DNA from: an uncultured beta proteobacterium
GTDB taxonomy: Bacteria > Pseudomonadota > Gammaproteobacteria > Burkholderiales > Burkholderiaceae_C
Assembly (NCBI GenBank): GCA_903920695.1
Contig: CAIXNB010000056.1
Location: forward strand, 1-40,281
Direction of reading: 5' to 3'
Length of the DNA stretch: 40,281 bases
The translations under genes and the position numbers were made by a program. The notes below the pieces were generated by a model that was given only the letters and a program-made list of their open reading frames with translations, searched no databases and was not told where the DNA came from. Shown here piece after piece: positions 1 to 40,281 of the stretch (position 1 is its first letter; each line of letters starts with the position of its first letter).

Positions 1-3000
1 GGAACCGTCCAGGCCGAGCTCAGTCGTGCCATTGACGGTGCCGAGCGATAACACGGCTTTGGGTGTGCCGGTGCCGTCTGGGTTGCAGATCAGGAACTTG
101 TCGGACAGGATCACGAAGGACCCGACGGTTCCATCGTTGTTGAGCTCGACGCCGATCACGTGGTTATTGACGTCCACCTTGACCGAGTGCTTGGCATTGA
201 GCGTGCCAAGGGCCGAGGCGTTGGCGCTGCTCTCGGTCTTGACCGCTGCATAGTCTCCAGTGTTGAGCCGGGCCTGCACAGTGCTGAGGGCGCTGGCATT
301 GGAGCTGATGGCGCTGACGGCTGCGTTTGCCGTGCTCTGTGCGGTGGCGATGTTGGCAAAGGTGGTGCCGCCACTGTTGAGCTGCGCCTGCACCAGCGCG
401 GTGGTGCTGGCGGCCGAGCTGATGGCATCTGCCTTGGCTGTGTCCACGTAGTTGACGCTGGCCTTGGTTGCGAGGCCGGTGCTGCCGCTGTTGACTGAGG
501 CTTCAAGGTTGGTGGCGCGGGTGGCCAGTGCCGATGTCTGTGTGGCGCGGGTGCTGGCCTCGCTGACGATCGATGCCGTATTGGTGGCGATGTCGCCCTC
601 GGTCGTCGTCACCCGGGCGGCAAGCGCTGTCCTGGCGCTGGCCTCGGCAACGTCGGCATCCGATCGCGCAGTCTGCTCTGCGGTGATCGATGCGCCATTG
701 GCGGCAACGGCAGCCGTCAGGGTGCTGATGTCCGAAGCGGTTGCAGTGTGCTGATCGGTGCGGACGATCTGCTCTTCAAGGAACGCGGCTACGTTGGCGC
801 TGACATTGCCTTCAGTGTTGGTGACGCGAGCCTCAAGCGCAGTGCGGGCGCTGGCCTCGGCGCTGATCGCGTCGGTGCGCGCCGTTTGCTCGCTGACGAT
901 CGCGGCCGTGTTTCCCGATACGACAACGCCCAGGGCAAGCCGGGCAGTGGCCTCAGCCGCATCGGCTGTTGCGCGCGCGATGCGCTCATCGCTGATCTGC
1001 GCGGCATGCCCATCCACTACGGCAGCAAGGAATAGGCGCTGGGCGGCCTCGGCGCTGATGTTGGCGTCGGTGTAGGCGGTCAGGTCGTTGCGCGCCAGGG
1101 CGAGCGTCTGGGCGGCCAGGTTCGCGTCGGCTTCGTTGTTGAGGATCGAGCGCAGCAGCGTCTGGGCATCGATGTTGGCGTCTCGATAGGCTTTGTTGGC
1201 TTGCTGCACCATGCTGGTGATCGAGCTGGTATTACCCAGAGCCGACAGCGTTGTTTCTGCGCTTCCGAGTCGGGCATCGATGCCGCCGGTCACGCTGCTG
1301 AAGTCGGTGCTGCTGACCTTGGTGGCCACAGTGCCGGTCAGCGCGCTGATATTGGTCTCGGCCGTGGTGACGCGTGCTGTGGTAGCGGTCAGAGCGACGT
1401 CCGATGCCTTCAGCGACACGGCGGCGTTCAGGCTGCTGATATTGACTTCGGCCGTCGTGACCCGCAGGTCCATGCCCTCAAACAACGCCATATCGGCCGT
1501 GCCCAGCGTGGCCGCAGCGATGGCGCCGTCCACATACATGGTGCTGGCCTTGAGCGCGATGCTGCCGTCGTGGGCGTCGAGCCTGGCGTCCACGGTCGTC
1601 AGGTGCGAAGTGGTAGCCTCGATGGCGTAAATCTTGACGCTTCCCGTTGCCGGGTCGGTGTAGATGCCGGCATCGCTGATGACAGACAGCGATGTGTTGG
1701 TGCTGATCACGTCGCGCAACAGGCCGGCTGCAGATGCGTCGAGGTTAACCTGCACCTTGCGATTGAGACCGGTCTGTATGGCGGCGAGCTGCGCCAGGGA
1801 ATACGGCAGCGCCGGCTGCGCGGTGTTGCCGTCGATCAGGTTGATGCGGTCGTTCAGGCCAGCCATCAACTCGGTGGCGCCGATGGCGGCGTTGAGTTGG
1901 GTCAGGAGGGCTGAGGGGTTGGTGCTGGCGGTCGCGTGAACACCGGCGGTCGATCCGCTTGGATACCAGGCCGAGCTCACGCCCGACGTGCTGACGACGC
2001 GGGCCCAGTAATACCCGCCCTGGCCAGCGCTCAGGCCGATGTGGTTGTAGGCGGCGCCAGGGAACGGTTCGGTCGTGAGCCGGGCAGCTGCGCTGCGGTC
2101 ATTGGTAGCGCTCCACCAGACCTCTGTGCATCGGATGTCAACCGCGGTAGACCCGAACGTCCAGGTCAGATCGATCCGGAACATAGCGCCAACCGCTGTC
2201 AGCGCAGTGATTGCTGTTGGTTTGGTCGTCTTTCCCGCAACAGTGTGCGAAGCCAACAAACCCCAATCGCCGACGGCAATCGAAGTGATGGAGCGAGCGC
2301 GGACAAAATAGGTGTAGGCGTCCTCGACGTTGCTGGTGACAACGCTGGAGTCGCCGCCACTGGCAAAGACGCTTGTCCACTCGCCGATTGAATCGCAGCG
2401 GCGGTACTGGACCTCGATCTTGCCGTTTTGCAGCACTGCGGCGTCGGTCAAGGCTGTCCAGCTCACACGCATGCGGCTCACGATGGTGCCGTCGGCCTGC
2501 GTCACGGCCTCGGCCGATCCGCTGGTGATGGTCAATGCGCCAACGGTTTGAATATCCCAGGGCTTAGGCAAATTGGTGTTTGCGGCCCAACCCTGCGCCA
2601 AGAATGTAGCGTCTTTCTGTGTAATAGCAGCCGATGTTTCTTTGAGTGTGAGCTGGATGGAGCCGTCGCTGCTCCAGCTGCGGCACAGCACCATAAATGT
2701 CTTTGCAGACCATCCGTACCGCGCTAGCGTCAGATCAACGGTGTCGAACATTTCCAACGGATATGCCCGCATCTTGAACGGCAGATCGACAACCAGCGCA
2801 TCGCGTGAATCGCGCATCATGATGCCAGCAACGTGCAGCGCTTGGGGAGCGTAGCCAACCGCGGCCATCGTTATCTCCTGCACCAGAGGAACTCCGTCGC
2901 GGGCAATGAACGCATCACCAACCAAAGGCGTTAAGCTGACTTGTTTGAAGTCTTGCGCTTGGTCCCAAATTTTCACCTTGACGGTGTTGAACTTCTGCGC

Positions 3001-4227
3001 CCGTTCCTTGTGAATGGCGATGCTGATAGCGCTTTGTGTTTCACTTGATCCGCTGCGCTTGACAACAGCCAGATCGTTATCAGTGAGCGACATCACGGGG
3101 CCGGTATAGACGCCCGCCTTGACGTACAACTCGCCACCGGCAAACGCCCAGGACCCACCCATGGCCTGCGAGAGGTCGTCGAGCGCACCCTTGGGTTCTG
3201 CCCCAAACGGAATAGCATAGGCGCCTCGGTATAGTGCTTTGGTTTCTGTTATCCCATCCACCACATAGGATGTGGAAATATCACAAGAATTGGCTGCAAC
3301 AATCAATCTGGCGTCTTCTGCGGAAGTAACTGTTGCTTTTCCAAAGTTTGGATGGCAATACAGGTGGCGCATCATGAGCGCCGGGTTTTCGCTCCAGGCG
3401 GTAACACCTGTACGCGGATCAAATATCTTGGCGCCACGAATGACCGCAGTGACGTTAGGAGCACCCGACGGAAATGACGACTCACTGTATGTCAGGCGCA
3501 CCAACAGATAGGCCACACCTTGAACAGTATTTGTAGTCAGCCAGTCATCAGGGAATGCTGCGCGAAGGTCAGGGTCAACAATCTGACCAGAGCCGCCCAG
3601 GTGCTTGGTGATGCGGACATTGTTGGATGCTTGGTAGTATTGATAAGCCCAGACACCAGTCTTAACGAATCCTCTATCACCGTTTCCGTCAAGAATCTCA
3701 TGCGCGGAGCCTTCGATCATGTTGGGGTCTGTCGGATAGCCTGTGCTCGACCCCATTTGAGTTCTGGTTTGACTCCATGGAGTGCCTCCATTTGTTCCGC
3801 CGACTGTTCCGTCTACAACATAGCCGGCATCATCCAAAGTTACCAATTCGTCGTTCAGGTAGATTTCTTCTATGGCATCAATCTCATGGCCGGCCAGCGC
3901 AATTGCGAGAAACAAGTCTCTACTGTCTTTTCCGGTCGACGCACGGTAGAAGATAACGCCGGCTTTTCGCATCCGACCCATGACCAGCTCACGTGGTGCC
4001 GTGGTGGTCATGATGTTGGCCAGACGATCGACCTGGGCGGCGTTGTATGCATCTTTGGCAGCTGAGGCGGCGCTGCGGGCCTTCGCGGACGAATAGGCCA
4101 GGCCACCAACCAGCAGAACGAACGAACCGTAAGTAGCGGCAAATGTGCCAATCGCAACAGCCGTTGCTACGGAGATCACCCCAGCCACCGCAAGGTAGTT
4201 GACAAAGGCGACAACAAACATCGGCAT
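1..4227 (-). CDS. Phage tail tip / host-specificity protein (lambda J-like), 3' end off window
   Basis: At least 1,409 codons are open from the ATG at 4227 to the left edge without a stop. The gene takes the place of lambda J, last in the tail block, and its ATG shares one base with the stop of the preceding gene (TAATG). By position and domain order it should form the tail tip that contacts the host receptor. Residues about 5-45 are very hydrophobic, followed by an Ala-rich stretch; the middle (about residues 100-550) resembles the J-like tip core; fibronectin-III-like segments follow (about 550-770); residues about 950-1330 are Ala/Thr/Glu-rich and helical, with a roughly 70-residue repeat; near residue 1340 a segment with KVDVNNHVIGVELN resembles DUF1983, the central fibre domain of J proteins. 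It is longer than lambda J (1,132 aa) even though truncated here. Tip role is well supported; the receptor cannot be deduced. Confidence 0.85.
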   Translation of the reverse strand, partial: MPMFVVAFVNYLAVAGVISVATAVAIGTFAATYGSFVLLVGGLAYSSAKARSAASAAKDAYNAAQVDRLANIMTTTAPRELVMGRMRKAGVIFYRASTGKDSRDLFLAIALAGHEIDAIEEIYLNDELVTLDDAGYVVDGTVGGTNGGTPWSQTRTQMGSSTGYPTDPNMIEGSAHEILDGNGDRGFVKTGVWAYQYYQASNNVRITKHLGGSGQIVDPDLRAAFPDDWLTTNTVQGVAYLLVRLTYSESSFPSGAPNVTAVIRGAKIFDPRTGVTAWSENPALMMRHLYCHPNFGKATVTSAEDARLIVAANSCDISTSYVVDGITETKALYRGAYAIPFGAEPKGALDDLSQAMGGSWAFAGGELYVKAGVYTGPVMSLTDNDLAVVKRSGSSETQSAISIAIHKERAQKFNTVKVKIWDQAQDFKQVSLTPLVGDAFIARDGVPLVQEITMAAVGYAPQALHVAGIMMRDSRDALVVDLPFKMRAYPLEMFDTVDLTLARYGWSAKTFMVLCRSWSSDGSIQLTLKETSAAITQKDATFLAQGWAANTNLPKPWDIQTVGALTITSGSAEAVTQADGTIVSRMRVSWTALTDAAVLQNGKIEVQYRRCDSIGEWTSVFASGGDSSVVTSNVEDAYTYFVRARSITSIAVGDWGLLASHTVAGKTTKPTAITALTAVGAMFRIDLTWTFGSTAVDIRCTEVWWSATNDRSAAARLTTEPFPGAAYNHIGLSAGQGGYYWARVVSTSGVSSAWYPSGSTAGVHATASTNPSALLTQLNAAIGATELMAGLNDRINLIDGNTAQPALPYSLAQLAAIQTGLNRKVQVNLDASAAGLLRDVISTNTSLSVISDAGIYTDPATGSVKIYAIEATTSHLTTVDARLDAHDGSIALKASTMYVDGAIAAATLGTADMALFEGMDLRVTTAEVNISSLNAAVSLKASDVALTATTARVTTAETNISALTGTVATKVSSTDFSSVTGGIDARLGSAETTLSALGNTSSITSMVQQANKAYRDANIDAQTLLRSILNNEADANLAAQTLALARNDLTAYTDANISAEAAQRLFLAAVVDGHAAQISDERIARATADAAEATARLALGVVVSGNTAAIVSEQTARTDAISAEASARTALEARVTNTEGNVSANVAAFLEEQIVRTDQHTATASDISTLTAAVAANGASITAEQTARSDADVAEASARTALAARVTTTEGDIATNTASIVSEASTRATQTSALATRATNLEASVNSGSTGLATKASVNYVDTAKADAISSAASTTALVQAQLNSGGTTFANIATAQSTANAAVSAISSNASALSTVQARLNTGDYAAVKTESSANASALGTLNAKHSVKVDVNNHVIGVELNNDGTVGSFVILSDKFLICNPDGTGTPKAVLSLGTVNGTTELGLDGS

Positions 4228-4628
4228 TACGCGACCCTCCAGCACATCGAGGCTGTTTCAACACCAACAGAGACCAGACCATTCGCGCCTGGGCCATATG
4301 CTGTTTGGCCGTTGCAAATTGCCAATGCGTCACGTCTTCCCATCTTCACCAGCAGCACATCTCCGACTTGGGCTGTCAGAACGGGCACTGGCTGGCCAAA
4401 TGCAGCCGTGGCCACACTGACCATGCCGCCGTTCCTTTGCAGCGTTCTGAGGGCTTGTTTTTCAGTCGTATGTTTACGCCAGCTTGGCGGAACTGGGTCG
4501 ATTCCAGTCAGCGCCTGAAAACAGTCGGCTGCAAAAATTGCGCAGTCGTTCTTTCCCCACACAAATGGCGCATTGCGACGTGACAATAAAAACGCCTCAA
4601 ATCGAAGCTCCCAGTCTTGGTGTCTCAT
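4227..4628 (-). CDS. NlpC/P60-like tail protein (DUF6950-type, gpK position)
   Basis: A 133-residue protein with the segment WGKNDCAIFAADCF at residues 24-37, where the NDC cysteine fits the nucleophile motif of small NlpC/P60-like (DUF6950) phage proteins. In lambda the equivalent position is held by gpK, which has an NlpC/P60 domain and is needed for tail tip assembly and possibly peptidoglycan processing during entry. Here there is no JAMM domain, so it is a minimal version. The start overlaps the stop of the gene upstream by four bases (ATGA, 4625-4628), and its own stop overlaps the start of the tip gene. Family call is from motif memory; peptidase activity is inferred. Confidence 0.75.
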   Translation of the reverse strand: MRHQDWELRFEAFLLSRRNAPFVWGKNDCAIFAADCFQALTGIDPVPPSWRKHTTEKQALRTLQRNGGMVSVATAAFGQPVPVLTAQVGDVLLVKMGRRDALAICNGQTAYGPGANGLVSVGVETASMCWRVA

Positions 4629-5197
4629 TGGGTAAAGAATGTTTTGGCAGGCCAGATCACTGGCTTGTCGATCTGATCGACCACGAACTTCATGGAGTGA
4701 TCGTTTGCTGAAATTGCTGTTTGATCTTGTTCGCTGTAATACGAGGGCGTGCCCCGCAATAGGTCGACCGCCTTACTCTCGGCGGAAACTCGGACGGACG
4801 CAGTGGTTCCATCCTCTCCTATCGCCATCGTGTCCAGTGTTCCTGACCATTCAACCGGCGCATCGAGCACTGTGTAATTAGCTGTTTCGACGATGGCCGT
4901 TCTGATGATGCAGACCGTCCCTTGAACAATATCGGCTTCATCGAGGGCGAGGCTGATGTGCGCAGCATCACCAAACAGTTCAAGCGTTATCCCTTGCAAC
5001 TCACCTGGCTTGTCGGTAATGGCGCTGATGGTTCCGAGACCGTAGGCGCCTTTGTATGTATTGCCATCCCACAACAAGTCCCAAGTGCTTGTATTCAGGT
5101 AAATGGGAGAACCCGGAAAAGCCAGATAGACCAACTGCACAATCGCCAGCGCGCTGGACGATATGGCGGCATTGACGGGCGCCGAAAATGTTTTCAT
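4625..5197 (-). CDS. Minor tail protein (gpL position, DUF2163-like)
   Basis: A 190-residue protein lying where lambda gpL lies, between the gpM-position protein and the NlpC/P60-like protein. The sequence is beta-rich: an N-terminal hydrophobic segment (ALAIVQLVYLAF), then WDLLWDGNTYKGAYGLG and a domain with EWSGTLDTMAIGEDGTTA. This pattern resembles phage baseplate-hub proteins of the DUF2163/BR0599 group that connect the tape measure end of the tail to the tip. Both ends overlap their neighbours by four bases (ATGA), so translation is probably coupled. Exact family is uncertain; a tail tip role rests mainly on position. Confidence 0.6.
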   Translation of the reverse strand: MKTFSAPVNAAISSSALAIVQLVYLAFPGSPIYLNTSTWDLLWDGNTYKGAYGLGTISAITDKPGELQGITLELFGDAAHISLALDEADIVQGTVCIIRTAIVETANYTVLDAPVEWSGTLDTMAIGEDGTTASVRVSAESKAVDLLRGTPSYYSEQDQTAISANDHSMKFVVDQIDKPVIWPAKTFFTQ

Positions 5198-5787
5198 ATC
5201 GCCTCACCAAAATCGAAGCTGGTCGCTGACACGCGGCCATGACCGAAATCGACACCGGTGTGCGATAGCAGTCGAAATAGTGTGGTTGGCTTATCCCATG
5301 TGACAGGCGCGCCGGCGCTTTGCGCAACACGCAGGCGATTGGCAATTTGCACGGTAGCGATGCCCGCGACGGCAGAGCTGTCAGCCACCGCGCGCAGAAG
5401 TAGACCGCCAACGCCAAACATGTCACCCATCAAAATCGTGCCGTTGCTCGGTGAGCAGCCGCTGATAACGATGCTGGATGCGCCTTGCGCTGCGCTCGAT
5501 GCAAGCGTCATTGATCCCCGAACGGTGCCGCGGGGTGCCGGTTGTGCAAAGTGGTAAAGCGCAACGGTATTGACCTGGCCGCGCATCGAATCGATGAATG
5601 CATCTCGCATGGCGCCGTCGGCAAACGATCCTTCGGGCATCTCACAATTCAGCAACCAACGGTCGTTGAGAAGGTCAATGGCCTGCTCGCTTCCACCAAA
5701 GGGCGCGGCGTTGACTCGCTGATTGGGTACCAATGTGAGCCGGCACGTACGCGGAATGAAGCTGGTTGGCCGTGTAATTGTGGTCAT
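5194..5787 (-). CDS. Minor tail protein (gpM position)
   Basis: A 197-residue protein directly downstream of the tape measure gene and overlapping it by four bases (5784-5787). N-terminal residues include PTSFIPRTCRLTLVPNQRVN and a segment typical of distal tail proteins, GGSEQAIDLLNDRW; the rest is predicted to be beta-rich with a central GSMTLASSAAQGASSIVISG stretch. In lambda this slot is gpM, part of the tail tip. I do not see a catalytic motif. It is most likely a structural protein at the distal end of the tail tube; the assignment is by synteny and general composition. Confidence 0.6.
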   Translation of the reverse strand: MTTITRPTSFIPRTCRLTLVPNQRVNAAPFGGSEQAIDLLNDRWLLNCEMPEGSFADGAMRDAFIDSMRGQVNTVALYHFAQPAPRGTVRGSMTLASSAAQGASSIVISGCSPSNGTILMGDMFGVGGLLLRAVADSSAVAGIATVQIANRLRVAQSAGAPVTWDKPTTLFRLLSHTGVDFGHGRVSATSFDFGEAI

Positions 5788-7907
5788 GCGAGCCCGCCCC
5801 CGTAGCGCTGTGCGCGCGAGATCTGCGCCGCGATGTTATTGGCCGTGGCTCGCATGCCGGCTACAACGTCAGCCTTGCTGGCAATGTCACCAACACTGGC
5901 GTTAATGGTGATGTTGATAGCCTGGCCGGCACCTTGCATGGACACAGGGATCGAGCGACCGTCGGGGAGCGGGACAAACGCTTCGTTCATGCGACCTTCT
6001 CCAAACAAAGCGACCTGTGGGCTGTTGGCAATTCCGCCGCGGGCATAGGTGTTAAGTGGCAATGGGCCAGCGCTTGACATGATGCCGCCGTCGGCGAAGC
6101 CGAAAAATGACATGGCAGCATTGGCCAGTGGCTTGGTGATGCTCTGCTGGATCATGATGCGGATCATGTCGCTGATGATTGAGTCTGCGAGACTTGAAAA
6201 ATCAAGCTTTCCTGTCTTCACAAAATCAACAAGTGCATCTTCCATGCTGCCAAAGGCACGGACAACACTGTTCTTCATGAAGTCGCCGGACTTAGCAATC
6301 TCATCCATGTATTGCTTGACGCCGTCTTGCATACCTCGGTTTGGGTTATAGGTCTGGTCGAGTTTGTCTGCCTGGATCTGGTTGAATGCGGCGCGTACGG
6401 CCGTAGATGCAGCCTTGACCTTGGCGCGCTCTTCTTCCATTCGGATTTCGTCCCAGCCGTTTTGTAGGCCGCGCTCGACCAGGTCGGATTCGATGACGCG
6501 CTCTTGGTTAGATAAATCACGCTCAAAGCGCATCTTGTCGATGGCTTCGGGATATTTTCCAAGCAAGGTCAATTCGAAGGCCTGGTCGTTAGCGAGTTTT
6601 TCAATGACCCCTATCGAAGCGTAATGCGCGGCGTCGGCCTTTTCCTGGGCGTCGAGCATTGTGGTCTGAATGCGGGTGCGCTCATCAACGGCAGAGGTCA
6701 TAGCCTTTTGCTTGTCGATCTGGCCCGCTAAAGACAAGATAGTGCTGCGCGAGGTTCCTGTGAATTTCTCGGTGGCAGTGTCAAGTTTTCGTGTGACTTC
6801 GTCGGTCTTGCTCATGGTTCCCGACAAATTCGCGTATTCAGTGATGAGCTGATTAATGAAATTGTCGGCGAAGTGGTCTGGCGCCTTAGCCTTATTTCCG
6901 CTGGTATCTCCAATAATAGGAGCAGCCACTTTGGGATTGACCCAACCCCGCCCGGCACCGCCGCTGGCGATTCCAAGCTTATTGACGTATCCCTGAATGT
7001 CCGTAGTTGCTTTTGGTGCAGCCAATGCGGCGCCACCTTCTTGCAGCATCTGGGCTATACGCAACATGGGAAACGCACGGGTCGCATCACCAGGAAGCAC
7101 GTCGCTGACTTTGAGTGGCACTTGGTTGGCGACACGCGCCAGCATCCCGAGATAGCCTTCACCGCTTTTCTTGGCGTCAATGAACGCCTGGGAAGCTTCA
7201 CCCAAAGCTCGCACCAATGGGCCGGCCAATGAAATGGCAGTACCCTCGGCGGCAAGTTTGATGCGTTTCAAGTTGTCATTGAACTCGGCCGCGTTCTTAG
7301 CGACGTCGCCGCCGTAGACGGCGCCCAGCGCTTGCGCCTCGGCGGCCATGGACTGCAGACCGACCTTGCCCAGGTTGAGCATTGGGATCATGTCGTCGCC
7401 GCTCTTGCCAAAGATGCGCATAGCGATGGCAGCCTTGCCGGGGCCGTCTTCCCACCCCTGGAATCGCTGGGCGATGTCCATCAGCACCTGGTCGGTCTTG
7501 CGCAGGCTGCCGTCGGTGTTGGTGATCTCAATGCCAAGCGACTTGAACGCGCCGGCAGCTACATCGTTGCCGCCGGCAGCGTCGGCCATGTACTTGGCGA
7601 GCTTCTTCAGACCGGTGCCGAGTTGCTCCTGGCTGACGTCGGCAATCTCGCCGGCGTAACGCAAAGCGCTGAGAGACTCGGTGGCGATTCCGGTCTTCTC
7701 GCTCATCTTGTCGAGCGTGTCGAGCATCTCGACCAGGTGCATGATAGAGCCGGCGCTGAAGGCTGCGCCGATGGCGACACCGACAGAGCCCATCAAACCG
7801 GAAATCTTTCCCGCCTGGTCGCCCAGGCTGGCAAAGTTCTTCTTCATGGCCTCGAATGTGGCCTTGGTCTGATCGACTGCGCTGACGGTGACTTTTGCTT
7901 CAGCCAT
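5784..7907 (-). CDS. Tail tape measure protein
   Basis: A 707-residue protein in the position of lambda gpH, immediately after the frameshifted tail chaperone. The N-terminal half is Ala/Lys/Glu-rich and helical with a hydrophobic Gly/Ala segment (IGAAFSAGSI, residues about 45-55). The C-terminal part has the tape-measure signature AFGSMEDALVDFVKTGKLDF followed by a Gly-rich region (GFADGGIMSS, YARGGIANSP) and ending with NNIAAQISRAQRYGGG. Such proteins set tail length and are ejected into the host during DNA entry. At the usual 0.15 nm per residue it would correspond to a tail of about 100 nm (inference). It overlaps the following gene by ATGA. Confidence 0.9.
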   Translation of the reverse strand: MAEAKVTVSAVDQTKATFEAMKKNFASLGDQAGKISGLMGSVGVAIGAAFSAGSIMHLVEMLDTLDKMSEKTGIATESLSALRYAGEIADVSQEQLGTGLKKLAKYMADAAGGNDVAAGAFKSLGIEITNTDGSLRKTDQVLMDIAQRFQGWEDGPGKAAIAMRIFGKSGDDMIPMLNLGKVGLQSMAAEAQALGAVYGGDVAKNAAEFNDNLKRIKLAAEGTAISLAGPLVRALGEASQAFIDAKKSGEGYLGMLARVANQVPLKVSDVLPGDATRAFPMLRIAQMLQEGGAALAAPKATTDIQGYVNKLGIASGGAGRGWVNPKVAAPIIGDTSGNKAKAPDHFADNFINQLITEYANLSGTMSKTDEVTRKLDTATEKFTGTSRSTILSLAGQIDKQKAMTSAVDERTRIQTTMLDAQEKADAAHYASIGVIEKLANDQAFELTLLGKYPEAIDKMRFERDLSNQERVIESDLVERGLQNGWDEIRMEEERAKVKAASTAVRAAFNQIQADKLDQTYNPNRGMQDGVKQYMDEIAKSGDFMKNSVVRAFGSMEDALVDFVKTGKLDFSSLADSIISDMIRIMIQQSITKPLANAAMSFFGFADGGIMSSAGPLPLNTYARGGIANSPQVALFGEGRMNEAFVPLPDGRSIPVSMQGAGQAINITINASVGDIASKADVVAGMRATANNIAAQISRAQRYGGGLA

Positions 7908-7910
7908 GGG

Positions 7911-8243
7911 TCACTTCCGATCGTTGAGCAGTTTGACCATGTGCCGCTCCATGAGTTGCAGGCAGTCCATCAGCTCGGGAAGATCGACGCGCGGGATCTG
8001 ACAGGCGCGCAGCACGATCGGCAGGGCTTCGTAGCGCAATCCGATGACGCCACCCATGGGCGCCATGTGAAGCTGCGTGAGCATGCGCCGAAACACCTGT
8101 AGGGCGTTCCAGTTCTCGACCCAGATCGGAAACTCGGTGGGCGCATCCAGGCCCTGCGGGTTGATTCCGAAGGCAGTCAAAGCGTCTGAGGTGGTTTGCG
8201 GGTCTTCCCATCCGTTGATCAGTCGCTCGACTGCCTCAATTAG
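7911..8243 (-). CDS. Frameshift extension of tail assembly chaperone (gpT-like, DUF1799)
   Basis: A 110-codon open frame begins exactly at the slippery site at the end of the upstream chaperone gene and runs to a stop at 7911. It lacks an ATG: the only initiator-like codon near the beginning is a TTG at 8180 with no clear ribosome site. Its sequence (WVENWNALQVFRRMLTQ, then GGVIGLRYEALPIVLR) matches the DUF1799 pattern of phage tail proteins. Read with a -1 shift, the upstream 105-residue protein continues as ...VKKLIEAVERLINGWEDPQ into this frame, giving a product of about 215 residues equivalent to lambda gpGT. The extension would recruit the tail tube protein to the tape measure during assembly. 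Independent translation from TTG is the alternative. Confidence 0.8.
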   Translation of the reverse strand, partial: LIEAVERLINGWEDPQTTSDALTAFGINPQGLDAPTEFPIWVENWNALQVFRRMLTQLHMAPMGGVIGLRYEALPIVLRACQIPRVDLPELMDCLQLMERHMVKLLNDRK

Positions 8244-8249
8244 TTTTTT
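8220..8249 (-). promoter_or_regulatory. Programmed -1 ribosomal frameshift signal
   Basis: On the minus strand the codons GTA AAA AAC TAA end the chaperone gene. They contain the canonical slippery heptamer A AAA AAC in the correct phase (8249 to 8243), directly before the stop. Nine bases further on is a perfect hairpin, CAGTC-GAGC-GACTG (8233 to 8220), at a spacing suitable for stimulating a slip. The -1 frame is open through the DUF1799 region. Frameshifting at this gene pair is a conserved feature of siphophage tail chaperones. Confidence 0.85.
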
Positions 8250-8557
8250 ACGCGGCTTTCAGAGAGTTCGCGCAGGTAAGTGCGCAAAATGTCGCTGCGG
8301 GCGGCTGGGTAGTTCTCAGTGACTTCGGCGAAGAAGTCAGCATCGGTCTCACCTTCTTTCTTTTCCGATGTGTCAACGTGGTCAACCATCTCGCGCAGCA
8401 TGTCGGCGTCGGTGCGCCCGTTGGCCGTTGCCAGAAAGGTATTGAGTTGAGTTGTCTTCTGGTGTTTGAATACCAGCTTGAGCGGTAGGCTGTCGCCGCC
8501 TGGAACGGTCATATAGACCGTGGACGGGAATGTGGGGTTGGGTTCGCGCTTGAACAT
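8240..8557 (-). CDS. Tail assembly chaperone (gpG-like)
   Basis: A 105-residue protein between the tail tube gene and the tape measure, the place of lambda G. It is acidic and partly helical, with a start at MFKREPNPTFPSTVYMTVPG and an end at ESRVKN. Tail chaperones of this kind bind the tape measure protein and promote tube polymerisation but are not part of the virion. The last two sense codons form a slippery heptamer, so a fraction of ribosomes should shift to -1 and add the 110-residue DUF1799 extension. The start lies 2 bases after the stop of the tube gene. Confidence 0.8.
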   Translation of the reverse strand: MFKREPNPTFPSTVYMTVPGGDSLPLKLVFKHQKTTQLNTFLATANGRTDADMLREMVDHVDTSEKKEGETDADFFAEVTENYPAARSDILRTYLRELSESRVKN

Positions 8558-8559
8558 GC

Positions 8560-9522
8560 TTACACCTGCACAATGCGAAACGGAACATTACCAGAGACTT
8601 TGGGAAAGCGCAGGCTGAAGCTGATGGTGCGCACATTGTTGAGCACGGTTTTGTCGCGCTTGGCAAGTTGCACACCCTCAGAGAACAGGATGATCTTGTT
8701 GCCAGCCACGGTGCCCAGGGTGAAGGCGATGCTTTGCGTCGTGCAGGCGCGCACGGCAGCGGCAAGCGTGAGTTCTTGCGCCGGTGTGAGTTCAAGCTCG
8801 ATGGAGCCGGTGGTGTCGCGCGAGGTGATGTCGATGCGTTCTTGCGAACACAGGGTGATGTATTCGGGTTTGTTGCCCAGGTCGATCTCAATGCCGGTGC
8901 TGGGGTAGACGGTGCCACCACTGAGCACGCCGCCTGAATAGGTGGCGCCCAGGGTGATGTCCACCACGGTGAGCGCGCCGATGACAGGGGGAGTCTTCCA
9001 CGCGGTGAGTGTGGCCGATGGGTTGGCGACGACACTTTCGCCACCGTCCAGGCCAAGGTAGTCAAAGGTAATGGTGGGGCGCGCGCCCTTCTTGATGCTG
9101 ATCTTGGCATTGCCCATGCAACCAAGCATGGCGTGCACGTAGCCGGCATCGTAGTATTTGTGGGTGGCAGTTTTGAGGCCGGTGCTGACCAGGGAGTATT
9201 CGACGCGGCTGGGCGTGCTCAACAGAGCTTCTGCCATGCCGCAGGCGATGAGCAGGTCGCCCCACTGTGGCGCAGTACCAGCAGTACCGGAGCCGCTAAG
9301 TTCGACAGAGTAGGTGATCTTGGCCAGGGCGCTGGTTTCTTGTTGCTCAAAGCCGCCAAGGCCGTCCCCGACGAATTCTCGGTCAATGACAGTTGACTCA
9401 ATCGGCGGGAAGCTCACCCCGAAGACCTGAATTGCATCTGCCGTACCTGTAGGGGCTGCATCAGTGTTTTGGGTAGTCTCTACTTTGCCGAGCAGGACTG
9501 TCTGGTGGATGTAGCGGGTCAT
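8560..9522 (-). CDS. Major tail tube protein
   Basis: A 320-residue beta-rich protein directly upstream of the tail chaperone, the usual location of the tube protein. Residues 1-12 (MTRYIHQTVLLG) and the segment around SFPPIESTVIDREFVGDGLG fit large siphophage tube subunits; the C-terminal half (LELTPAQELTLAAAVRACTT, then FSEGVQLAKRDKT) looks like a second domain, in line with a length above the 150-250 residues of simple tube proteins. It should assemble as hexameric rings around the tape measure. A ribosome site (GAGT) precedes the ATG at 9522. Family identity rests on position and fold-like composition. Confidence 0.75.
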   Translation of the reverse strand: MTRYIHQTVLLGKVETTQNTDAAPTGTADAIQVFGVSFPPIESTVIDREFVGDGLGGFEQQETSALAKITYSVELSGSGTAGTAPQWGDLLIACGMAEALLSTPSRVEYSLVSTGLKTATHKYYDAGYVHAMLGCMGNAKISIKKGARPTITFDYLGLDGGESVVANPSATLTAWKTPPVIGALTVVDITLGATYSGGVLSGGTVYPSTGIEIDLGNKPEYITLCSQERIDITSRDTTGSIELELTPAQELTLAAAVRACTTQSIAFTLGTVAGNKIILFSEGVQLAKRDKTVLNNVRTISFSLRFPKVSGNVPFRIVQV

Positions 9523-9528
9523 GGCGGG

Positions 9529-9669
9529 TTACTCCTGTTCGGTATTGGTTGTAGACGCCTGCACATCGCGCGGCACCCACTGGTTATTGATTCCGTCCCA
9601 CGTCCAACTGCCGCCGCCGGGCGGGGTACTAGTGGGTTGGCTGGGGGTAGGTGCTTTTTCGGTGGCCAT
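9529..9669 (-). CDS. Small protein of 46 residues, function unknown
   Basis: A short frame starts with ATG at 9669 and stops at 9529, six bases before the tail tube gene. The product is Pro/Thr-rich at the start (TEKAPTPSQPTSTPPGGG) followed by SWTWDGINNQWVPRDV, a compact Trp-rich motif seen in small proteins of phage tail modules. It fills the gap between tail terminator and tube genes exactly and runs in the same direction. No catalytic or membrane feature is visible. Role unknown; being expressed is supported only by its fit and its codon pattern. Confidence 0.55.
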   Translation of the reverse strand: MATEKAPTPSQPTSTPPGGGSWTWDGINNQWVPRDVQASTTNTEQE

Positions 9670-9681
9670 GGTGCTGTCCTG

Positions 9682-10116
9682 TTAGGCAAGGGTGAGGCTA
9701 CTGGTGCGGTGTTGCACGCTGTAGGCTAGGATGCAGATGGCCATGCGGGTGGTGGCCTGGTCAAATTCCCAGCTCAAGGTGGGCTCACCAATGAATACGC
9801 CGGCAATGCCCAGGCTGGGGTCTGCAGCCAGGCGCGCATAGACGGCGCCGGCCAGTGCGTTGGCCGCCGGGCGCGGGCTGGTGGCATTGGCGTTGGCGTA
9901 GCATTTGACGTGAATCTGGGTAAGCCAGTCGACAGGGTTTCCCGTGATGGCGCCGAGTTGCTGGGGATCTGCTCCGACCGGGATGATATTGACGGCGCTG
10001 GTGTAATCCGCGGGCAGAGGGTCAGCCTGGTCAACGAGGATGTTGGCGCAGACGGGCGTGGCTGCCGAGAGCTTGGAGGCGAAGGCATCTTCGATGGCGT
10101 CGAAGGCGGTGCTCAT
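9682..10116 (-). CDS. Tail terminator protein (gpU-like)
   Basis: A 144-residue protein between the head-tail joining gene and the tail tube gene. This is the slot of lambda gpU, which caps the finished tail tube and allows it to join the head. Features are an N-terminal helix (STAFDAIEDAFASKL), a central WLTQIHVKCYANA strand region and a C-terminal segment with WEFDQATTRMAICILAYSVQHR, which fits the mixed alpha/beta fold of terminators. It overlaps the upstream gene by four bases (10113-10116). The call depends on synteny and size more than on a diagnostic motif. Confidence 0.65.
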   Translation of the reverse strand: MSTAFDAIEDAFASKLSAATPVCANILVDQADPLPADYTSAVNIIPVGADPQQLGAITGNPVDWLTQIHVKCYANANATSPRPAANALAGAVYARLAADPSLGIAGVFIGEPTLSWEFDQATTRMAICILAYSVQHRTSSLTLA

Positions 10117-10394
10117 GCTTTCTCCAAAATCAGAGTTGAGACGCCGGTGCCGTCTGGATGAACAGACGCAACCTTGTACGCGATGCTGTTAACGGTAATG
10201 GCGCTACCTTGCAGAAGGCTGGATAGCGTAACAGTCGGTCCCACGATGCTAGGTGCCGACGAGTCGATAAACCCACTAAGAGCGGCCTGGTACCCGTCAT
10301 CGAAAATTACATCTACGTCGACACCAGCGATGTTCACCACGGTGGCGAACTCACTGCTGTCAAAGAAGGTGGACATGTCTTCGGTGAAGGCCAT
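10113..10394 (-). CDS. Head-tail joining protein (gpFII-like)
   Basis: A 93-residue, mostly beta protein with a start MAFTEDMSTFFDSSEFAT and a following VDVDVIFDDGYQAAL segment. That arrangement (short N-terminal arm, then a small beta barrel beginning with a V.VIFD strand) resembles the lambda gpFII head-tail attachment family, which sits at the connector and receives the tail. It is a little shorter than gpFII (117 aa). It is placed between capsid and tail genes and overlaps the tail terminator gene by ATGA. Confidence 0.65.
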   Translation of the reverse strand: MAFTEDMSTFFDSSEFATVVNIAGVDVDVIFDDGYQAALSGFIDSSAPSIVGPTVTLSSLLQGSAITVNSIAYKVASVHPDGTGVSTLILEKA

Positions 10395-10396
10395 GA

Positions 10397-10660
10397 TCAG
10401 CTCTGCAGGTTTGCTTGGTCAGCAGAGCTGCGCCGAGCCTTGGCGCTGGCTTGCAATTGGCGAGCCAGACTCGGCGGTAGATCACCGTCGATCTGGATCT
10501 CTTCTCCAATCTTGAATTGCACCGGCGCAGTGGCCGTGTACCAACCCTTGCGGGATGGCAACGAATCGAGCGCATGCGAGCGGGTGGCGACCTGGGGATC
10601 GGTAAGCCCCAGGACAGCACCCTCTTGCAGGCATAGCACTGCGACGGTGGTGTACTTCAT
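10397..10660 (-). CDS. Small capsid-module protein, function unknown
   Basis: An 87-residue protein between the major capsid gene and the head-tail joining gene. It begins MKYTTVAVLCLQEGAVLGLT, then DPQVATRSHALDSL and a VQFKIGEEIQIDGDLP motif; the C-terminal 20 residues are polar and probably disordered. Small proteins of this pattern are common next to capsid genes in phages of Proteobacteria, but I know of no assigned function. It may be a head completion or minor head protein. The two-base gap to the next gene suggests one transcript. Confidence 0.6.
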   Translation of the reverse strand: MKYTTVAVLCLQEGAVLGLTDPQVATRSHALDSLPSRKGWYTATAPVQFKIGEEIQIDGDLPPSLARQLQASAKARRSSADQANLQS

Positions 10661-10678
10661 GCTGGTGCGTCCTTTGGC

Positions 10679-11632
10679 TTAGACCAACGTGACCAGGCAG
10701 GCACGCTGCCAGTAGCCGTATCCCACGCTGCGCCAGCTGTCCAGACCGAACTGCCAGGCATCGTTGTCGAACTCGTACTCGGACCCTTCGGCCTTGACTT
10801 TGAGCTCGGTGCTTTTTTCTTCCTGGCAGATCATTCCCTTGATCGGGCTGTCAACACGGTGCACGCTGAACTTGTCGGTCCAGATAGACAGGCGTGGATT
10901 CATGACGACACTGATCTTCAAGCCAGCAATGAGGTTGGCATTGAGGTTTTGCTGCAGCGCCGTTGTGGTCACAGCGGATACGGCAGCGGAGGCGATGAGG
11001 TATAGACTCACCGGCACCTTGACGATGAACTCCTTGGCGTTCTCGTTCATCGGCTCGCCCTTGTCATCCTTGAAGGCTAGGATCTGGGCAATACAGGCAA
11101 GCAGTGCCTGCTGGAACTCTTCCACCGAGGGTGCGGTAGCAGTTCCATGCACAAGCGCCGGCAGTGCGGAGATGTCAACCGAGATCGAGTTGCTCTGCGT
11201 GCCAGACTTGCCTTCGGCGTGATCGGTGGCAAAGTAGTACGAACCGTCGTAGCAGACGTTGGAGGCACCATTTAGCAGCAAGCTGGACAGCAGGCTGGCC
11301 CAATGGGTCACGCTGCGATCGGCAAACTCCTGAACGCGGACCTGAATCTGGCCCGTCTTGTCGCGCCGGGCATCCTTGACAGCGACTTCGAGCGTGGACT
11401 CGTAATGCTTGTTGGTGATGGTCAGCGCGTTCGAAGACAGACCCTTGGCCTGGCGGCCACCGATCCATTCGCGAAAGCCGGGCGACTGACCCAGGAACGC
11501 ATAGGTTTCACTGGATTGATCGGAGCCGAACATGTTGGAGAGGCCCGATACCCAGGGCAGGCCGGCATTGGTTTCGAGCCGGGCGAAGTACATGCCGCGA
11601 ATGGCGCGGCTGGAAAGTAGGCTTTGGTCCAT
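10679..11632 (-). CDS. Major capsid protein (Mu gpT-type)
   Basis: A 317-residue protein with hallmarks of the Mu gpT major head subunit: YAFLGQSPGFREWIGGRQ at about residues 44-61, NKHYESTLEV, VCYDGSYYFATDHAEG in the middle, and VGYGYWQRACLVTL at the C terminus. gpT-type proteins have the HK97 fold and build the icosahedral shell. It follows the protease-scaffold and decoration genes, as in many phages. The neighbours for DNA packaging (terminase, portal) are lambda-type, so the capsid gene comes from a different lineage than its packaging partners. Confidence 0.85.
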   Translation of the reverse strand: MDQSLLSSRAIRGMYFARLETNAGLPWVSGLSNMFGSDQSSETYAFLGQSPGFREWIGGRQAKGLSSNALTITNKHYESTLEVAVKDARRDKTGQIQVRVQEFADRSVTHWASLLSSLLLNGASNVCYDGSYYFATDHAEGKSGTQSNSISVDISALPALVHGTATAPSVEEFQQALLACIAQILAFKDDKGEPMNENAKEFIVKVPVSLYLIASAAVSAVTTTALQQNLNANLIAGLKISVVMNPRLSIWTDKFSVHRVDSPIKGMICQEEKSTELKVKAEGSEYEFDNDAWQFGLDSWRSVGYGYWQRACLVTLV

Positions 11633-11682
11633 GATGTGTGATTTCCTGTTTGGTTCGTTGAACGGGGTTGCTGTACGCCGGC

Positions 11683-12588
11683 TTAGTTGCCGGTGGCCCA
11701 GGTGCCGCGCAGGGATCGCACGATCGGACCGTTGGCATCGCCGGTGCCCAGCACTACGAAGTCGCCGCGACGCGCGGTGGCCTTGGTGTTGCCCAGGGCG
11801 GTGTTGTCAGTCCCGGGGAGATCAGGGCCTTGGATCTTGTCGGCGGCCGCTGGGCTTATCTTCAGGAAGACCGTACCGAAGGCAGCGATGTTGACGATGG
11901 CGCAATTGACAGGCGTGGCGACCGCAGGCAGCGTGACTACCTTGGCGTCGGTATCGACGAAGAAGACCTTGCCGTTGTCCTCGATGTCGAGAGTTTTATC
12001 GGCGCTGATGGTCTCGCGCACGGTATAGGCCGCCCAGGGATCTTTGTAGCAGTCCGCATCGAATGCGACCACGGCCACGCCTGCCGACACATAGCGCTTG
12101 ACGAAACCAACGAAGCTGGCGCCAACCGGGTTGAATGTGAATGCGTTGTCATCGGTAGCGTAGACCGGCTGATTGACGTCGGTAATCACTGCGCCGCTGA
12201 CGGAGAGTTCAATCTCACCGCTCTCGACCAACTCGACATTGAGTGCAGCTGCGGCGCCTGCCGAGTTATCGGCCTTTGCAACAGCGAAGCCGACAAACCT
12301 GTCTCCGCCAACCAGCGGTCGGGTATGTCCAGTTGCAGCGACCAGGCCTGTCGCCGCGCCTTCATAGATGATGTCGGATGCAATCACGGGCAGCGCATTA
12401 CGTTCACCCAGTTCGAAGGCTCGCGGCAGGTTCGCTGCCAGCGTGACGCCGGCAAAGCCCAGCATGGAGAGGTTGTCGGCCCCAACGAATGTGACGGCAT
12501 CCTGAGCCGCCTGTGCGACTTGAGGAAAGATGGCGGAGGCCAGGGCGAAGACAGCCAGAATGGCGGTCAGGAAATAAGACTTTTTCAT
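11683..12588 (-). CDS. Capsid decoration-like protein with N-terminal signal-like sequence
   Basis: A 301-residue protein between scaffold and major capsid genes, the place of head decoration proteins. Residues about 75-185 (GGDRFVGFAVAKADNSAGAA, then VNQPVYATDDNAFTF and VAVVAFDA) resemble the DUF2190-type capsid cement family. A second beta domain follows to residue 301 (KVFFVDTDAKVVTLPAV). The N terminus is odd: MKKS, a hydrophobic core of about 17 residues and PQVAQA before AQD look exactly like a Sec signal peptide with an AxA cleavage site. A cytoplasmic virion part should not carry one. It may instead be a cleaved assembly peptide or hydrophobic anchor. The role in the head is inferred from domain and place. 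Confidence 0.65.
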   Translation of the reverse strand: MKKSYFLTAILAVFALASAIFPQVAQAAQDAVTFVGADNLSMLGFAGVTLAANLPRAFELGERNALPVIASDIIYEGAATGLVAATGHTRPLVGGDRFVGFAVAKADNSAGAAAALNVELVESGEIELSVSGAVITDVNQPVYATDDNAFTFNPVGASFVGFVKRYVSAGVAVVAFDADCYKDPWAAYTVRETISADKTLDIEDNGKVFFVDTDAKVVTLPAVATPVNCAIVNIAAFGTVFLKISPAAADKIQGPDLPGTDNTALGNTKATARRGDFVVLGTGDANGPIVRSLRGTWATGN

Positions 12589-12629
12589 GATGATGGGTCC
12601 TGAAAGTTGAGGGAGTTGACGGACGCTGC

Positions 12630-13115
12630 TTACGCAGACTTTTTGCCCAGCACGCGGACTTTTCCGCTTTGCTCGGCTTTGACCAGGGCGGTGTAATCAG
12701 CCAGGCTGAGAAACTCCGCACGGATGGTGGCGCTGGCTTCCCATTCAGCCTTGCAGCGGTCTTCAACCGGCAGGGCTTCGACGCGCTGCTTTTCTGCAAC
12801 GGCCTTGGCATCAGCACCGGCCTCGACAGTGGCCGTCGCTGTGCTGGGAACGGGCTTGGGCGCATCGGCATTGGCGGCAGCACCTTGCGCAGCGCGAAGC
12901 GTGCGTTCGGCCTGATTGACGGCCAGCGCGGCATCACCGCCCGAGCTCTTGCCATCGAACTTCAGCGTGGCGATCAAGGCCTCGTGGCCAGGAATGATGG
13001 CGGATTCAACAGCCTGGATGCGGCTGCGCTCGGCAGTGGCGCCGGCAGCCATGAATTCAGTTTGGAGAAGAGCGAACAGCGCAGGATGCTGTTGCTCAAG
13101 GGTGGCACGGTCCAT
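12630..13115 (-). CDS. Scaffold protein from internal start (Nu3-like)
   Basis: Within the protease-scaffold gene, codon 326 is an ATG (13115) preceded by AAAAGGACCACCACC, a good ribosome site (AAGGA) at normal distance. Translation from it would give a 161-residue protein identical to the C-terminal scaffold region, as lambda Nu3 is made from within C. The product is helical and charged, fitting a scaffold that is lost from the prohead after proteolysis. The internal start is seen in sequence; that it is used is inference from the lambda parallel. Confidence 0.6.
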   Translation of the reverse strand: MDRATLEQQHPALFALLQTEFMAAGATAERSRIQAVESAIIPGHEALIATLKFDGKSSGGDAALAVNQAERTLRAAQGAAANADAPKPVPSTATATVEAGADAKAVAEKQRVEALPVEDRCKAEWEASATIRAEFLSLADYTALVKAEQSGKVRVLGKKSA

Positions 13116-14090
13116 GGTGGTGGTCCTTTTAGTTACGGTTGATGACAGTTCGAGCGACACCGGCTCTGGTGGAACGGCAGATGTCTGCACACCGGCGGAC
13201 GCTGCAGGAGACGCGGAAACACCGCCTTGTGCAAAAACGGATTTGCGCGGACGGGAGAATTTGGAAGGGTTGGCGGCGAGTTGTTGAACCATGGAGTCAA
13301 CGGTGGCGAAGCCGTCCACTAGACCGTGGTCGATGGCTTGTTGGCCAATGAAGATGCGGCCGTCAGCCATATTGGCCAGAACGGATTCGGGAGTGGTGCC
13401 ACGGTAGCTGGCGACCGCATCGACAAATACGGAATACAGGTGGTCGACATGGCCCTGCAGATAGGCCAGACCTTCGACCGACAGCGGGCCGGTGTCGCTG
13501 GCAATCCGTTTGTATTTCCCAGCTGTGATCTCAGTGACAGTACCGGCCGCCTTGGGGTCGTAGCGGTGGCTGGCGACGACACCAATGGAGCCGACTTGGA
13601 CGGTGGGACCGCTGATGAAGATGGCATTGGCTGCAGATCCGGCCCAATACGCGGCGCTGGACAGCGTGGCCTCGCTGACCGTGACAATGGGTTTGGTTGC
13701 CGCGAGTTCACGGATGGTGGCGGCCAGCTCCGGCGTGCCAAAAACGCTGCCGCCGGGTGAGTCGATGGCGAGCACCAGTGCGTTCACACGCGGGTCGGCA
13801 ATGGCGCTTTCAATTTGCGTGCTGGCCATCTGGGTGGAGACGCCGCCGCTGACACGCATGAAAAGGTTGGCTTTGGGCGCCATGACGCCATCGAGGGCAA
13901 GTACAGCCACACCGCCCTCGCGGATCTGATAGTCCTGCTGATCATTCGCCAGAGGCCGGCCGAGCCGTGCCTCGATGGCATCGATGTCAATCTTCTCGCC
14001 GCGCAGATGCGTCGTGTAGATCGCCTGGATCTCGCGCAGCTTGTCCGGCGCGATTGCCCAGGGTGCGGTGAGGAGGTCAAGCAGTTTCAT
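12630..14090 (-). CDS. S49-family prohead protease fused to scaffold protein
   Basis: A 486-residue protein. The N-terminal 270 residues are an SppA/S49 (ClpP-fold) peptidase: GGVAVLALDGVMAPK, VNALVLAIDSPGGSVFGTPE and SEATLSSAAYWAGSAA, the last containing the presumed serine nucleophile, then GSIGVVASH. It corresponds to lambda gpC, which matures the prohead. Residues from about 326 on (MDRATLEQQHPALFALLQTE) form an acidic helical scaffold region like lambda Nu3, ending in VRVLGKKSA. A separate in-frame start exists for this part. No strong ribosome site precedes the ATG at 14090. It is followed by the decoration and capsid genes. Confidence 0.85.
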   Translation of the reverse strand: MKLLDLLTAPWAIAPDKLREIQAIYTTHLRGEKIDIDAIEARLGRPLANDQQDYQIREGGVAVLALDGVMAPKANLFMRVSGGVSTQMASTQIESAIADPRVNALVLAIDSPGGSVFGTPELAATIRELAATKPIVTVSEATLSSAAYWAGSAANAIFISGPTVQVGSIGVVASHRYDPKAAGTVTEITAGKYKRIASDTGPLSVEGLAYLQGHVDHLYSVFVDAVASYRGTTPESVLANMADGRIFIGQQAIDHGLVDGFATVDSMVQQLAANPSKFSRPRKSVFAQGGVSASPAASAGVQTSAVPPEPVSLELSSTVTKRTTTMDRATLEQQHPALFALLQTEFMAAGATAERSRIQAVESAIIPGHEALIATLKFDGKSSGGDAALAVNQAERTLRAAQGAAANADAPKPVPSTATATVEAGADAKAVAEKQRVEALPVEDRCKAEWEASATIRAEFLSLADYTALVKAEQSGKVRVLGKKSA

Positions 14091-14132
14091 GGCGGTTTTG
14101 AAATTGATGGGGTACTGTAGAAATTCCGAGTC

Positions 14133-14161
14133 AAAAAAAATAGGGCAATTTGCGACAACTT
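14133..14161. repeat. 29-base direct repeat, copy 1 (portal-protease gap)
   Basis: This copy lies two bases past the stop codon of the portal gene. It matches the copy at 16114-16142 with a single mismatch. Read on the minus strand it has GTTGTCGCAA at the start and a run of eight T at the end, with a short GCAA/TTGC inverted repeat. The stem is too weak for an ordinary intrinsic terminator. Confidence 0.85.
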
Positions 14162-14163
14162 CT

Positions 14164-15861
14164 TTATCGGCTCAGGCCTCGCCGCAATTCCGCCGCGGCT
14201 GCATCCTCCTGGTCGCTGCCAGGATCAACCGGTTTGTCAGTTGGAGCGTTCGGATCTGCGTTGGGATCGACACTCGAATCTGCCGCGACCGGTACCGAAC
14301 CAGGCGCGGCTGCAGGCGCCGTACCATCGCGCTTTTGCATAGCAACTTCCTTGGTACGCTGGCGGTGCTTGGCGTCCCAGTCCTGCCCGTCGTGCAAGAT
14401 GGACTCGGCCTGCAGGGTGCTGATCTCCATGGCAACGCGCTTTTCTGCAGCTGTGACTTCCTTGAGGGGATCCACGGAGCCGGGACCGTCGCCAGTCCAG
14501 ATCGATGCGCACCAGGCGGCGCGGATCGCGCGATCGGCGAAGAAGCCCGGGCACGCAATGCGGCCCACAGCCACTTCGTTGGCGAGCCAGAGTTCAAGTA
14601 CCGGCTGGCAGATCGTCTTCGCCATTTTTTCGCGGCGTTGCGTGAATCCACGCCAGGCCATCAACAGAGCGCCGCGGGCAGCGGTGTAACTGGACTGAAA
14701 GTGCATCGTGAGCACTTCGTGCGGCATTCCCAACGCCATACCGATCTGTCGCACCATGGCATTCCAGAATGGATCGAACTCAGGATTGGGTCGACCAGGC
14801 GTTTGTATGTTTGCCTTCTCACCGGGAAGCAGATTGATCGCTTTGCCACTCTCCATCTTGCCGGACCACTTCTGGGCATTGTTGACGATAGTCTTGGCAG
14901 ATTCATCGTCGTAGAGGTCCTGGAATGCCTCGGCATCCATCTCCATGAACATCACATAGATGCTGGACACGACAGCTGCATTGAGTTCCGCATCGCTCCA
15001 TTTGTTGAGCTGTTTGAGCGGCTCGATGATCGGTGCGATCCAGGGTACGCCGCGTACCTGCCCAGGACGCAGGCAGTCAAAATGATGCAGCACATTGCGC
15101 CTGCCGGTGGAGCCACGCAGTTCAACCCGCGTCCATTCGTTGACGCCACGCCAGTCGCCCGGATGATTCTTGGCTACGTGGACGGCGATCGGTATGCCGG
15201 TATCCGCTTCCAACTCAACCCCATCCTGCAGTGTGTCGCTTTGCTGCTGACCACGGGGATTGCAAACGCGGTCAGCCTCCACCAGCTGCAGTGCCAGGCT
15301 CAGTTCTCCATAGCGCTCCACCATGGGTGTCAGAACGAATATGTCTCCGCTCTCGCGGGACGATCGGTACGTCAGTTCGATATTGCTGTAGAAGTCGAGT
15401 TTGCGGAGATAGTCGGAATCCGGCGACGATGCCCAAATATTGAAACGGAACTTGGTGTCATCCATCCACTCCTGGGCACGCTCTTCTGTGATGCCGAGGC
15501 GTTTGGCGTTGATCGCTGGCGTGTAGGACAGTCCGGTACCGACAACGTGCAGCACATCGGTGTTGAGCGCACCCAGGGCGACCGGCGCATTGCGCATCTG
15601 GTCACGGCTGCGATCACGCAACATGGGGAGATCAGGCGAGATGTCCACTGCTGGCGAACCGCCGCCCGGGTTCCAGTCTGCGGTGGCGGCGCGGTCGCGC
15701 CGCGCGCCAATGTAACCACCAAAGCCTCTCCCCATGGCGACAGTGGCCTCAAACTTGAGCCGGTTGTGCAGCATGATCTGCGCCGTTTTAGGCGCGACAT
15801 GCGCGAGCGCGCGCTCGATCAGTGTGGGTTCAAAGTTTGGGTTGGGTCGTTTCATGTTCAA
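14164..15861 (-). CDS. Portal protein (lambda gpB-type)
   Basis: A 565-residue portal of the lambda family. Supporting segments are FEATVAMGRGFGGYIGARRD near the N terminus, LRDRSRDQMRNAPVALGALN, VVGTGLSYTPAI, the central FDCLRPGQVRGVPWIAPIIE, and LGMPHEVLTMHFQSSYTAARG. Twelve copies form the vertex channel through which DNA is packaged, attached to terminase and later to the head-tail connector. Its C terminus is a Pro/Ala/Asp-rich tail. The start overlaps the gpW-like stop by ATGA; a second ATG two codons later is possible. Lambda gpB has 533 residues, so the length is usual. Confidence 0.92.
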   Translation of the reverse strand: MNMKRPNPNFEPTLIERALAHVAPKTAQIMLHNRLKFEATVAMGRGFGGYIGARRDRAATADWNPGGGSPAVDISPDLPMLRDRSRDQMRNAPVALGALNTDVLHVVGTGLSYTPAINAKRLGITEERAQEWMDDTKFRFNIWASSPDSDYLRKLDFYSNIELTYRSSRESGDIFVLTPMVERYGELSLALQLVEADRVCNPRGQQQSDTLQDGVELEADTGIPIAVHVAKNHPGDWRGVNEWTRVELRGSTGRRNVLHHFDCLRPGQVRGVPWIAPIIEPLKQLNKWSDAELNAAVVSSIYVMFMEMDAEAFQDLYDDESAKTIVNNAQKWSGKMESGKAINLLPGEKANIQTPGRPNPEFDPFWNAMVRQIGMALGMPHEVLTMHFQSSYTAARGALLMAWRGFTQRREKMAKTICQPVLELWLANEVAVGRIACPGFFADRAIRAAWCASIWTGDGPGSVDPLKEVTAAEKRVAMEISTLQAESILHDGQDWDAKHRQRTKEVAMQKRDGTAPAAAPGSVPVAADSSVDPNADPNAPTDKPVDPGSDQEDAAAAELRRGLSR

Positions 15862-16085
15862 CCGCCGACAACGACGGTGCGTGATCGCCCGCGGCCGAGA
15901 CCGCGCAGGCTGAGTTGTTTGACGCGGCCGTTCCAGGTCTCGATGCCGACCTGGATCTCGGCGAGATTGGCACGCTGCAGTATTCGGCCGGCGATCTCGT
16001 ATTTCTGACCGGATAACACCTTCTGTTCGGCGGTCAGGTAAAGGGCGAGCTGGGCCTCTGCTTGTTCAAGTGTGATTCCTGCCAT
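15858..16085 (-). CDS. gpW-like head-tail connector (DUF6148 type)
   Basis: A 75-residue protein between the Mor-like gene and the portal gene. The sequence MAGITLEQAEAQLALYLTAE followed by GQKYEIAGRILQRANLAEI is the typical pattern of small gpW/DUF6148 connector proteins: two helices around a short hairpin. In lambda gpW (68 aa) completes the filled head and forms the platform for the tail. The C terminus is basic (RGLGRGRSRTVV). It overlaps the portal start by four bases, and a 29-base repeat precedes it. Confidence 0.8.
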   Translation of the reverse strand: MAGITLEQAEAQLALYLTAEQKVLSGQKYEIAGRILQRANLAEIQVGIETWNGRVKQLSLRGLGRGRSRTVVVGG

Positions 16086-16113
16086 AGTGGCTGGAGTCTA
16101 AAAATCGCCAGGA

Positions 16114-16142
16114 AAAAAAAATAGGGCAAATTGCGACAACTT
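16114..16142. repeat. 29-base direct repeat, copy 2 (upstream of gpW-like gene)
   Basis: Second copy of the repeat found at 14133-14161, again two bases after a stop codon, here that of the Mor-like gene. The two copies bracket the gpW-portal gene pair almost exactly. Confidence 0.85.
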
Positions 16143-16144
16143 TT

Positions 16145-16453
16145 TCAAACCCAGCGTTTGAGGTAGCGGTAAAGAGTGGACCGGTCAATGCCGTGCGACT
16201 CGGCGATCTGGTCGGTCGGGACCGTTGTCATCGTGTCGGACAGCGCATCGCGCACAACCTGGGCGCGTTGTTCCGAGGTCGGATGCTTCTTGCGCTTGGT
16301 GATGCGAAACCGTAATCCGCCATATCTGGACTTGACGATCTGTTCAATGTCGCGCGACTTTTCAGGGGTTAAGCCAGCTGTCGCCGAGGCAACGACTTCC
16401 AGGATCGCCAGCACAATGTCGATCTCGCGGTCGGTGTTGTCGGCACGCTGCAT
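16145..16453 (-). CDS. Mor/C-like HTH transcription regulator
   Basis: A 102-residue protein whose ATG shares a base with the terminase stop codon (TGATG). The N-terminal part has GLTPEKSRDIEQIVKSRYGG at about residues 27-46 and the C-terminal part a helix-turn-helix, TDQIAESHGIDRSTLYRYLK. The order (dimerisation helices, YGG beta hairpin, HTH) is that of Mu Mor and C proteins, activators of middle and late transcription. It is shorter than Mor (129 aa). Being within the packaging block it may act back on structural gene expression. A general HTH of the resolvase type is the alternative. Confidence 0.6.
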   Translation of the reverse strand: MQRADNTDREIDIVLAILEVVASATAGLTPEKSRDIEQIVKSRYGGLRFRITKRKKHPTSEQRAQVVRDALSDTMTTVPTDQIAESHGIDRSTLYRYLKRWV

Positions 16454-18462
16454 CAGTTGCTTCTCCGTGTGCCGGCGCCCAGTGATATCTTTCCGCTCAC
16501 AACGATTGCAGATTGTGCGGGAGCGGTCTGTAGTGCATCAGGCTGCTGCCGCCGCGGTGGCGCGCTGTCTAGCAGCCCTGCCTGCGGACGCTGAGATTCA
16601 TTTGGCAGTACGGACGTCTGCACTGATGCCAAAAGATCACCCTGCACCGGCATCAGACGATCACGCAGCGACTGCCAGCCGTGCTCTGTCTTCTTGTGCA
16701 GACCGAGGTAATAGGCTGCGCCCAAGTTGTACACCATCAAGTCGATAGGCTCGTTGGCTTCGCCTTTCTTCTTTTCCCACCAGCTGACTTTGCGCCCGCG
16801 CTTGTAGCCATAGGTCCGGTACTCGGCAGTCAGGCCTTTGTAATAGGTATCAGGTAATTCGCTAGAGAAGTGCACCGCACCGCCGCCGGTCGTGCGATTC
16901 CAGCGTGCCTGCAGGTAATCTTTAGCGGTATCCGGTCCCACCATCCACAGCTGCGCGCCCTTGCGTTCGATCTTGCCGCGCCAATCAACATCCACCTGGG
17001 TGGGTTTACTGCTCAGGATTGGTCGGTTCGGGCGCGAGTGACCTTTGACGGCAAACACGTTGCGACGCTTACGGCTGTAGGTGAAGTTGTAGACATCCTG
17101 GGTCGCAGTACCACCTGAGTCAACGAAGGCGGCGCTGATATTGAGCATGGCGCCGCTGGCGTGCCGGTACCGGCCTTTGAGCAGCGCGTCGGCTTTCTCC
17201 CAGGTCTCGGTCTCGGATGGCGAGCCATGGATGACCTGGTAGTCGATGATCCAGCACTCCATGTTTTCTCCCCAGGCGACAACCTTGAATTCGAGCCGAT
17301 AGGCCTGGGTATCGATAGCGGCCGTGAGAATCAGACCGCCGGCGGGAACGGTCCCGAGCTTGTAGGGCTCGGCCCGGTTCATCAGCTCGTCGTACTTGGT
17401 GGACTCTTTGGAGCGGGCCCAGCAGCGCGCCAGGCGCGTGTTGTAGAACACGATCATGGCCTCTTCGCTGCCTTCATCGAGCTTCGCCTTGGCCATGTTG
17501 TACTGGCGCATAAGCGAGATCCACGGGATCCAGCCATAGGGCAGGAACATGGCGCTGATGATGTAGCTTTCGGTTTCACCGTCGCCCGGAATTCCTTCGG
17601 ACCAGAGGCCATTGACGAACATGCGGGTCTTGTCGCCCTCTTCGTGCAGGCCGCCGCATTCGCAACACGGGTACATGGCGCGCTTCCCATCCTCACTCAT
17701 GATGAGGTTTTCAAACTGTAGTGTCTGAGGGTGGCCGCAATGGATACACTCGGCCAGGGCCTCTCGCTGCGTGCCGCGCTTGTAGAGCGCTTCGATGACG
17801 GATTCGCCCTCGATGGTGGGAGAGCTGGGGTAGTAGGCCTTGCGATTGCGCTCGAAGGTGGTCTGACGCGCCTCGGCCAGCTCGCCCGGGTCGCCCTCCC
17901 CGCCCACGTTCTCCTTAGCCCGGTCGATCTCATCGAACAGAACACGGCGCACCGACAGTTCGGATAGGTTGGCTGCAGCACCGGCGGTGGCCAGGTAGAG
18001 GGCGCCGCCGGTATATTCCTTGATGTCGTTGTTGTTGTTCGAGTCGCGGCTGTGCGGCCGGGCGACCAGATCGCGGATTTGCGGGATCGCAGCGATGGTC
18101 TTGTCGATGCGCGAGGCGGCACGCTTCTGCAGTTTGCCAGTAGGCACGAGCCAGAGGAAATTGCTGGGCGACTGGTGAATTGTCGACATGAACCAGTTCA
18201 GGCCGACCTGCGTCTTGAGCATCTGCGATGCGCCCATCACAACCACTCGCTTGCACGGGTGGTTGTCACTGAGCGCCAGCATCACGTCGCGCGCATGCGG
18301 CGTACGGGCTGTACGATAAGGTCCGGCCTCATTGCTGCCGGTACTTTTCGGAATGACCATGTAACGGTCAGCCCATTTATGCACGGTGAGGTTAGGGTCA
18401 GGCTCCATGCCGCGGGCGAGCGCGTCACAGACTGCCTGGTAACCGTCGTGCATGTTGCTCAT
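16453..18462 (-). CDS. Terminase large subunit (lambda gpA-type)
   Basis: A 669-residue GpA-type terminase, close to lambda gpA (641 aa). It has the family's deviant Walker A at residues 77-84 (GASQMLKT), a Walker B at about 174-179 (VLFDEI), and SRDSNNNNDIKEYTGGALYL before it. A Cys cluster (CIHCG at about residue 240 and CCECGG some 25 residues on) is likely a zinc site. The nuclease half contains ILTAAIDTQ and AAFVDSGGTATQDVY. It cuts the concatemer at cos and drives DNA through the portal. The start overlaps the small subunit gene by four bases. Confidence 0.93.
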   Translation of the reverse strand: MSNMHDGYQAVCDALARGMEPDPNLTVHKWADRYMVIPKSTGSNEAGPYRTARTPHARDVMLALSDNHPCKRVVVMGASQMLKTQVGLNWFMSTIHQSPSNFLWLVPTGKLQKRAASRIDKTIAAIPQIRDLVARPHSRDSNNNNDIKEYTGGALYLATAGAAANLSELSVRRVLFDEIDRAKENVGGEGDPGELAEARQTTFERNRKAYYPSSPTIEGESVIEALYKRGTQREALAECIHCGHPQTLQFENLIMSEDGKRAMYPCCECGGLHEEGDKTRMFVNGLWSEGIPGDGETESYIISAMFLPYGWIPWISLMRQYNMAKAKLDEGSEEAMIVFYNTRLARCWARSKESTKYDELMNRAEPYKLGTVPAGGLILTAAIDTQAYRLEFKVVAWGENMECWIIDYQVIHGSPSETETWEKADALLKGRYRHASGAMLNISAAFVDSGGTATQDVYNFTYSRKRRNVFAVKGHSRPNRPILSSKPTQVDVDWRGKIERKGAQLWMVGPDTAKDYLQARWNRTTGGGAVHFSSELPDTYYKGLTAEYRTYGYKRGRKVSWWEKKKGEANEPIDLMVYNLGAAYYLGLHKKTEHGWQSLRDRLMPVQGDLLASVQTSVLPNESQRPQAGLLDSAPPRRQQPDALQTAPAQSAIVVSGKISLGAGTRRSN

Positions 18463-19043
18463 GCGGCAGACTCCATTGAAACTGGTGCGCCGATCTTTTC
18501 ACGCAATGCCGTGACCAGCAGCTCAAGCACGATGCGGTGCTCACGATCGACAACGGCTTCGCAGCCCTCAGCAGTCGGTATAGATGCGACCTCGGCAGCG
18601 ATGCGCCTGGCGGATGCTGTTAGGCGATCTCGGATCTCGCGTCCGATCTCAAACATGGCGCGGTCGACGTCCTGGCGCATCAACATCGAGCCGCGCATCT
18701 TGGCCGCGTTCATCTCAGCGATCTGCGCGTCGGCTTCCTCACGGCGCATGCGGAACTTCATGTAGCTGGGGTCAGATCTACCGCCGGCTGCAGCACCAGG
18801 TGCATCAGGTGTGGCCGGCACATCACTGCCCGGCTCACCAGTGGTCTGGCCAGAAGCGCCCGGCGCAGAATTCGACATCACGCGCGCCCGGGTGTTGCGT
18901 GCCCACTGGATATCGGCGACCTCTGGGTCGATCTTCCCGCCGATCAAACTTATCCGCCCCTCGTTGATGGCCTTACGGACCGCCTTCTCATCGCACCCGC
19001 GCAGGCGCGCGTACGCCGATTTGTTGATAAGCTGCACAGCCAT
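18459..19043 (-). CDS. Terminase small subunit (Nu1-like)
   Basis: A 194-residue protein immediately before the large terminase. The N terminus, VQLINKSAYARLRGCDEKAV followed by RKAINEGRISLIGGKIDPEV, is a MerR/Nu1-type winged helix that reads DNA at the packaging site. A disordered Gly/Pro/Asp linker (about residues 60-95) leads to a C-terminal helical domain (YMKFRMRREEADAQIAEMNA) that should bind the large subunit. Lambda Nu1 is 181 residues. A GGGGGA ribosome site precedes the ATG. Confidence 0.88.
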   Translation of the reverse strand: MAVQLINKSAYARLRGCDEKAVRKAINEGRISLIGGKIDPEVADIQWARNTRARVMSNSAPGASGQTTGEPGSDVPATPDAPGAAAGGRSDPSYMKFRMRREEADAQIAEMNAAKMRGSMLMRQDVDRAMFEIGREIRDRLTASARRIAAEVASIPTAEGCEAVVDREHRIVLELLVTALREKIGAPVSMESAA

Positions 19044-19186
19044 GACGGACTATCCCCCCTCTTTCGGACGGCAAACCGGACTTTTCTCTAGTCCACTTTC
19101 TAGCGCGATTTCGCGCTCGTTTCGGCCCGTGTCAAGGAAAGGCTGGGAAGGACCCATGACGGGGGGGTGGGTGGTCGTGATCATGG
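19044..19186. other. Intergenic region upstream of terminase; candidate cos site
   Basis: This 143-base gap directly before the small terminase gene is where cos lies in lambda-like phages. It contains a perfect 7-bp inverted repeat with a 2-base centre, AGCGCGATTTCGCGCT (19102-19117), and a G-run (19160-19166). No iterated terminase-binding motif is obvious here. Cos identity is a guess from position and symmetry. Confidence 0.3.
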
Positions 19187-19762
19187 TCATGCTGCTTTCA
19201 GTGCGTTGAACTTTTCGGTGAAGAACTTCGCCTCGTGCTCGAAGATATCGGGGAACTTTGACTTGATCATGTCGATGACCTTGGCATTGATACGCTTGGT
19301 GTTGAACATCTGTGCCACGTCGATGGTCTGCAATGCCTTGATCGGCAGGCGGCTCTTACCGGTGCGGATCATCACAGTCTTGCCCCCGTTGATCAGGAAC
19401 GATCCGGGTATGGTCTTGCGCCCGCCCTTGCGGCTGATCTTGAAGCTCACACCTTTACGTGTCTGACGCGCGGCGAAGTGGGCAAGGTTGAGGCTGCGCT
19501 TGCCACGCTGGCTAATGGATGACAGCGACGCCTGCAGCCTGAACTCGCCACCCTTGGCACTTGCCTTCGAGATGAACAGTGCAGCATTAACCTCACTGGC
19601 AGATAGCATGAACTCTGCCCTGATCTCCTTGCTCATGGCAGTCTTGGCCTGGGCAATGGTCTTGTTCAATGCGCTGGCCGTTGCCTTGCGTGCAATGTCT
19701 TCCTTCAGCGCATTCAACTGGCGTTGTACCTCGGGGAAGTTGTGACTGATGGTGATCTGCAT
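19187..19762 (-). CDS. Minor tail protein Z-like
   Basis: A 191-residue basic protein almost the same length as lambda gpZ (192 aa). It shares the gpZ layout: an N-terminal Ala/Lys helix with SALNKTIAQAKTAMSKEIRA, a central basic strand region (QTRKGVSFKISRKGGRKT), the IPGSFLINGG motif, and a C-terminal helix ending in EKFNALKAA. In lambda gpZ sits between FII and U and helps to connect DNA end and tail. Here the gene lies upstream of the terminase, some 9 kb from the connector genes. The ATG is preceded by AAGGACTACATC. Confidence 0.7.
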   Translation of the reverse strand: MQITISHNFPEVQRQLNALKEDIARKATASALNKTIAQAKTAMSKEIRAEFMLSASEVNAALFISKASAKGGEFRLQASLSSISQRGKRSLNLAHFAARQTRKGVSFKISRKGGRKTIPGSFLINGGKTVMIRTGKSRLPIKALQTIDVAQMFNTKRINAKVIDMIKSKFPDIFEHEAKFFTEKFNALKAA

Positions 19763-19783
19763 GATGTAGTCCTTCGTGTTGGT

Positions 19784-20020
19784 TCAGCCGCGATGGCGTT
19801 GTGCAAACGCCTGCATTGCTGGCGCCGGTACGCCGATATCAAAGCCAGCTTCGCGCCAGGCTATCCATCCGTGTCCCCGGCGATAGACCTGATTGACCGC
19901 CTTGTAGTCGTCAGCGTCGAAGGCACAGCGCAGATCCATACTGGCCTTTAATTGCAGCTGCACGGAGTCACGCCCGATCTGCTCGACCAAGCTCTTGAGC
20001 ATCGCGGCCAGTTCGGGCAT
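19784..20020 (-). CDS. Small phage protein, function unknown
   Basis: A 78-residue frame from the ATG at 20020, which has a good ribosome site (AGGGATCAA), to a stop at 19784. An upstream in-frame ATG at 20104 would add 28 residues but lies directly behind a GGGA and inside the repeat-rich non-coding region, so I prefer the shorter form. Content: helix MPELAAMLKSLVEQIGRDSV, then FDADDYKAVNQVYRRGHGW and IAWREAGFDIG. No known family recognised. It precedes the gpZ-like gene. Confidence 0.5.
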   Translation of the reverse strand: MPELAAMLKSLVEQIGRDSVQLQLKASMDLRCAFDADDYKAVNQVYRRGHGWIAWREAGFDIGVPAPAMQAFAQRHRG

Positions 20021-20412
20021 TTGATCCCTGATGCTCAATGGCACAGGAAGTAATCCGTCCACGTCCCGGTCGTTGCCCCGGACGTCGCAAGCTGTTGATT
20101 CCATTCCCTTTTCTTCCTTTTTCTAGAACGTCCAGAGAAAACACGTCGCGCGCACGTACGCACGCCCGCCCCTGTGCGCCTGCCTGCGCCTACGCACACA
20201 TGCGCATGTGTGTGTGCGTGGATTTGGTGGACGTCCCGGACGGATTCCGAAATCACAAATTAAATCAATAAGTTGCGACGTCCGGGACATACGACCGGGA
20301 CGCGATTTGTCCCGGACGGATTCAGCCAGACGAACGATTGCACGTATGCACCAGGCAGGCCCAAAGTGCCCCATCGGCCCCTCGGTTCCCATAACTGCCT
20401 GATGCCGGTGTG
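20021..20412. promoter_or_regulatory. Non-coding region with six GTCCSGGAC palindromes
   Basis: No convincing gene is present in these 390 bases between the primase stop and the small gene on the left. The 9-bp palindrome GTCCSGGAC is perfect at 20233, 20280 and 20309, has one mismatch at 20063 and 20293, and two at 20075. Longer matches link them: GTCCCGGACGGATTC is repeated directly (20233-20247, 20309-20323), and TTGCGACGTCCGGG (20273-20286) recurs inverted at 20077-20090. Such a cluster suggests binding of a dimeric phage protein at a packaging site, origin or partition site. Confidence 0.6.
20192..20215. repeat. Perfect 18-bp palindrome in alternating purine-pyrimidine tract
   Basis: CACACATGCGCATGTGTG (20195-20212) is a perfect palindrome, and pairing extends outward to 20192/20215 with one G-T wobble. 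The tract from 20190 to 20220 is almost strictly alternating purine-pyrimidine, a pattern able to form cruciform or Z-DNA. It lies in the middle of the GTCCSGGAC cluster. Confidence 0.7.
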
Positions 20413-22923
20413 TCACTCCCACTCTGGCACCTCATTGCTCTGTGCTGGCGCTTGCGGCGTGATCGCGGGGGCCAAGCTACGCTGGTATCCCCTTGGCCTT
20501 ACGCGCCCCTTGGCCCACTTAATGTTGCCCTGGAATCCCAGCATCTTCATCGCGCCCGAAACACTCTTCTGCATCGATCCAGCACGATCTACCTTGCCGA
20601 TGTCAATGTGCAACGCCTTGACCAGCAACTCGTGCGTGCTGAAGAACTCACGCTGATGATTCGACAGCAAGGTTCCGTTTTCAGAAACGCTGCCATCAAA
20701 GCCTTCGGCCAGTTCATCGGAGTTGACATAGCGCGCAAGGGCGTCATGCCACACATCAACAAACTTCCACTTTTCTTGCTCGGGGAAGAACAGCCGCGTC
20801 TCTTCCTCCTTTGTTGGGTAGCGCCGCGAGCCTTCCTTGTAGAAGTGCACTGCCTCGGCCATCAGTTGCGCGCGCATCTGTGTCAGTCTCTCGACCTCGA
20901 CCTCGGAACAATGCACTACCCAAAAGCGCCGGTCACCCGTTGCATCACGCAGGAACTCTCCCTGATTTGTGTCACCAGTGAGAACACAGTTTCGAGGAAA
21001 GGCCTGGAACCCCTTGGCATACGGCGGCCGAAAGCGATCGGTGCGCTCCGTGATGAATCCCTTGATGGCCGTGGCCTCGGATCGGCTCAGCGCATCGAGC
21101 TCGTTAAAGTTGAAGATCAGCCGGCCTTGCAGCGCCTGCAGCGATTCCTTGTCACCGATGCGGAACGAGCCAGCGCCGTAATAGTGCCCACCGAGAATAT
21201 TGAGCGCGCTGGTCTTGCCGGCGCCCTGCAGGCCCTGTAGCACCAGCATGTAGTCCATTTGACAGCCTGGCTCAAACACCCGGGCCACCATGCTGAGCAG
21301 GAAATACTCTGACGCAAGCCGCACATATTCGGTGTCGGCGGCGCCCAGGCAGTCGATCATCCAGTGCTGGCGGCGTTCGATGCCATCCCATGCCGCCGCC
21401 TCAAAATCGTCACGCACCGGGTTGTAGGTGTTGTCATGCGCCGACATCAAAACAGCCTGTTCGATCGTGACGGGGTTTGCCACAATCAGCTCATACCGAG
21501 ATGCGAGATATTCGGCCAGGCGAATATCGTCGAGCGTTTCCTTCCACTCGCCGGCCTTGCCACCCCATGGCGGCACGCGGCACTTATCGATCTTGTTGCT
21601 GAATTCGTTGCAGCGCACGAGCTCACGCAAATTCGGGTCTTCGCGCAGAGCAAAGTACACGTTCTCGCGGATCCCTTTGATCTCACCCTTGTCCGTCCGA
21701 TACGGAAAAAACAACACAGGCGTTCCATCATGTTGACCGCCATCTGAACCCCCTGCGCCGGGAGGCATGGGTTTCGATTTTTTTTTCTCATGCTCAACTG
21801 GCGGTGCCGTCAACTGAGCACGCACGACCGGCAGGCCTTCGGCAACATGCAGATCGTTGAAGTCGGTCGAGTCCTCAGCTCGTGTGGAAAATATTGGAAG
21901 CACCACGCGCGCGTTGTGGCGCTTGGCTGCAGCGAAGGCCTTGGCCCTGCCAGCGTTCTCGATCCTGAGCAGCTGCGTGACGCCATCACAGGCAATTGAT
22001 CCCTCGATGTAGTAAACGTCGCACTTGTCCTTTGACCAGCGCGCCTTGAGCTGCACCGTGCGCTTGTCGGGCAGTTCCCAGTGCATATCTCGCAAACCGC
22101 CAGCGCTCTTGGAGAAATCGGATTGCGTGACGCCGACACCGAGGGTCTGCATCCGCTCACAAAGCCGACGCACCAGGTGGCGGTCATCATCGGCCGCAAC
22201 CACAAATGCCGTTTCCGGGTACAGCTTGCGCCAGGCCGTCATGACCGGAAGGATGTTGCCGGCATCGAAGCACACCACGGTCGGCCAGCCGGTGGCCATG
22301 TGCGCTGTCGCGGCGGTTGCATAACCCTCGGCAAAGAGGACCGGCAGATCATCGGACATGTCACCCATCAGGTGAAAGTGCCCTTCCTTGACGGTACCGG
22401 TGCCGAACACCTTGCCGCCGTCCCTGGCGATCCACTGCAGGCCGTGCAGTTTGCCGGACAGATCGACCAGCGGAACCACTACAGAACCAAACGCAAAGCG
22501 CACGCCATAGGCTCCTACCTGCTTGCGCTCCAGGTACTCGCTGGCACCGTCAGGCCGCGATCGAGCCCAGAGCTTCGCAGCCTTCTCGACCGCCTCGGCC
22601 GCCAGGATCTTGCGATCTTCCTCAGCGGCCTTCTCGATTGCCCGTTGCTTTTCCTGCCAGGCCAGCTTCTCGGCGGGCGACCACTCGATCTGTGTTGGCT
22701 CGATCGTCCACCACTGGTCGCGTATGCCGTATATCCCGACGATGAAAACGCGCCTACTCTTCGGGCTGCTCCACTCGTGCAGGACAGCCCAGGCATTCTT
22801 CTTCTTTGGCCGACGCGCATCGCCTGCCCATGTGACCTTCTTGCCGTTGGGCGCCAGATCGGGTGGAGGTTCGATGTCCCGCTCGCGCATCTGCGCGATG
22901 ACGTCTTCGATTGAAGTTGCCAA
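20413..22923 (-). CDS. Primase-helicase (TOPRIM plus VirE-type ATPase)
   Basis: An 836-residue replication protein. A TOPRIM-like domain covers about residues 150-350 (PVLFAEGYATAATAHMATGW near 195, AFVVAADDDRH near 240, STDFNDLHVAEG near 350). The C-terminal half is a VirE/superfamily-3-like ATPase: LVLQGLQGAGKTSALNILGG with Walker A at about 563, LIFNFNELDALSRSEATAIK, TERTDRFRPPYAKGFQAFPR, and CVLTGDTNQGEFLRDATGDR. It should prime and unwind at the phage origin. The first codon is TTG (22923) without a clear ribosome site; an ATG twelve codons in is an alternative. It follows the CII-family gene by six bases. Confidence 0.88.
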   Translation of the reverse strand: MATSIEDVIAQMRERDIEPPPDLAPNGKKVTWAGDARRPKKKNAWAVLHEWSSPKSRRVFIVGIYGIRDQWWTIEPTQIEWSPAEKLAWQEKQRAIEKAAEEDRKILAAEAVEKAAKLWARSRPDGASEYLERKQVGAYGVRFAFGSVVVPLVDLSGKLHGLQWIARDGGKVFGTGTVKEGHFHLMGDMSDDLPVLFAEGYATAATAHMATGWPTVVCFDAGNILPVMTAWRKLYPETAFVVAADDDRHLVRRLCERMQTLGVGVTQSDFSKSAGGLRDMHWELPDKRTVQLKARWSKDKCDVYYIEGSIACDGVTQLLRIENAGRAKAFAAAKRHNARVVLPIFSTRAEDSTDFNDLHVAEGLPVVRAQLTAPPVEHEKKKSKPMPPGAGGSDGGQHDGTPVLFFPYRTDKGEIKGIRENVYFALREDPNLRELVRCNEFSNKIDKCRVPPWGGKAGEWKETLDDIRLAEYLASRYELIVANPVTIEQAVLMSAHDNTYNPVRDDFEAAAWDGIERRQHWMIDCLGAADTEYVRLASEYFLLSMVARVFEPGCQMDYMLVLQGLQGAGKTSALNILGGHYYGAGSFRIGDKESLQALQGRLIFNFNELDALSRSEATAIKGFITERTDRFRPPYAKGFQAFPRNCVLTGDTNQGEFLRDATGDRRFWVVHCSEVEVERLTQMRAQLMAEAVHFYKEGSRRYPTKEEETRLFFPEQEKWKFVDVWHDALARYVNSDELAEGFDGSVSENGTLLSNHQREFFSTHELLVKALHIDIGKVDRAGSMQKSVSGAMKMLGFQGNIKWAKGRVRPRGYQRSLAPAITPQAPAQSNEVPEWE

Positions 22924-22929
22924 GATCGA

Positions 22930-23403
22930 TCAGTCAGTAGTTTGACGGGTAAACGATGGCTTGCTGGCGACGTTGCGCTCCTGCAGCGCCTGGCGCAGCG
23001 AATGCACCGAGGCAATTAGCTCGCCGCATTCGCGGTCGAAACGCGCAAGCTCATTGTCAGTGACACAGCCATCCTGCAGGCTCACGGCGGCCTCGCTGCA
23101 CATATCTCCAAACTCCTTCACTGTGGCGGCCAGGCGCAACATGCAGTCGTCACCCAGATTCACATCTAACCGCGGCAGAGGAACCAGCATCTGGCCTGCC
23201 TCACCCGCCCAGGCCTCAAGGATGCGCAGGTCTCCCGTCATGTGCGTGATCTTCACCGTGTCCAGCAGGCCCAGCTTGGCAGTGCCAAACCCAGCAACCT
23301 CATGACTGAGCGTTGCGCCGTTCTTGCCTAAACGCAACCCCAGCGCCTGCGCGCCGCCCTTGTAGTCATGGACAACGTGATAGCTCGCGTCAAGAACATT
23401 CAT
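22930..23403 (-). CDS. CII-family phage regulator (CP76 type)
   Basis: A 157-residue protein starting MNVLDASYHVVHDYKGGAQA, with LRLGKNGATLSHEVAG and LLDTVKITHMTGDLRILEAW following. This is the pattern of the phage regulatory CII/CP76 family, whose members bind DNA through an N-terminal HTH and influence the lysis-lysogeny choice and early genes. Residues from about 75 on are helical with LRQALQERN. The gene lies first in the leftward replication block, just before the primase. A ribosome site (AAGGTG) precedes the ATG. Confidence 0.8.
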   Translation of the reverse strand: MNVLDASYHVVHDYKGGAQALGLRLGKNGATLSHEVAGFGTAKLGLLDTVKITHMTGDLRILEAWAGEAGQMLVPLPRLDVNLGDDCMLRLAATVKEFGDMCSEAAVSLQDGCVTDNELARFDRECGELIASVHSLRQALQERNVASKPSFTRQTTD

Positions 23404-23634
23404 ATCAACACCTTGTTTTAGTTGGCATGGACGCCGACCGTCTGCGGCGTCATATTCCGGTCATGGATCAAATAAAAGCCACCCATCACACCGGAGTCCG
23501 CCATGCTGTTCGCGGGAAAGGGACCGCCATGCGTGCGCCGGTATGGTTTGCGATGGGTGGAAAAAAGCTGAGCGCCCCAGCCAGAGGACAATGGCGTTCT
23601 CACACAACCAAAATCACTGAAAGGGGCGCTCAAA
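23404..23634. other. Intergenic region of 231 bases, probable control region
   Basis: No supported gene. It contains an inverted repeat GACGCCG...CGGCGTC (23430-23451) and, at 23606-23626, a leader AACCAAAATCACTGAAAGGG that resembles the one before the plus-strand gene at 24118. Leftward (CII, primase) and rightward (23635) transcription should both begin here. Confidence 0.4.
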
Positions 23635-23832
23635 ATGGAAACACCATCAGTCGCAAACGAACTCAACGACCCAGGCGCTGGCGTGAGATATCGGGTGATG
23701 GCATACCGAGCCCTGACAAGACAGGAGCTCTTGCATTCTGTGGCGCTGTATTTGCGCCAAGTGAAAGGGAAAAAGCCGAAGCGCGGAACTGTGGTGACCA
23801 TCATTTCAATCATTGGGTTCGACGGCACATAG
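23635..23832 (+). CDS. Small phage protein, function unknown
   Basis: A 65-residue frame with a plausible ribosome site (GAAAGGGGCGCTCAAA) before its ATG. The content is protein-like: VRYRVMAYRALTRQELLHSV, then ALYLRQVKGKKPKRGTVVTI and a hydrophobic ISIIGFDGT end. It runs against its neighbours and overlaps the minus-strand gene 23810-24022 by 23 bases at the 3' ends. No family recognised. A longer antisense frame covers the same place but reads as random basic sequence. Confidence 0.45.
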   Translation: METPSVANELNDPGAGVRYRVMAYRALTRQELLHSVALYLRQVKGKKPKRGTVVTIISIIGFDGT

Positions 23833-24022
23833 CCGCAGCGTTGCGAAACTGCTCGCCCAAGTGGTCGGCCACAGCAGCGCTTATCCACAGGGTTGCAGAG
23901 CGCCTGCCTTCAAATACCGTGAACGAGAGTTGGTCCGACCCAGCATCAACGCCAAACGCACATAGCAGCTGCTTGCCGATCCGGTTTTTTGATGCCTTCC
24001 TTATTCTTCGAGCGCTCACCAT
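23810..24022 (-). CDS. Small phage protein, function unknown
   Basis: A 70-residue basic protein, MVSARRIRKASKNRIGKQLL followed by CAFGVDAGSDQLSFTVFEGR and WISAAVADHLGEQFRNAAAM. The ATG has a strong GGGGG ribosome site in a segment that is a near copy of the one before the gene at 24266-24451. The C-terminal half looks like a small alpha/beta fold. No function recognised. It ends inside the 3' end of the plus-strand gene 23635-23832. Confidence 0.5.
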   Translation of the reverse strand: MVSARRIRKASKNRIGKQLLCAFGVDAGSDQLSFTVFEGRRSATLWISAAVADHLGEQFRNAAAMCRRTQ

Positions 24023-24056
24023 CTCAAACCCCCTGCCCTACGGGCTGTTGATTGGT
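24020..24056. repeat. Duplicated gene-junction segment, copy B
   Basis: This segment matches 24449-24488 closely over about 33 bases (shared minus-strand core CAACAGCCCG, AGGGCAGG and GTTTGA, then ATG). In the other copy it is the last codons of the Cro-like gene plus the ribosome site and start of the next gene. Here only the pseudo-end (reading ...TNQQPVGQGV-stop) and the start remain, so a former paralogue or a copied translation start is likely. Confidence 0.65.
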
Positions 24057-24117
24057 GCCCGCCCGCAGTCCGTGGACAATGGAAGTGCAACCAACCAAAC
24101 CACAGAAAGGGACAGGC

Positions 24118-24303
24118 ATGAGTTTCAAAACTGCACGCGAAATCTTCGAAAAGACGCAAGAGGCGGCTCTGAGCAGCGGCGAGGAAGCGGCCGAGGGCCT
24201 TGCCGCCGGCCTGATCGAGCTGACCAAAGCCCTGGCCAGCGAATTGAAGCGACTGGACGACAAGATCAACTCCCTGGAGCGAGAGGTTCGTCGCTTGCGC
24301 TAA
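24118..24303 (+). CDS. Small coiled-coil protein, function unknown
   Basis: A 61-residue frame with ribosome site AAAGGGA five bases before the ATG. It begins MSFKTAREIFEKTQEAALSS and continues as an uninterrupted amphipathic helix ending in LKRLDDKINSLEREVRRLR, whose heptad pattern indicates a coiled coil, so it should oligomerise or bind a helical partner. It lies on the plus strand among leftward genes and overlaps 24266-24451 at the 3' end by 38 bases. A longer start at 24052 is less likely. No family recognised. Confidence 0.55.
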   Translation: MSFKTAREIFEKTQEAALSSGEEAAEGLAAGLIELTKALASELKRLDDKINSLEREVRRLR

Positions 24304-24451
24304 CTGCCGCAAATCCGGCCGCAATTGCCGTCGCCACATTGGCGGCAACCAAATTCAACGCATTGGCGTCGATGGATACGTTGTCGCGCACTGCGCTGAC
24401 AACGGCGTCAGCTATTGCGCGATCAAGAATTTCACGTTGGTTTTCAGTCAT
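24266..24451 (-). CDS. Small phage protein downstream of cro-like gene
   Basis: A 61-residue protein starting MTENQREILDRAIADAVVSA and continuing VRDNVSIDANALNLVAANVA, an Ala/Val-rich helical protein. The ATG lies one base after the stop of the Cro-like gene (TGAAATG) with AGGAAG as ribosome site inside the end of that gene, so translation is coupled. Its position immediately after cro suggests an early regulatory role, but no family is recognised. The start region is duplicated at 24020-24056. Confidence 0.6.
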   Translation of the reverse strand: MTENQREILDRAIADAVVSAVRDNVSIDANALNLVAANVATAIAAGFAAVSASDEPLAPGS

Positions 24452-24452
24452 T

Positions 24453-24710
24453 TCAAACTTCCTGCCCTGCGGGCTGTTGAGAATTGGTAATTGGTGCAGC
24501 GCCAGTACCACGAAGGACGCTCCAGGCCACGTCTGGTCGAAGGTCTTCGCAGCGCACCAGGCCGCCCGTGGCGGCTTCGATGGCCGGGCAGCGCTCGGCG
24601 GACACAGCAGACAGGCCTTTGACCCATTGGCTAACCGCGCCAGGCGTCACTCCCAGGCGTTTAGCCAACTCCGCCTGGCTGTTTGTTTGGAAATAGGTTT
24701 TGAGGTCCAT
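24453..24710 (-). CDS. Cro-like repressor (YdaS family)
   Basis: An 85-residue HTH protein: MDLKTYFQTNSQAELAKRLG, VTPGAVSQWVKGLSAVSAER, then CPAIEAATGGLVRCEDLRPD. That is the YdaS/Cro-like pattern of lambdoid and related phages, with the HTH at about residues 11-35. It is divergent from the XRE repressor gene, with three operator palindromes between the two starts, the layout of a lambda immunity region. It should repress the repressor gene and allow lytic leftward expression. The ATG is close to CGGGA, a weak ribosome site. Confidence 0.8.
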   Translation of the reverse strand: MDLKTYFQTNSQAELAKRLGVTPGAVSQWVKGLSAVSAERCPAIEAATGGLVRCEDLRPDVAWSVLRGTGAAPITNSQQPAGQEV

Positions 24711-24719
24711 TCCCGTACT

Positions 24720-24781
24720 GTAGCCGGGCTATCCTATTTTTGCAATAGCCCGGCTGAAATATGTAATTTTAGCTAGGCTAT
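24720..24781. promoter_or_regulatory. Operator region with three TAGCCSGGCTA palindromes
   Basis: Between the divergent Cro-like and repressor genes are TAGCCGGGCTA (24721-24731, perfect), TAGCCCGGCTG (24746-24756, one mismatch) and TAGCTAGGCTA (24770-24780, one mismatch). Centres are 25 and 24 bp apart. The geometry is that of a lambda right operator with three sites. A possible leftward promoter is TTTCAG-17 bp-TAGGAT on the minus strand between sites 1 and 2; a possible rightward -10 is TATATT at 24779-24784. Confidence 0.8.
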
Positions 24782-24790
24782 ATTGGTACT

Positions 24791-25363
24791 ATGAGTAAAT
24801 CACACAGTCCGTTTCGAGCATCCAAGCTGGCACCTTGGGAAATTGAAGCGGCGGCTCGACTCAAGACGTTGTTTGAGGCGCGCGCCGGCGTTACGCAAAA
24901 ATCATTCGGCCAAACTTACGGAATTGGTGTTGGCGCCATGGTGTCGCAGTATTTGAATGCAAAGCGCCCTATTAGCTTGCCTACCGCAATCAAGTTTGCA
25001 CGCGGCTTATGCGTGTCTGTAAACGACATCTCCCCGACCTTGGCCGCGCAGCTTCCTCAAAGCCCAGTCGGTAACGAGTTCCCCAGCCACCCCCATGCGC
25101 AAGCTCAGATGGAGCGGGCCAAGGCCTTGAGCGATCAGGCGGCTACCCTGGGGCCAAAGGAGGCTATGGCCGGGCTCTCTGAGCTGGTAAGAGCGCTGCA
25201 CCCCACACTTGCCAACGCAGGGCGTGATGCACTCAGGCAGTGGGTGGATGGCACGATTGACGCCGAGCGGGCCGCCGACACCCTTGAAGCGCTAACCCAC
25301 GTGAGCGAAAACATGAAAATCGCACACCCGCCTTTACCGATAAAAAAACAGAGCAACGGGTAA
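24791..25363 (+). CDS. Prophage repressor, XRE-type HTH without S24 domain
   Basis: A 190-residue protein divergent from the Cro-like gene. The HTH covers about residues 35-65 (TQKSFGQTYGIGVGAMVSQY, then LNAKRPISLPTAIKFARGL). The rest is a linker and a helical region (AMAGLSELVRALHPTLANAG, DAERAADTLEALTH) that should dimerise. No GxSM...K serine-lysine pattern of LexA/CI autoproteolysis is present, so induction probably does not follow RecA-stimulated self-cleavage. It is the best candidate to bind the five TAGCCSGGCTA sites and keep the prophage silent. The 3' end overlaps the opposite BrnA-like gene by 30 bases. Confidence 0.75.
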   Translation: MSKSHSPFRASKLAPWEIEAAARLKTLFEARAGVTQKSFGQTYGIGVGAMVSQYLNAKRPISLPTAIKFARGLCVSVNDISPTLAAQLPQSPVGNEFPSHPHAQAQMERAKALSDQAATLGPKEAMAGLSELVRALHPTLANAGRDALRQWVDGTIDAERAADTLEALTHVSENMKIAHPPLPIKKQSNG

Positions 25364-25660
25364 ACCCGCTTTGCCAAGTTTTTCAGTTTTCAATTCGCCC
25401 GTCTGTTCCCGATGCGGGCAATAGACGGCAAACCACGCACACCGCAAGCATTGTGCTGTTTGAGCCCCGGTGTCCGCGCCGATTGAATATTGACCCACCC
25501 TGCCCAGCTCTACCGCCTGGCGTGACACCACGTTAACGCGCGTCTGCCAGCCCTTCCCACTGGCACGCATAGCGGCCAGCACATCGGGGTCAATTCGCAT
25601 GGAAACCATGGGGCGCTTAACGTCTTCCGGTGGGCGGTCGCGGGTACGGACGGCAACCAT
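25334..25660 (-). CDS. Orphan BrnA-like antitoxin-domain protein with Cys-rich tail
   Basis: A 108-residue frame starting at the ATG at 25660, which has GGAG five bases before it. Residues about 18-45 (VSMRIDPDVLAAMRASGKGW followed by QTRVNVVSRQAVELG) match the ribbon-helix-helix BrnA antitoxin pattern (DUF4415). The C terminus differs from BrnA: QCLRCAWFAVYCPHR, a possible metal-binding Cys/His group. No BrnT-type toxin is adjacent; instead the gene overlaps a small HNH nuclease gene by 44 bases. It may be a DNA-binding autoregulator of this cassette. Start choice is moderately sure; an inner ATG exists at the 17th-18th codon. Confidence 0.65.
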   Translation of the reverse strand: MVAVRTRDRPPEDVKRPMVSMRIDPDVLAAMRASGKGWQTRVNVVSRQAVELGRVGQYSIGADTGAQTAQCLRCAWFAVYCPHREQTGELKTEKLGKAGLPVALFFYR

Positions 25661-25925
25661 TGCGCTCCCACTTGTCCTTGTCTTTACCGTCGGCGATGGT
25701 CTGCCACTGCATGTTCTCTGGCCGGTCGGCGCCGCCACAGGCCAGCGGTTGGATGTGGTCGATGACGTAGCCAGCGCACGGCCCTTTGCGAGCGCCGTTG
25801 GCCGGGCACGGGTTGTTTTGTTTGAATTCGACCTTAGCGGACTGGCTGCGCTTGGTGCGGGCATCGATTGGCCCGCAAACCGCTAGCCCGCAAAGGACAA
25901 TGATGACGCCAAATATGCGGCTCAC
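25617..25925 (-). CDS. Small HNH endonuclease with N-terminal export-like sequence
   Basis: A 102-residue protein from a GTG at 25925 that overlaps the preceding stop (GTGA), the likely coupled start. Residues 1-20 (MSRIFGVIIVLCGLAVCGPI) are a hydrophobic export-like or lipoprotein-like signal. The rest is an HNH nuclease: NNPCPANGARKGPCAGYVID, DHIQPLACGGADRPENMQWQ and KDKWER. Such small exported HNH proteins occur widely in Proteobacteria; they probably act on DNA in the periplasm or cell surface. In a prophage it may serve exclusion of incoming DNA, but that is inference. Confidence 0.75.
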   Translation of the reverse strand: MSRIFGVIIVLCGLAVCGPIDARTKRSQSAKVEFKQNNPCPANGARKGPCAGYVIDHIQPLACGGADRPENMQWQTIADGKDKDKWERNGCRPYPRPPTGRR

Positions 25926-26332
25926 ATTGCTAGCCACAGACAGATGCCAACCCAAATTGCCAACATTACGATCAATGTGATGTTTGAATGTTGAACCCAA
26001 AACTCACCGATTTCTCTGCCTATTGCGTAGGGGTTTACTGAAGGGGTGGAAGCTGCTGCTTCGCGCGCGATTTGCGGCACCAGCATGGAACCACAATGCT
26101 TGCATTTGCGCGCATCACGCAATACAAGCTCCCGACAGTCCGGACACTTGATGTGCGTCTGCAGATTTGGTTCTGGGTGTTTCAAATCATCGGCGATGGC
26201 GCAAAAAATAAAGCCCAGCAGCGGACTCAGGAGCGCGGCAAAAACAAACCACCGAAACCCTGACCGGCCTTTTGATGCGCCATAAGCGCCAACAGCAACC
26301 GACAACGCAAACCACGAAAAGAACCAAACCAT
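25922..26332 (-). CDS. Zinc-ribbon membrane protein
   Basis: A 136-residue protein with a strong ribosome site (GGAGGCGAG) before its ATG. It has two hydrophobic segments at the N terminus (WFFSWFALSVAVGAYGAS and WFVFAALLSPLLGFIFCAI), a cytoplasmic zinc ribbon KCPDCRELVLRDARKCKHCG at about residues 63-82, and a C-terminal membrane helix (ITLIVMLAIWVGICLWLAM). Four cysteines in two CxxC pairs would hold one zinc. It is the first gene of a three-gene leftward cassette (HNH nuclease and BrnA-like follow with overlaps). The function is unknown; a membrane anchor for superinfection exclusion is one option. Confidence 0.7.
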   Translation of the reverse strand: MVWFFSWFALSVAVGAYGASKGRSGFRWFVFAALLSPLLGFIFCAIADDLKHPEPNLQTHIKCPDCRELVLRDARKCKHCGSMLVPQIAREAAASTPSVNPYAIGREIGEFWVQHSNITLIVMLAIWVGICLWLAM

Positions 26333-26445
26333 CTCGCCTCCAATCTGCTAGCTATCTTATTGCAGTATTTGGGGAATCATTTTCCAGAATGCCGGTAGTT
26401 TTAGAGCAACAACACTCCCTGTCTTGAGAAATATTTCAAAATAGT

Positions 26446-26483
26446 GTAGCCGGGCTATTGCATTAAGTGGATAGCCCGGCTAC
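26446..26483. promoter_or_regulatory. Second operator pair, TAGCCSGGCTA x2
   Basis: TAGCCGGGCTA (26447-26457) and TAGCCCGGCTA (26472-26482) are both perfect copies of the operator found at 24721-24780, with the same 25-bp centre spacing. Outward bases also match, giving a 13-bp inverted repeat with a 12-base spacer as in the other locus. They precede the rightward operon at 26527 and the leftward cassette at 26332, so the repressor can control both from here. Confidence 0.85.
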
Positions 26484-26526
26484 AGTTGCACTCATTACCC
26501 GCAATCCAGCGGGCAAGGAGTGAAAA

Positions 26527-26862
26527 GTGCAGACACCAACACAAGCGGCAAAGCGTACTCCGCGCCTCACATCACGCAGTAACCCTTGGCCTCACCCTGA
26601 GTTGCCGGATTACAAGGAAGTCGGGCTGCGGGCGTACTGGTTATGCGAATACATGCGCTGCGAAGCCCGCCGATATGAAATTTTGCGTATCTATGGCGCC
26701 GGAATTCTGCGGAACAATTTCGCGGCCTGTACAGCACTGCTTCGCGCGGACGATGGACTGCGCGACGAAGTCAAGGAGAGTTTGACTCTATTGATTGATT
26801 TTGGCGGGCTGCTGATGGCCTTCCCTGAGACGACAGCCATTGCACAAGGCGGTGCAGCATGA
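26527..26862 (+). CDS. First gene of rightward early operon, function unknown
   Basis: A 111-residue protein starting at GTG with a perfect ribosome site (AAGGAGTGAAAA). Content: a polar N terminus, LPDYKEVGLRAYWLCEYMRC, EARRYEILRIYGAGILRNNF and a helical end with LTLLIDFGGLLMAF. I do not recognise a family. As the first gene behind the operator pair it would be the earliest rightward product after induction. Its stop overlaps the ATG of the next frame by four bases (26859-26862). Confidence 0.65.
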   Translation: MQTPTQAAKRTPRLTSRSNPWPHPELPDYKEVGLRAYWLCEYMRCEARRYEILRIYGAGILRNNFAACTALLRADDGLRDEVKESLTLLIDFGGLLMAFPETTAIAQGGAA

Positions 26863-27404
26863 CGCCAATCCAATCAAGTGACGATCAGATAGGCGGCGAG
26901 CCGCTTGAGTCGGTTCGAGTAGGTGGTCCAGTTAGCGTCGGAGGCCGTGGGCACACAGCCATCGTTGTAGAAATATATGCGCTCGGCTGCGGGATCACCC
27001 TTGTAGGACAGCGCCTCGATCTGCCGCCTACTGAGCCCGCGTTTGAACTTGAATCGAACGGGAAGGTCTTCGTATTTGACCCACTCGGAGCTCGTCATGC
27101 CCACGGGTTTGTAACTTCGGTTAAGGGCCACATACGAACCGTCTTCGAGTTTTTGCAGGCAGTAGATCATGAAAGTGTGCCGAAAGTCAGCAACGCGCTC
27201 TGTCATGGCGATTCGTCCTTAAAGACTGTCATTCTCTACCTACCGCAAGGATATGGAAAAAGCCTGATGGCCCACGCCATTGCGGCCAAGTTGGGATGCA
27301 ATTCGGTGGTTGATGATTGGTCGGCCGGTGCGCAAATCACACCAGGAGCCCTTCATCTGACCAATGATGATGTTTTACGTTTGTGGCAGGGCGGTGCAGC
27401 ATGA
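26859..27404 (+). CDS. P-loop protein gene interrupted near its start by an inverted gene
   Basis: The frame is open from the ATG at 26859 (ATGA overlap with the gene before) to 27404, and this is its only upstream in-frame ATG. Only the last 61 residues (27222-27404) look like real protein: KTVILYLPQGYGKSLMAHAI, AAKLGCNSVVDDWSAGAQIT, PGALHLTNDD. They resemble small phage P-loop proteins that normally begin MKTVILYGPQGCGKT. The first 120 codons lie antisense to the gene 26874-27206 and look arbitrary. The Walker A glycine is replaced (LPQGYGKS). Either a fusion product is made or the gene is dead. The stop overlaps the next ATG (ATGA). Confidence 0.5.
   Translation: MTPIQSSDDQIGGEPLESVRVGGPVSVGGRGHTAIVVEIYALGCGITLVGQRLDLPPTEPAFELESNGKVFVFDPLGARHAHGFVTSVKGHIRTVFEFLQAVDHESVPKVSNALCHGDSSLKTVILYLPQGYGKSLMAHAIAAKLGCNSVVDDWSAGAQITPGALHLTNDDVLRLWQGGAA
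26874..27206 (-). CDS. Inverted small gene (moron-like), function unknown
   Basis: A 110-residue protein on the minus strand within the plus-strand operon. It has its own ribosome site (AAGGACGAATCGCC) and a well-formed sequence: HTFMIYCLQKLEDGSYVALN, RSYKPVGMTSSEWVKYEDLP, then FKRGLSRRQIEALSYKGDPA and RIYFYNDGCVPTASDANWT. Proteins with this pattern are found in other phages and bacteria without known function. The opposite direction and the disrupted neighbour suggest an acquired moron, possibly expressed in the lysogen. No promoter is certain. Confidence 0.65.
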   Translation of the reverse strand: MTERVADFRHTFMIYCLQKLEDGSYVALNRSYKPVGMTSSEWVKYEDLPVRFKFKRGLSRRQIEALSYKGDPAAERIYFYNDGCVPTASDANWTTYSNRLKRLAAYLIVT

Positions 27405-27739
27405 AGGCCGCCCACTGCTGCAGCCACAACTGCAACCAGGGCCGAGACTGCCCCAACCGCGCGGCCCATGGCACCCTGGGCAATGTGGCCATGATCGCCG
27501 TCTTGGTGTCGCTCATCATTGTGCTGTTGGCATGGGCGGGTCCCGCCATTGATGATCACGGCAGCGACTCAGCAACGGCTGACGCAATGGAGGCCGCCCA
27601 GGCGCGCGATCGTTACCTGGCAGCTGCTCAGCGTTCCTGTGGTACCAACGCCGGCGTGGTTGAGCTTGAAGATGGTTCGATGCGCTGCGCCTTGCACACC
27701 GGCCGCAAGACTGCCCGAGTGGCTTTGGTGATGCCATGA
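27401..27739 (+). CDS. Cys-rich small membrane protein 1
   Basis: A 112-residue protein from an ATG overlapping the previous stop (ATGA). The first 20 residues hold five cysteines and two histidines (CCSHNCNQGRDCP), a motif found in small proteins of phages of this group. A membrane helix follows at about 31-53 (VAMIAVLVSLIIVLLAWAG). The C-terminal half is soluble, with MEAAQARDRYLAAAQRSCG and VVELEDGSMRC. A start further upstream (27383) would lie inside the previous gene. Function unknown; it is paired with a second protein of the same design. Confidence 0.65.
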   Translation: MKAAHCCSHNCNQGRDCPNRAAHGTLGNVAMIAVLVSLIIVLLAWAGPAIDDHGSDSATADAMEAAQARDRYLAAAQRSCGTNAGVVELEDGSMRCALHTGRKTARVALVMP

Positions 27740-27975
27740 AGTGCTGCGACGCCTGGGGCAGGTGCACACGCGGCGACGATTGCTGCGCTCGCGCCGCTGA
27801 GACTCAGCCCACACAGCCGCCGCTTGACTGGATTCCCGATCCGAAAGACCTTTGCGAGCCCATGAGCCTCGGTGAAATGGTAGTGGTTGCAGGTATTGTG
27901 CTCGCGCTTTGCTTTGCCAGCGCCGTCCTGATCTACGCCAGCATACGCTTCATTTTTCCGGGGTGGCTCTCATGA
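27736..27975 (+). CDS. Cys-rich small membrane protein 2
   Basis: A 79-residue protein, again starting with a Cys-rich segment (MKCCDAWGRCTRGDDCCARA), a Pro-rich linker (QPTQPPLDWIPDP) and a C-terminal membrane helix (EMVVVAGIVLALCFASAVLI). Design and position directly after the previous protein suggest that the two act together or arose by duplication. Overlaps of four bases on both sides. No family known to me. Confidence 0.65.
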   Translation: MKCCDAWGRCTRGDDCCARAAETQPTQPPLDWIPDPKDLCEPMSLGEMVVVAGIVLALCFASAVLIYASIRFIFPGWLS

Positions 27976-28286
27976 TGCAGGCGTCTACACAATCCGGCGC
28001 GTTGATCGAGTACTCAGGCACCCTATTACACGCCGCTGAAGCCCGCACCAGCGCGCTCGACCACGAAGGCCACATGGTGCCGGTCTTGTGCCTGGACATC
28101 GAGCTCGACAACAGCTTTCACACGCCGCTGCACGTCGAGCAGTATTTTCCCACTGGCCACCAGGCGCAGGCACAAGCCGCTGCACACCGCTTTAAGAAGG
28201 GTCAGCGCGTCACCGTCAAGGTGCCTTTACTCACGTTGCGCATCGGCGGTATTGCCGCGCATATCAATGTTCCTAAAGACCAATAA
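27972..28286 (+). CDS. OB-fold-like small protein, function unknown
   Basis: A 104-residue protein with the start at 27972 (ATGA overlap; a second ATG follows directly). The sequence has alternating beta strands: ALIEYSGTLLHAAEA, VPVLCLDIELDNSF, VEQYFPTGHQAQAQAAAHRF, KKGQRVTVKVPLLTLRIGGI. The spacing of strands and a KKGQRV turn are reminiscent of short OB-fold single-stranded DNA-binding proteins, which fits an early operon. No diagnostic SSB tail is present. The function stays open. Confidence 0.55.
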   Translation: MMQASTQSGALIEYSGTLLHAAEARTSALDHEGHMVPVLCLDIELDNSFHTPLHVEQYFPTGHQAQAQAAAHRFKKGQRVTVKVPLLTLRIGGIAAHINVPKDQ

Positions 28287-28302
28287 CCCAGGAGCCCTTT
28301 CA

Positions 28303-28521
28303 ATGCCCTCTGTAACCATCACTCTCACTGATACGCCGGATGGCGTCTCATGCCACAGCAGCTTCAAGCCTGCTGTCGGCCACCCATGCAGCCCGGCACA
28401 GTCCTACGCGCTGGAGATCATCAACCGCACGCATCGTCAATGGGGAATTCCCGCTGCCGCCAAGAGAGATGGCGTTGACATCGATGCCGTGCATTTCAAC
28501 TGCAACAAGGTGGCGCCATGA
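28303..28521 (+). CDS. Small phage protein, function unknown
   Basis: A 72-residue protein with an AGGAG ribosome site eight bases before the ATG, the only gene in this operon besides the first with a free-standing start. It begins MPSVTITLTDTPDGVSCHSS and includes HPCSPAQSYALEIINRTHRQ and VHFNCNKVAP. I know similar short proteins only as unnamed phage genes. Its stop overlaps the start of the ParB-like gene by ATGA, so it may set the translation level of that gene. Confidence 0.55.
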   Translation: MPSVTITLTDTPDGVSCHSSFKPAVGHPCSPAQSYALEIINRTHRQWGIPAAAKRDGVDIDAVHFNCNKVAP

Positions 28522-30509
28522 AAGAATACTCCGCAGACACCGGCGAGGTCATTGCCGACGCCATCATTGAATATGCTGACCTGGCGCTTGACACCATCGT
28601 CGCCAGCCCCACCAACCCCCGCAAGCGCTTCAACCCCGCCAAGATGGCCGAACTGGCGGCCAGCATCAAGGCCGACGAAGTGCACGAGCCGATCGTCGTG
28701 CGGCCGCTGCCTGCAGCACGACTGCAGGAGAGTTTCCTTGACCGCAGGCCTGGCGCACCGCTGCCCACGCACGAGCTGGTGTCTGGTGAGCGCCGCTGGC
28801 GTGCCAGCATCGATGCCGGCAAGACCACGATCCCGGCGCGCATCAAGCGCTACACCGATGAACAGGTGGTGCGCATCCAGATCGTGGAGAACACGCAGCG
28901 TGCCGATCTGCACCCGATGGAAGAGGCTGAAGGCTTCCAGCACATGATGACGTTGCTAGGCATCAACGCTGACCAGGTTGCCGATGAAGTGGGCGTCAGC
29001 CGCTCGACCGTGTTTGCGCGCATGAAGCTGCTGGACCTGTGCGTGTCTGCGCGCGATGCTTTCTATTCCGAGAAGATCGACCAGAGCCGCGCCCTGATCA
29101 TTGCCCGCGTGCCGGATGAGCAGCTGCAACTCAAGGCGCTGAAGGAAGCCTGCGCGACCGATTGGCAGGGTAGCGTTCCAAGCGTTCGCAGATTTCAGGT
29201 GTGGGTGCGCCAGCATTTGATGCTGGATCTGGACAAGGCCCGCTTCAAAATCACCGACGTTAGCCTGGTGCCGGCTGCCGGCAGTTGCCATGAGTGCCCA
29301 AAGCGCACCGGCGCTGCGCCGGATCTGTTTGCCGATGTGGATAAGGCAGATGTCTGCACCGACACCAAGTGCTTTCACCAAAAGCAAGCTGTTCATGACA
29401 AAGACGTTGCGGCAGCAGCAGAGGCGATGGGTCGGACCATCATCGACGGCAAGGCAGCCAAGCGTGTGTGGGAGTATGAGCGCCAAAACAACCTCAACGG
29501 CTATCGTCGCCTGGACCGTCCCGACCCACGTGTGGAAGGTAACAAATCGCTCAAGAAGTTGCTGGGCAAGGACTGCCCTGAGCCTGTGCTGCTCAAGAGC
29601 CCGCACGACGGCAGCCTGATCGAGGTCGTGGATGACGCCACGGTTACCCAACTACTGAAAGACCGCGGCCTGCTCTCGCCGGCCCAGGCGCGCGCCACGC
29701 GCGATATCAGTGTCCACGAGGCCAAGGCCAAACTCGAAGAAAAATATAACCGCACCTGGCGCCGTCTGGCCATCGAGCAGACTTACGAGACCATGATGCG
29801 CAGCCCAGAGGCTTACACCATCGGCATGCCAACCATCCGGCTGTTGGCCAAGATGCTGCTGCAGGGTTTGGTAAGCGACGATCGCGCCCACACGGCCGAA
29901 CTGATTGGCGTTGGTAAGGTGGCCGATGCTGACGGCATCAAGTCCTATATCGAAACCGCCACTGATATGGAAGTTGGCGGCGTGTTGTTGCTTCTGTTCA
30001 TGCAGCACGACATGCGCTTCAATGAGTACGCAGGCATCAAAGAGCCTGAGCGCATCAATGCGGTGGCGGAAGACTGCAAAGTAGACCTGAAATCCATCCA
30101 GGATGAGGTCAAAAAGCAGATGAAGGCCAAGGCGACACCCAAGAAAACCACTTTGGTCAAGCCCCCCGCTGCGCAGCAAATGCAGATTACCGCCGATCCC
30201 AAGGCTGGCGCGGTCAAGCCGCGCCAGGCCAAGCAAAAGCTCTCTGCCCAGGAAGCCATAACAGGCATCGCTGAAGCGATGCAGGGTATGGAACAGGCCG
30301 CGACTGCGCGGCCTGAAGCCCAGGCAAGCGAGGGAACAGCCAAGACGCCCAAGACCGCGAAGGCCAAAGGCAAAACTACCAAGGCAGTGAGCGTGCCATA
30401 CAAAGGGCCCAACGGCGAGGCCTGGAGTGGCCGAGGGCTGCAGCCCAGATGGGTTCGAGTGCACATCGAGCGCGGCGGGAAGTTGGACGATCTGAAGGTG
30501 GCGGCGTGA
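28518..30509 (+). CDS. ParB-like protein with C-terminal H-NS DNA-binding domain
   Basis: A 663-residue protein. Residues about 25-180 are a ParB/Spo0J domain: ASPTNPRKRFNPAKMAELAA, LVSGERRWRASIDAGKT (the GxRR CTP-binding motif near 90), VENTQRADLHPMEEAEGF near 123, and an HTH at VADEVGVSRSTVFARMKLLD. A Cys group (CHECPK, then CTDTKCF) near 257-290 may bind zinc. After a Lys/Ala-rich linker (about 540-625) the last 38 residues, YKGPNGEAWSGRGLQPRWV, carry the H-NS/BpH3-type DNA-binding signature. No ParA partner is nearby, so a role other than plasmid-style partition is likely, such as DNA coating, regulation or recombination. Confidence 0.85.
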   Translation: MKEYSADTGEVIADAIIEYADLALDTIVASPTNPRKRFNPAKMAELAASIKADEVHEPIVVRPLPAARLQESFLDRRPGAPLPTHELVSGERRWRASIDAGKTTIPARIKRYTDEQVVRIQIVENTQRADLHPMEEAEGFQHMMTLLGINADQVADEVGVSRSTVFARMKLLDLCVSARDAFYSEKIDQSRALIIARVPDEQLQLKALKEACATDWQGSVPSVRRFQVWVRQHLMLDLDKARFKITDVSLVPAAGSCHECPKRTGAAPDLFADVDKADVCTDTKCFHQKQAVHDKDVAAAAEAMGRTIIDGKAAKRVWEYERQNNLNGYRRLDRPDPRVEGNKSLKKLLGKDCPEPVLLKSPHDGSLIEVVDDATVTQLLKDRGLLSPAQARATRDISVHEAKAKLEEKYNRTWRRLAIEQTYETMMRSPEAYTIGMPTIRLLAKMLLQGLVSDDRAHTAELIGVGKVADADGIKSYIETATDMEVGGVLLLLFMQHDMRFNEYAGIKEPERINAVAEDCKVDLKSIQDEVKKQMKAKATPKKTTLVKPPAAQQMQITADPKAGAVKPRQAKQKLSAQEAITGIAEAMQGMEQAATARPEAQASEGTAKTPKTAKAKGKTTKAVSVPYKGPNGEAWSGRGLQPRWVRVHIERGGKLDDLKVAA

Positions 30510-31009
30510 ACGGAGCCCGCAAACCCCGCCGGCCGCGCTGGCCAGCCACGACAAACACCTTTGCTCTCGCGCTTGACGGTGCAGCCAAACCTGCGTGGGG
30601 CGATATTCATCAGATCCTGCAGACCATGACGGCCGCGTTCACTTCGCTGCGCCAGGGCGTGGCCACGGAGCTGCAATGGTCCGTCTTGGCTGGCGGTCTG
30701 GACATGTCCAAGGCGATCGAGCGCCAGGGCGTCGTGCGAGGCCTCAGCGGCCATCTGGCTGCGGCCGAGACTGCCCTGCAGCACATCTATGACCGCGCCA
30801 AGCTGGCGAACGGCTGGCGGCCCACCGTCCTGTACTTCAAAGAGCTAGAGGACATCCGCACGTTCGTCGACCTGCACGCCTTCCAGTTTCGCCAGTTGAG
30901 CCGTGGCGAACTCAGGCGCGCGATCGCCAGCGCCACCGGCCAGATCCGCAGCTGCGGTGGCAAGGTCAACCTGGCGGACTCAGCGGCAATGGAGAGGATG
31001 GCAGCATGA
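30506..31009 (+). CDS. Phage protein of 167 residues, function unknown
   Basis: The start is a GTG overlapping the ParB stop (GTGA, 30506-30509). The protein begins with a basic segment (NGARKPRRPRWPATTNTFAL) and then is mainly helical: WGDIHQILQTMTAAFTSLRQ, GGLDMSKAIERQGVVRGLSG, HLAAAETALQHIYDRAKLAN, LYFKELEDIRTFVDLHAFQF. I recognise no family. It is held tightly to the ParB-like gene and may be translated from the same ribosomes. Confidence 0.6.
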   Translation: MNGARKPRRPRWPATTNTFALALDGAAKPAWGDIHQILQTMTAAFTSLRQGVATELQWSVLAGGLDMSKAIERQGVVRGLSGHLAAAETALQHIYDRAKLANGWRPTVLYFKELEDIRTFVDLHAFQFRQLSRGELRRAIASATGQIRSCGGKVNLADSAAMERMAA

Positions 31010-31188
31010 GCACCGTCACCATTCCAAGACCAGCACTCTCGCACTGTGCAGGAAAGTCTGCCGGCACACTGATGCATAGCCAGTGCCGCAATTGCCTTCG
31101 GCGTCCTTCATCAGTGAATGGCCATGTGGTGCATTTTCTGCCGCCGCCATTTGTGAATGGCGCATGCCCGATGAGGATTCAATCATGA
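31006..31188 (+). CDS. Small Cys-containing protein, function unknown
   Basis: A 60-residue frame overlapping both neighbours by ATGA. It contains LMHSQCRNCLRRPSSVNGHV, with a CxxC pair and nearby His, and ends HFLPPPFVNGACPMRIQS. Its fit in the chain of four-base overlaps is the main argument that it is real. No family recognised; zinc binding is possible. Confidence 0.45.
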   Translation: MSTVTIPRPALSHCAGKSAGTLMHSQCRNCLRRPSSVNGHVVHFLPPPFVNGACPMRIQS

Positions 31189-31541
31189 TTTGCGATTGTC
31201 TGAATACCTGTGGAGACGATCCATGGCTCAAAGATGGCCGAGTGCAACCCTGCAAAAACTTCATCAAGCGAGAGCAGCAAGACAAACTGGCGCTGGAGAA
31301 GATGGCCAAGGTGACAAAAATCGCTGAACTCTATGGAGCCGGAGCAGACTTTGACTTGGTCATTCTGCTGCACGAGCGACTGGAGCGCGTAACCGCTCAC
31401 GACCAATTCCTTGCTGATTCAAATAAGCATTTGCTTGCTGAGTGCGAGTTGTTGCAAGGAGCGCTTCGCGTTGCGTCCGGCATGGCTCCGGAAGGTCTTG
31501 GCATTCAACTGTATATAGCGAACACTCTGGAGAAGCTATGA
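31185..31541 (+). CDS. Phage protein with Cys-rich N terminus and coiled coil
   Basis: A 118-residue protein from the ATG at 31185 (ATGA overlap). The first 25 residues hold four cysteines (MICDCLNTCGDDPW...VQPCKNF), then a helical region KREQQDKLALEKMAKVTKIA, ILLHERLERVTAHDQFLADS, and ECELLQGALRVASG. The helical part could form a coiled coil. No family recognised. An upstream start at 31083 would lie within the previous gene and is less likely. Confidence 0.55.
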   Translation: MICDCLNTCGDDPWLKDGRVQPCKNFIKREQQDKLALEKMAKVTKIAELYGAGADFDLVILLHERLERVTAHDQFLADSNKHLLAECELLQGALRVASGMAPEGLGIQLYIANTLEKL

Positions 31542-31735
31542 GCAACGATGTTGAGATCGCCGTCGAGGTCCGCGCCGAGACCGACAAGGCGCTGCTCGTG
31601 TTTGACGGCGCGCGCGAGGTGTGGATACCCAAGAGCCAGATTCGAGACCAGTGCGAAGAGAGTGATGCGTTTGGCACCAAGATAACCAGCATCTTCATCA
31701 GTGAGTGGTTGGCTGGTGAAAAGGGTTTGATATGA
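31538..31735 (+). CDS. Conserved small phage protein (VWIPKSQI motif)
   Basis: A 65-residue protein, overlapped by ATGA on both sides. The core VEVRAETDKALLVFDGAREV followed by WIPKSQIRDQ is a compact beta fold seen in many unnamed phage and plasmid genes. The C terminus is TSIFISEWLAGEKGL. No activity is known to me. Given its place between other tiny early genes it may be an accessory host-takeover protein. Confidence 0.6.
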   Translation: MSNDVEIAVEVRAETDKALLVFDGAREVWIPKSQIRDQCEESDAFGTKITSIFISEWLAGEKGLI

Positions 31736-31932
31736 GCAAACTTAGCCAGCTTCGCAAACTCTGGAATTATGAGAAATCTGCAGCTCGCTGCATCAACTGC
31801 GCCAACTATCTCAAGCCAGGGTTATTTCTACGCAACAGCCTACCGGTCAAGTCTCCAGCAATTTGTGCGGCCGGAGACTTTCTGACGCGACCGAATGCAG
31901 TTTGTGACAAATACAAGGATGAATCGCTATGA
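31732..31932 (+). CDS. Small Cys-rich phage protein, function unknown
   Basis: A 66-residue protein with ATGA overlaps. It starts MSKLSQLRKLWNYEKSAARC and has CINCANY, AICAAGDF and VCDKYKDE, four or five cysteines in a spacing (CxxC...C...C) fitting one zinc site. A similar design is seen in other small proteins of this operon. No family recognised. Confidence 0.55.
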   Translation: MSKLSQLRKLWNYEKSAARCINCANYLKPGLFLRNSLPVKSPAICAAGDFLTRPNAVCDKYKDESL

Positions 31933-32201
31933 ACACCGCATTCCTACTCATGGCGCAGTACAACGCCCAGGTCATCATCCCTGTGTCCAGCGTCGTGAAG
32001 GACTATTTCCCACACCTTAGCACCGACAAGTTCCTGCGCAAAGTGGCGCTGGGCGATATCAATATCCCGCTGGCCCGTATGGAGCCCGGCTCACAAAAGG
32101 GCGCGAAGGGTGTGCACCTGACCGACCTGGCTGAGTACATCGATGCGCGGCGTGCGGCAGCTGTTAAGGAAGCTAGGCAGCTGGCAGGAATATCTGCATG
32201 A
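31929..32201 (+). CDS. PrtN-family transcription activator
   Basis: A 90-residue protein with the PrtN (pyocin activator) signature throughout: FLLMAQYNAQVIIPVSSVVK, DYFPHLSTDKFLRKVALGDI, NIPLARMEPGSQKGAKGVHL, and TDLAEYIDARRAAAVKEA. In Pseudomonas PrtN switches on pyocin genes and is itself held down by a repressor. Here it lies near the end of the early operon, so it may activate the structural genes after induction. ATGA overlap with both neighbours. Confidence 0.85.
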   Translation: MNTAFLLMAQYNAQVIIPVSSVVKDYFPHLSTDKFLRKVALGDINIPLARMEPGSQKGAKGVHLTDLAEYIDARRAAAVKEARQLAGISA

Positions 32202-32905
32202 AAGAACGCCCAATCCTTTTCAGCGCGCCGATGGTGCGCGCGCTGCTCGATGGCAGTAAGAAGCAAACACGGCGCGTGGTTAAGCCAAAAATTGCGGAGA
32301 CGCTGGAGTGGTTCGGCGGCAAGGCCGATGCAGACGATGATAGAGAGCTTGCCGAACTTCTTGGGCAGCGCACCGAAGAAAAAGGCCTGCGCGTGTGGTG
32401 CATTGATTACCCAGAGGAAGGAAGTGAGGTCATCAACAGCCCCTACGGCCAACCAGGTGATCGGCTTTGGGTGCGGGAGACATTCTCGGAGGCCGACATG
32501 GCCGACGGAACCCCAGTGGTTGCCTACCGAGCCGGCGGCTGCATCGCTATTGGACGCAAGGACTCTCGCGGACCAGACTACCTGATCCACGACTACTCTT
32601 TCAGCGAACCTGTACATGTGGACAAGTGGAAACCAAGCATCTTCATGCCACGCTGGGCCAGCCGCATCACGCTCGAAATCACTGGCGTGCGGGTCGAGCG
32701 GCTGCAAGACATCAGTGCGGCCGATGCGATGGCAGAAGGGATCATGGCGGCAGGAGACGGCAACGGATTCCAGAGCGAAAGGCAGGCCGGAATTACTTCG
32801 GCGACCCGGTACAGCTATGCCGCTCTGTTTGAAGACATCAACGGCACCGGCTCATGGGACGCTAACCCATGGGTGTGGGTGATCGAGTTCAAGGTGTTGC
32901 TCTAG
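32198..32905 (+). CDS. ASCH-domain-like phage protein
   Basis: A 235-residue protein. It begins MKERPILFSAPMVRALLDGS and KKQTRRVVKP, and then has SPYGQPGDRLWVRETF, FMPRWASRITLEITGVRVER, LQDISAADAMAEGI and GSWDANPWVWVIEFKV. This is the pattern of widespread phage ASCH-like proteins, a PUA-related RNA- or nucleotide-binding fold without defined role. It is the last gene of the rightward operon and is followed by a terminator. The start overlaps the PrtN-like stop by ATGA. Confidence 0.8.
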   Translation: MKERPILFSAPMVRALLDGSKKQTRRVVKPKIAETLEWFGGKADADDDRELAELLGQRTEEKGLRVWCIDYPEEGSEVINSPYGQPGDRLWVRETFSEADMADGTPVVAYRAGGCIAIGRKDSRGPDYLIHDYSFSEPVHVDKWKPSIFMPRWASRITLEITGVRVERLQDISAADAMAEGIMAAGDGNGFQSERQAGITSATRYSYAALFEDINGTGSWDANPWVWVIEFKVLL

Positions 32906-32908
32906 CCA

Positions 32909-32927
32909 AGTGCTACATGAGTGCTAC
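32909..32927. repeat. Tandem 8-bp repeat near phage end, possible integrase arm sites
   Basis: AGTGCTAC occurs at 32909-32916 and 32920-32927, an 11-bp period, about 60-75 bp from the junction with dusA. Short direct repeats at such a distance are typical of arm-type sites for tyrosine integrases. Two copies only, so the call is weak. Confidence 0.35.
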
Positions 32928-32937
32928 GAGCACCAAG

Positions 32938-32976
32938 GCCCAATCAGGTAACGTGTTGATCTGATTGGGCTTTTCT
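32938..32976 (+). terminator. Rho-independent terminator of rightward operon
   Basis: A perfect 10-bp stem GCCCAATCAG (32938-32947) and CTGATTGGGC (32961-32970) with a 13-base loop is followed by TTTTCT. It lies 33 bases past the stop of the last phage gene and just before the junction with host DNA, so it shields the host from phage transcription. Confidence 0.9.
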
Positions 32977-32985
32977 AATTTTGTA

Positions 32986-33054
32986 AGTCCAGTCGAGCAT
33001 CGGCGCGACGGAGAGCTTCCAGCGGTCGGGCGAAATGGAGGACGGGCGCGGCAT
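32986..33054 (-). pseudogene. dusA: 5' fragment of dusA, interrupted by prophage (attachment site)
   Basis: On the minus strand an ATG at 33054 begins MPRPSSISPDRWKLSVAPML followed by DWT. The LSVAPMLDWT segment is the conserved N terminus of tRNA-dihydrouridine synthase A, which normally continues DRHCR. Here it turns into TYKIRKAQSDQ and a stop within phage DNA. The host gene is therefore cut at about codon 23, and the prophage edge is near 32985. The rest of dusA should lie at the far left end of the element. The fragment follows the TauE/SafE-like gene by 24 bases in the same direction, which suggests they were neighbours in one operon before insertion. Confidence 0.85.
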
Positions 33055-33078
33055 GGCGTGGATTATCAGCCGCGCCAA

Positions 33079-33753
33079 TCACACCACGCACCACGGCGCG
33101 CTGTTATGGGCAAAGGCCATCCACAGGGACCAGGCGGAGGTGGCGGCCAGTGCCAGACCGGCCAGACGCACACCCCACTCACCGTTGCCCGCATTGCCTA
33201 AACGCAACCAGAGCCAGGGCCCAGCCAGCAACGAAACACTGGTGCCAAGCGCAAACAAGGCCATGACCATGGCGCCTTCCAACGCACTGTTGGTCAGCGC
33301 CGCCACCAGCAGAGCCGAATACAGCAGACCGCAGGGCAGGAAGGTCCACAGGGCGCCGATCACCAACGGCAGGCCACGGCCCCGGTTTGACGCCAGCGCG
33401 CGCGCGCGCTGCCAGATGGTTTTGCCGGCGCGTTCCAACCAGATCGGCTGCTGGGCTTTCCAGAGCAGCAACAAGCCCAATACCACCATGGCCACATGAA
33501 ACAGCGTCCAGACCGGGCGCAGCGCAGCCGATTGCACTGTCAGCCAGCCCAGGCCCTGCATGGAAGCGGCGGCCAGCGCACCGAGACTCGAATAACCGAT
33601 GATGCGTCCGAGCTGGAACATCAGCATGGCGGCGTTCTTGCGGTCGCCCGCAGCCTGACCAATGCCAGCACAGGCGGCGCCACACATGGCAATGCAGTGC
33701 GGCCCACCGGCCAAGCCCATCAGCAAGGCTGTCAGGGCCAGCGAGGCATGCAC
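33079..33753 (-). CDS. Sulfite exporter TauE/SafE-like (DsbD_2 family) membrane protein
   Basis: A 224-residue membrane protein with about six hydrophobic helices. The N-terminal helix contains GLAGGPHCIAMCGAACAG, a conserved Cys-pair motif of the DsbD_2/TauE-like family, and the fourth contains LPCGLLYSALLVAAL. Such genes are common next to cbb3 oxidase clusters, where a role in copper handling or cytochrome maturation is suspected. The substrate cannot be read from sequence. It lies 11 bases downstream of hemN in the same direction, so probably is in its transcript. Confidence 0.8.
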   Translation of the reverse strand: MHASLALTALLMGLAGGPHCIAMCGAACAGIGQAAGDRKNAAMLMFQLGRIIGYSSLGALAAASMQGLGWLTVQSAALRPVWTLFHVAMVVLGLLLLWKAQQPIWLERAGKTIWQRARALASNRGRGLPLVIGALWTFLPCGLLYSALLVAALTNSALEGAMVMALFALGTSVSLLAGPWLWLRLGNAGNGEWGVRLAGLALAATSAWSLWMAFAHNSAPWCVV

Positions 33754-33764
33754 GTTGGCGGGGT

Positions 33765-35162
33765 TCAGATGATCTTGGAGAAGCGTGCGCGAGTGCGGTC
33801 GGTCTGCAGGTAGCGATCAAACACCATGGCGACAGCGCGAACAAAGAACCAACCCATCGAGGTCACCTGGATGCCGGTGTCGCTCAGCGTTACCAGACCC
33901 TGGTCTGAGAGCTTTTGCAGCGCTTCGATTTCAGTGGCGAAGTACTTGCGGAACTCGATCAGATGCGCCAGTTCGATTGACTCGAACGAAACCACGCCCT
34001 GGCACATCAACGCCATGATGACGGCGCGGCGCAGCACATCATCGCGCGACAGCGCCAGACCACGCACCACCGGAAACTGCCCCTGGTCGAGGAAGTCGCA
34101 ATACTCTTCCATGGTCTTGGCGTTCTGGCTGTAGGTGGCGCCGATCTTGCCAATTGACGATACACCCAAGCCAATCAGATCGCAGTCCGGCTGCGTGCTG
34201 TAGCCCTGGAAATTGCGGTGCAGACGACCTTGGCGCTTGGCAATCGCCAGCGCGTCGGTCGGCAATGCAAAGTGGTCCATGCCCACATAGACGTAACCCG
34301 CACCCATGAACGCCGCCATCGAGCGCGCCAACATCGCGACCTTGGCCGCACCAGTCGGTATTTCGGTGGTTGTGATTCTGCGCTGGGGTTTGAAGCGCTC
34401 CGGCAGATGCGCGTAGGCGTAGAGCGCGATGCGTTCCGGACGCAACTCGACCACTTGTGCCAGTGTGCGATCAAATGACTCTGGATTCTGCAAGGGCAGG
34501 CCGTAGATCAGGTCAACGTTGATCGAATCAAAATTGCGCTCACGTGCCGCCGCGACCAGTGCAAAGACCTGTTCAGCCGGTTGCACACGGTGCACCGACT
34601 TTTGCACTGCCGGGTCGAAGTCCTGGACGCCAAAACTCAGGCGGTTGAAGCCCAGTTCCGCCAGCGTGTCGAGGCGGGACGCGTCAATCGTGCGCGGATC
34701 AACTTCGATTGAGTACTCGCCACCAGGAACAAAGGTGAAATTGCGGCGCAACATGGCCATCAATTCACGCAGTTCGTCATCCGTCAAGAACGTCGGCGAA
34801 CCGCCGCCCAAGTGCACTTGCGACACGGCCTGCCCGACCCCCAGTTGCTGGGTGTGCAAGTCGACCTCGCGACTCAGGTAGCGCAGATACGGCGCGGCCC
34901 GGTCATGGTGCTTTGTGATGATTTTGTTGCACGCGCAGTAGTAGCACAGCGATTCACAAAACGGAATGTGCACATAGAGTGACAAAGGCGACGCGGTGGC
35001 GGCGGTGCCGGCACCGCGCAGCGTCAGGGCCTGCTTGTAATCTTCAGCGGTAAAGGCTTCGACAAAACGGTCTGCCGTTGGGTACGAGGTATAGCGCGGA
35101 CCCGATACGTCGAACCGGCGCAGCAGTTCTTCGGAAATGGGTTCAGCAACGGCTGCATTCAT
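33765..35162 (-). CDS. hemN: Oxygen-independent coproporphyrinogen III oxidase
   Basis: A 465-residue radical SAM enzyme that decarboxylates coproporphyrinogen III to protoporphyrinogen IX without oxygen. Diagnostic are SGPRYTSYPTADRF near the N terminus, the cluster motif PFCESLCYYCACNK (CxxxCxxC plus the HemN extra Cys), VHLGGGSPTFL, and DLIGLGVSSIG. The start is ATG at 35162 with AAGGAG five bases away; a frame extension to 35204 has no such support. A perfect FNR box lies 54 bases upstream, so expression should rise at low oxygen, together with the oxidase genes nearby. Confidence 0.95.
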   Translation of the reverse strand: MNAAVAEPISEELLRRFDVSGPRYTSYPTADRFVEAFTAEDYKQALTLRGAGTAATASPLSLYVHIPFCESLCYYCACNKIITKHHDRAAPYLRYLSREVDLHTQQLGVGQAVSQVHLGGGSPTFLTDDELRELMAMLRRNFTFVPGGEYSIEVDPRTIDASRLDTLAELGFNRLSFGVQDFDPAVQKSVHRVQPAEQVFALVAAARERNFDSINVDLIYGLPLQNPESFDRTLAQVVELRPERIALYAYAHLPERFKPQRRITTTEIPTGAAKVAMLARSMAAFMGAGYVYVGMDHFALPTDALAIAKRQGRLHRNFQGYSTQPDCDLIGLGVSSIGKIGATYSQNAKTMEEYCDFLDQGQFPVVRGLALSRDDVLRRAVIMALMCQGVVSFESIELAHLIEFRKYFATEIEALQKLSDQGLVTLSDTGIQVTSMGWFFVRAVAMVFDRYLQTDRTRARFSKII

Positions 35163-35215
35163 GAAAACTCCTTGGCATTGGGTGCTGAATATGCCGCGAA
35201 TCATAACTTTTGTTC

Positions 35216-35229
35216 TTGATGTCTATCAA
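35216..35229. promoter_or_regulatory. Perfect FNR/ANR box
   Basis: TTGATGTCTATCAA matches the consensus TTGAT-N4-ATCAA at all ten fixed positions. It lies between the divergent hemN and fnr genes, 54 bases from the hemN start and 76 from the fnr start, and can serve both. Confidence 0.93.
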
Positions 35230-35257
35230 AAGAGGGGGTATTGAAATGTCCCTAAAT

Positions 35258-35271
35258 TTGACCGACATCAG
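35258..35271. promoter_or_regulatory. Imperfect FNR box before fnr
   Basis: TTGACCGACATCAG matches eight of ten consensus positions and lies 34 bases before the fnr start. Its place near the likely start of transcription would suit negative autoregulation. Confidence 0.5.
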
Positions 35272-35304
35272 GACTTCCTGCAAATTAGTGCCAAAATAAG
35301 GGGG

Positions 35305-36027
35305 ATGAATCCTCAAACCATCAAAGTAGCCTGTTCCAACTGTAATTTGCGGGAACTTTGCATGCCGATCGACCTGAGCCGGGAAGAACTCGACCGTATC
35401 GATGATCTGGTCGGTGCCCGGCGCAAAATCAAGCGCGGCACGACGCTTTTTCGCAATGGCGAGAAGTTCACCAGCCTCTACGCGATTCGCACCGGCTTCT
35501 TCAAAACCTGTGTGGCAGCGGAAGACGGCCGTGATCAGGTCACCGGATTCCAGATGGCGGGCGAGGTGGTCGGTCTTGACGGCATCGTCCACGACCATCA
35601 CACCTGCGACGCCGTGGCACTCGAAGACGCCGAAGTCTGCGTCATGCCGTTTGACCGCATTGAAGAACTGTCGCGTGAAGTGACGTCCCTGCAACGTCAC
35701 GTGCACAAGATCATGAGCCGGGAAATCGTGCGCGAGCACGGTGTGATGTTGCTGCTGGGCAGCATGCGCGCCGAGGAGCGGCTCGCCACCTTCCTGTTGA
35801 ACCTGGTACAACGCCTGCATACCAGGGGTTTTTCACAGTCCGAACTGATCTTGCGCATGACACGCGAAGAAATCGGCAGCTTTCTCGGTCTGAAACTTGA
35901 AACCGTGAGTCGCACCTTCTCGCGCTTTGTGGAAGACGGCATTGTCGAAGTCAAGCAGCGCCATGTGCGCATCCTCAATACCGACGCGCTGCGCGAGATC
36001 GTCAACCTCAAACCAGCGGGCAGCTAA
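35305..36027 (+). CDS. fnr: Fnr-type oxygen-sensing transcription regulator
   Basis: A 240-residue CRP/FNR protein. Cys10, Cys13 and Cys19 (ACSNCNLRELC) and Cys101 (HHTCDAVAL) correspond to the four [4Fe-4S] ligands of E. coli FNR (20, 23, 29, 122). The effector domain has QMAGEVVGLDGI, and the C-terminal HTH includes EIGSFLGLKLETVSRTFSRF with the E..SR residues that read TTGAT. It activates microaerobic and anaerobic genes when the cluster is intact. It is divergent from hemN, with FNR boxes between, and convergent with the cco cluster. The product is close to family length. Confidence 0.95.
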   Translation: MNPQTIKVACSNCNLRELCMPIDLSREELDRIDDLVGARRKIKRGTTLFRNGEKFTSLYAIRTGFFKTCVAAEDGRDQVTGFQMAGEVVGLDGIVHDHHTCDAVALEDAEVCVMPFDRIEELSREVTSLQRHVHKIMSREIVREHGVMLLLGSMRAEERLATFLLNLVQRLHTRGFSQSELILRMTREEIGSFLGLKLETVSRTFSRFVEDGIVEVKQRHVRILNTDALREIVNLKPAGS

Positions 36028-36036
36028 GCGCTCGAC

Positions 36037-36336
36037 TCATCCCACTTTAGGACCTTCCTGTTTCGAGCAAGCATTGGGGCGGTCTGCGGCGGGCAGTGGG
36101 CAGCGGTTGACCTCGAACGGCGACATTGACAACAGGGTTGTCAGGCCGCTCGACAGCATGGTGATGATCCAGAAGACAAAGAAGGCAAGCGTGTAGACAC
36201 CTTGCCTCGACATTTCAACCGGCTGACCGAACCAGTGCAGATCCTGCGGATCAACCACTGAAAACACCAACACTTCCAGCACGCCGGCCACCAGAAAGGC
36301 TGGCCAGGCGATCCACATCATTCTCTGCGGCAGCAT
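36037..36336 (-). CDS. Small membrane protein of cco cluster, function unknown
   Basis: A 99-residue protein from the ATG at 36336, with AGGAG eight bases before it. Two membrane helices are clear: MWIAWPAFLVAGVLEVLVFS and GVYTLAFFVFWIITMLSSGL. A polar tail ends NACSKQEGPKVG. The frame extends upstream to 36480 over the ccoH gene end, but the ribosome site favours the shorter form. It is last in the leftward cco gene row and ends ten bases from the fnr stop. A role in oxidase assembly is guessed from place only. Confidence 0.7.
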   Translation of the reverse strand: MLPQRMMWIAWPAFLVAGVLEVLVFSVVDPQDLHWFGQPVEMSRQGVYTLAFFVFWIITMLSSGLTTLLSMSPFEVNRCPLPAADRPNACSKQEGPKVG

Positions 36337-36370
36337 TTTGTTGTCTCCTGTGTGCGCTTGCACGCGGGGT

Positions 36371-36646
36371 TCAAGGTTTGGCCGGAGCCGTGCGCACCGG
36401 CACACCGGTTGCCGCATGGTTGCGGGCCTGCAGCGCTGGCGCCAAGCTGGTCTCGCTGCCCAGTTCCTTGTTGATTTCAATACCCTTGCGATAGTAGTCT
36501 TCGCTCAGCACGGGATCAGGCCGACTGATCGCAAGGTACAACGTAATGAAGCTGGCCACCACGACAATGGCGGGACCCGCCACCACCATCCAAACATGAC
36601 CGAACTTCCACCAGGGTGCGTTGGGCACGGGCGTATCGTTTTGCAT
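36371..36646 (-). CDS. ccoH: cbb3 oxidase assembly protein CcoH (FixH family)
   Basis: A 91-residue protein with one membrane helix (VWMVVAGPAIVVVASFITLY) and the FixH pattern PWWKFGHVW before and DPVLSEDYYRKGIEINKELG after it. FixH/CcoH is stably bound to cbb3 oxidase and needed for its assembly. Members are often 150-170 residues, so this is a short form. It starts nine bases after ccoG. Confidence 0.85.
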   Translation of the reverse strand: MQNDTPVPNAPWWKFGHVWMVVAGPAIVVVASFITLYLAISRPDPVLSEDYYRKGIEINKELGSETSLAPALQARNHAATGVPVRTAPAKP

Positions 36647-36655
36647 CGTCTCTCC

Positions 36656-38092
36656 TTATCGTGGCAGCATGAATGTTGATTTCTCGCTCAGATGGCCGTC
36701 TGAGTCGAGCGCATCGATGCCGAAGTGGATCGGGTGCGAACCCGGCGCGGCCGCATCAAACGGCGCTTGCACGCGCACTGCAACCCAGCGCGCCTGCGTC
36801 GATTCGACCTGCACCTCGCTGTCCGAACTGATGATCAGCCCAGGCAAGCCGCTGACCGTGATCCGGTAACGCTGCGCCGACTCCAGTGCGTTCATGACCT
36901 GCAGCCGGTAGACGTTCTCGATGCGTCCGCCCGCCACGATCCGCGCCGTGACCCCGCGGTCGCGCACCACATCGACCTTGAACGGTATGCGCAGCGAGAG
37001 GCTGACAAACATGGCGATCACGATCGATGCCAGGATGGCGCTGTAGACCAGCACGCGCGGACGCAGCACATGGCGCAGCGTCTGCGACTGGCTCCAGTGC
37101 TGCGCCATGGCGTTGTCGGTCGAGTACTTGATCAGGCCGCGCGCATAAGCCATCTTGTCCATCACGGTGTCGCAGGCGTCAACGCAGACACCGCAGCCAA
37201 TGCATTCGTATTGCAAGCCCTTGCGGATGTCAATGCCGGTTGGGCAGACCTGCACACACAGGCTGCAGTCAACACAGGCGCCCAGGTTCAGGGCTGCCGG
37301 ATCGGCCTTGCGCGAGCGCGCACCGCGCGGTTCGCCACGCTCGGCGTCGTAGGTGACGATCAGCGTGTCTTTGTCGAACATGGCGCTCTGGAAGCGCGCA
37401 TAGGGGCACATGTGCTTGCAGACCTGCTCACGCATGAAACCGGCGTTGCCGTAAGTGGCAAAGCCGTAGAAGAAAGTCCAGAAAATCTCCCACGAACCCA
37501 TGCTCATTTGAACGACTTCGACGCCAAGTTCCTTGATCGGGGTGAAGTAGCCGACAAAGCTGAAGCCGGTCCACAGCGCAAGCGCCAACCACAGCAGGTG
37601 CTTGAGGCTTTTTCGGCCGGCTTTCTGCAGGCTCCAGGGCTGCTCGTCGCGGCGCATGCGGGCGCTGCGGTTGCCTTCGACCTTGTTCTCGATCCAGAGG
37701 AAGATTTCGGTGTAGACGGTTTGCGGGCAGGCGTAGCCGCACCACAGGCGCCCGGCCACGGCCGTGAACAGGAACAAAGACAGAGCGCTGATGACCATCA
37801 GGCCGGTCAGGTAGATGAAGTCCTGCGGGTAGAGCACCAGGCCGAAGATGTAGAAGCGCCGCGCACCCAGGTCAAACAAAACCGCCTGACGCTGGCCCCA
37901 CTGCAGCCAGGGCAGTCCGTAGAAGATGATTTGCGTCAGCCAGACCATGGCCCAGCGCCAGTTGCTGAAGAAGCCCGCCGTGCTACGCGGGTAGATCTTC
38001 TGGTGCACGGCGTACAGCGAGATCATCCCACCATCGGCCGGCTGTGCTGCGATGGGGATGACTTTGCGGGGTTCGGATGCTTTCTTGTTCAA
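36656..38092 (-). CDS. ccoG: Cytochrome oxidase accessory protein CcoG (FixG)
   Basis: A 478-residue membrane iron-sulfur protein. It has RKVIPIAAQ and SLYAVHQKIYPR near the N terminus, several membrane helices (WAMVWLTQIIFYGLPWLQWG, VISALSLFLFTAVAGRLWCG), two ferredoxin motifs (CVDCSLCVQVCPTG and CIGCGVCVDACDTV) and a C-terminal immunoglobulin-like periplasmic domain. CcoG reduces copper for delivery to the oxidase. The first codon is TTG at 38092; no ATG gives a better N terminus, as the KVIPIAA segment is conserved in the family. It follows ccoP by 48 bases. Confidence 0.93.
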   Translation of the reverse strand: MNKKASEPRKVIPIAAQPADGGMISLYAVHQKIYPRSTAGFFSNWRWAMVWLTQIIFYGLPWLQWGQRQAVLFDLGARRFYIFGLVLYPQDFIYLTGLMVISALSLFLFTAVAGRLWCGYACPQTVYTEIFLWIENKVEGNRSARMRRDEQPWSLQKAGRKSLKHLLWLALALWTGFSFVGYFTPIKELGVEVVQMSMGSWEIFWTFFYGFATYGNAGFMREQVCKHMCPYARFQSAMFDKDTLIVTYDAERGEPRGARSRKADPAALNLGACVDCSLCVQVCPTGIDIRKGLQYECIGCGVCVDACDTVMDKMAYARGLIKYSTDNAMAQHWSQSQTLRHVLRPRVLVYSAILASIVIAMFVSLSLRIPFKVDVVRDRGVTARIVAGGRIENVYRLQVMNALESAQRYRITVSGLPGLIISSDSEVQVESTQARWVAVRVQAPFDAAAPGSHPIHFGIDALDSDGHLSEKSTFMLPR

Positions 38093-38140
38093 GCGAGTTT
38101 ATTCAAGAGTCTGTTTGCTTACGCTCGCATTGTCCGCTGC

Positions 38141-39058
38141 TTACTTCGCCGCTGCAGGGCCCTTGTTCGAAAGACCCCAGACATACGACGCCAAGACATG
38201 GATTTGCTCAGGTGTGAACTTGTCACCCTGCGCTGGCATCTGGTTGATCTTGCCGTTGTTGACCATCGCAATGATGGCGGCCTCGCCGTAACCGTGCAGC
38301 CAGATGTCGTCGGTTAGATTGGCCGAACCAATGGTCTGATTGCCTTTGCCATCGGGCCCATGACAGGCGGCGCAAACCACAAACTTCGGTTTACCCAGCG
38401 ATGCCCGCAGCGAATCGTGCGGACTGCCCGACAGGCTCAGGACATAGTTCGCCACGTTCTTGACGTCATCTGCCGTACCTACGGCTGCCGCCATCGGTGG
38501 CATCTGGGCCCGACGCCCCTTGATGATGTCGGCCTTGATGATGTCGGGCGTGCCGCCACCCAGCCAGTCGTTGTCAGTCAGATTCGGAATGCCCTTGTTG
38601 CCGCGCGCGTCCGAGCCATGACAGGGCGCGCAGGTGTTCATGAATAAACGCTCACCGATCGCCATCGCTTGCGGGTCCTTGGCCACGTCTTCCGGCTTCA
38701 TGACCATGAACTTGGCGTACAGGGGTGCCACGTCGGCGTTGCCCTTGTCCACCTCGGCTTGATGCTGCCCGGTCGAACTCCAGCCGAACTTGCCACCGTA
38801 GGTGCCCAGACCCGGATAAAGCGCCAAATAGATCAGCGCAAAGATGACCGTGATAACGAACAACCAGGCCCACCAACGCGGCAGGGGATTGTTCATTTCG
38901 CGCAGATCGCCGTCCCAGACGTGACCCGTCGTGTTGTCAGAGCTGGCCATGACCTTGGCCTTGCCACTGAGCCAAAGCAGCACGAGGCAGGCCACGATGC
39001 TGACGACGGTGATTGCCGCAACATAGATCGACCAGAAGTTGCTTGTGAAGTCGCTCAT
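38141..39058 (-). CDS. ccoP: cbb3 cytochrome c oxidase subunit III (CcoP)
   Basis: A 305-residue dihaem cytochrome c. An N-terminal membrane region (IYVAAITVVSIVACLVLLWL and WWAWLFVITVIFALIYLALY) anchors two c-type domains with haem motifs CAPCH and CAACH, each followed by a distal Met region (QMPPMAAAV and QMPAQGDKF). It passes electrons from soluble cytochrome c to CcoO/CcoN. The start has AAGGA seven bases upstream. Typical family length. Confidence 0.95.
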   Translation of the reverse strand: MSDFTSNFWSIYVAAITVVSIVACLVLLWLSGKAKVMASSDNTTGHVWDGDLREMNNPLPRWWAWLFVITVIFALIYLALYPGLGTYGGKFGWSSTGQHQAEVDKGNADVAPLYAKFMVMKPEDVAKDPQAMAIGERLFMNTCAPCHGSDARGNKGIPNLTDNDWLGGGTPDIIKADIIKGRRAQMPPMAAAVGTADDVKNVANYVLSLSGSPHDSLRASLGKPKFVVCAACHGPDGKGNQTIGSANLTDDIWLHGYGEAAIIAMVNNGKINQMPAQGDKFTPEQIHVLASYVWGLSNKGPAAAK

Positions 39059-39078
39059 TTTGTTCCTTAGATGGTGCG

Positions 39079-39222
39079 TCAGTCTTGCTCGAAAGGCAGC
39101 CTGGCGGCGGTCTCGAAATCAGCAGCGTTGCGGCTCGAATAAGCCCAGATGATGATGCCGATGAAGGTGACGAAGCTGACAACGGTTGCCAGCGAACGCA
39201 GGGTATTGATATCAAAATCCAT
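39079..39222 (-). CDS. ccoQ: cbb3 oxidase small subunit CcoQ
   Basis: A 47-residue protein between ccoO and ccoP. It starts MDFDINTLRSLATVVSFVTF and continues IGIIIWAYSSRN, a single membrane helix followed by a short acidic tail ending PFEQD. CcoQ stabilises the oxidase complex. A GGGAG ribosome site lies seven bases before the ATG. The length agrees with the family (about 45-65 aa). Confidence 0.9.
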   Translation of the reverse strand: MDFDINTLRSLATVVSFVTFIGIIIWAYSSRNAADFETAARLPFEQD

Positions 39223-39236
39223 GAACAATCTCCCGT

Positions 39237-39863
39237 TTACCGAACCAGGGTTCCCAGAACCTGCAGATAGGCGATCACAGCTTCGATCTCCTTCTTGCCC
39301 TTGAGCTCTTCGGATGACTTGGCGATCTGTTCGTCGGTGTAAGGCACACCCACAATGCGCAAGGCCTTCATGTGCGCCGGCATCGAGGCCGCGTCCACAT
39401 CGTCCTTGAGTAGCCAGGGATAAGCCGGCATGTTCGACTCCGGCACCACATCACGTGGATTGTTCAGGTGGTCGCGATGCCACTGGTCACTGTACTTGCC
39501 GCCAACGCGGTGCAAATCGGGACCGGTGCGCTTGCTGCCCCACTGGAACGGATGGTCATAGACGAATTCGCCGGCCACTGAGTAATGTCCGTAGCGCAGG
39601 GTCTCGGCGCGGAAGGGACGGATCATCTGCGAATGGCAGTTGTAGCACCCTTCACGGGTATAAATGTCACGCCCGGCCAGTTGCAAAGCGGTATAGGGCT
39701 GCAGGCCCTTGACCGGCACCGTGGTCGATTTCTGGAAGAACAGCGGCACGATTTCCACCAGACCGCCCACCAGCAGCACCAGCAGGATCAGCACGATCAT
39801 GAGGAAATTGCTGGTCTCGATCTTTTCATGCGACAGTCCGCCGCCTGCATTGTTGTTTGCCAT
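39237..39863 (-). CDS. ccoO: cbb3 cytochrome c oxidase subunit II (CcoO)
   Basis: A 208-residue monohaem cytochrome c. One N-terminal membrane helix ([20 protein letters not shown]) is followed by [20 protein letters not shown] with the CYNCH haem motif, [20 protein letters not shown], and [11 protein letters not shown] with the axial Met. It relays electrons to the catalytic subunit CcoN. The gene order N-O-Q-P is standard. It is 17 bases after ccoN. Confidence 0.96.
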
Positions 39864-39879
39864 GGTATTGGTTTCCTAT

Positions 39880-40281
39880 TCAGGCGTGTGCAAGAGCGGT
39901 CGGAATATTCACAGTGATGGAGCGGCCCTTGGTCGCCGTCTTGAGCACGTTCCAGAGCATGACCAGCATGCCAACCAGGTAGAGCAGACCACCGAGCAGA
40001 CGCAGCACATAGAACGGGAAGGTAGCCTTGACCGATTCGACAAAAGTGTAGGTCAGAGTTCCGTCAGCGTTGATGGCGCGCCACATCAGGCCCTGCATCA
40101 CGCCGGCGATCCACATTGCCGCGATGTAGATAACGATGCCGATGGTGGCAGTCCAGAAGTGAATCTCAATGGCCTTGATGCTGTGCATCTGCTTCTGGCC
40201 AAACAGGCGCGGAATCAGGTAATACATGCTGCCCATGGTGACCAGCCCGACCCAGCCCAGGGCGCCGGAGTGCACATGGCC
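39880..40281 (-). CDS. ccoN: cbb3 cytochrome c oxidase subunit I (CcoN), C-terminal part
   Basis: The last 133 codons of ccoN are present; the 5' part is beyond the right edge. Visible are GHVHSGALGWVGLVTMGSMY at the edge, YLIPRLFGQKQMHS, IEIHFWTATIGIVIYIAAMW and the final helices FYVLRLLGGLLYLVGMLVML. The fragment covers the last three or so membrane helices of the haem-copper oxidase subunit that reduces oxygen with high affinity and pumps protons. Its promoter is outside the window. Confidence 0.95.
   Translation of the reverse strand, partial: GHVHSGALGWVGLVTMGSMYYLIPRLFGQKQMHSIKAIEIHFWTATIGIVIYIAAMWIAGVMQGLMWRAINADGTLTYTFVESVKATFPFYVLRLLGGLLYLVGMLVMLWNVLKTATKGRSITVNIPTALAHA

Follow-up and report, generated by a model that had tools for sequence, protein, structure and literature searches.

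Genes of the prophage immunity region

The window analyzed here, a 40,281-nucleotide stretch of DNA from an uncultured beta proteobacterium, is a prophage. Its immunity region contains a Cro-like gene on the reverse strand (24453–24710) and a gene for a 190-residue helix-turn-helix (HTH) protein on the forward strand (24791–25363), both as named in the original prediction. The 85-residue Cro-like protein is of the YdaS type (PF15943, 78.6 bits against a cut-off of 30); the Cro structures 3bd1, 8co2, and 8c7k are among its matches, and it has one match in the genome. Downstream of cro on the reverse strand are genes for a CII-like regulator (Phage_CP76; 22930–23403) and a VapE-like replication primase/helicase (20413–22923), and further leftward, beyond the VapE-like gene, lie terminase, portal, head, and tail genes.

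The 190-residue protein was originally described as a lambda-type repressor. This holds for the N-terminal domain: residues 13–89 match the DNA-binding domain of lambda CI (E = 0.006), and residues 17–90 show 39% similarity to HK140 cI. It does not hold for the C-terminal half, in which a domain search found no S24 domain. Since this domain is missing, RecA-stimulated self-cleavage is an unlikely induction route, and the prophage is probably not induced through it. No close relative of the repressor was confirmed in the viral collection, and, apart from the protein itself, 198 related genomes yielded a single hit, a congener sequence that weakly matches its C-terminal half.

A cassette of three reverse-strand open reading frames (ORFs; 25334–26332) follows the repressor gene. 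One ORF is BrnA-antitoxin-like, a second overlaps it and reads as HNH-like with no family match, and the third encodes a membrane protein that weakly matches a zinc ribbon. Rightward of the cassette, a forward-strand ORF for a 111-residue protein with no family match (26527–26862) is followed by further small ORFs and then by genes for a ParB-like protein (28518–30509) and a PrtN/excisionase-like protein (31929–32201).

Five palindromic sites in two clusters

Two clusters of palindromic sites lie on either side of the repressor gene and the cassette, and the repressor gene points from the first cluster towards the second, the same orientation as that of cI in lambda. The right cluster, between cro and the repressor gene, has three sites, at 24721–24731 (TAGCCGGGCTA), 24746–24756 (TAGCCCGGCTG), and 24770–24780 (TAGCTAGGCTA); the left cluster has two, at 26447–26457 (TAGCCGGGCTA) and 26472–26482 (TAGCCCGGCTA). 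These are the positions originally proposed for five copies of TAGCCSGGCTA, but only the sites at 24721, 26447, and 26472 match that motif exactly. The site at 24746 has one mismatch, and that at 24770 has two while matching TAGC-N3-GCTA at 8/8 positions. The consensus shown by relatives is TAGC-N3-GCTA rather than TAGCCSGGCTA. The proposed spacing was confirmed, with sites 25 and 24 bp apart (start to start) in the right cluster and 25 bp apart in the left.

The exact motif TAGCCSGGCTA occurs three times in the draft genome (4,884,813 bases in 231 contigs), far above chance and, as had been expected, only in the window. Another 27 copies carry one mismatch: the site at 24746 and 26 copies scattered elsewhere, no two of which lie within 30 bp of each other anywhere in the genome. 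At up to two mismatches the window holds 10 matches, weakly above chance (shuffle mean 6.06; 10 reached in 6/100 shuffles). The pattern TAGCNNNGCTA has 11 genomic copies, four at this locus and seven on seven different contigs, and about 0.0025 copies would be expected in a 1.76-kb stretch at the genome background rate. Reversed-pattern controls, which are not matched in composition, were more common, with 220 copies in the one-mismatch scan and 163 in the TAGCNNNGCTA scan. Among 399 genomes searched at the level of the taxonomic order, the exact pair pattern was found only in the window's own; at the level of the family, a looser pair pattern was found in four of 399 genomes, including its own, and in about 26 with a reversed pattern that is again a composition-unmatched control. 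A nucleotide search with positions 24400–26600 gave no phage match and one plasmid match covering 10% of the query.

These counts bear on whether the sites are there by chance or belong to a dispersed repeat family. Pointing that way, pairs of TAGCCSGGCTA occur as tandem repeats in some other genome records (L009, L012, L014–L016), and 26 one-mismatch copies are scattered in this genome. However, the exact motif is found nowhere else in the genome and lies beside cro and a repressor gene, as in relatives; the scattered copies are never paired, and the genome has no exact pairs elsewhere. We consider this explanation almost certainly wrong.

The left pair can also be read as a hairpin, with perfect 14-nt arms (26445–26458 and 26471–26484) around a 12-nt loop, and the pairs might then act as RNA hairpins or as a terminator or attenuator. 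No T-run follows the left pair, although our terminator scan covered loops of 3–8 nt and the 12-nt loop lies outside that range. Paired sites in relatives may have unlike centers although each is still a palindrome (TAGCTTTGCTA with TAGCACCGCTA in locus L047, for example); pairing between the sites is thus not conserved. Together these points make an RNA function very improbable.

The two-cluster layout in related loci

A search with the pair pattern returned two viral contigs and nine genome contigs. Four of the 11 (L008, L010, L011, and L017) carry cro, a repressor gene, and both clusters, and L007 carries cro, a repressor gene, and the right cluster. L008 and L011 encode identical Cro and repressor proteins and were counted once; two of the relatives with the full layout are Malikia records. 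The other six contigs, comprising five repeat arrays (L009, L012, L014, L015, and L016) and a Klebsiella sequence (L013), are unrelated and have no match to cro or the repressor.

Because finding relatives by their operator pattern would be circular, we also searched with the Cro protein. The best 80 of 256 relatives were taken, of which 66 remained after removal of identical upstream regions, and the locus of Acidovorax phage AP1 (OM049504) was added through its repressor. We examined 14 immunity regions of the TAGC-N3-GCTA class for a far pair with at least 14/16 matches. On the repressor side, a far pair was present in all 12 loci for which 2.5 kb or more of sequence was available there (~73.6 kb searched), at 0.27–4.5 kb from cro; on the cro side, none was present in any of the 14 loci (~78.7 kb searched). 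The two loci without a far pair, L007 and L025, offer at most about 1 kb of repressor-side flank, and L025 also lacks a clear right cluster. Among the 12 positive loci, the window was the starting point, the pair pattern itself had led to L008, L010, and L017, and eight were found without the motif: AP1 through its repressor and seven through Cro. The L008 contig was also recovered through Cro (as L027). Two pairs of loci in this comparison, L008/L010 and L030/L089, are partly related. L030 and L089 have the weakest far pairs (14/16), and in a wider scan of the Cro family theirs were unclear (15/20 and 13/20 positions).

In that wider scan, our script scored a right cluster in 44 of the 66 loci, four of them with too little flank. 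A repressor-side far pair matching at least 17/20 positions was found in 20 of the remaining 40 loci, some of which are near relatives of one another, and on the opposite side in 0/40; the other 20 had no clear second pair. In none of the 20 positive loci did permuted half-sites score as high as the observed ones. Relatives found by protein similarity, and not by the motif, thus share the layout of the window, with three sites between cro and the repressor gene and two more at a second predicted promoter, which supports the lambda-like operator system originally proposed.

The gene order of phage lambda is cro, OR, cI, intervening genes, OL, and early genes. The window shares this order, the three sites of OR, and a lambda-CI-like N-terminal domain in its repressor, and sequence conservation gives good support to reading its clusters as right and left operators of the lambda type. 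It differs from lambda in its 11-bp TAGC-N3-GCTA operators (17–18 bp in lambda), in the two sites seen in the left cluster (three in OL), in its YdaS-type Cro, in a repressor without an S24 domain, and in having the intervening genes on the opposite strand.

Predicted promoters and the spacing of operator sites

Consensus matching and alignment with relatives place a putative promoter at each cluster. The predicted cro promoter (PR; 24717–24745, reverse strand) has a −35 element TTGCAA (24740–24745), a 17-bp spacer, and a −10 element TACAGT (24717–24722), with the site at 24746 abutting the −35 and the site at 24721 overlapping the −10. The predicted left promoter (PL; 26458–26486, forward strand) has TTGCAT (26458–26463), 17 bp, and TACAGT (26481–26486); it points into the rightward genes, with the ORF at 26527 as the likely first one transcribed. 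A weak repressor promoter (PRM; 24757–24784, forward strand) is predicted from a poor −35 (AAATAT), a 16-bp spacer, and a −10 TATATT (24779–24784) that the third site overlaps. PR and PL match the consensus at only 8/12 and 7/12 positions, and a stricter promoter scan of 24400–26600 found none. At the left cluster, promoter scores averaged 8.1/12 on the strand leading away from the repressor and 7.0/12 towards it (12 loci, p = 0.06); in the window, the strand towards the cassette and the strand away from it both score 7/12, so repressor control of the cassette, as originally proposed, gains no support from these scores.

Each aligned pair brackets a predicted promoter in the same way: an operator site, a −35, about 17 bp, and a −10 that shares bases with the end of the following site, as in the left pair of L017 (site-TTGACA-17-TAATCT). 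We compared 25 such modules of the TAGC class, comprising 13 cro promoters and 12 left promoters. In 25/25, the distance between sites equals the predicted −35/−10 spacer (16–18 bp) plus 6 or 8 bp, with the qualifications that the script chose the best of seven −35 positions and three spacers, that the TA ending an operator site itself favors a −10 there, and that some loci are related. Modules whose upstream site ends in GCTT (9/25) have their sites 22–23 bp apart, and those ending in GCTA or GCTG (16/25) have them 25–26 bp apart; in the nine GCTT modules the best −35 begins two bases earlier than in the other 16. The spacing of 23 or 25 bp is thus accounted for by a predicted promoter between the sites, with the −35 beside one site and the −10 on the other. 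Across all operator classes, the evidence that spacing follows the −35 position was only partly convincing: r was 0.59 for the 37/67 loci that passed the filter, correction for the offset did little to reduce the variance, and three of 16 large-offset loci were exceptions, including AP1, whose −35 was misassigned.

The equal 24–25 bp spacing had been taken as a sign of cooperative binding and looping. As the predicted promoter geometry accounts for it in every module, the spacing is no evidence for either. A repressor-mediated loop could still join the two clusters as in lambda, with cooperative binding of repressor dimers reflected in the spacing. In its favor, the clusters flank the repressor side in all 12 testable loci, and short repressors of such switches can octamerize, as the available portions of the reports describe for PaaR2 (PMC8630535) and for RacR, which has a C-terminal fold unlike that of CI (PMC11014345). 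Against it, besides the promoter geometry, the distance between clusters is variable (0.27 to 4.5 kb), and independent repression of PL would need no loop. On balance, we give this reading a little less than an even chance.

In the window, the predicted −10 elements of cro and of the repressor gene each end 6 nt before the ATG. By our script's rules, a promoter of at least 8/12 was found in 46 of the 66 Cro loci, and its −10 ends 6–8 nt before the chosen start codon in 28 of these and at other distances in 18. Given this placement close to the start codons, we predict that the window's cro and repressor mRNAs are leaderless, starting at the ATG. Leaderless mRNAs have been measured for paaR2 in CP-933P and for cI and cro in PY54, according to the accessible parts of the two reports (PMC8630535; PMC4488713).

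Repressors and Cro proteins beside TAGC-N3-GCTA operators

Repressors encoded beside TAGC-N3-GCTA operators fall into two HTH subfamilies that occur with the same Cro family. The lambda-CI-like subfamily comprises nine proteins, all of which score 111 bits or more against a profile made from the nine sequences. The second comprises the repressors of L070, L049, L060, and L025, which score at most 19.4 bits against the lambda-CI-like profile and are thus at best remote kin. In both subfamilies, some members have an S24 domain and others lack it; among the repressors with the domain are those of L008 (a relative of the window's repressor), L030, and AP1. Residues Q53 and R59 are invariant in eight aligned lambda-CI-like repressors, and Q53 falls in the recognition helix by alignment with lambda CI. 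Judged by eye, the sites of HK140 look different (AATAC...GTATT type) despite its similar cI, so 39% similarity in the HTH region does not determine which operator is used.

Across 52 classified loci (70 loci less 17 unclassifiable ones and one identical row), operator class is associated with the recognition helix of Cro. Helices of the T[PQ][GA]A type are found in 10 of 14 TAGC loci and [TS][KR][GA]AV-type helices in 9/9 TAGA loci, and a threonine follows the third helix position in 10/10 TAGGC or AAGGC loci. The exceptions are L049 and L060, which have this threonine yet TAGC sites, and AP1 and L017, which combine other helices with TAGC sites. Many Cro columns outside the recognition helix are also strongly associated with operator class, because the sequences are related. 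A correlation between helix and operator in Cro proteins was reportedly noted by Hall et al. in 2005.

That two distinct repressor subfamilies adjoin these operators while the Cro family stays constant, and that the window repressor has no S24 domain, could mean that the sites serve the YdaS-type Cro alone and that the 190-residue protein either has its binding sites elsewhere or does not function. Several observations speak against this: nine lambda-CI-like repressors adjoin the same operator class, with Q53 and R59 invariant in the eight aligned; the window's repressor frame is intact; and the protein has a distant relative, including the C-terminal part, in a congener. We regard a Cro-only role as improbable. 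Conservation across the family and analogy with CP-933P lead us to infer instead that both the repressor and Cro bind the operators.

A further, tentative proposal is that the operator array and Cro form a stable core, and that exchangeable repressors, drawn from two HTH subfamilies and with or without S24, act on one set of TAGC-N3-GCTA operators at the two promoters. We hold this to be possible rather than probable. If it is true, phages with unlike repressors would have immunity in common, and the mode of induction, by DNA damage or otherwise, could be swapped with the operators unchanged.

Comparison with known switches

The closest described system is that of prophage CP-933P in E. coli O157:H7, for which we rely on the accessible part of its report (PMC8630535). 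As in the window, a YdaS protein serves as Cro, several operators lie between the two genes (in a 97-bp region in CP-933P), and, matching the predicted PL of the window, there is a second promoter, PL933P, whose −35 and −10 are identical to those of PR933P. The shared intergenic region is bound by PaaR2 and by YdaS, each of which also represses PL933P, where similar operators lie (PMC8630535). Unlike the window, CP-933P has 18-bp repeats (consensus GTTTAGTAA) together with pseudosymmetric operators, and three operators at PL933P; its repressor is part of a toxin-antitoxin operon, and binding was measured there (PMC8630535). The Rac prophage similarly encodes YdaS beside the repressor RacR, with repeated palindromes between the genes, as far as the available excerpts of two reports describe, which mention no second, distant cluster (PMC5700373; PMC11014345). 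Given the CP-933P and RacR precedents, switches that pair a YdaS-type Cro with a short repressor are an established architecture.

In AP1, as in the window, sites TAGCATCGCTA, AAGCCATGCTA, and TAGCATCGCTA lie near cro, and a second pair lies ~1.8 kb away, with its sites 25 bp apart and a TTGACA; unlike the window's repressor, that of AP1 has an S24 domain. The words repressor and operator are absent from the main text of one AP1 paper (PMC11597636). A repressor with a C-terminal oligomerization domain is also found in the CI/MOR switch of the lactococcal phage TP901-1, where it forms hexamers according to the portion of the literature available.

The original prediction had stated that no description of this operator was known. 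This stands for the sequence, which is absent from the literature searched by five spellings, but not for the kind of system, which has been described (PMC8630535). Nor was a TAGC-N3-GCTA operator described in the accessible parts of the literature on YdaS operators, leaderless cro, Cro helices, and AP1. The operator sequence is therefore new within the literature searched, and the system is known in kind.

Discussion

Our analysis makes it highly probable that the five sites serve as operators in a lambda-like immunity switch of the prophage, three between cro and the repressor gene and two at the predicted PL. Each lytic promoter would be flanked by two sites, one abutting its −35 and the other overlapping its −10. 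Repressor bound to the sites would shut off PR, and with it cro, the cII-like gene, and the replication genes; at PL, it would shut off the rightward genes and keep the prophage silent. Since the third site lies on the −10 of the weak PRM, we would expect Cro to occupy it first and the repressor only at high level. Promoter use, binding by both proteins, their order of binding, and leaderless transcription are all read here from sequence patterns and precedent.

These findings would provide an operator map, open to testing, for a type of prophage switch that is common in viral contigs and has few measured examples in the literature available to us. They also offer a setting in which repressors with and without a self-cleaving domain may be compared on the same operators. 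More generally, promoter geometry can dictate a regular spacing of operators, which calls for caution in inferring cooperativity or looping from sequence. What most merits following up is the possibility that repressors of different types are interchangeable at a single class of operator.

Operator arrangement in related loci

In comparing the window's immunity region with related phage and genome loci, we found that the spacing of the predicted operator sites and the genes around them vary. In one such locus, L017 (2438-2508), the second and third sites are 35 bp apart rather than 25 bp, a distance longer by about one helical turn. In another, L078 (~3150-3460), only 270 bp separate cro from the second operator pair, and the 260 bp upstream of cro contain no start of a divergent ORF of at least 70 aa. 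Three further related loci each carry a gene adjoining the second operator pair that, from a reading of its translation only, resembles a DNA cytosine methyltransferase (L008:4660-5655, L022:421-1416 and L023:346-1398).

The operator-pair pattern also picked up five genome records (L009, L012 and L014-L016) in which TAGCCCGGCTA or TAGCCGGGCTA lies inside repeat arrays with a period of ~24 bp. No matches to cro or the repressor were found in these records, which we set aside as unrelated.

Cassette genes and the probable right end of the prophage

Between the two operator clusters of the window, the minus-strand region 25334-26000 contains a BrnA-antitoxin-like ORF (PF14384), overlapped in another frame by an ORF that reads as HNH-like and has no family match. 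Positions 25654-25871 are 74% identical to a Polaromonas plasmid.

Farther right, a plus-strand gene (28518-30509) encodes a ParB-like protein with an H-NS domain at its C-terminal end, and a second (31929-32201, plus strand) encodes a single protein matching both PyocinActivator PrtN (PF11112) and a phage excisionase family. The minus-strand genes at 33765-39863 are hemN-, FixG-, FixP- and FixO-like and host-like in appearance; the prophage therefore probably ends just before ~33.8 kb of the window.
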